Source: Heliopora coerulea (Eukaryota; Cnidaria; Anthozoa; Scleralcyonacea; Helioporidae). From it: a DNA stretch of 64,000 nt. The notes under the pieces were generated by a model. The model made no database searches and was not told the origin of the DNA. It saw only the letters and a program-made list of their open reading frames with translations. Shown one piece after another: positions 1 to 64,000 of this stretch (position 1 is its first letter; each line of letters begins with the position of its first letter). The translations under genes and the position numbers were made by a program. The DNA lies in NCBI GenBank assembly GCA_030142905.1, contig JASJOG010000100.1:248001-312000 (forward strand), given 5' to 3'.

Positions 1-1968
1 AACACAGTTAGGGAGGTCATTGATATAAATCAGGAATAGTAATGGCCCCAGGATAGTACCTTGGGGGACACCACATAAAAGTTGTTCTGGATCTGAGAGA
101 TTTCCATTTACCATGCACATCTGCACTCGGTCGTTGAGATAAGACTTAAACCAGTCAACTGTAGACTGACTTAGGCCAAGGTATTGTAATCTCCTTACAA
201 GAATAGTGTGATCAACGGTATCAAAGGCCTTTTTCAGATCTAAGAATAAGACACCATTTAAGAGTTTTCTATCTATGTTGAAACACCATTCATTAGTTAA
301 ATCTAGCATGGCTGTGGTGGTAGAAAATAATGATCGGAAACCAGACTGCCTGGGATTTATCAAATTGTTTTTGGTTACATAGTCGTCTAGTTGGTCATAC
401 ACGATTTTTTCAAAGATACGTGCAACCGCTGAGATGACTGAAATTGGTCGGTAGTTGTTTACATCACAGTGGTCACCCGCTTTGAAAATTGGTGTGACCC
501 TAGCAATTTTCCAGTCATTTGGAAAAATCTTTGTTTTAAGTGATAGATTGAATATGGCACTCAAGGATTCATAAATATATGGTGCTGATAATTGTAGAAT
601 TTTGTTAGAAATTTTATCAATTCCTACAGCTTTTCTATCTTTACTGGTTTTTAGTAATTTCAAGACAGTAGTAGGCAGGATTTTTTTAAAGCTAAAAGTG
701 GAATTGGTTTTATTTAGATAATCTTCAAATGTTTTACTCCTGTTTGGTTGCGGTATCTCTGATGCAAGATTTGGACCAACCTTAACAAAATGGGTGTTAA
801 AAGAATTTGCAATAGTCTTGGTGTCAGTAATGCTTTCAGATGAAGAAAGGTTAATTTTTGTTATTTCAGTGCTTTTAGCCTTTTTGCCCATCAGATCATT
901 CAATACTTTCCAGGTTCCTTTTTGATTTCCTGAGTTATTTCTGATCTCATTTTTATAGTAAGCCTTTTTTGTCTTTTTTATCTCCAGATTAACGGCATTC
1001 TTTTTTTGTCGAAAAAGCATCCAATCAGTCTGTGAGTTAGATTTGAGTGCTTTTTTCTTCAGAATATTTCTAGCGTACCTTTCTTGTTTGAGTTTTTTAT
1101 TGATCCAAGGTGATGGAGAGTTGCATACTCTTTTGACTCGACATGGAGCATGTCGGTTCAAAATAACCTCTATTTTAGTTTTCCATTCATCCCATGCATG
1201 GTTTATATCATGAGAATTTTGGAATGTTTGCCAATCAGTGTTCTTGATGTCTAGAAGGAAATCATTTTCACTAAAATTCTTATAGTCCCTATATTCAACA
1301 AATCATGGGGGACCTTTTTGGCAAGAAAGCTTCCGAACAGCAAAAATTAGATTATGGTCACTGATTGCTGTAGTAATGACTCCATGATGAGTTAGATTTT
1401 CTTCACTGTTAGTAATTAAATGGTCAATTAATGTTTTGGTACTCCCAGTAACACAAGTTGGGCTGTCAATTAATTGAGATAATTGATAAATATCTAATAA
1501 ATCCATCAGGTTTGTTGTTTGTGGTTTAGTGTTAGTAGCAAGAAAGTCGCAATTTAAATCACCAAGGACATAGTACTCTTTGTATTGAGAATCAGCTTTT
1601 TTTAAGAATTCTTCAAATTTGTCAAAGAGCTCATCTGAGGATTTGGGTGGTCTATACCAGGTTGTAAAGAGGAAAGGATAAGAGTTTGGTTTAATTATTT
1701 CAATTGAAATCATTTCTAAGCCTTCCTCTTCAAAGCACAATTTTCTTTTGAAATTAATTGTGTTTCGAATGTAAATACAGACTCCACCTCCTGATTTATC
1801 CCTGTCTTTTCTAATACAGGTATAGCCATTTATGTTTGTTATATGTTCATCATCATATTGATCTAGTTTTGTTTCATTTATGGCTAACACATCAAAATTA
1901 TTATTTATTAGGTTAATCTGTAATTCATCGATATGTTTTGAGAGACTATTTACATTCAAGGAACCCAT
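1..1968 (-). pseudogene. LINE-A ORF2: endonuclease + reverse transcriptase, one premature stop, truncated by window
   Basis: The first 221 codons (1968-1303) are an APE-like endonuclease, which would nick target DNA for target-primed reverse transcription. Visible motifs are AINETKLD (metal-binding Glu), GGGVCIYIR, LGDLNCD and the terminal SDHNLIF. A single TGA at 1303-1305 interrupts the frame. The same frame then continues open to the edge through the linker and RT palm, with NYRPISV, FLDLKKAFDTVDH and CGVPQGTILGPLLF recognisable near 460-50. The stop sits where Arg (CGA) would be a one-base CpG transition, so it is probably a recent lesion. The element is therefore not autonomous as read here, although most of the RT is undamaged. 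Confidence 0.85.
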
Positions 1969-3293
1969 CTTAAAAACTCGAATTTTAGAAAGGTCTGTAT
2001 CTGGAGTTAGTACAGGCTGTGTTGTAGGATTTTGATGTGATGTATTATTTGCATTGACAACATTTATGTATCAATAATTTATATAATTTCTTAAGTTAGC
2101 TGCTAGGGTGTGCAAACCCTTAGTGTTGAGATGTAGTCCACCTGCATTCAGACATATCTGTTGAATATTGTCATTCTTAATGAAGTCACAGTTATTAATT
2201 AAACAGAGCTGTTCAAGCAGATTATTAGTTTGCAGAACTTTTTCAAATAATGGTTTGTCATTCCTATTAATAACAGACGAGACTGTGATACTTACAGTAG
2301 GGTGTTGTTGTTTGATCCCACTAATAACATCTGACATTTTCTTCTTTATGGTTTGTGGATTGTCTCTGTGGAGGTTGTTTGTGCCAGCATGGATTATGAC
2401 GTGGTCGGGCTTTCTTTTCAGGATAGGCTTGACATAGTCTTCCAGATCTTCTATTGTCGCACCAGGAAAAGAATGCGATGTTACTTTGCAAGATTTTGAT
2501 AATTTTCTCCCGTTAATGAGTTTAGTCATCGAGTCACCAACGACGGCAATATGCCTCTTCCTTGGGGTTTGGTTTGGTCTGCCATTCGGTTGGTCATTTT
2601 GGGAATTTCTTGGCCCTTGAGGGGTTTTCTTGTTGTATACGTCTTGGTTTCCAGCAGCATCTGTTAGTTTAAGTTTGCCAGTATCGACTCGGCAGCTACT
2701 GTCGTCGGTTTTCTTCGTCTTTGTAGATTGATCATGCCTTTGACTTTGAGTTTGGTTTGCATTCCGTTTCTTCCCTCGAACCTCAATCCAAGGGTTTTTG
2801 TTGGACGAGATTTCTTTTGTTGATTGGTTGGATTCACATTCTTGTCTAAGCAATTTTATGACAGCTAATAGGTTGTCCCGTTCAGCTTCGAGTTTCTCAA
2901 TTTGTGATTTTAGGTCGAGCTTGGCATTTGAATTTTCGGTACTTCTGAATTTACTTTCGAGGCAGTTCAATTTACTCCATAATTCAGCGATTGATGAAGA
3001 GTTCTTTTCACAGCCCGAACATATATGTTGGTGAGAGTTTTCTAGTTCGAGAGAGTTCGATTCGTTTGCTTCGGATTTGTTGTTGTTGTTGGATAATTCA
3101 ACATGGCCGTCGTTCTTCACCGCCGCCGCCACGTGGTCTGTAACATCGGCTGGATTTGTCGAGTTATCGAAAGACACGATTAGTTTTCTGATCGCTTCAT
3201 GTTTTGCCCCTTGGACATTGAGAGTTTTGGTCCCAGGATAGAAGCAAATGGTAACAGATTGACTTTTAAAAACATAAAAACCACCGTTGTTTG

Positions 3294-3354
3294 TATTTCA
3301 GAATCATCCTCAGGGTATTATGAAAACGAAACTTCAACAATTAACCTACACTGC
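3294..3354 (-). ncRNA. Candidate hammerhead ribozyme across a retrozyme head-to-tail junction
   Basis: Read on the minus strand from 3354: GCAGTGT, then A (predicted H17, cleavage after it), a 33-nt stem I/loop segment opening with GGT and closing with ACC (3346-3314), the core CTGAGGA (3313-3307), one extra T, then GATTC and loop TGAAATA. The copy stops there, so the second half of stem II, the GAAA and the other stem III strand are missing in this particular copy. They are present in the + copy alongside. The core fits the hammerhead consensus CUGANGA; the extra T after the core is not canonical. Confidence 0.5.
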
Positions 3355-3682
3355 TGAAGTCAACTGAAAAATGTTGACTCGAGCGGGATTTGAACTCGCA
3401 TACTACCCTGAGGATGATTCTGAAATAATACCCTGATCATAATACCCTGAGGATGATTCTGAAATAGAATCGAAACACTGCACATCCATCCTCATGGATA
3501 GCGTTAAGTTGTCGCGAGAATATTTCGTGCACTTAAATTGGATAAAAACTCGCCTCCAATCCCTGTGGACTCGATAGCTCAACAGGTAGAGCGGCGGACC
3601 GGTATCCCGAAGGTGCGAGTTCAAATCCCGCTCGAGTCAACATTTTTCAGTTGACTTCAGCAGTGTAGGTTAATTGTGAAGT
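3295..3682 (+). mobile_element. Compound tRNA-bearing retrozyme-like insertion inside LINE-A ORF1
   Basis: 388 bp lie between two copies of ACCGTTGTTTGT (3283-3294 and 3683-3694), a 12-bp target-site duplication. The left part (3295-3402) is an inverted partial copy. On the minus strand it reads tail, 33-nt spacer, then the head of a next unit. The right part (3405-3682) is a nearly full + strand unit with a small duplicated head (3407-3428 and 3447-3466). Unit landmarks on the + strand: CTGAGGA 3447-3453, hairpin GATTC/GAATC 3455-3471, GAAA 3472-3475, tRNA-like module 3568-3639, GCAGTGT 3660-3666. Related copies are at 21604-21990 and 41480-41765. Confidence 0.8.
3568..3639 (+). other. tRNA-like module (72 nt) within the retrozyme-like repeat
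   Basis: Cloverleaf features: acceptor stem GACTCGA/TCGAGTC, D-arm with GCTC/GAGC, and a T-arm CGAGTTCAAATCCCG that is a good B box. The A-box region (TAGCTCAACAGGTAGAGC) is also typical. The anticodon arm is poor: the anticodon stem has mismatches and position 33 is C rather than T. It is therefore probably not a working tRNA, but it could keep internal Pol III promoter boxes. Other copies of the module are at 21624-21696, 21879-21950 and 41644-41715. Confidence 0.7.
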
Positions 3683-3902
3683 ACCGTTGTTTGTTGTATG
3701 TGACCAAGCGCCCTCTAAGTTCAGCTGATTCGCCACGAAGAGTTTAAGGCTTTCAAGGTCGTCTAGCCATTTAATCCTTGCCCTGTGATTAGTCCATTCG
3801 ATTAGGATTGGAACTCTGCTAATATCTTCTACACTTTCAACGTCAACTAGGTCGTGTTCGTCTCGATCGACAGAGCGCGATTCGTTCGTGCTACACGCCG
3901 CC

Positions 3903-4241
<339 letters not shown>

Positions 4242-5185
4242 TTTTATTGACTGAGTCAGTTGTGTTGCAGCTCAAAAGCTGAATTTTGCATTAACTATTA
4301 CATAAAAGTATGCTTCAAAACTAAAAGTTCAAATATAGATAACAGAAATAAAAATAAATTGTGCTAAAAAAACAATTTAAAAAATCATTTTGCTCGAATT
4401 GTATATATAATAATAAAACTATTTTTCAGTCTATTGGTCTTACAGCAAGGGACATTAAACTTACAAGTTTTTCTTAGACCAACAGAAGATCTATTGAATT
4501 CAGGCAGCAGATGATGTAACTTGTGATTTGTATCACAGCATATTTCTTCAGAAAGCTTTGTTGCCAAACTTTCTCTACGGTCATATAGGGATAGTAGGGA
4601 ACAAAGTTCCAGTGCCTTTACATAGCTAGATTGAAGGAAAATTATTTGCAAAGCACATTATTGTATTCTTTCTAAGTCATCAGATAGATACCTAGGTATG
4701 ATAACTTTGAGTGAAGCAACTACCTGAAATATACGAAAAGAAACTTCGTTGGCTACTCACTTCCTGATGAAGGGCCTTTGCTCGAAATGTCAAAGTTTCT
4801 TTTCGTATATTTCAGGTAGTTGTTTCACCCAAAGTTATTGCATCTTGTTATCCTTGACTACCTATACTGGCACCCATTGCTCAAGATACCTAGGTAGTCC
4901 ATTATGAAATATGGGACAAGTGTACTCTGTAATTGGGCTTATACAGGTGGTGTAAAAAGTTATGAGGTCTTTCTCACCAATTTCTGTTCTTTTAATCTAC
5001 CCGAAGAAATACAATCAAGTGGCAGCCTTTTTGACAATTTCACTAATGTGACAATTCCATTTAAGATCATTTGAAATATTCAGCTCTAGCAATTTTATGC
5101 TTGTCACAAATTTAATTAGTTTATTGTTAATGACTATAGGCTCAAACTGAGGCTTACATTTTGCAAAAGAAATTTGAAGTTCCTT
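4242..5185 (-). pseudogene. LINE-B fragment: RT thumb/C-terminal region and 3' end
   Basis: Minus-strand translation shows the C-terminal region of a jockey/CR1-like ORF2: KELQISFAKCKPQFEPI, KLLELNISNDLKWNCHISE, ITFYTTCISPITEYTCP, FHNGLPRYL, then, past an insertion, SDDLERIQ, YVKALELC, YDRRESLATKLSEE and CKTNRLKNSFI. Stop codons interrupt it around 5015-4980 and near 4655. A 185-bp element is inserted at 4699-4883. The 3' end is AATAAAAT followed by the ATCT tail. It is an old, 5'-truncated copy. Confidence 0.85.
4699..4883 (+). mobile_element. 185-bp foldback element with 13-bp target duplication and hammerhead-like core
   Basis: Flanked by AGATACCTAGGTA at 4686-4698 and 4884-4896, in the middle of LINE-B coding sequence. 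Long inverted arms (about 4699-4747 and 4791-4838) share CAACTACCTGAAATATACG and its complement. The loop between them carries CTGATGA (4764-4770), a short hairpin GGGC/GCTC, GAAA (4784-4787) and TGTC, with the right arm starting at once. The 13-bp duplication argues for retroposition rather than a TA-type MITE. Confidence 0.75.
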
Positions 5186-5201
5186 ACATTTTTATTTTTT
5201 G

Positions 5202-5250
5202 ATTGAGTATTGAGTATTAAGTACTGAGTATTGAGATTGAGTACTGAGAA
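5202..5250. repeat. Degenerate (ATTGAGT)n tandem repeat
   Basis: Repeated GATTGAGTATTGAGTATT-like units just beyond the LINE-B fragment. Short, imperfect simple repeat. Confidence 0.7.
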
Positions 5251-6031
5251 ACAGGCATTGAGATGTTGCCTTAGGATGTCCCGGCCACATGGATACATTT
5301 TCATTTGAATATGCAAACGTTTTGTTTCATTTTTATGATCTTGTCCAGGAAGGTGTCTATATTGTTTTCAGTGAAAATGCAATTTTTTTGAAAACGTTAT
5401 TTAAATTGGAAACTTCCAGAAATGCTACTTTTTCGTCAACATGTTTGTGTTCACAGTACTTGTGGATGGTCACTCAAGGCAAGGGTGTGTGATCAGAATA
5501 ATAAAGGTTATTTAACACAAATGGAAGTTTTGTTAAAATTATCAAGAAGATGGTTACAATCTTTAGAAGTAAGCTCATGATTTAAATATGAACGCTCTGA
5601 TACTGCAATTCAAAGAAAGCAAGCAGACTTTTTCAACAATGAAGGAACATCACATCCTTTACTGTTGCAAACCCCAAAAGTGAAGGTTTAGACTTGAAAG
5701 TTTAGACTTTGCACTTGTGCATAGAACCTTTGCTAGTAAATTAGTCACCACCTTACAAAGAGCCAGAACTGCTTTCAACTACATAGCATGTAGTTTTGAG
5801 TAACGAGTGGGTAGTTTTGAGAAACAAGTGCATGCTTTGGAGTAATGAATGCTTAGTTTTGAGTAACAAGTGAGGGGTCTTGTTACCTATCAAGTGTGTG
5901 TTCAATTCTTGCTTCTCGCTTGCAACTCACTCAAAAGAAACTCACAAAAATGGTTAAGTTTCATTTGAGCAGTACTGTACCTTCTTGTCCATACATGCCA
6001 ACTTACATTTATTGGGGATTTTTTTGTGTAG
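5251..6031 (+). other. Upstream flank or intron of the phosphatase gene
   Basis: No exon for the missing FERM N-terminus could be found here on the + strand. Apart from the 21-nt tandem repeat nearby I see only AT-rich sequence. A stretch at 5870-5980 resembles 8480-8650 (both end GGTTAAGTTTCATT then a GTACTGTA block), so it is a dispersed repeat of unknown type. Confidence 0.5.
5791..5877. repeat. 21-nt tandem repeat, four copies
   Basis: Four consecutive units begin TAGTTTTGAGTAACGAG, TAGTTTTGAGAAACAAG, TGCTTTGGAGTAATGAA and TAGTTTTGAGTAACAAG, each 21 nt apart. Confidence 0.8.
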
Positions 6032-6136
6032 AGATTGGCAACAGGAAGTGCATTATTTAAAAAAGTGATCAATTCCTTGGACTTGGTAGAACCAGACTAT
6101 TTTGGTTTACAGTTTGCTCGAGAACCTTCCAAGTTG
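6032..6136 (+). CDS. PTPN4: PTPN4-like exon (first found): FERM F1
   Basis: 35 codons in phase 0 to 0, acceptor TTTTTGTGTAG, donor GTAAGT. VINSLDLVEPDYFGLQF matches the PTPN3/4 F1 block around 'DYFGLQ'. The upstream exon is not in this window. Confidence 0.88.
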
Positions 6137-9100
6137 GTAAGTTTTTTGTTAATAAAAAATTTGTTTATTAACTCATTAAGGGGTGGAGCTCATCCCCTTG
6201 ATGAGTAATATTGTCTGGCATTAGCCAGAGTAAAATTATAAAATATGTCCTTGCCCTGTAATGGGTTAAGGAGATGGCTGTGGCAGGACTAATCACCTTG
6301 ACAAGTAACCCATTAACAGGCAATGTGCCCTGAATGGGTGCATGGTCTTCATTGGCTGATTGTGAGAAACATCTGGTTGCTTAGCAATGAGCACATATAA
6401 ATAGAGCATAAAATGAGCTTTTGAATGGTACCTTGTGGAGTTTCATACGACAAGTTTTTTGTGAACTACATATGTTTAAATTTTTCTCTATTTTTGAAAA
6501 TGCATTATGGCATACACAAGCGGTAAATATATTTGGATTTGATGAAGAAAATTAAGATTTTGAGTGATTTGTGATGGAATATGAAGAAAAAAGAATCAGA
6601 CTTAATAGAAGACTGTTGAATGGTCCCTAGAGGACCATGTCTGGGAGATTCAGAAGACAAAAAAGACGATTTCCATGGATTTTTCAACGATGGATCAGAT
6701 ACTGACATTAGTAAAAATGAAAAGTAAAGTAAGAGCAAATATGAAACAGAAAATTCTCAGTGTTTTGTTGAATGGAGAAATAGTTTTAATTCTGCAAATT
6801 AGAAGCCTTTACATGCCAAGTTGGGTCCTTGACATAGGCTAAAATTAGAAGCCTCCTGAAAAGATTTTTCAATCTTATTTCAGGTCATGATTTTATCGAT
6901 CTTGTACCACAGCTGTGTTCACCTGCACAAAATTTAAGGACCTATCATTCAGTTTCCACAAATTGATCAGAAATTTTGGCCTTTTTTGGCTTAAACATTT
7001 AGATGGGAGTCAATGAACTGTTTACTATAAGGTTGTGCCCAGGCTCTAATCCCTTTCTGGGCTATCCTGGGTTTAAAAAAACAATTCTTTTAAAAGGTTT
7101 CAAGCTTTTAAGTTGGTATTTCCATATTTTGTTTGTGGATCACGAGGAAGCAACTGAGAAGTTGAAAAAAATTACAGCTCTTGCTTCCAAGCTTCATAAT
7201 GCTTTTCAATCCCCATCAATTCCAGGTAAAAACATTTCAATCAACGAAGAACTTGTCAAATTTAACAAATTTATTTCTGTTGTGAATGATTTAGAAATGC
7301 AGAAGATGCAGACAGTGAGGGGCTACAACTTCTGACATTCAGACCTTTGTCTTGTGCTTGCTAAACAACTAGTTTCAAACTACAGCAGCTACAGGAAACA
7401 TTTCGTGCTCTGATTAGTCATAATGATGTTGATATAGGTATGAGTATCAAGGACCAGAACTTGGGTTAAGGCTTCTGGAGCAAAAAGAACTTGTGTTGAA
7501 TTTAAAAGTTGGATGAGAGCAGCCTGTCTGGCAAACTTTGAAACTGTTTACAAGTGCGGACAAAGTCCTGTAAATCTGTGTAGAAAAGAGGCTATTTTTT
7601 TGCAGTGACATTAGGAAGTTCAATAAAAACATAACACTGATGTCTTTTGAAATGTTTTGCATGATTGTTATGTCCCGGTATCGAATTACCAAGAAATGAA
7701 CAATTTGGCTTTGTGCCACACTTCAACTGCCAGCATTGCAGTTAGTTGTCAAAAACTTATCAGATACACCCATCAGAAAATTTTTAATTTTGTTAGCATT
7801 TTGGCCTTCATTCTCTTTAAGGTCAAAAATCTTTGTATTATATATATTTTTTAATGTAATGAAACGGTTTAACCACAAAACCAGACTTTTGTGGTTTTAT
7901 TTGCTTGTGAATATCTTCATCATCGTGAATCCAGTATAGTGGTGCAAAATTGTCATATGCTTGGATTTCTAGCCCCTAATTTTTATAACATATGAATCCC
8001 AATGGGTTAAAATTCACAAAAGATGAATACTTATTTATCACTCTACCCTGTTCTAAACATTCAGGGCTTTCAATTGGCTTATTGTGAAGAGCTTTAGTGA
8101 TTTTTATAGATGCACTGCTGCACTAGCTGAAATCAGCCATTTTGCTTGCCGGTTGGGGTTGGGGTGGGGTGTGTGGCCTGCTTCTGGTGCCTTGGGTGTT
8201 AATGAGGTAAAATCATTTGGCATTAGCCAGAGTAAAATGATAGAGACTGAGTACAGTAAATCTTAAAATGGTTAGGTTTCTCAAGTTAGTTCTAGTCTAT
8301 ATTAAGTGTCCAGCAAAATTCTCTGTTTGCATAGGAAGAATGTCTCACCATCATCAGTCATCAAATACTTGGCATGCATGACCAACACAATCCATATTCA
8401 TAATACCATGTAAATAGTGAGATACATGTACCTGTAGTCATGACACACTGGTGTGAAAACATTCAAGAGTCTGGCTCATGCCCTCACTTGAACACATCTG
8501 AGAATCACGCTTGCTTCTCAAAAACATTCAAGATTCTCGAAAATTTCTCGAAAAATAATTATTTGTTGTCTTGATCCTTGCTTGCTCCTCACTTGAACTT
8601 GAATCATGCTCAATTCTAGAGGTTAAGTTTCATTAGGGTGGTACTGTATCTGGTCTGATACTTTCCTTACTGTTAGTGCAGTCCTGTTAAATCTAGTGTA
8701 AACTGTAAACTAAAAATTTCCTATTGTGCTGTGCTTATGGTACGTACTCTTTAGATATCCATTTGTACAGTTGGTGATGATTTTTTCTTTTTCATTCTTA
8801 TCTATTAAGGAATGGCTTGAGATGGAAAAAAAGCTAAAGAAACAGTTGAAAGGTGAACATTGTTGATGTACTAGAAATGTGCATCCAACTGCATGTGTTA
8901 CATTGTAAAACTTGGTACTGTACATTAGCATCTGACTAAGAGAATAGTGGATTATGATGGATAGTGAATAGTAGATTAGTACTGCAGTACGTTATTGTTT
9001 AAGGATATGGTGCCAGGCTTGTTAAATTGATCCACTAATAAGCCACATGCGAATGTTCGTCAAATCCTCAGAAAATGTTGTAGCTCCAAGTGGTGATCTG

Positions 9101-11132
9101 ACTGGCTATCTTTTGAGGGCCAGTGGGACCTTGAACCACTGAACTACTGAGACTGATGGAGAGCGGAAGTTACAAACGAATGCAGACTCAGTTGATAGAT
9201 ATATGCTCTGCCCACAGAGTCTCATCCACAGAGATTATATAAAACTAGAGGGGCTACGAGGGCCAAAAATTGCGGAGAAATTGAACGCCCCGCCATTTTG
9301 ATTAGATTGGGAGGCATGTTGCTCTTCTCCAGGCCTTTTCCCATCTGTTTGAAAACTTTGAGGTTGAACAACTGATATTTAGAGAACTGTTGTGAATAGG
9401 TTTCCGTTAGCTTTGTAGCAGAAAACAGCTTCTCTGGTCACTAGAAATACGTGCGCAAAACAACCCCTTGCCCACCCTGCCAGTATATCTCTCCAGAGTC
9501 CAAGTAACATTGATAATTTTTCAAAATTGTCAAAAAGACAAATCCCCCTTACTATAACTGGAAGAGGGTATACAATATAAGAAAAAGACAACATTTGCAC
9601 ACGAATGTTAACAACCCGAACTGGAAATTGTTTTATATTTAAACTTTTCGTCGTCGTATTTACGTTTAAAAGTTTGACTCTGTTTTATTAAAACAAAACG
9701 TTTGGAGAGAATAACCTTTAACGGTTTTGTAAATAATGGGATCCATCCTGACAATTCTTCTGCTAAACAATGGATGTTCGTATCAAGACCCTGTATTAGT
9801 TGCGATCTTGACGTATTTCCTGTCGTTTTTGGATGAAACTTATCACTTTTTTTCACTTTGAAGAAAGACATTTTAGTTGATGGCAACACTTTCCGTCTTA
9901 AAAGCGGAGCATTCTCATAGGTTACCGGTCGGATACCAGCATTACGGATAGCTTATGATTGAAAAAAATTTTTTTGATATTTTTTGTATTAAAAAAATTG
10001 ATAAATCCTACATTGTCTTAAAGTTAATTAAAAATTTCTAGTAGAAGTGCTAGGATGGAGATTTATGCTAAGTATCCATCCGGAGGTAGAAGACTTTGGT
10101 AACGAAGATGAAACGAATTACGAAACCGATGAAATAAACAAAGAAAACATGAGAGTTTTGCATTTTTATTGCTGACCAAAAATCGGAAAATACAAAACAT
10201 ACAACAAAATACAAGCAAACCTTCTGCAAGTTTTGTCAAAAGAAGGAGTAGAGGAAAGTAAAAGACGTACTTTTTCCTACTGTAAAACTTTAGTAAAAAC
10301 AGAAAAATGGCGTAGTATACGAACCTTCAACTTTTATGTATTTTCAACGAAGCGTTCATCGTCACCTCAGCACAGAGAGTTCAACGGTGAATTTACAGAA
10401 AGAACACGGCTTTATACTTTCAAAATTTCTTGCGAGGTGTTAAAGTCCTGATGAAAGCATTACTGGTCGAACAAGGTAAAGGTAATCATCCACCAGTCAC
10501 CCGAGAAGTGAGAAAGACTGAAGCGGACAACATTTTCGCCGAAGGCTAGTTTGATCTCCAAATAGAAATAGCTTTTCAGCGTGTTTCAGCTACTCGATTC
10601 AGACGTATCTGCGATTGTGTAGCTCAAGTGATTACCAGAGCGTTAAAAGTCTCGATTCATACAAACCAACATTGATTCAACTACAGCGAAGAATATCGTT
10701 TACATTCAGTCGCTTAGCAAATGTCCCGGCAACGAGCGAGTTCCCGTAACGTCTTTGTTCATATTCATGAGAAAGGACCAAGTCAAAGCGTTGCTCCATA
10801 ATGTGAACAGTTGGCCAATACATATTCCAAAGAGCTGAGTTTTAGAACTGTTTTTTCAAGTCATAAATTGTCCAGTAATCAAGATGTCCTGCAAAAGTGA
10901 AACCAGCCGCAAGTACCAAAAAAGCCATTTCATTTACTGGTCTTAAATCATTTACTGGCTTCAGTGTTCAAATGATGTAAACAACATGCGAGAGATCCAT
11001 ACAAGAGAAAAACTAACGAGACCAAATCGATTTGCTTCGATACGGTACCTAAGTATGGTTTGGTCAACAACATACAAGTCCCCGAGCTTGCACACGGCAT
11101 TTTTGAGTGACCGGAATCCATGGATATATACC

Positions 11133-11163
<31 letters not shown>

Positions 11164-14100
11164 ATAGATACACAATGCGAAAATTTTTCTCCCTAGTCAC
11201 CACGCGTGTAACAGGACTCCACGCACGTCGAAATTAGATTATTGTTATTGCGTTAATTGTTTTACATTCTTGTTAAAAAAACAAGAGACAAAAGTGAAGC
11301 TCCTAATTTATTATGACCTTGAAGTTTTCATCTGGGCATGTTAGTTTTGCCCCTCAACTTGTCCAAATATGGCGACAATCAATTTTGCCCCCGCGATTCA
11401 GTGACATTTAGTTACACTGCCCCTTCTAGTTAATTTATGATTTCTATGTTCTCATCCCCTAAAGATGAATAGCATCAATGTATAAAATGTGCTTAGATGG
11501 ATGAATATCATCTATCTAAGGAAAACTTAGAAAAGGATTAGAGTTAGGATTAGGGTCAGGGTTAGGTTTAGAAATGAGGTTAAATCACCTGCGGGGGACA
11601 GTTAACCAGCCTCTTATCCCTTCTTATAAATATTTTAAAAATATACCCCACCATGCACCCCTGACCATCCATCCCATTAAGTTCCCCAACTAAATCACCC
11701 AAACAACAACCTATTGCATATGGGTGCCTTCATTTCCCTTAGATATATGATATTCGTCTTTCTGCCACGTTTTGTCAGTGTTGATGGTGTTTTTCTTTTC
11801 AAGGTGTGAGACTGGGCTGGCATTGCGTAACTAGCGACTACCAGAATTAAGCAGGGATTTGAAAACGGGATTGCGCCCGCCAAACGTCCGCTGGCTAATA
11901 CGCTAGAGGTCGTCGGTTATTTTTATAGTTATCAGGGCTCAGTATTGTTCGCAAACAAGGTCGTTTATTTTAAACATCGGCTAGTGGTAGACCAGGGGGA
12001 AAAGGTAGCTTTGTAATAAAAATTAAGGCCCAGCAAAGGATGCGTATAACAGCCATAGGTTGAAGTGTTTTAAAACATGTTTAATTCTAACGTTTCTTTG
12101 CGTCTCACAACATCATCAGAGTGTGGAAAATACCATACTCTGATGATGTTGCGAGACGCAAAGAAATGTTAGAATTAAACATGTTTTAAAACGCTTCAAC
12201 CTATGGCTTTCATACGCATCCTTTGCTGGGGCTTAATTTTTATTATAAAGGTCGTTTATTTACTTTAAAGTGTTTTCATTTGGTCCCTATCTAGGTCTAT
12301 TCGGCGCCAATTGCACCAACTTTTCATAATTATCTTAACTATTAAAACTGAACTTAGATATATGTTTAGATATATGTTTAGAATTTTTGGAGTAAGTTTT
12401 TCTAAATATTTATTTTAACCTACGATGTCAGCTTTCTCGGTGGATGGCAATCGAAGTATCCGGAGAACTCCGACGACTTTCTCCGGGGAGTTTACGAGGT
12501 CTTTTCTCTTACGTTCAAACATCCGATACGAACTGTAAGAGTAGGATTCTAATTTGATGTGGTGTCGGGGGACGGAGGCTTTTGCTGTCACTGCAGCGCC
12601 ACGAAAGGCTGGCTAGTTTCAGGTTATGTTTAACAAGCCGCAATAGCTTCACACCGGACTTTGCTGCAGCATTAATTTTGGTTTACAGAAGAAAATAGAG
12701 AGGGTATTTCATTTGATGGTCAATCTTGTTTGCTTGTCGTGAAAAAAAAATAAAGTAGAAAATTTTAAATAGTTTCATTAGTTTGCTGCATGTTATTCCA
12801 TTCGTATCGGCGTGTTTTCGTCGTCGTGAATTGCGCAAATCTGGTCGGTAGAAATCAAGAAAAAACAACCTTGTCTGGGTAATCAACCGCTTCCACGTGG
12901 CCACATGGTTGGAAAGAGCTGGTTGATGGATTGGAACGAGAAGAAGCGGCATACTGGAGAAACGTAAAGCTCGTCCAACCAATACGCTTTTTGTTTCGAG
13001 CTAGAAAGACCTAAAATACAGGTTAAAAAAAAATAAGACCAAAAGTTGAACCGTTCAGAATCCCAAACCAGCCAACGACTTAGAAACTCTAAAACAAAGC
13101 AAAATCTGAGGAAAAGTGACATCTTGAAAAACCTAAGATATTGGATGAAAAACGAGACAGAAAGTTGAAATGATCGCTTCTCTGCAGATTTTGCTTTGTT
13201 TCATACTTTTTAAAGTTGTTTCCACTGATGGTTATCAATAGACTGGATTTTGAGACAAATTTCAAGAGGTCTTCAAATTAGTCCATTATTTTAAGCTGCT
13301 GTACTGCAGTGGTTATAAGACAATCACTTTTAAAATGTTGTTGTACATAAGCAAAGAAATCCAGAGATTAATATGCTTATTAATACCTAAATCGAGTCTC
13401 ATATGTCTCATGTATTTTCCTGCAGGTCAGCAACCATATAAACTGTACTTCCGCGTTCGGTTTTTTCCAACTGAACCATCACGGGTCGCCGAAGATTTGA
13501 CAAGGTTAGGGCCTCTTAAATCGTAAAGACTTCATTTCACTCACGTTGTGCTGCAACACCATATTACAGTTGGGGTAAAGGACGTATTAGTATTAAGGGA
13601 CATGCATCATAAACTTGACGTACAGTGGGAATTTTGAAACCCTCTCGTTTGTCGACATTTCGTGAAATTTATCTCTTCACTGAAGTGCATCAAATAATAA
13701 AGGTTACATAGAGATTGACTTTCTGCTTCGTACATTGCTGTGTTGGCGTATTTGGAAGATTAGGTAATTACCACTAAAAGCTACCTATAAAATAGGCAGG
13801 TAACATTTCAATCTGCGGGCGGGATAAGACTTCTATTATTTTGCTCAGACTAACACTAGACTATTTTACTGATGAAGGGGGAGGTCCCGCAGTGAAAGGT
13901 TAATAGAATACCGAAATAAGAGGGATATACAAGTGCATTTTGAGAAGAAATAGTGCTATTATTGAGGCTTTTCCAAATTCCCAATAGGAAGCATAAGCAA
14001 ACACTTCGACAACGTCTACGGCGATGTGTTCATACGATAGAAATTTTCATTCAACAGAAAAGGAATGAATAATTGGAAGTCCCAAGAGTATTTTGAACAC

Positions 14101-17100
14101 CGTCCTACTTCTTCACAGTACGTCGTCGAGGACATTTCCACGGTTCCATGACTACGTTAACATACAATACGTATAACATTTCAGATTCTTTAAACGTTAA
14201 CCAACTGACCTAAGCTGCTGAGAAAAGTTTCAGAGGCGTAAACAACATTCACACTTCATTACAACGTCAGTAGAATGTTATTCTATTCAAATGTGTTTAG
14301 TTAAGCTACTTTGTGCAATGCCGTCGCCGTACTAGCTTGCTTCAACTCCCTGGTATATCGGACGCGACCCCTTAAGGTATATGACACCGAAAGCTTTAAG
14401 CCGTATTTAGTAAAAACGTTAAACCATGCCAATTTGAGTTGCTAGGAAGTGTTTAGCAGAAAGAAAATGAACATCCTCTGCTTAGTATGAGTGGTTTGCT
14501 TCGCGGCAGGACAATTTGAAGTACTTGTTTATTGGCGTTGGCATCGGAGCTTACTTATACTTCCTTGTATGAACATTGCAGCTTTTTTCCACAAGCGTTA
14601 TTTTTTTGCAGTCTTTGGAGGAAAAAAGTGTTATTTCCTTTTATATCTATCTTATTTGATCATTTCACTTAAAATATCCACGTTTCGTTCTAGACAAGGC
14701 GTGCTTCACAGATTAAAATTCCGGACGTGTCGTAGTTTTTCTAAATTACCACATTTATTGGATCGTTATTAAGAAAAATTCAAATTGAAAAGACCCATAA
14801 AAAAATCGAGTGAAATTGAGTAGCATGGGATTAGTGTAGTAAATAAAACTATTTGAAAAGAGTTTGTGAAATATCCCCCGTAGGAAATATTAGGGACCTT
14901 AAGATCTACGATGTCAACTCCAACGATTTGTCCTTCAATACAAAAGAATTTTTCATGCAAAACACAGAGAATGCATAATTATATTATTATTATTATACAT
15001 ATAATAATTATATTCTCCTGGACATTCTCAACTTCGTCGTCGTTCTGCATAAAACGTCACCCAAACTATTTTCACGTCTCAAGGACGACGTCAGCTCGCG
15101 GAATGGAAAAAAGCTGTTACTTGAGATGGAAATCATCCCAGGATTACAGTAGTTTAAGGGGACTGGAGGGTTTTAGGAGTCATACAACAAGCTACAAGTA
15201 TCAAGCACGGTGGTCGATAAACCGTGGGTTCTTGTTTTTGCCGAAATTTTAAAGAACGTCCTCCAAGTCGACTTCGTAGATCTTAAGGTCCCTATTATAC
15301 GAAATTAACACAACAAATTTCGTCATTCGCCTACATGCATTTGTCCAACTAAAAAACCAGGATTAATTTTGAAATTTTATTGAACTATCTAGATACCATA
15401 TGTATTTAAATATAAAGAAGGATCTAATGGAAGGAAGGTATTGTTTACACATGCCTATTTGGAGTTGCTTGAGTTGTCTTAAACTAGGATGCCATCTTAG
15501 CTTAAAATTTGATGCTTAGAAAAACAAACAGGGGCGTCAAAAGTGGGAGGCAGGAAGCGGTTGCCGCCAGTATCAGCGAATGGAGAGCATGGCGCTTAAA
15601 TGTTTATCACGTAATCGATTTTAAAAAAACTATTTTTATGTCTGTTTATTTACCTATGTTAACAGGCTAGGGCTAATTTTTGGCCATTAAATAGTGGATA
15701 GAAACAGTGTTTTGACAAAATTAATTGTCATTTTTACGGGAGAATAGTATTTTTTTCCTCCCGTGATCTCAAATTCCTTCCAGCACATCTGAAAAATTAA
15801 GTTGCTTGCATTAATTTTTTTCTAAACTCAAAGCTGAGAAGTCGAAATATGACTTTGAAAAACTCGTTTGATGGTGAATACGATCCATCTACGCCAGCCT
15901 AAATTTTATTTAAAGTAACTGTGAACTTGTTTTCACAGACAGTGGCAACCGAAGAAGTGATTGTTTTAGAGATTATTTAAACTTTATCAGTTGCAGCTTA
16001 AAATTTGATAAAGCATTCTATTTACTGATCGTCCCTCGTGTATTGATTTCAAATGTTTCCATGTTATTTCTTACTCAAGCTTTACCTGTCCCACTGAAAC
16101 TGCAGCTGAACTTTCATCACTAATCGTTCAATGTAAGTATCATGAGCACTTTGACAATCCTCCTGGTATTCCTTTAATTCCTTCGTTGAAGGCTACAGGT
16201 TTGATTACTATGGAGTCCCATACATTGTAGTTTTTAGTATATCTCAAGGTAAGAATGGGTCGAAGAGAGATCATGTTGGTTGCTGCTAATCCCAGCCATT
16301 CTCGTTTGTCCTGACTTTATGTAGTTAGAGTACAGTTGCACGTCTACTGCTGTCGCTACTTCATGCGGGAATTTCTTCTTTCTGTAAGTAGTGCATGGAC
16401 CACATTCCAGTACTCCTCGATGCCTGGCGGGATAAAACATGTGGTGTTTGTGTTCCGGTGTTTATTTATTTGCTCTGTTATGTGTCTGGCTTTGTCTTTA
16501 GTGCGAGGCAGAAATTAATGCTGTTATTCTTTCTTTACTTTTATTTTTCTGAAGCTGAAATCGGGGACTATCATCCAAAGTATTCGGCTGACCAGTACAT
16601 CAATGACCTTCAGCTGGTCCCCAACCAGGTACATGTTGATGATGTATTGGTTGTTTTCTTAAGATACAGTATGTATTACTATCATTGTTTTTGGTATCTT
16701 TCAGACTCCTGAATTCGAGGAAAGAGTTTTTCACTATCACAAACAAAATATGTAAGTTTTTAAAAGATGGTTAGAACCTTTGTTGCAAAAAGTATATGGT
16801 TAGCTCATTTTAAGACTTTCTTAATGACGTCATCAAAAATATCGTGTTAGAATGATTGCTTGTGCCTGAGATCCCAATTCGTGATACATACAGTACATAA
16901 TAGCTAGGTTTTACATGGTAGTTGTATACGGATCTGGCAGACCCTTATTGTGAGGGTAATTCTGTTGGGGTTAATAGGTTGTGTGATACGGTGTTTTAAC
17001 TTAATCCCCAAGGGTTTAAAGGGTCAAAGAGCATGACTATCATTTCAGTGTACCTGACAAAAACAGCTAACTAAAGATCTGTTAAAGTTTTCGTGCATGA

Positions 17101-20100
17101 TTTTTTTTTTATTCCGTTATTCTTTTTTCTCTTCCGTTTTTTACTTTTTATAGTCAGTTCTACATATAAAGTTGTAATCTGTTCGTGTATAACAATGGTT
17201 TGCGGGAAAGGTTTAGGTATACATTTCCAGTACGGTGGCTATGACGTTAAGTGAAAACACTGTAAGTAATGCCTGGCATCTACGCTCGACATTACTGACA
17301 ACTGAAAATGAAGAAGCGAAATTACGTTGCATTATGTTTGCCCACAATATTATATATGGTATTGTATTAATGCGTTACTTTCTTTTTGCGCCCACAGAGG
17401 ACTAAGTCCAGCTGACGCTGAACTGAAGTTTCTAGAAATCGCAAGAAGACTCGAATTGTATGGTTCAGAAGCACACAAGGCTACAGTAAGCATAAAATAA
17501 ATAAAGGAACGAGTGAATGAATGAACAAGTAAATGAAGTAAAAGAAGTCAAAGAATATTTGAATAGTGAACTGGAATTTTTCTCGCGTTATCATTGAAAA
17601 TAGAATTGGTTTAGCATGGCAGTAGGGCATCCAAAGTCAATTGAGATTGTCGGTTACTTCCGCTAAAGCTTTTTCGTTAATCGCTTCAGTCTGGGTAGCC
17701 AAGACGCTTGCAGACGTGAAGCTTAGTCAACATAGGCACAAACACTGTCCACTCAACTATGAAATAATCCTTGTGTTTTGTTGATGACGAAGAGTGACGA
17801 GTTCTTTTTTTTTCCTCAGAAAACAATAGAATTATGTCATGGTTGATTGGTTTGGGTGATGTCTACATGTACCAGGATTAAACAGCACCTGTTGAAGCAG
17901 GCATTAATTTACTGTTTAGAGATAAAACTTTAATAAGAATGATAGAAACTTGTCTTTTGTACAATTTAGTTTTAAAAGTTTAGAATATTCACGTGACCCG
18001 TTTGACAATGAAGTACTGCGCAATAACGAAAACTTTTCCCAAAATTAAATGAGAATATTTGTTAATATCGAAGAAGTAATTACTGAGAGCTTTACCCGAG
18101 TTTAAACTCCAAATGGTTTACGAAGACACAAAATTTTAGACGTCATTCAAACCTGCCTGCTATTTTGGAGAATACGTGTAGTGGAAAATTTTTCTTAAAT
18201 TTATGAACCTGCGGCAAGGGAGGTTTTTTCACTTGGTGAATTTTTCCGCACCGATCGACCTTTCTTTGTTTATTTTGAATTTCTCATTAGTTCTAGAAAT
18301 GGGCCTCTGAAGTGGCAGGGGATGGATTAGGCATAGGGGGAGGATGACAAGAGAAGTTACCTTCTCCCGGTATTTATTGCGTAATCAGCTCGAGAACATG
18401 TATTTTTTTGATGTAAGATGTGAATCGGGAGCTGTTTATAGACTGATGTAATTGTAAGTCGAACCAAGATTTATTTTTTAGTACAAAAAGGTGTGGTTGA
18501 CATTTGTGAAGGAAACACAAGAAAATCGTCCGGTGGAAAACAGTCTAAAGACCGTTTTAATAAGTGGAATTTGCCTACCTTTCCTATAATGTAAAGAACT
18601 AAATGCTGATAACAGCGCAGCCAATTTCGAAACCGTAGACGGTCGGACACATTATTACCCTAGATTCCATGGCTGAAACGGAAGTCATTGATCCCGCGGG
18701 GTTATTAGAGTTTTTTTTGCAAAATTACAGGTTGTCTAGTGGATAACTCAATGTCGTACAGTGCTAAAGAGTGTGGATCGAACCATGCATAGAACAGTTC
18801 ATCTTGATTTATGTTTTCCTTTTGTAATTTTTTTTCTCCACCTCCTTTAAAGAGTAAGATTTAGATTTATTATTTATATGATTAATTTTGTTTTTTTAAC
18901 GTAAAAATTTGTTTTTGGATAGGGTTAGATTTAGATTGTGGTTTAATGTCAAATGAACTTTGCTATGATGATGAGTCGGACCGTCCACAGTTTCGAAATT
19001 TGCGGCAACGCAAGCGCAAACAAAATTTACGTTTAAATCTAATTCACGTGCGGGCACAAGGGAGAGACAAAGGAACTTAGTTTGTTCCTTTTCGTAGCTT
19101 TTATGCTTGTGCATCAGTTCATTTCGCGTGCTTATGATTGCATTTCTTCTCAGGGATACTTCCTTTCTGTTGTCTTTTGCTTCGTTCTTGTGCTTGAGGC
19201 ATCCTCCTTTCCAAGACTGTCTTGGTGAAGGTGGAAATAAAACGAAAAGACGTTTAGAATAAAACAAAAGAATAAAACGGTAGATAGTAAAAGACGATGG
19301 TAGAAGGGGTTTTAAATTTAAAATCAGATGTATATATGTGTAGATCGTGTAAGTTATATAACTGAAATGTTAACGTTTTCTTTCAGGATTCTGACGGCTA
19401 TGATATAGAAATCGTGGTATGCTCTGAAGGAATTAAAATTTATCGTGGGACCAAGAGGGTTAACATTTTTGCTTGGTAAGCTCTTGTTATGTTGTTTTTT
19501 TAAAAATATTTTGTCCTTTTTTTTTTCCGTTTAATTAAATGATAATGCCACGAATTCAAAGTTAGAACGAAGACGTAAAAACCTTAAAAAACAAGTGATA
19601 GAAGTTCCTGGACGCAACAATAAGAAATGAGAGTGATCCATTTAAAAAATTAAAAAGTGGCAAGCCAGAAGGGTCACAAAACTGCCGAAACTTTGGGAAA
19701 GAAATCATGATGTTTCGAGCAAAGTTCTTTCGTTGAAGAGAAACGTGATGAAGCCTTCGCTTGATACGTCAGAATTCCCCTTCTCACGTTTCGGCAGTTT
19801 CCTGATCATTTTAGCTTTTTAGGCGTCGTTCAACACTGCCTGTGGAGCGTTCTTCTGCTATAACAAAGAAAAAGAATGGAAAAAATGAAAACATGATTAA
19901 GCGTGCCAACGTTGGGTACTACTACAAGACATCATCGATGTCTATTTATGCTTTTAGAGGGACATATTGCTTCCCAAACTAATGGCCTCTCGGTGTTATC
20001 GATCGAACTAAAACGGTCATTGTAAAACATTAGACTGATCTTAAGATTCTGATAACCACTTAAGAAATACCAAATGGATTCCCGTATTTGGATACTGTGA

Positions 20101-23100
20101 TCCAAACACGCGGGATGTTGCGAGACTTGAGAAAAGTGTAAAAAAAAAAAACACCACCTGCTAGGCGAGTGTTTTTGGCTTTTCAAAAGTCGAGCAACAT
20201 CCAAAGTGTTTGGATCCCAGTATTCAAACAAGGGAATCCATTTGGTATTTCTTTCATAAAATAACGACAGACGAATAGCAGTTAACTTAAATAGACCCAA
20301 TGATGAAGTAAGCAATTCTCCCGAAAATGATCAACTACCAATCAGAGACGAGCTTAAGAAGATCGAACCTTTGTCAGCAAAGCGAAGCCACTTCAACGCA
20401 GTGAAATGGAGAAAAAACAAGCGAGTTTTTAAAACTATTCGAAGGTACAGCAAGGCACCAAGTGCTTGAATCACAGTATTTAAACTCACGAAGACCGTTA
20501 CGTGTTTCTTGTATAAAATAATAGACTGAACTTGCTAGACAAACTTCAGTACACTTTTGGCGGGAAATTTTCCGTGTTTGGATACTCTTATCCAAACACG
20601 AGTGTAAAGCAATCGGAGCTCGCGAACGAGTCGCGTTATTTTTTAAAGACAGATCATGGTTCATTCCATATACTGGCCTATCTAATAGAATAGCTTGATT
20701 AGAAAATCACTTTATGCACCATGGGGAAGATCAAAAGGCAAACCCAAAGAAGAGTTAGATCCTATTGTGTTTCACAACAGCTTTTTGCATTTTAAAAAGT
20801 TCTCGAACTTTAAAGGCAGCAGTCCAGGAGTCAACTTACACAGAACGACTTGTTGAAATGCTTGTGCAAACAGGATAATGGTTACGAGTTCAGCTTCAGA
20901 AGAAATCTTTGTAGGCAAAATAATTAACGTAAGGCTAGGGCAATACTAACTTTGAACAGATAATATAAACTTTTGTTTGGTTGCACTGCCTAATATGTCC
21001 ATAACATGAGCAGCACGGGTGAAATGATTCCTTATCAATAGGAACTAAAGCATACATGCCAACATATGTATATGTGAAACTGGTACGGTCGAGCGCCGAA
21101 GGCGCGAGAAACATCTAGGGGGGTCTAGGAGCATGATGTTTCGTATGATATATGGGGGCATTCGTGCGCCGTATGTATCATAAATTACTTCTTGTAAGCT
21201 TTTGTTAACGGAGATGTCAGGCTGGGTCATGCATGTCGATGTTTGGCGTTCATGATGAACGCCTAAGGGCTAACATGCATGCCTCAGTCATGGTGATGGC
21301 CTATTTTCAGTCACTGCCGAGAGATTTTTGCTTGGAGATTGTCATAAACTTAACCGAAAATCCTTTTTGTTTCTGTCTTTTTTTAAATTTGTCAAACCGG
21401 TATGCAAATAGTAGAAAATATTTAAAGCGGTACTATTTCATGCATTGTCGGTACGGAGGTACATTAGCACTCAAATCGGTACTGTACCGCCTAAATCGGT
21501 ACGGTTGGCATGTATGCTAAAGTTCTTTCCTTACTCCAGCGTCTTAGTAATCCGTTTTTCTACTTTTTAATAAGTCCTTGAATGTAGTACAAGTAAGTAC
21601 ATGAAACGGAAATTTTAACTCGTACTTTCGATAGCCCAACAGGTAGATCGGCCGACCGGTATACCGAAGGTGCGAGTTCAAATCCCGCTCGAGTCAACAT
21701 TTTTCAGTTGGCTTCGGCAGTGTATGATTATCATGGAAAATTTTCTGTTTATGCATCTCTGAGGATGATTCTGAAATAGAACTGAAACACTGCACATCTT
21801 CTAATAGATAAGCGTCAAGTTGTTGCGAGAATATCTCGTGCACTTAAGTTGGATAAAAACTCGATTCCAATCCATGTGGACTCAATAGCTCAACAGGCAG
21901 AGCGGCGGACCGGAATCCCGAAGGAGTGAGTTCAAGTCCCGCTCGAGTCAATATTTTTCATTTGACTTCGGCAGTGTCAGAATATCACGGAGAAATTTCT
22001 GCTAGCATTTGTTGTATTACATAAAATGTATGTCCCATTCAAAATCTCTTTCAACAATGACCCAAGATCCTTTTGACAACAGGTTTTAACCAAAGAAATG
22101 ATGAACGGTTGCGAGACACACTTAGCGTAGTTATTTGCGATATTCCATTTTCTCATCCAGTAGAACGTTTGACCAGTTCTAGTTACAATATAATCCTGAG
22201 TGGATTTAATTACTCTGTATATCTTGAGGTAGTACACGTTTTTGAGCGTCTCGGAGTGGTGCATGTAGTCCTCTTGGTAACAAGATAAATTCAGAAAAAA
22301 GCCTGATTGATGGGTCCTCTGAATACTGTGTTTTGTTTTTCACTCCCATCAGGACTGGGATTTCCACATAATCTGTAAATTTAATTTCAGGTCAAGAGTG
22401 GAGAAGGTGTTATTCAATCGTAAAAATTTTTACATCCAGTTGTTACCAGATGTGGATCGCGTAAGTATCATTGTGTTTTGCTCGTAAAGTCGTTGTGGTG
22501 AAGGTTGAGGACGCCTCATAAGTTATTGCGCCATAGCCCAATAACGTTGGCGGATTTGGCGAGGATGCAGGGGGAACCCACCGGTCAGCAAATGCACCCT
22601 CCCAGGAAGGAAAAGGAGTTTTGTACGGTCATCTTTTGGGACAAGCTGAAAATTCTAGTTTCAGAGCGCTTCTAATTCTCAAATGTTCCGGATGAACTTA
22701 TCCCTGAATCCCCGAAAAAGGGATAATTTTGAGATAGTTGAAATATTTTGACGGGTACTTGCCGCCCTCTTACTAAACGCCTCCTCCCCTCGAACTCCAT
22801 ATTTGCTATAGCTTAAATACATTGTACATCATATGCCGTCCACTCAGCGAAGTTTGAATGTTTTTAAGTATATTCTTACTTACACAAGCTTTTGTGAATG
22901 ACCCTTAACTCGTTAACGGTCTGTATCCAGTATATCGGACTCTTAGAACAAACGAACAAGTGAGAAAAACAAAGAACTGAAGAAAACTAACTCGGCCATT
23001 AAAAGGGTAATGACCCTATTTAGACGGTACGACTGACATATACGATTAACTCAACACAGTCTTCTGGCCATATTCGTACATAAGTAAGCCAATCGTGAAC

Positions 23101-26100
23101 AGGAATTGTGCCCTCGACACAACATTGCATACAACAGGACGAACAATTGCACGCCACAACCGGCTCGTGTAAACAGGCCTTTAGTTTGTCACTCAAAAGA
23201 GTCGCATTCTGTGACGACGTAAATAAAGCAATTTTGTTTTGTTTCTTGTGTAGGATCCCCGGTCTCAAGCACTCGTTGGATTTATTTTACCGTCTATGCG
23301 AAATTGCAAAATTTTATGGAAGTCTTCTGTCGCATACCACACATTTTACAGGTAGGCTTCAGTTTTGCTTTAAGTATGCGTTCGAGAACTGACACGAGTG
23401 TATTGTCTTAATTCATATTGACGGGTTAACTTACAAGAAGCGCAAAATTGAATACTGGACGAAGTGTAGGCGAGTGCTGTTTGATTTCGATGTTCCTTGT
23501 TGGCAAACGAAGCTTTGTAATTAACGTTGAACGCACTTCAGTGATTTTTCTTTTTTTAATCGGAACGAAAAGAACAAGGAACGAAAACTTAAATATTGCA
23601 CGGGATAAAGCCGAGAGATTTTCTATTAGCAAACTTGCGGATTTAACTCGTGGGAACACACCAACAAAGGGTGCTTTAAGCCTTTTTAATATTCAATTTT
23701 AGCCTTTTTAATATTCAATTTGATTTCACTGCATGAAGTTAACCGTTGCGGAAAAAGCTTTGTTTCAAAATGCAAGTATGTCAGGACAACACATGACGCT
23801 TTTCGTTTTACAACTTTAACGATGTCCAGTCTCTTATTTAACTTGAAACATCTCGTCCATAACAAAGTTATTGAACACACAACATGCTGCGATTGCTAAC
23901 CGTGTAGTGATATCCATATTGTAATGATATTAAAGTACGGTATGAATATTGGAGCACGTTTCAGGATTACCACGAAGTATCATATTCTCATGTGGCACAC
24001 AGCAGCCAATCAGAACTCGCAAATAGGTCACAATGCGAAAACTGAATAGTAATTCCGTTTAAAACTGATGATTCAGACACGTAACACGAGGTAATGATAA
24101 ACTATGACGAGAAATCGTTTATGGGAGGTCCCACTTCAATGATAAAGCGGTAAGTCCTTCTTGTTTTTTGATATGCTAGAGTAGCAGAACTAGATTGAGA
24201 AGAGTTGTTTCTATCGTTGCTTTTCTTTTTCAAAGCTGTCCGACTTACACATAGCAATGCTGTAAGAAAATTAAGTCACTTCGGCAACGAATTAAATCTC
24301 TTGGTCAACTGCCATTGTTTTCCCTGAGTTTCTTTTCAATTTCAGCGGTATGAGCCTCGTTTTTGTGCCGAGCACCATTGTTGTGATAAAGGTCCGTAGT
24401 CATTTTCTGCCTCCTTAATAAAATCATGCTCTACAGTGAATTGTCTTTGTGGGTTACTTAAGATAACCGTCCTTCAAATTCTTCACAGCTAATATATTCT
24501 GACACTTGTGCTATTGTTTTCGTCACTTTTTGGTTGAAAATCACTTTCCTGGTTTTCATAAATGCCGACTTGTTCTGCATTTCACTCCGTTCTCTCATTC
24601 TGTCCAACGTAAAAAACATTGATGAATACATCTTAGGTACAGGGTATTTCCAGTAGAGCTACTTGAAACATAATTGCACTTTGTCAAGAACATCCGATGA
24701 AGTTGTGTCATGTAAGAATGAGGATGTCGTCGTCTTTATCGACTTTCCTGGCATTAATATTTCGTTGGTTTAGATAGCAAAGACGGCAAGACTTTTCTCC
24801 ATTTGGGGAATAACTTTTCTAATTCCGCACTTTTCGGAAATTTTGCTATTAGAATTGACACTGTCTTTTTCGGAGATGGGAAGCTCGCTAACCTACATAA
24901 TATCAACACAATGGAATCATGATAACCGGTTATGTTTAGTGAGGTCAAAGGTCTTCACAAACTTCGGAAAATCACGTTTATTCTTTGCCGTGTGATTCAA
25001 GCCTAGATGTCATTCGTGAAGCAAAATGGCCCAGAACCTGTAAATATTTAGGAAACCATAAAAATAGAATTGACTCTTTCATTCAGTCGACAACATTTTC
25101 ATTAACTTACTCTGTCGCATAGGTTTTCAGCCTTTGCTGATAAACTTGATCAAGATATTAGACTGGGTATTATTGCTGTCAGACAAGAAAAAGTTTTCAG
25201 AATTACCAAGACGCTCTAAAACATTTCCAAACTGTTAGAACTTGTAAGTGCACAGTTAATACACACGATACCAACTATCGTCGAAAGCAACACGTACAGC
25301 TGATTGTAATTTTTATGTTGCAATCATTGAATCAAATGTCAGTGTGGCTCATCATATTTAGACCTGTATCATCCATATATACGTGAGTGAATCCATTGAG
25401 CTCGAGGCAGAAGTCCTCTTTCAATCTTGTTTGAACTATGTTCAAGTGGTTTCCTGCTACTTGTAAAGCTTTTAGTTGTATTGTTAACGTACAGCTGTTC
25501 GGTAGCAGATGTTCTGAGGTATTCGTATTGGTATTGGTCAACTATTTCAATTCTGATGAAGTTAGTCCCCTTCTTTATGGTCTAGAAGTGTTTGGGCGAC
25601 TTATTTCGTTGTTATAAATTGGACTACGCGGAGTATAATAAAGTTTCCTCAAACAAGTTGTTCTTGGCGTCGTGACCTATCTCTAACTAGCGGACGTCGG
25701 CAGCGGTTTTGCTCGACTCATTTTTATGCCAACTTTTCTTCTATGAATATTTTTTCTGATGTCTCAGTTAACTGTGCGGTGCACAGTAATGAATTGTTAT
25801 CTTTCGAAACTATTGGAGCGTTTTCACATAAGGTCATTGTCGCCCTGTTATTCGTATTTAAATCTCTGCAGATAGAGCGAAATTATTATATTCTTTGGCA
25901 TAAACTCTCTAGGTACAAAAACAACGTATTCTAAAATGCAAGTTCGTTGACCATTTCTTGGTAGGTTGATGAATTGTAGTATATTTTTTAAAAACAAATT
26001 TTGATTAGAATGTTTTTATTTTCATTTTATTATTGATAATATCGAGATATCACGCTTTGTTTTCGTATTGATCTTGTCCTTATGCCTGCGATGCTAGTGT

Positions 26101-29100
26101 GAACCAGCCTTTAGGCATCAAAACCTACTTACAGAAAATTAATTTATGGCTCCCATTTGTCACTGTTGTTAAATTTTTTTTACGTTCAAACCTGTTGAAG
26201 TGTCCACTTCCATAATCGAGCACCCCTTTTTACAATTTCCACCTTTCATCGTCACAGGCGACCATCTATCCCTTACTTCAGTTGAAGCTTCTCCGTAACG
26301 TTCATCCCCCGACGACAACGGCGAGGCAAAGCGCGTCTCCGACCTCAATAATAGCAAACGTCACCAAAGATGTGTCCTTCCAATCGAGCGGAGACTAGGA
26401 AATGAATAATTTTTTACTTTAGAGTATTTTTAACATCTTCGATGTCATACCCACTACGTTCCTCAACGCATTCTAGAATGTTGAAAGCTATCGGTCAGTT
26501 TTAATGTACAGTGGTTACTTGATCACCAACGCCGTTTCAGCTTGTTAAGCGCGGCTGATAACCTATCTAAAACGGCCACATTATCGACTACTGCAAGATT
26601 GGGTTGCAAAATTGAATTTTTGGATCAACACGAGTCAGTTAAAAGTAGATCGATGTCTCGTTCGATACTTGAATTGCCGCTTGAACAACCTACGGGCGCA
26701 TGATATGGGAAGACAAAGTGCTGTTCTATTCCTCGCTTTGGGCCACTTATCGATTTTACAAACAGTGGAGAGATGATGGGATTCATAATTGAGCTTCTAC
26801 CGACCAACTCAAATCTGTCGAATTGTGAAAGCGATAAAAATTATGGTATTCCGAGTTTGATAATTATTGGTCCGACTTTCCATTTATATTTACATTCATT
26901 TACATTTACATTCATTTACAAATTGTTTTTCTTCATGCTCGTCAGAATTACAAGCTATTCGTTAATTAATCAAGAAACGGCTATATTTGATAGTTATGAA
27001 ATAACACGGATCTTACACACGCTCTGATTGGATGAGTCTCATTTTCTCTCATAGTACAGAGACACGGCTGACGTCATTTTAGATAGATAGATAGATAGAA
27101 GAACTTTATTTACCCACGCTAACATCGTCAGTATGAAACTGATTTCCACGATGGGCGTGCACATGAACATTATAAGCTACTACAAAAGTATAGTAAATTG
27201 TTACAAAAGTTTTAGAAATTATTATAATACAGAAGACAAAATCATTAGGGATTACTATTACACTAGAAAAAGTTCATGAGAGAAAGAGTTCAAAGATTGA
27301 AAGTAATATAATTATAAGTTTATGATTGTTCTATTTACAGTTGTATCCTCTGAATTTAGGCTAGAGAATAGTATGAACAGCAAGTTTTCTTTTAAAACAA
27401 GTAAATGATTTTGTCGCTCTAAGCTCTTCTGGTAATGAATTCCATATCGAACCCCCATTAAACATAAAGCTCTTTTTCATATTGTTTGTACAAGGTTTAG
27501 GCAAACAAAGTGTGCCTGAGTTGTTCCGAAGATTGTATTTTATCAATTCATTTTTGAATGTAAAGAGTTCACTGAGGCAGTGTGGTCCCAAGTTATTTAA
27601 TATTTTAAACATTGTTTTGGCTTTAGTTTTAATTCGTTGTTCTTTTAGAGGTTCCCACCCCAGCATGCTCAGAACAGTTTCTTGGTTTACCTCATTAGGT
27701 ACATTTGCTATAATTCGAGCAGCTCTGTTGTGAAGTCTCTGAAGGCGTGTGGATTGTGTCTCTCCAAATACATTCCAAACTTCAGAGCAGTAGTTAAAGT
27801 GGGGTTGAATAATAGCATTATATACTGACCGAATTGTGTTTTGATCAACAAAATCTCGCAAACGTTTAAGGGCATATATTCCAGATGATACTTTCTTGCA
27901 TATGTTGTCAGTATTGCTTTTCCAAGACAAATGCTGGTCAAGAATTACGCCTAGAATTTTGCTTTCAGAGACTTGTTCAATTTGTTTATCCTCGATATTG
28001 ATTATAGGTTGTTTATCAGAAATTTTATTTAATATTGGTTTAGTCCCAATTAACATAGATTTAGTTTTTGCAACATTCAGGCTGAGTTTGTTTGATATAA
28101 GCCATTTCCGAAGTCTTTCTAAATCTGAATTCACTGCATCCTCAACCTCATTCAGTGAGTTACCAGCTGCTGTAATATTTGTATCATCTGCAAATAACCG
28201 GGGTTTAGTTTGAGCAAGACATGATGGCAGATCATTTATGTAAAGCAAAAAGAACAGGGGATCCAAAATAGAGCCTTGTGGTACTCCACATTTAATATTA
28301 CATTCAGATGAGATAGATCCATTCACTTCACATTTCTGTTTACGATTAGTTAAGTAGGACTTAAGAAGGGAGTAGGCATTACCTTTGATTCCATATAGTG
28401 ATAACTTATCCAGTAAAATTTGGTGGTTAACAGTATCAAAGGCCTTTTTTAGGTCTATGAATACAATAAGATTAAACAATTTTCTATCCATGTTTATGTA
28501 CCAGTCATTAGTACAATCTAGTAAGGCTGTAGCAGTTGAATGGAGCTCACGGAAGCCAAACTGATGTTCAGAAAACAGATTATTTGTTTGTAAATAATCA
28601 TGTAATTGGTTGTAGATAATTCGTTCCATGACTTTGCTTATGGCAGGTAGAATTGAAATAGGCCGATAATTACCTGGTAGGTTTCGATTACCATTTTTAA
28701 AAAGTGGAATTACTTTTGCCATTTTCCAGTCATTGGGGAAGGTGCATAAAGTAATACTTTGATTGAAAATGTATGTTAGCGAATCTGAAATCATGGGTGC
28801 TGCAATTTTCATAATTTTACTGGATATTTTATCAATTCCAGTAGACTTATTACCCGATAATCGAGATAGTAACTGACACACGTTATTTACAGTAACTGGT
28901 TTGAATGAAGTAAACTCAGATTTAGTTGTCTTAATATATTGTTTATAATGGTAATTGGTTGTACCAATCTCTTCAGCAAGATTTGGTCCAATATTTGAAA
29001 AGTAATCATTAAAAGCCTCTGCAATATCACATTGGTTTGTCAACTTCTGTTTATCTATATTCAATTCATTTACTATTGTTTTCTTATTATATTTACCTAG

Positions 29101-32100
29101 TTGACTATTTATTACCTTCCAAGCAGCTTTTGGATTTTTCTTATTTGCTGAAATTTTACTGGAAAAATAATCAACTTTGGCCTGCCTAAGTCGAGTGGTT
29201 GTCTCATTTCTCACTTTCCTATAAGCAACCCAGTCTTTTTCAAGTTTGGAGATCATGGCTACTCTTTTTAACCTATCCCTTATGTTAATCAGTTTTTTAA
29301 TATCTTTTGTTATCCAGGGAACTGATTTTGATTTGATTTTCTTCTTCTGGATGGGAGCATGCTTGTTAAGAATTTCTAAAAATAATTCTCTCCAAACATC
29401 CCACATACTATCTGGGCTATCTGCAAAGAAATATACATAATCCCATGTCTGATGTGATAAGTCTTGTAGAAACAGATTTTTGTTAAAGTTTTTCATGTTT
29501 CTAATATCAGTGATATTTTGTTTTTCGCTCTGAGTGATGTTGATTTTCCTTATAGCAAAAATAAGGCTATGGTCACTTATTCCTGTGTGGATTACACCAG
29601 ACTTGCAAATTTTCTCTGGCATGTTTGTTATGAAATGATCAATGAGGGTAGAGGAGGTCATAGTCACTCGTGTGGCTTCATTTATTAGTTGAGTTAATTG
29701 GTAGGTTTCTAATAATGATATTAGTGTCTTAGTTGGTTGATCTAAATTTGTTTTGATCAAATCACAATTCAGATCTCCAAGGATACAAATTTCTTTATTT
29801 TCATTATCAATAGTTTGTATCAAATTTTCAAAATGGGTAAAAAATTCAGGAGAAGCATTTGGTGTTCGGTAAACAGCAACAACTATGAAAGGCCGACTGT
29901 GAGGTTTGGTTATTTCTATACAAACTGCTTCAAAATCTGTTGGTACAATGTCATGTCTTATCTGGTAGTTTAAAGAGCTACGCAGGTAGATACATACACC
30001 ACCTCCATTTCTACTTCTATCATTTCGGACAATATCATAGCCAGGTATATTAATCATATTATCAGTTATAGCTGGACTAAGCCTGGTTTCATTGAGAGCA
30101 AATAAATCTAGGTAATTTTGTGACATTATGTAAATAATTTCATTGAGTTTTTTGGGTAAACTCACAATATTCAGAAATGCCATTTTAAATCCCCGTTGTT
30201 TTGAAAAAGATTTAAGGTTGCTTAATAGGTCATTGCAATAGGAAAGGTTGCTGCTCACATTATTCATATCATAAAAGGATTTCATATCATTGGGAAAATT
30301 GTTACTTATGTTTGTTTCTAATACTTCACTGCCTATTTCCTGGTAATGTGGTAAACATTCTTCAGATGGTTTATCCAGTCTCTTGGGCGATTCTGCCAGT
30401 GTTGGACAGTTCGAAAAAAATCATTGCTTCTATAATTTACACTAATGTTGCTTGGCCTGATTGATCTAAGGTAATGACAAAATGCTTTACCAAGAGATCG
30501 ATCACCACTTTGACTGAGGTGTAGATTTGACCGGTTAAGCATATTTCTATTTATAGTATTATTGTTAATAAATGTTGCTTTATGCTTCTTGCATAAATCA
30601 ATTAAAGCATTATTAAATTTAATAATTTTGTCAGAAGGAACCTTTTTGTCATACCTCATAACAACACTTGAAACAGCAACATTCTTTGCTTTTTCCTTTG
30701 ATTCCATAACAAGTGTTTCCATTTTGTCCACTGATTTTTTAACTTCTTCATCCACAAGATTGTTTGTTCCAGCATGTAAAATAATGCTGTGCATTTTCTC
30801 ACATCTTCCACTAAATTCCTCTTTAAATTGTTGATTTATTTGCTCGATATGATCGGCACAAAGCTTTGGCTTGAGCAGCTCTTGAAATTTTGTTTTGATC
30901 AATGTTCTTTATCATTGAGTCACCCAAAACAAGCACTTTGGGCAAGGAGTTGCCTTTCAATTTGTGGTCTTCGCTGATGTTTCCTTCTTGATTTTGTGCA
31001 TTGAAATTTTTTCTCTGAGATTCTCAATAATTGTTTAGTTGGGTGGAGAAGCATTCATTTGACTCACCATTTTGGTTTCCGGGTATTAGGTTGTTGCTTG
31101 TATCTGGTTCATGGGACATTTGTGTTTGGCTTGATAGTTCGATCTCTTCAACTTCAAGAGAAGCATATCGATTTGAGGTTTCAAGTCGGATAGATTCATC
31201 TCGCACAGTGCTTTCTGATGTCAATCTCTTATTGTTCTCTATTTTTAACCACTCGTTTTGTTTAATGCCTAAGATGGACTTTATCTGTGCGTTTTCGTTG
31301 ATGGTTTCTTCCACGACCGTTTGGAGGGTTTTGATCTTGTCCGCCATTATGAAATTGTCTTCTTGCAGTTTGTTTATGATATCATCAGACTCTGTATTTG
31401 GATCATCGTTCCTCTGTTTAGCTAATAATTTGTCGAGAAGATTGTTCATTTTTATCATTTGATCCTTCATGCAGCTTAATTCCTTCTCGTTTTGAAGACA
31501 TCTGTCGCATGCTTGAGAAGTCAAATTTGTTTGTGATGGCTCGAGCAAAGTTTCCACGTGGTCGTGCGTGTTGGAACCGATTTCGCTGTTTTGATTCGTA
31601 TTCTTTCTGGGATCTGGTTGTAGATTGTCGTCAATCACAGCATTCCTTCCTTTATTCCTGTCGTTGGTCTGCTCGTTAAGTCCTTGTTTGGAGATCACTT
31701 GTTTGTTTGGTTCCATACGAGTACAGTGGTTATTCAATTATCCGGCCGGTGTGGTACAGGGGAATCTGAAAAATGTCCGGATAATCAAAAAATCCGGATA
31801 ATCGAAAACATAATAAAACACCCACTAGCACTGTAAAAAAGTTTTTTCTCTGCCTTGTCAAAAAGTATAATTACAAAAATAAAGTTATTTTGGGCGGAAA
31901 AAGGCGTGAATTTTCGGTTGTACCCGTGCGGCCCATATATGTGAAAGGAACAATGACCAAATATGGTAAACGAAAATTTACATCGTGACTGTTGGAACGG
32001 TTTGTGGTTACCTGCACCATTTTGTTTGTTACGCTTTTTGATGGCGCAGCAAGAATGATGTGCGGCGCGGTGATTTATGTTTTTTTTTGGACACAAGGTA

Positions 32101-35100
32101 TAGTTTTCGTTTTCAAACTCGAGGTTCCGATGTTAGGCCGGATAATTGAAGTCCGGATAAACGAGGGGTCGGATAATTGAATAACCACTGTATCTGAATT
32201 GGTAATCGGAACAGCGTTGTCACTGATAAAACGTATTTTAACCGTCTCTTCAACGAGCTGTGCATCAATATGATCTATTTCTGTATCCTTGGCAATAAAT
32301 AAACCTTTCCCACCTTTAGATTTCAACTTATTTTGCTTTTTACCGCCAATCTTTTTCGAGCGATCGCTATTGTTACAAATCTCGCCTACGGCCGCCATAA
32401 GTTCGACGTATATGTAGAGTAGAGACATGAATGACGTCACAAAAAATCGAAAAATCCTTGATTATTTTATAAAACAAATAGAAAGTAGCTTTCGTGTCTT
32501 TGTACTGTGATAGAAACATGAATGACGACATTTCAACCAGAAAAATACTAGAAAACACTCGGCTACGCCTCCTGTTTTCACTAGGCATTTTTCTGGTTGA
32601 ACTAACGTCATTCATGTTTTATCACAGCACAGAGACACTCAAGCAATTTTCTATTTGTTAATTAAACAGTTATACTAAGTAACTCCAGTGATGTCGTATT
32701 CCTCCCCTAAGCCGACGCTATTTTTCCTTTCGTAAACGGTCTTGGCCATCCTATTGTTTTCGGGTTCCCCAAGTGTACCCTGAGGTCCATCACTGAATGA
32801 TGAAGCGTTTTGTAAATTCGCAATTTTGACGAAGGTCACCTGAGCCTGCAAGCTTGGTGTAGTGGTTTGTGCGACCAATAGCGATTACTACGAAGAGGGT
32901 TCGCATCCGTGGTGAAAACGAGTTTTCTATTAATTTATTTTATTTCCTTTGCACTCAAAGTGTTTTCTTTTTTTTTTACGCTGCAGTGTGATTTTCTTCG
33001 AGTTTTTGTGTAGTCAAAATGTTAAAATTAGCGTAATAAACTAAAGCGACTGGTGGTCAAGTTAGTGTGTTAAACGAGTCAGGAAACTCGTTACTGGTAC
33101 GGTTAGGTTAGGGTTTCGGTTTGGGTAAGGTGACCCAAGATAATCCGTTGTTGAATTTAAAGTCAAGGAAAGAAAACAAGTGAAAGATTTTGAGTTGTTC
33201 CTTGTTTATGCGATTTGATGGAGTCAGGGTGCGGAGGGTACACTTGGGGAACCCGAAAACATTAGGATGGTAAATATCGTTTGGGGTGGCAAAGACCGTT
33301 TACGAAAGGGACAACTGCGTTGTTGTCGTGGTGGTAATTGCAATTATGAATGTGTCCAGTCTCGCAGTATATCACAACGGTTATAAGATTGTCATAACTA
33401 CATTTATTCGATTTCGTTGTGTTTGGCGCAGTGTTGCAGCGTTTTTGGAACCAAATTTTGTACTGACATAGTCTTATGTAGAAACTTGTGGGAAACCGCA
33501 ATTTATTGGATATGGTTTAACTCGTTAAGAATTTAATAATAGTATGATGATTAGTACGAATGGGTGTTGGATGGAAATTGACGTTTTGGCTGTTTTTGGT
33601 GAATGTGGTTCGACAAATGATAAAACATATTCGTATTTTGCTGTGCTGAAAAGTTCATGAAGGATGCCGACTGTCAAGGAGTTCGAATAGTTTTCTCTTT
33701 GCCTCCGTGAAGTATTTGCTCCTGATATTTTCTGTCGTTTAGTCATCTCACGTAGAGCTTAAACGTCGAACGTTCTACGTGTGGAACATGCTGAAAATGG
33801 GAAAAACGTTTCCTTTTCGCGCGTTTGCATTTTAGTTCAACTCATTTTGTGCTATATTTATTTTTTTCTTTTTCCTTTTTTGCTTTTTTTTTGAGAAGTA
33901 CAGAGATGCGCTAATCACCCAGAATTAGGTTTGCGGGTAAAAAAAAATTCTTCTCTAACCACACGTTTATGTTTTGCGCCAACGATTTCGTCAATTCGTG
34001 TCAAGGCCTTTTGTCACGTTCCAAGCAGTATTAATTATTTATCTATCGACGAACAAGCTTTGGAATTCCCATGAATAAGTGCTTTCTTTGTAAATGGTTT
34101 TATTTCAGGAAAAATTACCGTGCAAGATTAAAAGGTGGACGTAAACTTATTCGATTTGGATCGACGTACAAATACAGGTAACCAAAAAGTAATATCTCAG
34201 CGTGAAGTTATCGTGAAAAACTCTCGTATATTAAACTGAATCATGTTCGAACAGTATTAGTCGACTTGTACCTCACATGGTTGAGTAGAGTGCCGCTAAA
34301 TCGTAGGTCCCCCTTCAGTCAACAAACTTTTCAATTAGCTTTAAAGGGGAAAGATTATTTTATTTTATTTTGATGTGTTGTGTTTTGTTCTGTTCTTATT
34401 AGTTGTGATGCGTATTATAGCGTTGTATTGCATTAAATTTTATTTTAATACATCTTATTTCAATATATTATATTCTATTTTGTGTTATTCCAAATCATTT
34501 AATAGAATGAATAAAGTTCAATTGTGTCAGGAGTTTCTCGCTTGATTCAAGTCACTTAAATCTTTTTACTACATCAGTCATTTGTCATCAGTCATTGACT
34601 TAGAGTGTTATGGCTGCTTGGAATGGATCATAGTTTTGGTAAATGCATGGCATAAGAAAAGAACAAAGATTACACTTCTTGAAGAGCAAAATCGTCTGGA
34701 GTTAGCCGAAATAGAATAGAAAAGAAGACGTTTCCTGCCGGTCAAGAATTAGTGATAATCGGTCAAAGTTAGATAGCAATATAAAACTGTTCACTGTTGC
34801 TGTCAAGTCGACCTGATTTGATGACTGTTTTGCAAAACAAACTATAAAAGACACACCGAGCTATGTTGGTATATGCGAAGGGTTCCATAAAAGCTAATGG
34901 AGTTATGTCCTTTAAATCACATGGGATTGATATCAATGTGTTAAAAAACCTCCTTCATTGATCATATATCAACTAAACTTTTTAGAGGGAGAACCCAGTG
35001 TCAGGCAATCGAGGCAGCAAGGCGGAGTTTCAGAAGAGAACCAGCTTTTAGAAGGTTGTAGTCGGTGTTTAATTTCATTTACGTATAGTACATTAGATTT

Positions 35101-38100
35101 TATTTGAAGTTCCTGTCCGTTTAAACTGATGCGCACCGGACAGCAAACTTATAATATGTCGTATGTAGCAGGCGGAGAAAGTTAGCTGGTTTAGTACCTA
35201 TCTTAAAAGCCCAAGGCACACGCTTAAAAGCCACTTTTCTGACTTAAGCATTCCAGTTGATTTCATGTAATTAGCAGTAAATACGACTTCGGTCTTCGTT
35301 TCGTTTACCATTATGGATTGTCAGTATATCACACTCTTCAACAATGAACTCTAAAGGAAGTTGAAGCGATTAGAAATACAGATTATTATCCCGATAGATT
35401 TGGTCATCAATTTTGTTTCACAGTGTGAATGGATGCACGACTCGACATCGTGGTCAGCTCAGCCGTCATACATGAATGGTCAACAAAAATTTTCATTAAC
35501 CACTTGTAGTTTCTCACCTTTTTCGGATCACCTAAAAACAATAAGCATACATCGAATAACCAAAACCAATATAGATAGACTTCAGAAAGTTTACAGCAGC
35601 CTTCGATGAAGAAGAGTTTGCGCGCTCGTGATATAATCCTTGAGATGCACCAGAAATTATCTATACTAGGATTGCTTTGCGCCTCGTAGTGGCCGGTGAG
35701 GGAGTCGTTCACTGCTAGCGAAAATTTTCAGTCGTTGGTAAAACAGGAAAACCCTTTCTTCCAGGAAATATTTAAATTTTCACAAATTCTGATCTTCAAA
35801 CAAAAACGTTGATTACAGTTGCCACAGGAGGAATATTAAATTTACGGTTCTTGGTGCTATTGTACTGTGTCTGATTTTATTGAAATTGGCCAGATGTCAC
35901 ACAAGATTCGTTGCAGGCTGCTTGCTTGCACTGTTTGTTTTATGCATTGTTTTTGCTTTTGTTCTGTCTTATTTTTTACCTGAGCAAAAGTCTTTCCTTT
36001 GAAGACAGATATACTGTAAACACAGCCGAAACATTTTTTTTTAACTTCGGTCAACGGCCCCTTGAAAATCAGATGCAAAATTGCTATGAAGGGTCACCGT
36101 TTTTATATGTTTAAATAAATAAACAAACACAAATGAATAAACGAATGAATGAATGAATGAATGAATATTAGGAGAACTGAACCGCAGAGTAGAGCGCACT
36201 GAGACAACACTCCGACGAGAACCATGACAAAATAAACAAGCATAATGAACGATTGAAGTCACATTGATTCTCAAATCTTTTGGATATTTTGTTGCCAAAT
36301 CATCCCAACGATATCTGGTAGCATACTTTTCCATCAGAGCACTTCGAGGAAAACGACAATCGTAAACAAACGATAAATAGTAATTGTTCAAATCAAAGTC
36401 GGAATGTGATTAACGAGCCGGAACGAGAAACGGAGTAAATAAACACTTCGGGCATCGCAGAACCAACCAACCTTGGAAGTAGTAACGAGGGGAAATTAGC
36501 CGCATCTTGTAATTTTTAATCTGATTTGTATTCTTTGCATGGTTCTTTTAGAACTGGTTTTAACAAATTTTCAGAGAGATCGTTTGGTAGGTAATCCAAT
36601 GTTGTATCGGATTGCTTTTAGTTTGTTTTTTGTTTATTTTGTATGTCAGTTTATTTATTTGTTTGTTCGTTCTTTCGTTGTTTGTTTATTTGTTTGTTTC
36701 TGTTTTGTTTGTTTGTTTGTTTGTGTATTTTATACATTTATTTTATTTATTCATTTATTTATTTATGTTTATATAATAATGGTATGTATATTTGTATGTA
36801 TGTGCATATTTACCTATTCATTTATTTGGTTTATTGGTTGGTTAGTTAGATGGCTGGCCGGTTGACCAGTTCGCCGTTTAATTGGCTTGCTGCCATTTTG
36901 TCTTTGTTTATCTATAGCCTTACAGGATGACTCAGCCAAAGTTTTAGCCTCCGTCTACCAACCCCGAAAATGCTTTTGAGCTGCTTTCTGACATCAGTTT
37001 AGTTGGCAAACGCTAGGCCGGAATATCCAATGCACTCCTGTACTTCGCTAAAGGATATATTAAATTTAAGCCCTTATCACACATCACATTTTTCATGCAA
37101 CTTGTTTTCTCAAAACGAGAGGTTGCCCAAAAGATAGAGTAAAGTTCTACTTTCAATTGCAATGAAGCATTTCTGCAAGTTGCAAAGCGATTGCAGCGTA
37201 AAAACCCCATCATGCAGCTGCAACAAATTTTTGCGACGCACAACTAGTTGCATGAAAAATTGCACCGTGTAACAAGCTTTAAGCTGATGTTTGATATAAT
37301 GAGGTACGTTTTGCGACTAATTGAGCGTAACTTACTTTGGTAATTAGCAGTTTGTTTGGATAAGTGGACTCTGCTGTCGAACAAGGTCACACTTCCCAAT
37401 GTTTTGAGAAAAAGTTCTGAAAAATTGACACTCTGTCACATTATACAGTTAGTCTGCTGGTTAGTCGCATACGCCGTCGAAAGTGCTGAGATCTGTTTTT
37501 GATTGACCATTAAAAGTAGACGTGAAAGATTATTTTTGTGGTGCAAATGTGATTAAGCCATGGTTAGTTAAAGACGACGATGAGGCCAGGCATGGACATT
37601 TCTGGACTTGGGCTCATGATTGGTAATAAAATTATAAGTGGTTGAACGGATGTAGTGACCGACAGTCGTCAAACTTTTCTGATGTTATTGTGTCTCAAGT
37701 AAGAATATCATTTACTCTTGCCATAGGAAAAGAAAGTCCGTCACATACAGACGCAAACCATCGCAGATTGCACGAAGATGCCGAATCTGATGTTGCTCCA
37801 TCAGTAACAAGCACATGCGGAAGGTATTCACAAGTTTACTTATTATCGTAACTGAAAAGAAGTTTTATGGTTATCCTACCTTACGTAAGTCAACAGAGTT
37901 AAATCGGGCAGGATTTCAGCTTGCCTGTGGACTTCCGAACCGCTGCTCCACCGTGAAATTTTCTCGTATCAAAGCTTGGGAATGAGTAACCAGAAAAACA
38001 CGGAAAGTGAAGCCATTACACGTCAAAGGTTATAAAATGTTTAAATGTAGTGTCTTTACTACGCGTGCTTTGATGGGTACTAATTTTTAAGGTTCGATTG

Positions 38101-41100
38101 TGATTTCTGCTCGGTTGATCCTTACCGAGCATTCATATGGTGGTGCTAATGCCGCAGATAGGAACTGGTCACATTGTAATATTTTGCATTAAATAACAAG
38201 ATTACGAAGAGAACTTCCCAGTGTTGAATCACTTAACGGAAGCCTTCTGTAGCTGTTCTAGGTAGTCTGTTTATTTTTTTTTTCTACCATTTAATCTTCT
38301 CTGCCTGTCGCCCTTATCAACCGGTCTAAAATACCTGTCTCTGTCTTATCAGCAAGGCTGCCTTTTCTAGCTCTCTTATCTGTATCTCATATCCATCTCC
38401 ATGTATTTATATTCAGCTGTCTGCTTTATCTTCATGTCTGTCTTATGTATCTGTTTTTCGTATCCAGTCGTCTGTCTAATCTGCCTGCCTTTATCTCACT
38501 TGTATACCTTATCTACATGCTTTTGCTTTACCGTGGCAAAGGACTAACTTCGTTATAAGGAGGTCCTTCTTGATAAACTTATCAGGTCCAACATTCTGTA
38601 CGTGCAAGAAGTTATAACAACCAGTGACAACTGAGAAACCACCCACTTGAAATTAATAAAAGACGACAATTTTTAACCATTCCACAGGTTACCTTTGCGC
38701 GGCGTAGATAACGTACGATGTTCCATCTGCATACACATTTCTTGGTCATCTCGACCACGAAGCGCCACATTAGGAACTCGTTAGAAGTCCCCTCTTCAGG
38801 AAACTTCCAAGCAAGCAACATCATCTACAAGCCTTCGTAACTACAGCTAATGACAGGGAACAACTAGTACATCGTCGTGATATGTAACATTTTGAACAAA
38901 GGTTACCGAAATTAAATTTTTACGTCGTTGAAAGAGTCGGTGATACGTTCTCTGTTTCACGGATAGTGCATGTTGTGAAATCCGTATGGACATTCCGTGT
39001 CATTTGAAACCACACGTTACACGTAGATCACAGGCACCAGGATCGTTTCTTGTGCAGTCAGGCGACAAGCGATTTGAATAATAGTTGAATAAATTGTCTT
39101 TTTCCCTTCGTAAAAGGAAACGTAGCCTGCGTAGATTATATATTAAATTCAAGCAACAATCACTAAGACGCTTCAAATTCGTCCCATACGACCTCAGCTA
39201 CCTTTGGCGAAACTCTTTCGCTTGTAAACAATAGAGGCTGTGGTGCCCAGTCAAGTTAAATCCATAAGCCAAACCAGACAATTGTTAGTTCATAATTGGT
39301 TGGCTTGGAATTTCGAAATAAGCTTTTCGCACAGAAAGACGCTAAGTTTCATTAAGGTGGCTTGTTACAGTTTATTGAAAAGTGAAATAATGCAGGTTAT
39401 AACGACAAAAAGAATGGATAACAATTTTTGTTGTGGGAACGATAGATAACGTGAAAAGTAGAAAAAATTTTTAGCATCAATTATAATTTTTACAATCTAA
39501 TATCTTTCGTATTATATGCTGGGCTTTGATATTTGTTACACGTTTACGATTTTCGCCAGGTGATTCTATCGCCGATACTTAGAAGAGTGTTGAAGCAGTT
39601 GCTATGGTAACAATGACGTTTACAAATTGGCTACTAGTTACAGTTCCACCTAATTTAACTTGTAAAAGACTGACCCCAATTATTTTTGTTAACATTGAAG
39701 TTTTTGTCTTGTAAGCAGGCAATAAACAAACCTACATATACAAATCAATTCTGTGTTACCTACGGTTTTTCACAGATAAAACAAGCACGATTTTTCCAGT
39801 AAAAAGTGCTTGACATTACAGACTTAAAAAAAAGAATATTTTTAGAAGAAAGTGGTGATAATCACCATTGTCGTTTACGACTAAAATCGTGCTAGATGGT
39901 AATAAGATGGCTTTTTGAGACGTCACTGTCGCATAGCAACATTTTGATTCCTTTTATCGGTCCAACTTTTGGATTCGCAAAATTCTATTTTTAAGGTCTA
40001 AATAGGATTCTTCAAATATTCAAGAACCTGTATCCAGCCATCTTAATTTTTTTAAAAGTTTCTCTTTTACCTGAGAACGTACACGATGGGTCGTAATGCA
40101 ATAAAGTGACCATCAGGCTTCTTCCATGGGTTCTTGTAAAAATCCACTCGACTCTTGCGCTCCAGTTTGCAGTCCATTTTGGAAACCAGCCGTCGAGACT
40201 ACACGCAGGCTATGCTGGACTCACATAACTTTTTTTCTTATTATTGATGCTCCCAATAAACCGTGCTATGTTGCTTTTCAGTTACGACGTTATAGACACT
40301 TCGGATTCTGAGTCGAAATCCCCGCCCATGCTATCCCCAGCTCGAAGACATGTCAACGAGGTACGTATTTATTATCTCTGCCCGTTAACGTTGCCACATT
40401 AGCACCGAACTTTGACCAACTGAAGGGCGTCTTAGAGCAAACCACGGTCGTGGTCTTTCCCAGATAATCACTAATGAAAAAACAGCTTTATTATTCCGAC
40501 TATTTGTAGTAGCAGGAGTCTAGGCTTTTTTATGGAGGTGGGGTGGGGTAAGTGTAGGGGTGTCACAAACTTGCAAAACTGCGCAATATTTCCCATCCAA
40601 CTTTGAGAAGCCACGGCTGTGTATGGACTTAGCATAAGTGATTTTGCAAACTGTTTAGACATTGATCGATTATATCCCACGATGTTAGCTGTATACTTAC
40701 TGCTTAGATATTCATACACTTATCGACGTAGACTCTCAATGTTTTAAAGCGATTTTGCATCGGGTCGTTCACCTTTCCCCCAGTCAGTGTTGTTTACGTG
40801 CGACTCTACCATATTCGTATCTAATGGTCGATTTGGAGAAAGTGGTTTACCGAAAAGTATGTGAGCGTTTCTTAAAACGAAAGGTTGGAAAAAATCAGTC
40901 GTATCGGACTGTAAAAATGTTTACGTGAAGCGAAAGGACAGAACCGGACTGATAACCGTGACATGTTAGCCATTAGAATTCCAAATGTCTGTTTTAGAGA
41001 CTTTGCAATTTACGTGAACTAATGAATCGACGAAACCAATATCAGTGTTCCTTTCTTGAAACAATCGGAGTATTTGGTTAAAGAATTGCAGCGTTTAAAG

Positions 41101-44100
41101 GCGTATAACTTTAACACGACTTAAAGTCTGAACAATTGGCCTTCGGCTGTTCGGTACACATTTCTACAAAGTCATTCAGCATATTCCTAAAGTACAGTGC
41201 AGTTGAACCGTTCTATCTTACACCTAACAAGTTATGGTATTATAGCCACACTTTCGTTACATATGGAAAGATTCAGATTAAAAGTCTATGGATCGCTTTG
41301 CAGGTCATAACATCGACTGCATGTTTATTAATTCTGTTTCTAACCAGCGGAAACGTGCTAGGTGTGAAGTTGATGAGTCTTTCAATATTTCCGTTAGATG
41401 TGAACTAAGGCAAGTGGGGAAGGAGGCGAAATAAACGGGACACTAACAATGCAATCATCCTCTGGGTAACATGAGGAGAAAATGTCATGAAATGACCAAT
41501 GAAATTTTTTCTTCACGTTACCCTGAGGATGATTCTGGAAAAGAATCGAAACACTACACACCCTCACGGATATCGAGCGTTAAGTTGTCGCGAGAATCTT
41601 TCATGCTTTTTAATTGGATTAAACGAGCATACTGTTCCTAGTTGACTCAATAGCTCAATTGGTCGAGCAGCAGTCCGGTTACCCGAAGATGCAAGTTCGA
41701 ATCCCGCTCTGCTCAAGTTTTTTAGTTCACTTTAGCAGTGTAGGTCAATTCATGAAATTTTCTCTTAAAAACACAAACCTCCCCTAATTTAAGTTCATCA
41801 TCAAAAGGTTACTTATACTTTCGACATACCCTCTTAAGTGGTACAATGCCTCACCAAAATTTTATAATTTTTCAAACAACCGCTTATGTCTATTTCCTGT
41901 TTGCATCAATTGGTAGCTCAAGTGAACGCCCTCTGAGCAGCTTGTTCCTTGAGTTTCTCCAGCAGCAAAAAATATTCAACTTCAGAGACAGTTTTACAAT
42001 GACATGAACATTTTGTACTGGCAAGAAGACTTCATTTCAAACATTCCCTTCGTCTTCTTGCAGATTTTTGTTGTTGAAAAAACTAGGTATGGAACAATTG
42101 ATAAATAAAACTGCAGCAAACAAGAGTCGACGTAATCCATATACATATACAACATAAAACGATATAGAATCTGCTACAAATAAAAAATCCTGTTAGGATG
42201 TAACCACTTATTTGATATTTCGGCCTGATGAGAAGTATGTTTAGCACTAGCCGAGTTGGTGGTTTCAACTAGATTCTAGTGCTCCCTCATATCCTGCAAA
42301 CAAAATAATAGATCATACGGGATTTTCTTCACTAAGTATAGCGGCTGGCCAAAAGCCTTTATCTGTCGTTTAGTTACAATGGCCACTCTGACTCTGGTGT
42401 AAGGACCTCTCTGCAATTTATACAGTTTATTCTCGTTTGAAGCAAATGATTCAGCCTGAGCCTTCGTGCATGAAATGCACTGCGCAGTCATTCTAGGTAA
42501 AAACAAACATGTCCAAAACTTTTGGGTTTTTAATGAAATTATATTATTAACGCGAAATGCAGGCTACGTCCGAATTTAGTTGCTCGAATATCAATGAATC
42601 ATTAAGGAAGAGAAATAGGAAACTCAGAAATAAAAATAGGAAACTCAGAAATAAAAATAAGCGGAAAAGTAGCCAGGAGAATCATGGAAGCATGCTTTCC
42701 CAGAAAGTTTTGAAATTGTAAAATTTGCAAACGACAATTTTCTGCATTTTGGTCAACGAAAGTTGACATTTGTAAAGAACGTACTGGTACATGTATTTCT
42801 GGGAACTTGCTATACCCCATTGCTGCGACAGGCTAAAACATATCCATGAACACATAAAGTATGTAGTTGAATTACGAGTTCAAGAGCCTCTAATGGTAAA
42901 GTCTCCTTTAAACGCAGAATGAAATGTGCATCAGTATAAAAATGAGTGGTGAGCAGTAGAGAAAGGTGGAGTTAATTAAGCACAGGCCAAAGGCACGTCT
43001 GTTCGTGTAGCGTGAAAAATGAAAAAGTCAAATAATCAACCCGAATGAATGTCGAGTTGGTGATTGTTAGGGTGACGTAATATATTAAAAGGACACCGTG
43101 TTTACCAAGTGTTATTAAAATGGTTATGTGCCGACAAATTCGTGAATGTATCGGCAAACTTTCTTTGCATGAGAAGATAGGGAGGCAAATTCCCCCTCCC
43201 CCCACCTTGGCTAAGCAACTATATATGACCGTACTTTTTTCTGTACCCGGCTCGTTAAAAATAAAATACCAAAGTTCAGATAATTTAATAGAGAAAAATT
43301 ACTAAAGTTGTCTCAAAGCATTTGGAAGTTGGAGTGATACCTAATAATTTTTAACATTTGAATTGATGTTTTAATATATTCGCAAGTCCGAATCGTCTTA
43401 AATATATGCACCTTTCCCATTCAGATCAGTCCTCTTACGCCTGTGTTAATCTTTTTCTGTTATTAGATGAATGGCATTTTGAACGACGAAGGACTTCTCG
43501 ACGTAAAGTGAGAATTTGTTTCGTTTCTTTAGAAAAATTGAACTGTTTTAATAACTGAAAATTCGTCTCGGTTTTCTATTTATCTGCGGGATGCACGCAA
43601 GTTTAGGCGACTCGGGCCAAACTGCAATACTAAAAGTCAGAAAAACTACAAACCGAATAACTTGTTTTCGTAAACATACAGAGAATAAAGCATACTTCAG
43701 TTGACAAAAAATATATTCGTAGCCAACCCATAACACATCTGACAATCATTAAAAGAAGAAAGCAGAATTAGAATAAGACTGAAAAGTTCCTTTTATACTC
43801 CACAAACCTAACAGTTAGCTCAGCCTTAAATTAACATTGTCTGCCGTAGGCCACAGTAAAATCAAAAAGTCGGACGCGGACCGAAAATAGTTGATGGGAT
43901 CCATAGGTTTATTAAGACAGGCCAGTTAACGTCAGTCGGTGACCTACTGACAACCACCAACTTAATAAAGACAAGTAGAAGTTTTCGATTACCTTTCGAT
44001 ACCAAGTTGCCCAAGTACGGCTACCAACACTTGTGACTCATCAAATCCCTTCCTATCTAGCAAGTGGCATGAAGGCTTTCGATCGTTGTTGGCTGTGTGA

Positions 44101-47100
44101 GGTATCCTCCCGACGGTACCTCGACGTGGAGATTATAAATATGCCTAGTTAACTGTTCTTAATTTATTGATGGGAAATTTGAGACGTTCCCTGATTTTAA
44201 CATATATAATCGTAATGAGCTTTCAACTGGCAGTCTGGAGTCATAAAATATTTTATATTATAACTTCAACTCCCACCTATACAAGTTGAATTTGTTCTTA
44301 TTTTTTTTTCATAGAATTCGACCGAATGAAAACGGACAGTTTGGTTTAAATTTCAAGGTAAATCTTGGCAGAGCTCATTTTCTTTAATAACCGCTCTATA
44401 AAGTCTGACTTCCTGTTACGGGGAACAATGTGCACCAACAGTATTTTCGCCATCGAAGAGGTGTTCTCTTATGGTAGGTCGACGAAGATTCTGGAGAACG
44501 GATCACGACAAAATTGACAAAGCGACCAATCTCGTTCTTATTTTCGTTCTCGAAATTGACCAACTCGCATTTACAAGGTGTACAACCACACGTTAGCAAG
44601 AGGTGCGCGATCAGTTTTCCCAAGGCATACAATCTCATTCAAATTTTACATTTAGCCAATAAACAAGAAGGACAAAATTGCAGTAGCGGTATTCAGACCT
44701 CTTATTTCAGGGAGAAGGGCATTCACCCTGGGAAAAAGTTTATTTTTGATCTGCTTAACATTCTTAAAACAACCAACCAAGTTACTGATCTAGGAATGGT
44801 CTATTTATTGATATGACAATGGCATGCCAGTACTGTAGCACATATCAATTTGACAATACAATGCTTTTAGTGAAACCAACATAACCGTTTACCGGTATAT
44901 TGAATAACATGTACGTTTGGAGACATAGATGCGTTACTAATAATAAAATATTGAGTTGGAAAGAAATTTTCCTTCATTTGCATCCTGTGAACAATGGTAA
45001 AGAGTGAGCTATTTACTGGAATTAAAGTGTAACATTTTGTATTTTCATTTCTGATCAGTCTGTTATTGTACTTGTCAGGTGTGTCAAACTGAAAATTTCA
45101 AAGCTCAGTATGCCAGTGTATCAATATGTTGTAGTCGGTATTATATACTGTATATACAGTATATCGGTTATGTCTCAAACCAACTCACCTTGCAATGGAT
45201 ATATTTTATGCAGGACACGACTCCCGTCGCAAGCGAGTTCTCAAAAAGTGTACCAATGATTTGGATTAAATTTTCGATAGACAGAAATATTATCTAAGTC
45301 TGATGCGCTATATATATTGTGTTGCGAAGTTGTTCTCGTGGCTAAATCGACGAGTTGTTTGTTCCTTGTCTAAGTCTTTGATACTGTGTTCTCTGCAATT
45401 GGTTTGGTATCGGCTCCCATTACAGAAGGTATCCTTTTACAAGAAGTCATGAATATAGCATATACAGAGGCGTCATCAATGCAAAATTGTGTCTATCTAT
45501 GGAAGATGTGTCCTCACAGGAGGCATCCCGAAGTAGAGCTTCGACTACATTTGCAACTCATACGAGTAAGTTGTCAGAAGTTCATTTAACCACGGTTCGT
45601 GGAAATAGATGAGAAAATTTTTTAGGACAGCGTACAGGCAAGAAACATACCTTCAAATTCCGTTGTCGACTGTCTTTGATACGAAAAACAATGAAAAATT
45701 TGATGCTTCAATTTAATTTTGAGGGTTAAATTATACAGTACTACAGTCAGTTAAGAGTTACTTCAAGTAAGGAGAGAATGTCAGTCTTGTGTACTGCGAG
45801 TATGGTACACGTAGTTGGTCGAGGTGAAAGAAAAGGGAATGTTTTGCCTCCGTCGTTGACGGTTGAAGTTCCTTGGGCTCTTAATACAGTATTCATATGA
45901 GCAACTACTCGGTCAAATAGCATAACCTTATTAATTGCATTGTTTTGTGGTATATTTTTTAACGCAGGGAGGTGCAGAGCAAAAACTCAAACCGATTGTC
46001 ACTCAAATAGCGCCGAACTCACCGGTGAGTAGCAATTGCTAATATGAAAAAAACGTTAAGTTACAAAATTGTTTATTATGTAAGGAAGAACTTGGGATGT
46101 AAAAAATGAGGCATGGGCAACGGAAAAAATGCTGACTGAAGGACAGAGGCAATTAATAACCCACCCCCCAACAAAACCCCAAAACAAAACAGTGTATTAT
46201 GCAGTTAATTTATGAGAACAAAGAATAAACGGGGCTTTAGTTTATACGGGTTCCTGATAAAAAATTTTGCAAAACCCAATACCTAGTGAAAGGAGACACT
46301 TGACGCGGCTGACATAAACTTTGATGGTAATATCTACGTAACAGAAAGCTTTAGGTGGTTCCTTGTAGTCCAACATGCCTGCCAACACTTTCAAAGAGTG
46401 AGCAATAAAACAAAATCCGAAGATATTGGCATTAGAACCAGAGATTTGCGCAGATTAGACATGGAGCTTTACTTCAACTTTTTGCAGTTTGATTTGAAAT
46501 CAAGTCGAAATATCGTAAACTTTTGTGGCTTTGCAAGATGTTTCCTTTTACTTGAACAGCCTTCTGAAACCGTCTTTACGCTTCAGTGATGTCACTTCTT
46601 TAAGTGAAGGGTACGTTTATCCAAGAAAAGATGCTGAACAATGTTAATACAATACGTTCAGAAATGGTTGTTCTTCATTTCTAACCTGAATCTATATTTA
46701 ACACCTTTTTCGTCATTTTCGTGGATTGACAGGATTTATAATTCTCGTACCGTTGATCCAGCTATTTCGAAAAACCCCTCGCCTTGTAGATCATAGAATC
46801 TAATTTCTTGCTCATGTTCTTTATTCCGATGTACAGGGACGGACGGCGCAGTAGGGCAAACGCGGACGCGAACTGCGGGGTCGGATTGCTTTTGGAGACC
46901 AGAAAAGGAGGGGAACCTTTTATACGAATTTTCCAGCTAGAAATATCGAGAAAAGTAGGAAAAGTTGCGGGGAAGACCACGGGCAAGTCGGTCATGCAAA
47001 ATGCACCAATCTATATCAAATGTCATGTACTGAAGGTTTCGATTGCTCTAAAGTGCGACTGGTAAAATTTGAGACGGGCGTTTCGTGGTCGGTGATCATG

Positions 47101-50100
47101 TGATAACTGTTTTGTAGGCTGTATCTCTGGCCGAATCTTGACAGTACTAGGAAAAATGAATGGAAGGCCCTCGTTTCTTTTTGCCCAAGGGTTAAATTGT
47201 TGTGAGTTTGCCCATGCTCATGTGAAAACGACAATCAAGGCTAAAACTACCTGGGACAGTGACGCAAATGACTTCCTGCTAACCGTACCAAAGACACAAG
47301 AGGGAATACCGCTAACTCTCCCTCAAAAAATATTGCTTCATTCCATTGTGTCAGATCGCGGTGGGCCTGGTAGAAACTTACAAGAGGAGGAGGGTGGAAA
47401 AGGTATTCGTTTTTAAGTGTTGCCCCAATATTTTTGGCCACGATAGTGATCGAGGTTAGTGTTGCTGATTTGGATGTTTATGGTGTTTTGAAGGCAAGCA
47501 TGTGCGAACCACAACTTCAAGAAGGTGATGAAATAGTTTACATTAACGGCAGAACTGCAGAAAAACTAAGCCATGAAGAGGTAAATGAGTTTTTCTGTTT
47601 AATTCAAGGAAGAATTTGCTTCAAGTAATGAAAACCTTTTCTAATGTTTTTTCTGAAAGTTTATTTGAAACCATTTCTACCAGATCTGCTGTCTTATTCG
47701 ATCTATTGGCCAGTCTCTGGACAAAACGTTGAAGCTGTCCGTTCGTCCATATGGTAAATACTTGAATTGATTCTATGGTTAATCACGTCATTCGTTGGCT
47801 TATTTATTTAAGTTTGTAGAGCTTTTCCTTTCGAAGTCTTTGTTGGAACATTTTACTAATATTGTAACGAACGTTAAGAAGCATGCTATTCTTCAATTTG
47901 GTTTTTGTTTCCGCCATGAGCAGACCGGGTTTTTAATTCAGACAACTCAGGAACCAATCGAATAGCAGCCTTTCGTAAATATGAGATAAAAACGTCTATC
48001 TAGTTTTGATCTTGTTTAATAAAAATACTTAGAAACGAATATTTTCTTTATTACTAAGCATATTCATGCAAGATGTGAATACTTCCTACCCGTTGTATCA
48101 AGAGGTATTCGTCAAATAGTCCTAATGATTTCTCGAATAAGCATCCGGGGCACTTATTTAAAATTTGGGTTCTTAAAGGGGGGCGCTTAATCGAAGTGGG
48201 AGAGGGGCTTAGTAAAAAAATAAGACTCGCGGTTTCTCCATGAATGCATCATTTAGTTCAAGAAAATGCAATGAAAGTGTACTGTACGGATGTTCACTCT
48301 CGCATAGTTCGACCGTTGAGTTGAATTCCTGGTTTGCCACTTCTTGATCGATAGTGTTATTGTTTTTTTTCTCTCTCGATTAAGCACTATTGACGCTTCA
48401 GCTATGAGTTTTAGGGTTGCTCAATGGATGGGTTTGTTATTTGATGGGATGTGCGCTTATTCGAGGAGGAGCCACTTATTTGAGCTCGGTATTTAACAGG
48501 GTCGCTTAACCCTAAGCCAGCCAATTGTTTTTTATGCGACCTTTCGTATGTTCTTCGGATATTCATATAGTGTAGAAAGTTCATATTCGCAGTTTGTCTT
48601 CTTCCTGTTCAGCAGTATAAAGTGGTTCTCCTTGCACTAACTCAGGACATTTTACTTGCGGAATCTCACTTTGTTTTTTGACAGCAATCATTTCATCTAG
48701 CAACTTTTCATTTAATATGTTCCTGTATATCACGATGATTTCATTGAAAATTGGACATCTGTTAAAGCTTTGTCCATACTTGTTTTGACTCGAAATGGCT
48801 ACGCATGGAGACTATTGCTCAAAATTTGCCACAGGCTAGTTCCACCGTGGTTAAACGTATTTGACGACCAAAATTTGCTTAAATACACGCACCAAACTGA
48901 CAAACAAACTTCTTCAGAAGTGTAGCATCAACACGAGACGTGGAAAAAATTGGGTGTAACAGACCTCGTTTTTCTCTACTTTTTAATTCGAAAACAAAAA
49001 AAGAAAGCCATAACTGATTTATCTATGATATTTATTGGTGTTAGAGAGTATTAATAACCACGAAATCGACAGCTCTACCCATGAAGATATTTCAACCCAG
49101 TTGCTGACATCCGTGGCGCAAATCAAACAGGTACCTTGTTAATCAAATGTTGGATAAGTTTCTGTAAAGTTAATATTATTAATCTTATTTGTTAAATTAG
49201 ACATAATGACAGTCTGTAAAACTGGACTCTATTTATACTCACAAAGCTTATTGTTTATGAATAATGTGTTGAATTCAGTGTTTCATTGTTCTTGTAATTA
49301 GATATTAGGTATAATTATTCACTGTTGAGGAATCTGTGACATACTGAGATTGAGTTTGTCTGACGGAGTGAACATGTAATGTGAACGAATTGAGAAATAA
49401 ATGTTAAAAAAAGGATAGATACAGTCCCATCGATTGCGCTCTAAGTAAACTGTGAACCAGAGCAGAATTTACTAAGGTTCTGCGACATCAAATCAAAATT
49501 GAACAAATGTTTTATTTCGTTATTTTGACTTTTTTTCTCTTTTGGTCGTATGTTTTTGCGTTGACTGAGTTGCCTAGCAACTAAGTAGCACCATGCCGAT
49601 CGTATATTGTGTAGTTGACTTAAGACAAATTTCACTGGAATAATCCAGTCGACCATTCGTTACTGTGTAATAATCACGATAGTTAACGAACGTATAAAGA
49701 AAAGAACCGAATGTGATGTTTGGTCATATGGCTCAGTTTTATGGATTTTCCTTGAATGTTGAATTTTTGCTCCAAAGTTAAACGATTGGATGTTTCTTTA
49801 ACTTGTGTCCGAGATTGTATTTTTGACATCTTTATATTTTTGAGTATTTCTTTACATCTAGGGACTTGAAAATGGAGACTTGTTGGCTTTCTATGTGGTA
49901 AGCATTTATCGCTTCTCTTCCATTGTCTTTTTTGTACCAGTTTTGGTGAGAAATTGGAAGTAAACGTTGACTTGTAGATGCCGAATGAGAAGTATCTGTA
50001 GATTGATATGTTTTGGTTGCAATTTACGGAAGGCAATCCGGCGAGCGAACGGACGAACGAATCAACGTATGAACAAACGAACAAATGAAAAAAGAAAGAA

Positions 50101-53100
50101 ATGAAGGAACAAAAGAAAAAAACAAACAAACAAACTGACAAACAATTACAGTCGTTCTCAGTGGTCTGATTGTGCTCGAACGATAATCGGTTTGGCAATC
50201 GGAATCGGGGCGACTATCTATAATTTTCCGCTTGTGAAAAACATTTTTGAGAGATTTCAGAGATAGAACGTTGCAAACAACTTTAAATGTTTTCTAAACG
50301 TAGAACTTGTTTATGTTGCTTGCAGGGCAAACAAACAATGAATTCCGTTCGTATAGCTTGATCTGGTTCCTAGCCTGTTTCTGTTGCGGCAATGTTATAT
50401 GAACCAAGTTCTTTAATTTCATACATTATATCAACTTGGAAAGTTTCGAGAGATTTCTGTTCATAGTTCAGAAGAAGTACTGGATTTTAGATTGGTCAAG
50501 GTTCTGTTTTTTATCATATTTAACCTCATCATACTCTTCATTTGCATATTACAATAAGATCAATGAATCAAGAGCGAAGGTAGAAGTGCGAAGTACTCAG
50601 TTATTTTAAGCGTCCTTCCTTATCGGTCCAAGAAAGATTTTTAGGTTAGGGGCGCTTTGATGAAAACTTGGTATCATAACGAAATTGGATCGTGAAGTTT
50701 TCCAAACCTGCCACTTTTGAAAACAGCTATTTCGTGGATCTATTTTACCCGATTGGAATCTCGAGGGTTAAAGACTGTCTTCAAGGAGTTCGGAGTTTAA
50801 GCGAGTGAAGTCTTGAGCGATATGATCCAAGTCTATTTTAAAATGTCAGCTTGTATCCGTGTGCTGGTCATTATCATCACACAAAAGTTGTATAGATAAT
50901 TCATACTGCGCAATAAGTAACAGGTACGAATTAGTAAGTCCATATGAACTATGCTGTATTTATAAGTAATTGTTTTGTTTTCCAGGACATGTATAAACGA
51001 AAACCTGGGTTGCCAGCTGAGGTTGCTCATTATCCGGAAAACAAAGTGAAGAATAGATATCGGGATATTTTACCATGTAAGTGTGGGGAGCCTTCAGTTG
51101 TTTGTGTTAGTATAAACAGACCAAAAGATTTCAGTCTTTCCCTGAACTTACCTGAACTAAATGCGTAGATCCGTATGTTTAATAAGCGATTAATATTAAT
51201 ACTGTGTTAAGTGTTTATCCCTTGTTTTGATCTGGTTTGTGATTTAAACGTTGAATTTTTCGTGCGTTGAATCATGGACACATTAGACTCGTCATAGTTC
51301 GACAAATTTCAAGGTTCGATTTATAAATCGAATTTGTCATGTATCGAATTAAATTGTTGTGCTTATGATGATAATGTCCATGCTCAGCAAATCTCAAACA
51401 GTATATTACGTTGTGTTCGATTATTCTTAGCTAGGCCGCTCATGAGATTCGACACTTAATAAATTCAACTTTTGAATTTACGTCCAACCTCTGTCATTAT
51501 TATATCTGTCCTGCATGCTGCTGAATTATACTTTTCAGACTAGCAAATTCCCTTTCGTCGTGTTTTGCCGTCGTTTACCGTAAGAATGGACAAGTGAGAT
51601 TATTTTCCATCACCCTGTTCTCATTCAGGGTATGCATGACACTCACCTTTCTTGATGTAAGTGTTTTTTTGTCCTCTTCAAAAAACATCTTCCCGCTGAA
51701 TTCGGCCTCTTGAGGTTCTGAGTGACCGAGTTCGGCCGTCCGTAGCACTGAAGTGTGGGTAATACGGACAAACAACCAAGATAAACTTGATCCGTAACCG
51801 CTACTAGTCAAATACTTCATCTGATCACCTGGGACTCACTAATTGGGCCGAACTAGCCTGTTGTTTTATAATTTTTTTGTAGCGCAATGTTTTCAACTTA
51901 ACTAGCGTAAGTCAAGTTGTTTGGACCATATTTTAAATCTGGGATTAAACATTCGTCTGATTAAATTTAAACCATAATATTTTCCAATTATTCACCGAAG
52001 TGGAAGTGGATAATAGCATAACTTTACCGAGATACGAGCCGACACTGAGGTGAATAAGCCACTGAAGTAAAATGGCAAGCTCGAAATTTTTTAATCCTCC
52101 CAAGAAAATGGACAAGACGTAGGAGTTAAAACTTAAAGGATTAATAATACTAAGCAAAATAGTTCGCACAAAGTTTTGGTGCATTTATTACTAAAAAATG
52201 TGCCTGTGAGCACTGATATATACACCAAATTTTGTCCTTTTTTGTGCACTTTGGTACCGCAATCTCGTTTGTCACAAAAGTACGTGCGGGATAACAAAAT
52301 GGATTAACTATATCTTTTTAACAAGAACGGTTTTGATATCTGCAGATGACTTCAACAGAGTTGTAATTAACGGGGAAAATGACTATATCAACGCAAGTCA
52401 TGTTAAGGTATGTGTATAGTGGTGGTATGGTCGTAAGTCATATTCAAGTATGTATTTGATGGAGGAATGGTCGTATATCCTTTAAAGGTGTGTGTAATGG
52501 TGGAATGGTCGTAAGTCATGTAAAGGTGTATATAATAGTAGAATGGTCTTAAGTTATGTAATAATATGTGTATAGTGGTGGAATGATTGCAAGTCATGTT
52601 CAAGGATGTAATTAATGGTTGAGTGGTTGTAAGTGATGTAAAGGTGTGTGTAATGGTGGAATGATCGTAAGTCATGTAAAGGTGTATGTAATAGTGGAAT
52701 GGTCATACGTCATGTAAAGGTATGTGTATAACAGTGGAATGGTCGTAAGTCATGTTCAAATTTGTATTTAATGGTGGAATGGTCGTAAGTCATGTGAAGG
52801 TGTATACAATAGTGGAATGGTTGTACGTCATCTAAAGGTATGTATATAATGGTGGAATGGTCATAAGTCATGTAAAGGTGTGTGTAATAGTGGAATGGTC
52901 ATAAATCATGTAAAGATATTTATATAACGGTAGGATGGTTGTAAATCATGTAAAGGTATGTCTAATGGTGGGTTGGTCATATTATGTGGGTCTAGACCAG
53001 AGTGAAGTGCTTACATGACGTGTCTCTTTCTTCTGAAGTCATTATCCTGAAAAGATTAAGCAACCCTGTTTTAACAGGAAATGGTGTTTACATTCAACAC

Positions 53101-56100
53101 CGTTAGGGGTGTAACGGGGGCAATTACTCCATTTTGCCTACCGATTTCCGTTGGTGGAAAGATTTGTTTGTGTCCCAGGGGAGACAGATTGTGTCTTTGG
53201 ACCATCATCGAGGCTCTAAACTAAGAAAATTCTTCTGAAAATTCTTGTCCTGGGGAGAACCATATTGTTTTTGAATTTGTTCCGCTTTTAGAAATACAGT
53301 ACTGTGCTTCTTGATGACATTACGTGATAATCTTATACGCCCTCTTCTGGTGTCAAGCAAAATGAAAACAACTGCGAAATAACTAACCAAGCGCGACAAA
53401 TCTGAAATCTTGGACGTAACATTGCCTCCCTTTTAGGAACTACACTATCTTTCATCCACAATGATGCTCTCATACGAATTTTCAATCAAAAAGATTCCGA
53501 AGGAAGTATAACGGCAGTTGTCTAACAACAGTTGGAAGTTACCAACAAAACGTACTAGAAATTTCTTACTGAAGCACATGCGATGCGAGTTTGATGCTGT
53601 TTTCCTACGAATCACACCCTACGTATGCGCGCAACCACAAATGTCACTCATATTCCGCTGGTCATAAATTTTGATTTACACCTGAAACGTTGACCTGCTT
53701 ACGCCATAGACGTGGAGAAGGGAGTGAAAAGTGAAGGTATATAGTTCGGGAGGGTATGCAAACTGTGACGACGACGGTATTAAACCAAGTAAATGTTTAA
53801 GAATCTAAAGGAAAACACGTACCGTTAACGTTCTGTTCAAATTTACATACTCGTTTTTGCTCAATTTAAGTGTTTTAAAGCAATTGCAGAAATTGTAGTA
53901 AGTTATAAAGTTACTCGATCAAATATACTAAACATTTTCAACTCTTTAAGTTTTGGCGTTGTCATGTGAACATGAAAATGCTCTCACTCCCCTGATGTTT
54001 ACGACCAGAGCGGCGTGCAGCATACTCTTCAGGGAAAATTGTGTTTTGTTTGCCTTGAAAGAAAATCTCTCTTGGAAGGACATGTCGTTCAGGACATTTG
54101 CCTTAGTAGTTGGGTAAACTCCTTATTATTGCAAATGTAACGAGTTTTTTTCACTTTAATTAATGGTATTTTAGATGGAAATCGATTATGATGGGAACGT
54201 GAACGAATACTTAGCAGCCCAAGGACCACTGTCTGATACCTGTGCTGACTTTTGGCAAGTATGTATTCATATCCTATTACAGATTCATCGATCATTATGT
54301 TAATACTCGTAGGTGAAATTTGCGCTGCAAGATTTGAGTGCCTATGGAGCAAAAATTACAGGAAATTTATAAGAAAGAACTCTTTAATTGATAAACAAGG
54401 GCTTGTAAAGCTTTTGCATATCTAAGTTGGTCTTTGAAATGTTTGGAGTTTGTTTTATACGTATGTGAGATCGTCTGTGAAATCGTCATGTTGAAAAGGC
54501 ATTGTCACTCATTGGTAACCCAGATATACCATTCAGATCATTTGCCGGAATCACTGCAAACCTCGCGTTTATGCGAGTGTATCCCGTGTCACTAACATGT
54601 CTAATTACCTGACCCGTTACTTCTGCACAGATTGTTTTCTGTTAGTTTATTGTATTAGTTTTCTTTGTAAAAAATCAAACGTATTTTCAGCCAAATTTTG
54701 TACTTGCTATAGTGTGGCAGGAAACGCATAGTTCTTCATTAGGAAGGGTAGGTCTGGGGACAGTCTTGGTACCAAAGCTGTTAGTATCGTGTTACAAGTG
54801 TAACGTGTTACAAGCTACTTTTGTGTAAGTTCTTCGGTAACTAGTCACTTTGAATGGCGTTTGCGTAGTTTTTCTTGGGCATGTTCTTTACATTTTCGTT
54901 TCTAATTCTCACTTTGGTTGTGTCACAGCAATTCGTCAATATGCCAATTCACAATATTTTAATTAGCTGTTATTATGAATAAGGTCTATACCGCCTGACA
55001 CATTTATATCAGCTCAATATTTGAACTTCGCAGTTGTTTTACGTGGTATAGACTGTGAAGTTATATACTGTATAAACTTCAGTTAGACTTTGCTTTCCTT
55101 GGTGTTTATCTAACCTTATTCCGTTTGATTCGGATGCACTTGATGCGCTTTTGAGAAAAAGATGCTTACAATTTTTTGTCTATCTTTTTATCAGATGGTT
55201 TGGGATCACGACAGTATGCTGATTGTAATGTTAACTACGATCATGGAAAATGGAAAGGTAAATTAGTGAATTCACGATTTCCAAACGAAGTGGATGCACT
55301 TGTCGTTACGCCTCGTATGTACTTACGGCATTTCGAGACCTTCACAACGGTCCGGGTCTAAGAAACTGTTTCTATACTGTTGGTACATACTGTTGAGAAG
55401 TCGTTACAAAAATGTAAAATTCATTGATAGCATTATTTTTCAGTTCGTATTAAAAAGTTGCATTAATAAAACAAAAGTGTGTATGAAATAAGCTTTGTAC
55501 GCACTACTGTTTTAGTCTTGTCACTAACGTTAGTTTTCTGTGTAGACCAAGTGTCATCGGTACTGGCCTGAATGCGGCGAGCACTTCGAGATTGGTCATT
55601 TTGGAGTTAGTCATGTATCTTCGAGAGACTTTTCACCGTCGTATATACACAGGGAACTCTCTTTAAGAGATGTCGAGGTAACTAAAATTTCTAAAAAGAA
55701 ACAATCTTCCTTCCCTTCCTTTCCCTTCCCTTCCCTTCCTTTCCCCTCCCTTCCCTTCCTTCCTTCTTTCTTTCTTTTCCTTCCTTCCTTCCTTTCTTTT
55801 TTCTTCTTTCCTTTCTTCCTTTTTCCTTCTTTCCTTCCTTTTTCTTTCTTTCCTTCTTTTCTTCCCTCCCTCCCTCCCTCCCTTTTCTTTCTTTCTTCCT
55901 TCCTTCCTTCCTCTCACCCTCCCTCCTTCCTTTTCTTCCTTTCCTTTCCTTCCTTCCTTCCCTTCCTTCCTTCCTTCCCTTTCCTTCCCTTCCTTCCTTC
56001 CTTCTCTCCTTCCTTTTCTTCCTTTCCTTTCCATTCCTTCCTTCCTTTCCTTTCCTTTCCTTTCCCTTCCTTCCTTCCTTTCCTTTCCCTTCCTTCCTTC

Positions 56101-59100
56101 CTTTCCTTTCCCTTCCTTCCTTCCTTCCTTCCTTTTCTTCCCTTCCTCATTTCCTTCATCCCTTCGTTCCTTCCATCGATCCTTTCTTTCCTTCGTCTAT
56201 TCTTCTCGTCACCCTTCCTTCTATCGACCCATCCCATGTTAACCAATGTTAACCACTACAAAAGCTGTGACAAACTGAATTAAAGAATTTCAATAAAAGA
56301 ATTTTCACTTCTGGTGTATTCATGGTACTCTTGCGTTTCACTTTTGTAGACAGAAGAAGAGAGGCTTATTCAGCATCTACAGTACATCGCGTGGCCAGAC
56401 CATGGTAAGGATCGCTCTTACTCTTGTCAGCACTGGTCATAAGACACCATTTTTTTCTGTGTTATTGTTAGATATGTTGTTTTTTTGAAATTAATCTGAC
56501 AACAGTCTTTGTCCGCGATTAAGCTGCAGTAACGCCGTATAGTTGAAATTTTGTTTGAGGTGTAAATCATTTGTAGCTTTAAACTCATCAGTGAATCGGT
56601 TGAGACGATTAAGATACCTGTTGAAAATTATGCGCTCTAATTGACATAAAATTTTTAATTCTTGCTTCAGCTAATTTTTTAAAATTTTCCATAATTTTAA
56701 CTTTTGGACAGTCGTAGAGCAAACCAGGGAACTATAGGCAACTGACATAGAGTTTTCACTATATTACACTATAAAAAGCTAGGCTACACTATGACTAGAA
56801 GTTCACTACAGTTTCTATGTACAGTATTAGCGGTGGTGATGTGTCGAATATACAAGTGTAAGCCGAAGGCGATTGATTCTATGTCCGATGCAACACGGAC
56901 GCGAATATTGTCAAGTAGTCATGATATAAATACATGTAAACATATTCTTCAAAAGTGGTGGAGAATTTGACGATTATAGCAGAGAAAGTACCACGAAAAG
57001 TTCATGATAATTAAGAGTTGTATCACAGGTCCAGCACATGTGTTTTATCACATTTATAACAGCTCCTTAAACTTCAACTCTTTTTGCTTTAATTTATGAA
57101 GGATTAATGAGTGTTATAACTTACAAAACTACACGACACCACGTACCACACCACACCACAGTACGTGACATTGCATACTGCACCAAGCTGCACCCCATGC
57201 ACTGTCCCGCACACAGTATCTCACACCTCTCGTCACACCGCCCAACATACCCAACCACACCACACTAAACTAGACCACATGCATCGCACACTGCAGTCCG
57301 CTATGCTGTACCAAACAGCACTTCATTACAATTCACTCCACTTATCTACACCACACCACAACTCACCACACTACGTTACACCACACCACAGCTCACCACT
57401 CTACGGTACACCACACCATACCACAGCTCACCATACCATAGCTCACCACACTACGCCACACCACACTTCACTACATCACACTTCGCCATCCCGTACTACA
57501 CTACACTGCACTGCACTACACCATACCATACCATACCACCTCACCCCACCCCACACTACACTACGCTCTAAACTCCACTACAATGAACTTCACTGTAGTG
57601 TACTACACAACGCTGCACCATACATCACACCACACCACTCTGCACTAAACCACCCCATATTACACTAAACTGCACTGCACTACGCTGCTCTACACGCACA
57701 GCTTCCCACGTTATTGCACCACAATACAACAGAGACAACACTCAACCGACACTTTTTACTTTAACACGCTCCTCTTTGCTACATTAAACCACAACATTCT
57801 ACACAACCCCTACCAGTAGTGTGAAGATATCGTAGACTTATTGTAGACTGATTTAGCGAGGAGTTTTACTGAAATCTTAATGACGTTCGTTAAACCACTT
57901 GTGCTGGAAATATTAGACTTTTTAATTCGATTCACTATGTTTACTTGAATTGTTTCAAAACGATATTCCTCTGCATTACCCTCCCGTGCATTTTTCTTGG
58001 CACCATATTCGACTCTTATTAATCCAGCATTGTTGCTAAATTCAGGGGTACCTGAAGATTCCGAGAGATTTCTCAAATTTGTCAATGAAGTACGTCAACA
58101 TCGTGCTACTTCCAACTCGCCATTGACACTTCACTGCAGGTATACTCACATTTATATTTTTTGATTCATTTATATATTCCGATTATTGTTCGAGATTGCG
58201 CTATACCAATTCCACAATTCTTCCTTTGTGTTTTCTCAATCCATACTGCAGAGGTGGATTTTGCGGTAGGGGCGAAGGGGCGAAGGGGCCACGGTCCCCT
58301 TTTTCTCTGGAAACTTATTTGTTAAATGGACGTTAAACTCGATTCTTATCTACGAAAATGCTATTTTTATTATCCAAAGTAGTGTTATAGTTTAACTAGT
58401 GCACACTTGAAACTCGTTCTCTGCAGAGGAATATATCCTCATGATGGAATAGCGGTTCATTCACTGCGCGATAAATAACTTATTTAGCTGTGTTTTAGGG
58501 TTTCATTCTCAACTGTTTACTCGATGAATTTAAATGGCGTTCGCAACCCACCTCCTGATCAACATCGAACTGTTTGATATAGCGATCGAGATCCCGATAA
58601 TTTTCTACCTTGTAAAAGGTGTACAGCTCTGACTATTGATGTCAATGCTTGCATCTGAAATTTACGTGATTGTCACGAAACTATCCATTTACTTCATTTT
58701 AAAAATAACTGCCGCACAAGATTTTCTTTATATTAAAACCTTCTAAAGGATACTCTTTCCGGAATTTCTGGATCCGCGCCTGATGTCATTTTTTGGTTTC
58801 TTTAATTCAAAATGCACTTTTTAATGGAGAGTTAAAAGCTCACTTATTATATTTACAGGGGACGAATTTATGCCTAAACAAATGTGGTGGTGCACGGGAT
58901 TACCCCATTTGAAAATCGGGTAGTCTCGTATAATTTCAGGGGTCTTGAATTGTGACAAACTGATTTTTGTCGGTTGCGTTTTTCGATGATTCCGAACGAC
59001 ATTGTAATCTAACAACACATTGAGACACATCACGGAATATCAGCTATAATCCTAAATGGATTGTCTTTAAATATTTGGAAAGTCCACGAGTACCTTTGTA

Positions 59101-61839
59101 ATATATGTTTGGGGGTCCTACGGCATTCGAGGAGGTTCCAGACTGCCGGGTAATTAAGAATTTTGACCCCTATATGGCCTCGGTTTCCGATGATTAGAAG
59201 TTTAAGTACGTACGTACGTACGTAGTTAATGTTGTCGTGAATTAGACAGGAGCTCCGCCAAAAGAAAAAATGCTTGCCAATTTTCACACAGCTTCAAATG
59301 AGTCAAGGTGCTAGTAGCTGTAAAAAGTTCCATCGCACGTAAAATAGATTAGGTAAATTTTTCTTTATGGGTTCCCAATAATTAGTGTTGGGAGACTTTT
59401 GATGTATTATCAGGCTTGTTATAGAACATACTCGGTTAACTAAGCCTTTCCCTATTCCATTGAAAACCCTCAGTAGGTAGTGAGAGCACGCGAAAGTTAT
59501 AACAAATAGGAGAGCAACTATCGGTACTGGTTAGTTGTCCCTTGCTGCTTTGAAATTAGATCACCATGTTATGGCACCAACAGCTCTGACTGCAATTTCT
59601 TATTCTGCTTTCATAAAGGGATTTTGGAATTTGGTGGTCCTTGGGTTAGTGATTTGGTACCTCGTCCAATCGAACAGTTCTCATCAACCATTTCGGCTGG
59701 GGACGGGGTGGGGTTCGTATTGTTCTACAATTTTTAAGTGCTGGAAAATTTTAATTTTCGTTGTTGTGCGGATAAGTAAAGGACACGACTTTCCTTGTGA
59801 AGAGTCCTGCGTTACTATGAAAGTGTGATGTAATCTAAATGATGTTTTTCATTTCTAGTTATAATTGACGTTCGGAGCAGGAGTTGTAGCAATGTCGCAA
59901 AACCAATGAGATAACTCTGTTTTTTAGATGAGTTTCCTAAAGGTCTCCGTAAAATATTTCCTGCGGCCCCTGGGTAAGCTCTCCTTAACCTAATTCCAAA
60001 AATTCGGGAAAAAAGAGTGCCGCGTGGACAGTTCTGAACGAAAGAGAAAATGTTAACTGTTTCTTTTTCGAAAAATATGTCATGACCTTAATTTTCAGAG
60101 TGTCAAAATTGAACGTTAAATTTGTCGCTTACTCTATATGAATGGGTGGTTTGAAAACTGCTGTTGCGTCGAAAACAGTGTATTGGGGACTTTAAGATCG
60201 ACGTCAACCTGAACGACGACTTACTTTAAAATTTCGGCCTTTGAAACCACGGTATATTGAGCACTGTGCTTGATACTTGTGGCTTGTTTTATGACTCCTA
60301 AAACGCTCCAGTTCAACTAAAACGAATGTAGGTTCGGGTTGAATTTAACCTCAAGTAACGGCTTTTTTTGCTCCGAGTGCTGACGTCGTCCTCAAGACGT
60401 GAAAATAGTCCGGGTGACATATGCTGAACGACGACGGTTTTGAGAACGCCCTGGAAAATAAAAATTATTCGTTGTCTTTGTCTTACATGAAGAATTCTTT
60501 ACTTTAAAGGACGTCATCGTTGAAGTTGACGTTGTATATCTTAGGGCCCCTATTGTAAAAACCGGATGATTTATCATGAACGATATAAGCCAAGTGGTAT
60601 AGTCTCAATAGATGAAGAACAGATAAGAATGTTCTGACAATGACGTGGGGTTTGCAATTTTCTAGTGCCGGTGTTGGACGAACTGGTGTTTTTATTGCTG
60701 TTGAAACAGCGTGCTGCTTGATCGAGACTGGTTTACCTGTTTACCCAGGGCAGATGCTGGTGACGATGAGAGGTCAACGTGGATCACTTGTGCAAACACC
60801 GGTGAGAAATAACAGCGATAACATCGTTGTGCAGTGTTTTATTCATTCCATGCATTGATTCCAATTACTCAGTTATTTTATTCAGTTCTTTTTAGTATTT
60901 AATCAGAGAATCGTGGTAAACGTTGCCATAATGTTCGGAACTGTGCGAACTGTTCCTCAAAATACTTCTTGGTCGTGATTTGAAAGCTATGGTTTCTACA
61001 CCTTTACTGTTCGTTACCAGAAAATATACTATTATTAACGCCAACCTCAAACTCATCAACGCAAAAATACATTCATTTCATTCAATCGACATTCATTAGC
61101 GTAGTTACGCAACCATTTCATCGAAGGGCATTCCATAGCGCCAACAGACGACCATTAACACCATTTTACTATACATTAGGGATAACAAAATTTTAGCTGC
61201 GCAGGAGAAATATGCCTAATTGAAGTGTATAGCAGAATGGTTGATGCAAATAGTTGCGTATCTACGCTAGTGAATATCGATTGAATAAAATGAACGTATT
61301 TTTGCGTTAATGAGTTTGAGGTTGGCATTTTCTGGTAATAAACAGCGAAAGGTGTAAATGTGCAAAATTTGCAAGAAATTTTCAAATAAGGTTATGATAC
61401 GGATTAACTGCATGTTCTTGTCTTCAGTAGTCAGGTTAATTTTATCTAAACATCTTTATCATTTCAAGTAGATACCTTAACTGACAAGGAAGTGTTAAAA
61501 ACTATTATTTTATTTAATTGCCAGCAGTGTATGCCAAACTGGGACGGTAGTAACTGACATCTCGCACGAAACATTGGTTGCAGAGCAATGTATTTTTCTA
61601 TTGATTTTTCAATTTTTTTTTCAGCTCATGTTTTGTAACTTTAATTTGCCCAGGTTAATATTTCTACTTTTGTTTTAGGGTCAGTTCAAATTCACTTGCG
61701 AAGCAATGTTGGACGTCTACCGAGGTAGGATATATTTGTAGTTCCTTTTAGGGCTTTCATAGACCTTGAATTTTTAATTGTAGATTTGTATCTCTTTCCA
61801 GATCACTTTCTGAAAACCCAAACGAAAAATGGAAACTGA
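6032..61839 (+). CDS. PTPN4: FERM-PDZ-tyrosine phosphatase gene (PTPN3/PTPN4-like), 32 exons, 5' end missing
   Basis: A cytosolic, membrane/cytoskeleton-associated protein tyrosine phosphatase that would dephosphorylate phosphotyrosine on partners recruited by its FERM and PDZ domains. All 32 exons have AG/GT borders and join in phase to 774 codons plus TGA. Order: partial FERM F1, F2, F3, FERM-adjacent region, Ser-rich linker, PDZ (GQFGLNFKGG carboxylate loop), linker, PTP. Catalytic elements seen: KNRYRD, NDYINA, QYIAWPDHG (general acid Asp), HCSAGVGRTG (Cys nucleophile, Arg), QTPGQFKF (Q-loop Gln). Vertebrate PTPN4 is about 926 aa, so roughly 50-60 N-terminal residues lie outside the window and the linkers are shorter. 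No key residue is missing. The choice between PTPN3 and PTPN4 cannot be settled; in invertebrates one gene is probably ancestral to both. Introns range from 77 nt to 10.8 kb. Confidence 0.93.
6137..8809 (+). other. Intron 1
   Basis: Apart from the piggyBac relic it carries a dispersed repeat with GGCATTAGCCAGAGTAAAAT at about 6218 and 8219 (a weaker relative is at about 43840). The rest is AT-rich without recognisable genes. Confidence 0.6.
6880..7335 (+). pseudogene. piggyBac-like transposase relic
   Basis: Across a stop at about 7000 the frame gives GHDFIDLVPQL, AFFGLNI, then MGVNELFTI, PFLGYPGFKKTI, KGFKLLSWYFHIL, EEATEKLKKI and PGKNISINEELVKFN. This follows the piggyBac (PGBD) order: 'LMGIN', 'P..G.P.FKK..', 'F..L.RYLHF', then 'NISIDE.MV.FKGR'. 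A long acidic, charged stretch upstream (6540-6760) fits the N-terminal part. It has several stops and is missing the C-terminal half, so it is an inactive fragment in the sense orientation of the host intron. Confidence 0.6.
8810..8852 (+). CDS. PTPN4: PTPN4-like exon 2: FERM F1 end
   Basis: 43 nt, phase 0 to 1. EWLEMEKKLKKQLK aligns with the family's Trp-Leu-Asp ... Lys-Gln-Leu-Lys stretch. Acceptor TCTATTAAG, donor GTGAAC. Confidence 0.85.
10230..10560 (+). pseudogene. Crypton/KIAA1958-like tyrosine-recombinase relic
   Basis: Frame-joined translation gives YEPSTFMYFQRSVHRHLS, then a charged stretch, and QGKGNHPPVTREV followed by EADNIFAEG. In DUF3504/KIAA1958-like proteins (derived from Crypton tyrosine recombinases) the same order occurs: 'YEP.TL..F..S..R.L', 'KGN.P.ATR.LT..E...L...G'. 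At least two stops and a frame change are present and the catalytic C-terminal half is not recognisable. Family assignment rests on remembered motif order, not on a search. Confidence 0.5.
11131..11164. repeat. (TA)n microsatellite
   Basis: About 15 TA units preceded by TATATACC. Confidence 0.85.
11533..11576. repeat. Degenerate telomere-like (TTAGGG) patch
   Basis: GGATTAGAGTTAGGATTAGG then GTCAGGGTTAGGTTTAG, an imperfect run of TTAGGG-type hexamers about 44 nt long. A shorter similar patch is at 33103-33135. Confidence 0.55.
12014..12246. mobile_element. 233-bp foldback element with hammerhead-like core
   Basis: Arms of about 105 nt pair almost perfectly (outer AATAAAAATTAAGGC and its complement; inner GTTTAATTCT 12079-12088 with AGAATTAAAC 12171-12180). 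Near the centre are CTGATGA (12140-12146), a hairpin TTGCG-AGA-CGCAA and GAAA (12163-12166), TGTT, then the arm. Confidence 0.8.
13426..13504 (+). CDS. PTPN4: PTPN4-like exon 3: FERM F1-F2 junction
   Basis: 79 nt, phase 1 to 2. YKLYFRVRFFPTEPSRVAED is the classic FERM block (family: FRVKFF). Acceptor TTTTCCTGCAG, donor GTTAGG. Confidence 0.93.
13505..15392 (+). other. Intron 3
   Basis: Contains the MITE at 14891-15294. At 13831-13908 a CTGATGA/GAAA motif lies between short arms TTCTATT and AATAGAA, a probable degenerate relative of the other foldbacks. Nothing else recognised. Confidence 0.55.
14891..15294. mobile_element. MITE family 1, copy 1
   Basis: TA duplications flank ~25-bp terminal inverted repeats starting GGGACCTTAAGATCTACGA. 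The interior shares blocks (TTTAGGAGTCAT, CAAGTATCAAGCAC, CCGAAATTTTAAAG) with the copy at 60183-60552 in opposite orientation. No transposase ORF. Confidence 0.85.
15393..15437 (+). CDS. PTPN4: PTPN4-like exon 4: FERM F2 start
   Basis: 45 nt, phase 2 to 2. YHMYLNIKKDLMEG equals the family's YQYFLQIKQDILTG. A short exon recognisable only by homology and phase. Donor GTATTG. Confidence 0.87.
16080..16132 (+). CDS. PTPN4: PTPN4-like exon 5: FERM F2
   Basis: 53 nt, phase 2 to 1. FTCPTETAAELSSLIVQ corresponds to the LPCP...AALLASFAVQ segment. Acceptor TTACTCAAG, donor GTAAGT. Confidence 0.88.
16555..16628 (+). CDS. PTPN4: PTPN4-like exon 6: FERM F2
   Basis: 74 nt, phase 1 to 0. The split Ser codon plus EIGDYHPKYSADQYINDLQ matches the family 'SELGDY' helix. 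The next intron is only 76 nt. Confidence 0.9.
16705..16751 (+). CDS. PTPN4: PTPN4-like exon 7: FERM F2
   Basis: 47 nt, phase 0 to 2. TPEFEERVFHYHKQN corresponds to the helix before GLSPAEAE. Acceptor TATCTTTCAG, donor GTAAGT. Confidence 0.9.
17398..17485 (+). CDS. PTPN4: PTPN4-like exon 8: FERM F2-F3
   Basis: 88 nt, phase 2 to 0. GLSPADAELKFLEIARRLEL then YGSEAHKAT is a highly conserved FERM stretch (GLSPAEAE...LELYG). Acceptor GCCCACAG, donor GTAAGC. Confidence 0.95.
17486..19386 (+). other. Intron 8
   Basis: 1.9 kb of AT-rich sequence. A minus-strand ORF at 18896-19267 (123 aa) has no recognisable domain. No repeat with clear boundaries seen. Confidence 0.5.
19387..19475 (+). CDS. PTPN4: PTPN4-like exon 9: FERM F3
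   Basis: 89 nt, phase 0 to 2. SEGIKIYRGTKRVNIFA(W) matches the F3 PH-like strands (GGILIYKNRVRMNTFPW in the family). Donor GTAAGC. Confidence 0.93.
19678..19800. repeat. Foldback element, degenerate hammerhead-like core
   Basis: Arms AAACTGCCGAAAC (19678-19690) and GTTTCGGCAGTTT (19788-19800). The interior carries GTGATGA, a hairpin AAGC/GCTT, GATAC and GTC, which looks like a mutated version of the CTGATGA...GAAACGTC layout. Confidence 0.65.
20061..20256. repeat. Palindromic repeat, copy 1
   Basis: Imperfect inverted arms: AAGAAATACCAAATGGATTC on the left and GAATCCATTTGGTATTTCTT on the right, with GGATAC..TATCC-type blocks inside. No ORF. Confidence 0.75.
20360..20650. repeat. Palindromic repeat, related copy 2
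   Basis: Shares TATAAAATAATAGACTGAAC-like and GTGTTTGGATAC blocks with the repeat just left of it. Includes a tight hairpin at 20573-20600 (CGTGTTTGGATA and its complement). Confidence 0.6.
21051..21516. mobile_element. 466-bp TIR element with CTAAAG target duplication
   Basis: CATACATGCCAAC at the left end and GTTGGCATGTATG at the right end, flanked by CTAAAG on both sides (21045-21050, 21517-21522). No transposase; a small non-autonomous DNA element. Confidence 0.8.
21624..21696 (+). other. tRNA-like module, unit 1 of the tandem pair
   Basis: Carries GTGCGAGTTCAAATCCCG (B box) and CGATAGCCCAACAGG (A-box like); the acceptor 5' strand has decayed. Confidence 0.6.
21717..21793 (+). ncRNA. 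Candidate hammerhead ribozyme at the junction of the tandem units
   Basis: Order: GCAGTGT (stem III 3' strand, 21717-21723), A (H17, 21724), 34-nt stem I segment with a GAAAA/TTTTC hairpin, CTGAGGA (21759-21765), T, stem II hairpin (21767-21783), GAAA (21784-21787), ACACTGC (21787-21793). ACACTGC pairs with all seven bases of GCAGTGT, including the required A15.1-U16.1. Stem II has two weak pairs and stem I starts with a mismatch, so this copy may be inactive. Confidence 0.5.
21879..21950 (+). other. tRNA-like module, unit 2 of the tandem pair
   Basis: GACTCAA...CTCGAGTCA acceptor with one mismatch, D-arm GCTC/GAGC, B box GAGTTCAAGTCCC. Anticodon-arm mismatches as in the other copies. Confidence 0.65.
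22391..22460 (+). CDS. PTPN4: PTPN4-like exon 10: FERM F3
   Basis: 70 nt, phase 2 to 0. SRVEKVLFNRKNFYIQLLPD corresponds to the IVKISFKCKQFFIQL block. Acceptor TTTAATTTCAG, donor GTAAGT. Confidence 0.93.
23254..23351 (+). CDS. PTPN4: PTPN4-like exon 11: FERM F3 helix
   Basis: 98 nt, phase 0 to 2. LVGFILPSMRNCKILWKSSV and AYHTFYR match the terminal F3 helix (CKNLWK...HHTFFR). Followed by the 10.8-kb intron that holds LINE-C. Confidence 0.94.
23352..27081 (+). other. Intron 11, part left of LINE-C
   Basis: A small direct duplication of AGCCTTTTTAATATTCAATT sits at about 23681-23720. Otherwise no gene, RNA or bounded repeat is evident over 3.7 kb; the short ORFs here are not supported. Confidence 0.5.
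27361..30285 (-). CDS. LINE-C ORF2: endonuclease-reverse transcriptase, intact (974 aa)
   Basis: Makes the nick and copies the element RNA by target-primed reverse transcription. Residues ~35-250 are the APE-type endonuclease (LFALNETRL at 61-69, GGGVCIYLR, LGDLNCD, SDHSLIF at 237-243). After a linker, the RT spans ~510-760: NYRPISILP, FIDLKKAFDTVNH (first catalytic Asp), CGVPQGS (666-672) and FADD (698-701). The C-terminal part has the usual LSWKSNTDNICKK, HFNYCSEVW and RLQRLHNRAARI blocks and ends near residue 974. The length is typical and no stop or frameshift is present, which is striking beside the ruined ORF1. FADD replaces the commoner YADD; this variant is frequent in CR1-like elements. 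LILDP follows the GVPQGS motif where LGP is usual, so activity is not guaranteed. Confidence 0.93.
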   Translation of the reverse strand: MKSFYDMNNVSSNLSYCNDLLSNLKSFSKQRGFKMAFLNIVSLPKKLNEIIYIMSQNYLDLFALNETRLSPAITDNMINIPGYDIVRNDRSRNGGGVCIYLRSSLNYQIRHDIVPTDFEAVCIEITKPHSRPFIVVAVYRTPNASPEFFTHFENLIQTIDNENKEICILGDLNCDLIKTNLDQPTKTLISLLETYQLTQLINEATRVTMTSSTLIDHFITNMPEKICKSGVIHTGISDHSLIFAIRKINITQSEKQNITDIRNMKNFNKNLFLQDLSHQTWDYVYFFADSPDSMWDVWRELFLEILNKHAPIQKKKIKSKSVPWITKDIKKLINIRDRLKRVAMISKLEKDWVAYRKVRNETTTRLRQAKVDYFSSKISANKKNPKAAWKVINSQLGKYNKKTIVNELNIDKQKLTNQCDIAEAFNDYFSNIGPNLAEEIGTTNYHYKQYIKTTKSEFTSFKPVTVNNVCQLLSRLSGNKSTGIDKISSKIMKIAAPMISDSLTYIFNQSITLCTFPNDWKMAKVIPLFKNGNRNLPGNYRPISILPAISKVMERIIYNQLHDYLQTNNLFSEHQFGFRELHSTATALLDCTNDWYINMDRKLFNLIVFIDLKKAFDTVNHQILLDKLSLYGIKGNAYSLLKSYLTNRKQKCEVNGSISSECNIKCGVPQGSILDPLFFLLYINDLPSCLAQTKPRLFADDTNITAAGNSLNEVEDAVNSDLERLRKWLISNKLSLNVAKTKSMLIGTKPILNKISDKQPIINIEDKQIEQVSESKILGVILDQHLSWKSNTDNICKKVSSGIYALKRLRDFVDQNTIRSVYNAIIQPHFNYCSEVWNVFGETQSTRLQRLHNRAARIIANVPNEVNQETVLSMLGWEPLKEQRIKTKAKTMFKILNNLGPHCLSELFTFKNELIKYNLRNNSGTLCLPKPCTNNMKKSFMFNGGSIWNSLPEELRATKSFTCFKRKLAVHTIL
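30333..32398 (-). pseudogene. LINE-C ORF1 (coiled coil + SGNH esterase), broken three ways
   Basis: Starts ATG 32396-32398, Lys-rich N-terminus (KKIGGKKQNKLKSKGGKG) running to 32193. A MITE occupies 31724-32190; excising it with one TA joins ...NSDT to RMEPNKQV in frame. The frame then runs through Cys (CDRC) and coiled-coil segments to a TGA at 31024-31026, continues past it to KVLVLGDSMIKN (esterase nucleophile, ~30920), and shifts frame near 30850 into HSIILHAGTNNL and LHLSQSGD. It ends at 30333, about 50 nt before ORF2. It is the same domain order as LINE-A ORF1 with little close identity. Confidence 0.82.
31724..32190. mobile_element. pogo/Tigger-like MITE (467 bp) in LINE-C ORF1
   Basis: Terminal inverted repeats begin CAGTGGTTATTCAATTATCC at both ends, with TA on each side (31722-31723, 32191-32192). 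Subterminal TCCGGATAAT-type repeats recur on both strands. CAGTGGTT...TTATCCGG ends with TA duplication are typical of pogo-family elements. No transposase remains. Confidence 0.85.
32473..32659. repeat. Foldback element, ~85-bp arms
   Basis: Left arm AACAAATAGAAAGTAGC... and right arm ending ...TTTTCTATTTGTT pair with about 85% identity by eye; both carry ACATGAATGACG and TTCAACCAGAAAAAT. The loop is CTCGGCTACGCCTC-like. Confidence 0.8.
32726..33310. repeat. Inverted-repeat element (~585 bp)
   Basis: The left arm CCTTTCGTAAACGGTCTTGG...TTTTCGGGTTCCCCAAGTGT (32726-32782) is complementary to 33234-33310, with a 12-nt insertion in one arm. The 450-nt interior holds no recognisable gene. Confidence 0.7.
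33311..34108 (+). other. Intron 11, right end
   Basis: AT-rich; nothing recognised apart from the acceptor tract before exon 12. Confidence 0.5.
34109..34177 (+). CDS. PTPN4: PTPN4-like exon 12: post-FERM
   Basis: 69 nt, phase 2 to 2. LIRFGSTYKYR corresponds to the family LGSKFRY motif just after FERM. Acceptor TTTTATTTCAG, donor GTAACC. Confidence 0.9.
34986..35054 (+). CDS. PTPN4: PTPN4-like exon 13: FERM-adjacent region
   Basis: 69 nt, phase 2 to 2. GRTQCQAIEAARRSFRREPA is the FERM-adjacent motif (GRTEVQ... in the family). The weak donor GTTGTA is forced, because a TAG follows five bases later in frame. Confidence 0.86.
36121..36168. repeat. (GAAT)n-type tetranucleotide repeat
   Basis: AATAAACAAACAC then repeated GAATGAATGAAT units. 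Confidence 0.8.
36552..36586 (+). CDS. PTPN4: PTPN4-like exon 14: 35-nt linker exon
   Basis: 35 nt, phase 2 to 1. TGFNKFSERSF. It is supported by a strong acceptor (GGTTCTTTTAG), donor GTAGGT and the need for exactly this phase change between exons 13 and 15; there is little sequence homology. Confidence 0.7.
36619..36800. repeat. Degenerate (TTTG/TTTA)n repeat
   Basis: Runs of TTTGTTTGTTTG mixed with TTTATTTATTTA starting about 35 nt after exon 14. The ORF over it is a repeat artefact. Confidence 0.85.
37727..37823 (+). CDS. PTPN4: PTPN4-like exon 15: linker
   Basis: 97 nt, phase 1 to 2. KESPSHTDANHRRLHEDAES then DVAPSVTSTCG. Hydrophilic, Ser/Asp-rich linker without clear homology; placed by open frame and splice phase. 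Confidence 0.75.
37824..40281 (+). other. Intron 15
   Basis: A pyrimidine-rich degenerate CTGT/CTTAT stretch lies at 38320-38515. No other repeat or gene recognised in 2.5 kb. Confidence 0.5.
40282..40360 (+). CDS. PTPN4: PTPN4-like exon 16: linker
   Basis: 79 nt, phase 2 to 0. YDVIDTSDSESKSPPMLSPA then RRHVNE. Ser/Pro-rich, likely phosphorylated, disordered. Acceptor TTGCTTTTCAG, donor GTACGT. Confidence 0.78.
41480..41765 (+). mobile_element. tRNA-bearing retrozyme-like unit
   Basis: CTGAGGA 41523-41529 preceded by GTTACC, hairpin GATTC/GAATC 41531-41547 (5 bp intact), GAAA 41548-41551, tRNA-like module 41644-41715, GCAGTGT 41735-41741, A 41742, then GGTCAATT. Stem III here is ACACTAC against GCAGTGT (one mismatch). 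CAATGAAATTTTTTC before the head and CATGAAATTTTCTC after the tail are both stem-I-like, so this is one unit cut from a former tandem array. Confidence 0.75.
41644..41715 (+). other. tRNA-like module
   Basis: GACTCAATAGCTCAATTGG, GGTCGAGC and B box GCAAGTTCGAATCCCG. This copy keeps the standard GTTCGAATC T-loop. Acceptor 3' side CTCTGCTC has decayed. Confidence 0.65.
42614..42657. repeat. 22-nt tandem duplication
   Basis: AGGAAACTCAGAAATAAAAA occurs twice in a row. Confidence 0.85.
43467..43507 (+). CDS. PTPN4: PTPN4-like exon 17: linker to PDZ
   Basis: 41 nt, phase 0 to 2. MNGILNDEGLLDV leads into the first PDZ strand. Acceptor TTTCTGTTATTAG, donor GTGAGA. Confidence 0.8.
44315..44357 (+). 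CDS. PTPN4: PTPN4-like exon 18: PDZ start
   Basis: 43 nt, phase 2 to 0. IRPNENGQFGLNFK contains the PDZ carboxylate-binding loop, which continues as GG in the next exon (family: PDENGRFGFNVKGG). Confidence 0.92.
45968..46024 (+). CDS. PTPN4: PTPN4-like exon 19: PDZ
   Basis: 57 nt, phase 0 to 0. GGAEQKLKPIVTQIAPNSP matches GGYDQKMPVIVSRVAPGTP. Donor GTGAGT. Confidence 0.93.
47494..47580 (+). CDS. PTPN4: PTPN4-like exon 20: PDZ core
   Basis: 87 nt, phase 0 to 0. LQEGDEIVYINGRTAEKLSH matches the LNEGDQVVLINGRDI block; SHEE precedes donor GTAAAT. Acceptor TGTTTTGAAG. The next intron is 103 nt. Confidence 0.93.
47684..47753 (+). CDS. PTPN4: PTPN4-like exon 21: PDZ end
   Basis: 70 nt, phase 0 to 1. 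SIGQSLDKTLKLSVRPY matches the last PDZ strand (ELMLLVRP). Donor GTAAAT. Confidence 0.9.
47754..49044 (+). other. Intron 21 with degenerate repeat
   Basis: At 48120-48520 phrases of the type GGGCGCTTAATCGAAG, GGGGCTTAG, GTGCGCTTATTCGAGG and CCACTTATTTGAG recur in one orientation, suggesting an old repetitive element. No boundaries found. Confidence 0.45.
49045..49130 (+). CDS. PTPN4: PTPN4-like exon 22: PDZ-PTP linker
   Basis: 86 nt, phase 1 to 0. SINNHEIDSSTHEDISTQLL then TSVAQIKQ, corresponding to the acidic linker before the PTP N-terminal helix. Donor GTACCT. Confidence 0.82.
50045..50140. repeat. Degenerate (GAAC/AAAC)n tetranucleotide repeat
   Basis: Runs of CGAACGGACGAACGAATC then AAACAAACAAACAAAC. 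The minus ORF across it (49683-50198) is low complexity in its first part. Confidence 0.75.
50986..51076 (+). CDS. PTPN4: PTPN4-like exon 23: PTP start, KNRY
   Basis: 91 nt, phase 0 to 1. MYKRKPGLPAEVAHYPENKV then KNRYRDILP. The Tyr of KNRY lines the phosphotyrosine pocket. Acceptor TTTTCCAG, donor GTAAGT. Confidence 0.95.
52346..52407 (+). CDS. PTPN4: PTPN4-like exon 24: PTP, NDYINA
   Basis: 62 nt, phase 1 to 0. DFNRVVINGENDYINASHVK. The last ~15 nt of this exon and its donor (AAG|GTATGT) are the source of the minisatellite that follows. Confidence 0.95.
52408..52981 (+). repeat. Minisatellite of ~39-nt units made from the exon 24 splice-donor region
   Basis: Fourteen complete units of 38-40 nt plus a partial one follow exon 24 without a gap. 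Starts: 52408, 52448, 52488, 52526, 52566, 52605, 52644, 52682, 52720, 52760, 52800, 52838, 52878, 52916, 52956. Each unit ends GTAAGTCATGTAAAG-like, which mirrors the exon's own end GCAAGTCATGTTAAG, and most begin GTATGTG or GTGTGTG, a copy of the donor. Most units also contain GGAATGGTC. Confidence 0.92.
54175..54258 (+). CDS. PTPN4: PTPN4-like exon 25: PTP, QGP
   Basis: 84 nt, phase 0 to 0. NEYLAAQGPLSDTCADFWQ is the conserved PTP Q-G-P-L...T..DFW motif. Donor GTATGT. Confidence 0.95.
55195..55257 (+). CDS. PTPN4: PTPN4-like exon 26: PTP
   Basis: 63 nt, phase 0 to 0. MVWDHDSMLIVMLTTIMENG plus K is the PTP central strand (MVVMLTT). Donor GTAAAT. Confidence 0.95.
55546..55677 (+). CDS. PTPN4: PTPN4-like exon 27: PTP, KCHRYWPE
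   Basis: 132 nt, phase 0 to 0. TKCHRYWPECGEHFEIGHFG then VSHVSSRDFSPSYIHREL. KC..YWP is a PTP signature. The 500-bp CCTT tract begins about 25 nt after its donor. Confidence 0.95.
55702..56225. repeat. (CCTT)n polypyrimidine tract, ~520 bp
   Basis: Almost pure pyrimidine on the + strand, mixing CCTT, CCCTT and CTTT units, in the intron between the exon with YWPE and the WPD-loop exon. The Arg/Lys/Glu/Gly-rich ORFs on the minus strand are artefacts of the repeat. Confidence 0.95.
56350..56404 (+). CDS. PTPN4: PTPN4-like exon 28: WPD loop
   Basis: 55 nt, phase 0 to 1. ERLIQHLQYIAWPDH(G) holds the general-acid Asp of the WPD loop. Donor GTAAGG. Confidence 0.96.
57127..57700. repeat. Degenerate (CACCA/CACTA)n pentamer satellite
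   Basis: CACACCACACCACA-type units with C/T-A variation over ~570 bp in intron 28. The 167-aa Thr/His-rich ORF here has codon-like structure only because of the repeat. Confidence 0.9.
58046..58139 (+). CDS. PTPN4: PTPN4-like exon 29: up to catalytic Cys
   Basis: 94 nt, phase 1 to 2. VPEDSERFLKFVNEVRQHRA then TSNSPLTLHC. The catalytic Cys is the last complete codon, so the P-loop is split by the following 2.5-kb intron. Confidence 0.96.
59204..59225. repeat. (ACGT)n short repeat
   Basis: Five tandem GTAC/ACGT units; each window is self-complementary. Confidence 0.8.
60183..60552. mobile_element. MITE family 1, copy 2 (inverted relative to copy 1)
   Basis: Ends GGGGACTTTAAGATCGACG and, on the other strand, GGGGCCCTAAGATATACAA. 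Interior blocks ACTTTAAAATTTCGGC, GTGCTTGATACTTG and ATGACTCCTAAA are complementary to blocks in 14891-15294. Right flank is TA; the left flank reads TATT and may have decayed. Confidence 0.8.
60666..60801 (+). CDS. PTPN4: PTPN4-like exon 30: P-loop Arg, QTP
   Basis: 136 nt, phase 2 to 0. The split Ser codon plus AGVGRTGVFIAVETACCLIE completes HCSAGVGRTG; it ends LVTMRGQRGSLVQTP with the Q-loop Gln. Acceptor CAATTTTCTAG, donor GTGAGA. Confidence 0.97.
60999..61354. mobile_element. Foldback MITE family 2, copy 1
   Basis: TA-flanked ends CACCTTTACTGTTCGTTACC and its near complement. GCCAACCTCAAACTCAT and ACGCAACCATTT recur inverted in the right half. Lies in intron 30. Confidence 0.8.
61679..61724 (+). 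CDS. PTPN4: PTPN4-like exon 31: PTP C-terminal helix
   Basis: 46 nt, phase 0 to 1. GQFKFTCEAMLDVYR matches SQYRFVCEAILKVYE. Reading through the donor would end at TAG 61739-61741, so an intron-retained form would have a different short tail. Confidence 0.92.
61802..61839 (+). CDS. PTPN4: PTPN4-like last coding exon
   Basis: 38 nt, phase 1 to stop. HFLKTQTKNGN then TGA at 61837-61839; similar length and polarity to the family tail. Acceptor TATCTCTTTCCAG. Confidence 0.85.
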
Positions 61840-63088
61840 AACTTGGGAAAGCAATTCGGTTCCTTGGAATGTCCAACAAACGCCACGAAGGTTCCCGAAA
61901 GCACGTGAAAAAGCCACACTAAACTTGGCTTCTAAGAAAAAAATTGCTGTGAGACCTAACTCGAGCTTCCAACAAGGCTGAACTGGTCTCATTTTAAACG
62001 AGTGTTGTCGTGTATCGTCAAATCGACATAAAAAAATCCAATTTTATAACTATAGCCAAGAAATTTAAATACCGTGTTTTCAAGAGTAAACGTGTAGATG
62101 CGTAACCAGATGACTAGTTTCCCTCTGGTAAACTTTAGAGTGTTTATCACTGAAGTAAAGTATATTTCATCCTTTTTGCTTTCTGTTCACATTATCTACG
62201 ACTTACCATTCATGTGGGTGGTACAAGATACTATTATTGGTTGGTAACTCTTGTTTGACCAGCAATCGAACCAGTCATATGGTACAACACCGGTTTAAAG
62301 CAGTGAAATATCCCGACTTTAGTTTGGAAGGAAAGGAAAGAAAATAATCAGATATCTGGAGAGAATTTGTCCTGACTTTAAAAGGCTTCAGCTTGAAACT
62401 GTTTAGGAGGTAATTTTTGCGCAAAAAATAACGCATGAACAGAGTCCACACCTGTTCTACACTAATTCTTTTTTACCGGGTTGCTATGTTGAAAGTACGA
62501 CTCATTTAGACTTGATGCTTTCTACAATCATTTATTTGAACACTGAAACTTGTCATTTACGATAAAATGCTCTTCGCAAAAACTGTCAAAACCTAAATAC
62601 CCAAAGAAACAGAGCGAAATACACCAAAACTAAAATCGACTTAATACGTTACTACGATAAATGGTAGTTTTTGATTCCCGACTGTAATTCCTAAAGCAAG
62701 TCTGGTTCAACATATAGTTTCCCATGCAACTAATTTATACACCCGCTCGCCCAGACAACCCAAAAAATGCTGTTGTTGAAATCTGTCAAATTGGTAATTA
62801 TACGGTAATAAAACTCATTGACTATTCATGAAGAAAACACGAAATTCATAACAATGCTGTGTGTTAATATAAAATAAGTACGCGGTTACATTTTTCGTAA
62901 AACTTTTGCATCTCTGAAACCTCGTCTCGTGTCTTAAGTCCTAGCAATACTGCTTGTGTTAAATATTATATAACCCCCCAGGTGGGGGTCAGAAATCGTT
63001 TTTCTGAAGTTAGAGCTTGACGAACGTTCATCTATCCAAGATATTGCCAAGCTCCCCATATCCTACATATGTCGCATTAATATCATTA
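61840..63088 (+). other. 3' UTR and downstream flank
   Basis: No further ORF in the gene's direction. The best polyadenylation signal is at 62807-62812, which would give a 3' UTR of about 1 kb. Confidence 0.5.
62807..62812 (+). terminator. Candidate polyadenylation signal AATAAA
   Basis: A canonical AATAAA about 970 nt after the stop codon. No transcript evidence, and no T/GT-rich element is obvious close behind it. Confidence 0.35.
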
Positions 63089-63512
63089 CACCTTTTGCTG
63101 TTCATTACCAGAAAATATGCTATCATTAACGCCAACCTCAAACTCATTAACGCAAAAGTACATTCATTTTATTTGGTCGAAATTTACTAGCGTAGATACG
63201 CAACCATTTGCATCAAAGGGTATTCCATAGTGCCAACAGACGACCATTAACACCATTCTACTATACATTAGGGATAAAATTTTGATTACTCAAGAGAAAT
63301 ATCTTGGCCTAATTGAAATTTTATTATCCTTAATGTATCACAGAACGATGTTAATGGTCGTCTGTTGGCGTCATGAAATGCCTTTCGATACAAATGGTTG
63401 CGTATCTACGCTAGTGAATGTCGATTGAATAAAATGAATGTATTTTTGCGTTAATGAGTTTGAGGTTGGCGTTAATGATAGTATTTCTTCAGATAATGAA
63501 CAGCAAATGGTG
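63089..63512. mobile_element. Foldback MITE family 2, copy 2
   Basis: TA on both sides of CACCTTTTGCTGTTCATTA and its complement; longer and more symmetrical than the copy at 60999-61354. Both halves contain GCCAACCTCAAACTCATTAA and GTAGATACGCAACCATTTG or complements. Confidence 0.85.
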
Positions 63513-63609
63513 TATTAACTTATCGTGGCTGCACGTAGGTCGAACTTTCACCTGAGCTGAGCTCGGCACATTTTGCTTGAACAGAGTGTCACCAAAAGAA
63601 ACTATGTAG

Positions 63610-64000
63610 GAAATTCAAGGACTCGGGTCTGATTGTTCGACAGGAGCGGATCACATTCCTGTGAAATTTCTCAGACCTGTTGCCAGCCTCCTTGCCTCGC
63701 CACTCACTCACATCATAAACACTTGTATCGATACCTCAACATTTCCAAAGGACTAGAAATTGACACGAATCTCACCAATACCGAAGAAAGATCATCCGGA
63801 AAGCTTAGACGATTTTCGTCCGGTCTCCATTCTTCCAATCATGTCTAAAGTGTTCGAAAGGGTGGTATCGAAACAGCTAATTTCCTTCATTGAAGAGGTA
63901 GCACTGCTTGGTCCACGTATGTCTGGATTCAGGAAGGGTCACTACCACTACTGCTCTACTTGGCATTCGGGATGAGCTAGTACGCTCTATGAAAAGGGGC
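63610..64000 (+). pseudogene. LINE-D reverse-transcriptase fragment, runs off the right edge
   Basis: Plus-strand frame from 63610: STGADHIPVKFLRPV, THIINTCIDTSTFPKD, a TAG at about 63753 (where Trp is usual), LTRISPIPKKDHPESLDDFR, PVSILPIMSKVFERVVSKQL, SGFRKGH. After this a frameshift continues as TTTALLGIRDELVRSMKRG. This is the palm start of a jockey/CR1-type RT. The family differs from LINE-A and LINE-C in sequence and orientation. Confidence 0.82.

What the first reader, a model, noticed from the sequence alone, without database searches (positions are those of the whole stretch)
21604..21990. tRNA-bearing ~254-nt retrozyme-like repeat with a hammerhead ribozyme spanning the tandem junction
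Seen: two units head to tail. Across the junction the order is GCAGTGT, A, a 34-nt stem I segment, CTGAGGA, a hairpin, GAAA, CACTGC. That is the hammerhead order stem III - H17 - stem I - CUGANGA - stem II - GAAA - stem III, with a perfect 7-bp stem III including A15.1-U16.1. Predicted cleavage points are 254 nt apart; the other copies (3447-3667 plus a 33-nt spacer, and 41523-41742 plus spacer) give about the same length. Known: retrozymes are small non-autonomous retroelements with hammerheads that yield circular RNAs, reported in plants and animals including cnidarians. Unusual: each unit also contains a 72-nt tRNA-like module with Pol III A and B boxes, suggesting a Pol III-driven retrozyme. 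Caveat: one extra T sits between CTGAGGA and stem II in every copy.
Basis: partly seen in the sequence, partly recalled or inferred. Interest (0 to 1): 0.9.

Follow-up and report, generated by a model that had tools for sequence, protein, structure and literature searches.

The report
tRNA-bearing retrozyme with predicted hammerhead
A 254-letter repeat that carries a tRNA-like module sits head to tail in this probably animal genome; its unit junctions hold the core of a hammerhead, a predicted self-cutting RNA, which would let the repeat make and copy small RNA circles, although the copy reported here is probably broken.

Summary
Two units lie head to tail, 254 nt apart. The tRNA-like module is real (Rfam 56.6 and 42.0 bits in the two best copies). 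The junction has the hammerhead order with a 7-bp stem III. In the reported dimer, however, stem II is broken and stem I is not paired next to the core, and Rfam finds no hammerhead. Two relatives (core boxes at 3447 and 41523) keep a perfect 6-bp stem II. A junction joined from overlapping pieces of one insertion passes a strict descriptor; 1 of 300,000 random circles passes a looser one. The extra T has a published parallel (unpaired A after A9 in CChMVd).

The copy at 3295-3682 is one insertion: a 12-bp target duplication, with the interrupted LINE frame restored in the empty site. It holds an inverted piece that crosses a unit junction. Its template was therefore probably circular or multimeric RNA, primed from both target strands, as shown in vitro for a Penelope-like enzyme.

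'Pol III-driven' is not supported: T5-T6 lies 3-4 nt behind each of the four tRNA modules. tRNA plus hammerhead is known from schistosomes (type I); the type III order and the foldback insertions make this a new variant. Genome-wide copies could not be searched.

The parts
21605..22001 (+). Reported dimer: 5'-incomplete unit 1 plus unit 2; ends approximate
   Evidence: BLAST homology 21628-22001, nhmmer from 21605. A 7-bp candidate target duplication GAAATTT (21609-21615 / 21992-21998) is no evidence: 1015 of 5000 random flank pairs share a 7-mer
21717..21793 (+). Tandem junction A with hammerhead order; stem II broken, so probably inactive
21724..21725 (+). Predicted cleavage site of junction A (after A17)
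   Evidence: Position of H17; cleavage itself inferred
21759..21765 (+). CTGAGGA core box, followed by the extra T at 21766
21625..21696 (+). tRNA-like module of unit 1, degenerate (13 of 21 cloverleaf pairs; Rfam 18.3 bits, below gathering)
21879..21950 (+). tRNA-like module of unit 2 (17 of 21 cloverleaf pairs, 42.0 bits)
21954..21958 (+). T5 run behind the tRNA module of unit 2 (also 21700-21704 in unit 1); Pol III stop-like
3295..3682 (+). Copy u1: a single 388-nt insertion inside LINE ORF1
   Evidence: 12-bp target duplication and in-frame empty site
3283..3294 (+). Left target-site duplication ACCGTTGTTTGT
   Evidence: shared 12-mers in random flank pairs: 29 of 5000
3683..3694 (+). Right target-site duplication ACCGTTGTTTGT
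3295..3401 (-). Inverted piece of u1 that crosses a unit junction (tRNA T-arm, stem III strand, stem I, CTGAGGA, part of stem II)
3447..3480 (+). u1: CTGAGGA, T, perfect 6-bp stem II, GAAA, ACACTGC
3568..3639 (+). u1 tRNA-like module, 56.6 bits; ARAGORN calls Thr(ggt)
   Evidence: 18 of 21 pairs
3660..3667 (+). u1 stem III 5' strand GCAGTGT plus A17
41500..41766 (+). Copy u4: core at 41523, perfect 6-bp stem II, tRNA-like module 41644-41715, GCAGTGT 41735-41741, A17 41742; ends approximate
41454..41497 (-). Inverted stem I to stem II piece at the left end of u4; in sense its homology starts, by eye, at GGTC, the predicted +1 of cleavage
34172..34364 (+). Older diverged copy; the aligned part does not reach the hammerhead core
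   Evidence: nhmmer E 5.9e-7
37854..37972 (-). Older diverged copy, 3' half only
   Evidence: nhmmer E 1.4e-7

Best explanation
This is a likely retrotransposed repeat family with a 254-nt unit whose junctions carry a hammerhead core, predicted to cut multimeric RNA into units that would likely be ligated into circles and then copied back into DNA, probably by a Penelope-like enzyme. Shown: the tandem units, the core boxes, the 7-bp stem III, the 6-bp stem II in the two better copies, the tRNA-like module, and one insertion with a 12-bp target duplication that contains an inverted, junction-crossing piece. Inferred, in order: (1) a transcript of tandem units is made, more likely by read-through than by the tRNA-like module's own Pol III promoter; (2) the hammerhead cleaves after A17 in the type III order (stems I and II closed by short loops, stem III closing the tRNA-bearing body); (3) a host RNA ligase circularises the unit; (4) a reverse transcriptase starts inside stem I and stem II on both nicked target strands of a circular or uncleaved multimeric template, giving foldback insertions; at u1 the forward end lies 15 nt past the cleavage site. 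The reported dimer is an incomplete, mutated copy and is probably inactive.
For: Core and stems: with null models. Perfect stem II in u1 and u4. One search finds five half-hammerhead sites on the two strands (0.73 expected, largest of 30 random sets 3); two of them are the element's own (3447, 41523). Module-wise identity u1-u4: core 36/39 and stem III strand 7/7, against 7/17 in the spacer, 7/21 before the tRNA module, 57/72 in the module and 8/15 in stem I, whose length nevertheless stays at 33-34 nt in junctions A, B and D. Single insertion event: 12-bp duplication and LINE ORF1 frame restored across the empty site. The inverted piece crosses the junction, and both ends next to the duplication lie in the hammerhead: upper stem I (...GTGAAGT|) and the stem II loop (...CTGAAAT|). 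At u4 the inverted piece starts in sense at the predicted +1 (41497; one instance). Circular fold of the joined unit z = -4.3, 67% paired against 60% in 200 shuffles. Published: a Penelope-like enzyme cleaves and extends both strands and starts internally, leaving a 'tail' (PMC11167929, main text read); PLEs proposed to move metazoan retrozymes (PMC7229834, Discussion read); unpaired A after A9 in a natural hammerhead (PMC3705267, passage).
Against: No Rfam hammerhead hit even at E <= 10 in three element loci. The minimum-energy fold is not the hammerhead: gaps 6.5, 5.4 and 3.4 kcal/mol for junctions A, B and C, and in a linear dimer of the joined unit stem II has pairing probability of about 0.01. 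Stem I pairing is no better than in shuffles. Without stem II, 10 of 4,944 window circles pass, and that is all the reported dimer passes. A block outside the hammerhead, 3500-3546, is nearly as conserved as the core (u1-u4 41/47; dim2-u4 37/47 against core 32/38). An extra T sits after CTGAGGA in each of the copies; other natural core insertions lower activity (PMC3088659, passages). Each junction is broken or incomplete in the genome; B and C had to be joined from overlapping pieces. The u4 inverted piece reads CAGAGGA, a core change. In the Penelope study, hammerhead mutants did not affect insertion and uncut RNA was the main template, so the insertion footprint does not prove cleavage.
Confidence: 0.66

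Rival explanations
1. An ordinary tRNA-derived SINE-like or satellite repeat with a structured junction: stem III and a long stem I-stem II hairpin are real, but the hammerhead resemblance is accidental or dead, and spread is by a LINE.
For: The minimum-energy fold of junction B is one long hairpin closed by stem III; Rfam is silent on hammerheads; A and B boxes are good; a block outside the hammerhead is nearly as conserved as the core; CR1/L2-type LINEs are present in the window (type name recalled).
Against: The descriptor is very rarely met by chance (1 of 300,000). The core is more conserved than spacer, tRNA module or stem I. The tRNA module is internal, about 120 nt from the start of the core, and is followed by a Pol III stop-like T run, unlike a SINE head. 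Junction pieces recur at three loci.
Confidence: 0.22
2. A Pol III-driven retrozyme as first proposed: the internal tRNA-type promoter makes the multimeric RNA that the hammerhead cuts.
For: A box 12/12 and B box 9-10/11 in 4 of 4 modules; tRNA-Gln-like sequence with a hammerhead in schistosome Sm-alpha (PMC2770079, passages); the T run is lost in the older copy at 37.9 kb.
Against: T5-T6 3-4 nt behind 4 of 4 modules and T4 in the older copy at 34.3 kb would stop Pol III before the junction. A monomer's Pol III transcript would start downstream of CTGAGGA. A dimer offers only one whole hammerhead, so no unit could be released (inference).
Confidence: 0.1

Closest known systems
Schistosome Sm-alpha / Sj-alpha SINE-like elements
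   Same: Short repeat with a tRNA-Gln-like sequence and a hammerhead, high copy number (PMC2770079, passages; PMC4918200, passages)
   Different: Those carry a type I hammerhead (PMC8490949, passages); here the order is type III with a 7-bp stem III that closes the tRNA-bearing body, and there is an extra T after the core box
Metazoan non-LTR retrozymes (Acropora, Mytilus, axolotl)
   Same: Tandem units of a few hundred bp, GC below 50%, target duplications longer than 4 bp (PMC7229834, passages and Discussion); longest open frame here 53-66 aa
   Different: Type III instead of type I order, a tRNA-like module, and a predicted fold that hides the ribozyme, as described there for plant retrozymes and viroids
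Penelope-like elements with pLTR hammerheads
   Same: Tandem or partial-tandem organisation, internal start of copying, both target strands extended (PMC11167929, main text)
   Different: No coding region; longer stem III; a tRNA-like module
Helenus TRIMs (tRNA-like sequence in LTRs)
   Same: Repeated ends that contain a tRNA-like sequence (PMC10886601, abstract and two passages)
   Different: Helenus has PBS and PPT and 4-5 bp target duplications; here 12 bp and a hammerhead core

Membership tests
Hammerhead ribozyme | CUGANGA and GAAA core boxes with A15.1-U16.1 and H17 not G | tested here: met
   (an extra T after CTGAGGA; H17 is A or C); not met in the inverted piece at 41454-41497, which reads CAGAGGA
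Hammerhead ribozyme | Three helices I, II and III | tested here: inconclusive
   Stem III 7 bp (6 of 7 in u4); stem II 6 bp in u1 and u4 but 4 bp, set off from the core, in the dimer; stem I no better than shuffled
Hammerhead ribozyme | Covariance-model support | tested here: not met
   No hammerhead family; no locus holds a whole intact junction
Hammerhead ribozyme | Self-cleavage | not testable with these tools
   Needs in vitro transcription
Metazoan non-LTR retrozyme | Tandem units of 150-450 bp, GC below 50% | tested here: met
   254 nt, GC 0.42-0.445
Metazoan non-LTR retrozyme | Target duplication longer than 4 bp | tested here: met
   12 bp at u1; not established for the dimer or u4
Metazoan non-LTR retrozyme | Type I hammerhead | tested here: not met
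   The stem I segment is 33-34 nt and closed, stem III encloses the body: type III order
Metazoan non-LTR retrozyme | Expressed as unit-length circular RNA | not testable with these tools
   No RNA data held
tRNA-derived SINE | A and B boxes | tested here: met
   (consensus strings recalled)
tRNA-derived SINE | tRNA head at the 5' end with no early Pol III stop | tested here: not met
   Module is internal and followed by T5-T6
Helenus / TRIM | 4-5 bp target duplication | tested here: not met
   12 bp at u1
Helenus / TRIM | Primer-binding site and polypurine tract | not tested
   No call made

The most novel reading that the evidence does not exclude
An animal retrozyme of a new architecture: a type III-order hammerhead whose stem III encloses a tRNA-bearing body, and whose own stems I and II serve as the starting points at which a Penelope-like enzyme copies circular RNA from both nicked target strands, leaving foldback insertions that name the machinery which moves retrozymes.
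Probability: 0.27. Interest if true: 0.78.

Novelty: new variant of a known kind. Interest (0 to 1): 0.56.

Why it matters
[quoted passage not shown] The footprint at 3283-3694 (12-bp duplication, inverted junction-crossing piece, ends in two of the ribozyme's stems) is a concrete signature that can be counted genome-wide and compared with Penelope-like and LINE insertions. A second tRNA-plus-hammerhead lineage beside the schistosome one would suggest that the pairing is selected rather than accidental.

Tried and rejected
Genome-wide copies: the genome search 'own' was asked 18 times with the same request and never answered. Exact-pattern scans gave 0 matches in 4 scans of viral contigs and 2 of genome contigs; the tool warns that records of the window's own genome may be left out there.

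Naming the organism: a search with the LINE protein at 27361-30417 (120 of 306 hits listed) gave no usable organism names; one hit is named as a gammaproteobacterial MAG, which I take for animal contamination. 'Animal' rests on the LINE type (recalled) and is an inference.

Covariation: four junctions were aligned, too few and too gapped to count; the count of structure pairs and build_rna_model were not run. The constrained fold over-restricted pairing and is replaced; one search failed on an off-by-one and is replaced; the first cloverleaf count used a wrong structure string and is replaced.

Target duplications: 7 bp for the dimer and 5 bp for u4 were found; the first is within chance (1015 of 5000 random flank pairs), the second is shorter still, and neither is used as evidence. 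A DNA-transposon/MITE reading was considered and dropped because the ends vary and the inverted piece of u1 crosses a unit junction. The tRNA isotype was left open: ARAGORN says Thr, the box pattern reminded me of tRNA-Tyr (recalled).

Full report
WHAT IS THERE. The finding sits in a eukaryotic, probably animal, window (GC 34-40% per 4 kb) with LINEs: one carries an endonuclease and a reverse transcriptase domain, another an esterase-like ORF1 and an endonuclease domain, a make-up I recall from CR1/L2-type elements. The two units at 21604-21990 are head to tail. GCAGTGT occurs at 21717-21723 and 21971-21977, and the predicted cleavage points, after A21724 and C21978, are 254 nt apart. Unit 1 is incomplete: BLAST homology begins at 21628, the nhmmer alignment at 21605. 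Related copies are u1 (3295-3682), u4 (about 41500-41766) and two older ones, 34172-34364 and 37972-37854 (nhmmer).

THE HAMMERHEAD. Read across the junction, the order is stem III, H17, stem I, CTGAGGA, T, stem II, GAAA, stem III. Stem III has 7 of 7 pairs in the dimer and in the joined copy-1 junction, 6 of 7 in u4. Stem II is a perfect 6-bp GATTCT/AGAATC in u1 and u4; in the reported dimer it ends in AACT and only 4 inner pairs remain. The dimer therefore fails a strict descriptor and is probably inactive. Stem I is the weak part: it closes with GGT/ACC in junctions B, C and D, but its constrained energy is matched or beaten by shuffled stem I in 47.5%, 11.8% and 19.4% of trials for A, B and C.

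CHANCE AND CONSERVATION. The joined copy-1 junction meets 7-bp III, 6-bp II and 3-bp I. A looser test (6, 4, 3) was met by 1 of 300,000 first-order Markov circles of the unit's composition, of which 24,650 held CTGANGA at all, and by 0 of 4,944 circularised 254-nt pieces of the window outside the main element loci. If no stem II is asked, which is what the dimer itself passes, 10 of those 4,944 pieces pass. Between u1 and u4 the core block keeps 36 of 39 positions and the stem III strand 7 of 7, while the spacer keeps 7 of 17, the stretch before the tRNA module 7 of 21, stem I 8 of 15 and the tRNA module 57 of 72; but one block outside the hammerhead, 3500-3546, keeps 41 of 47. This pattern fits a hammerhead under selection in source copies, and does not prove it; only three copies of the core were available.

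EVIDENCE AGAINST. Rfam gave no hammerhead hit in the window at gathering or in three element loci at E <= 10; no locus there holds a complete intact junction, so the test is weak, but it is negative. The minimum-energy folds beat the hammerhead fold by 6.5, 5.4 and 3.4 kcal/mol for A, B and C; the best fold of C does contain stem II and most of stem III. In a linear dimer of the joined unit, stem III is formed (0.82-0.91) and stem II is not (0.01). Plant retrozymes and viroids are described as hiding their ribozyme in the same way, whereas most animal retrozymes are not (PMC7229834, Discussion read). The extra T after CTGAGGA is in each copy of the core seen; a natural hammerhead with an unpaired A at that place is described (PMC3705267, passage), while other core insertions lower activity (PMC3088659, passages). 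A half-hammerhead at 4764 in this window also has one extra base there.

HOW IT MOVED. The u1 insertion is flanked by a 12-bp duplication, ACCGTTGTTTGT, at 3283-3294 and 3683-3694; joining the flanks restores the LINE ORF1 frame. Random flank pairs share a 12-mer in 29 of 5000 trials. The insert reads as one event. It holds, from left to right, an inverted piece that runs across a unit junction, short repeats of the stem I-stem II region, and a forward unit. A linear, cleaved monomer cannot supply a junction-crossing copy, so the template was probably circular or multimeric. The two ends next to the duplication lie in the stem II loop (CTGAAAT) and in upper stem I (GTGAAGT), the latter 15 nt past the predicted cleavage site. 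u4 has the same kind of foldback at its left end, and there the inverted piece begins, in sense and by eye, at GGTC, the predicted first base after cleavage (41497); this is one instance and only a hint, and no target duplication was established for u4. A Penelope-like enzyme studied in vitro cleaves and extends both target strands and starts copying inside its RNA, leaving a 'tail'; its hammerhead was not needed for insertion and uncut RNA was the main template (PMC11167929, main text read). I therefore take a Penelope-like enzyme as the likelier mover; no such gene was found among the 8 proteins given to Pfam, and no wider search for one was made.

THE tRNA MODULE. It scores 56.6 and 42.0 bits in u1 and unit 2, 20.6 in u4 and 18.3 in unit 1; the last two are below gathering. 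A and B boxes are good in 4 of 4 against recalled consensus strings, but the loop that should hold the anticodon begins CC, and pairing ranges from 18 to 13 of 21, so it is probably not a working tRNA. A run of five or six T starts 3-4 nt behind 4 of 4 modules, and four T in the older copy at 34.3 kb; the older copy at 37.9 kb lacks it. Such runs stop Pol III (recalled). A Pol III start at the module would also lie downstream of CTGAGGA. The module is best seen as an inherited promoter-like or structural part, not as the driver of multimers.

KNOWN OR NEW. A tRNA-Gln-like sequence together with a hammerhead is known in schistosome Sm-alpha (PMC2770079, passages; PMC4918200, passages), there as type I (PMC8490949, passages). 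Animal retrozymes are described with type I hammerheads (PMC7229834, passages and Discussion; PMC7761336, passages). A type III-order animal retrozyme with a tRNA-like module did not appear in six paper searches (capped listings, plus the papers named here); the library lacks most subscription papers, including the Penelope hammerhead paper. I call it a new variant of a known kind.

Noticed in passing
12011-12250: Near-perfect inverted repeat of about 110 bp (by eye) around a short loop; both arms carry CTGATGATGTTG(C/T)GAGACGCAAAGAAA, a half-hammerhead-like string, so it may be another foldback insertion of a ribozyme-bearing element.
   Followed up: partly
4764-4795: CTGATGA, A, GGGCCTTTGCTC, GAAA: a half-hammerhead that resembles Penelope-type ones (recalled), also with one extra base after the core box.
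   Followed up: no
41448-41538: Foldback hairpin at the left end of copy u4, enough to give miRNA-family matches below gathering in Rfam; explained here as an inverted junction piece.
   Followed up: yes
1303-4243 and 27361-31737, minus strand: CR1/L2-type LINEs (type recalled); the second has an open endonuclease-reverse transcriptase frame of 1019 aa.
   Followed up: partly
52395-52980, 55706-56194, 57313-57693: Minisatellite with nested 40/78/156-bp periods and two long simple-sequence arrays.
   Followed up: no
61003-63473: Diverged direct duplication with copies about 2.1 kb apart, 88-94% identical over the matched pieces.
   Followed up: no
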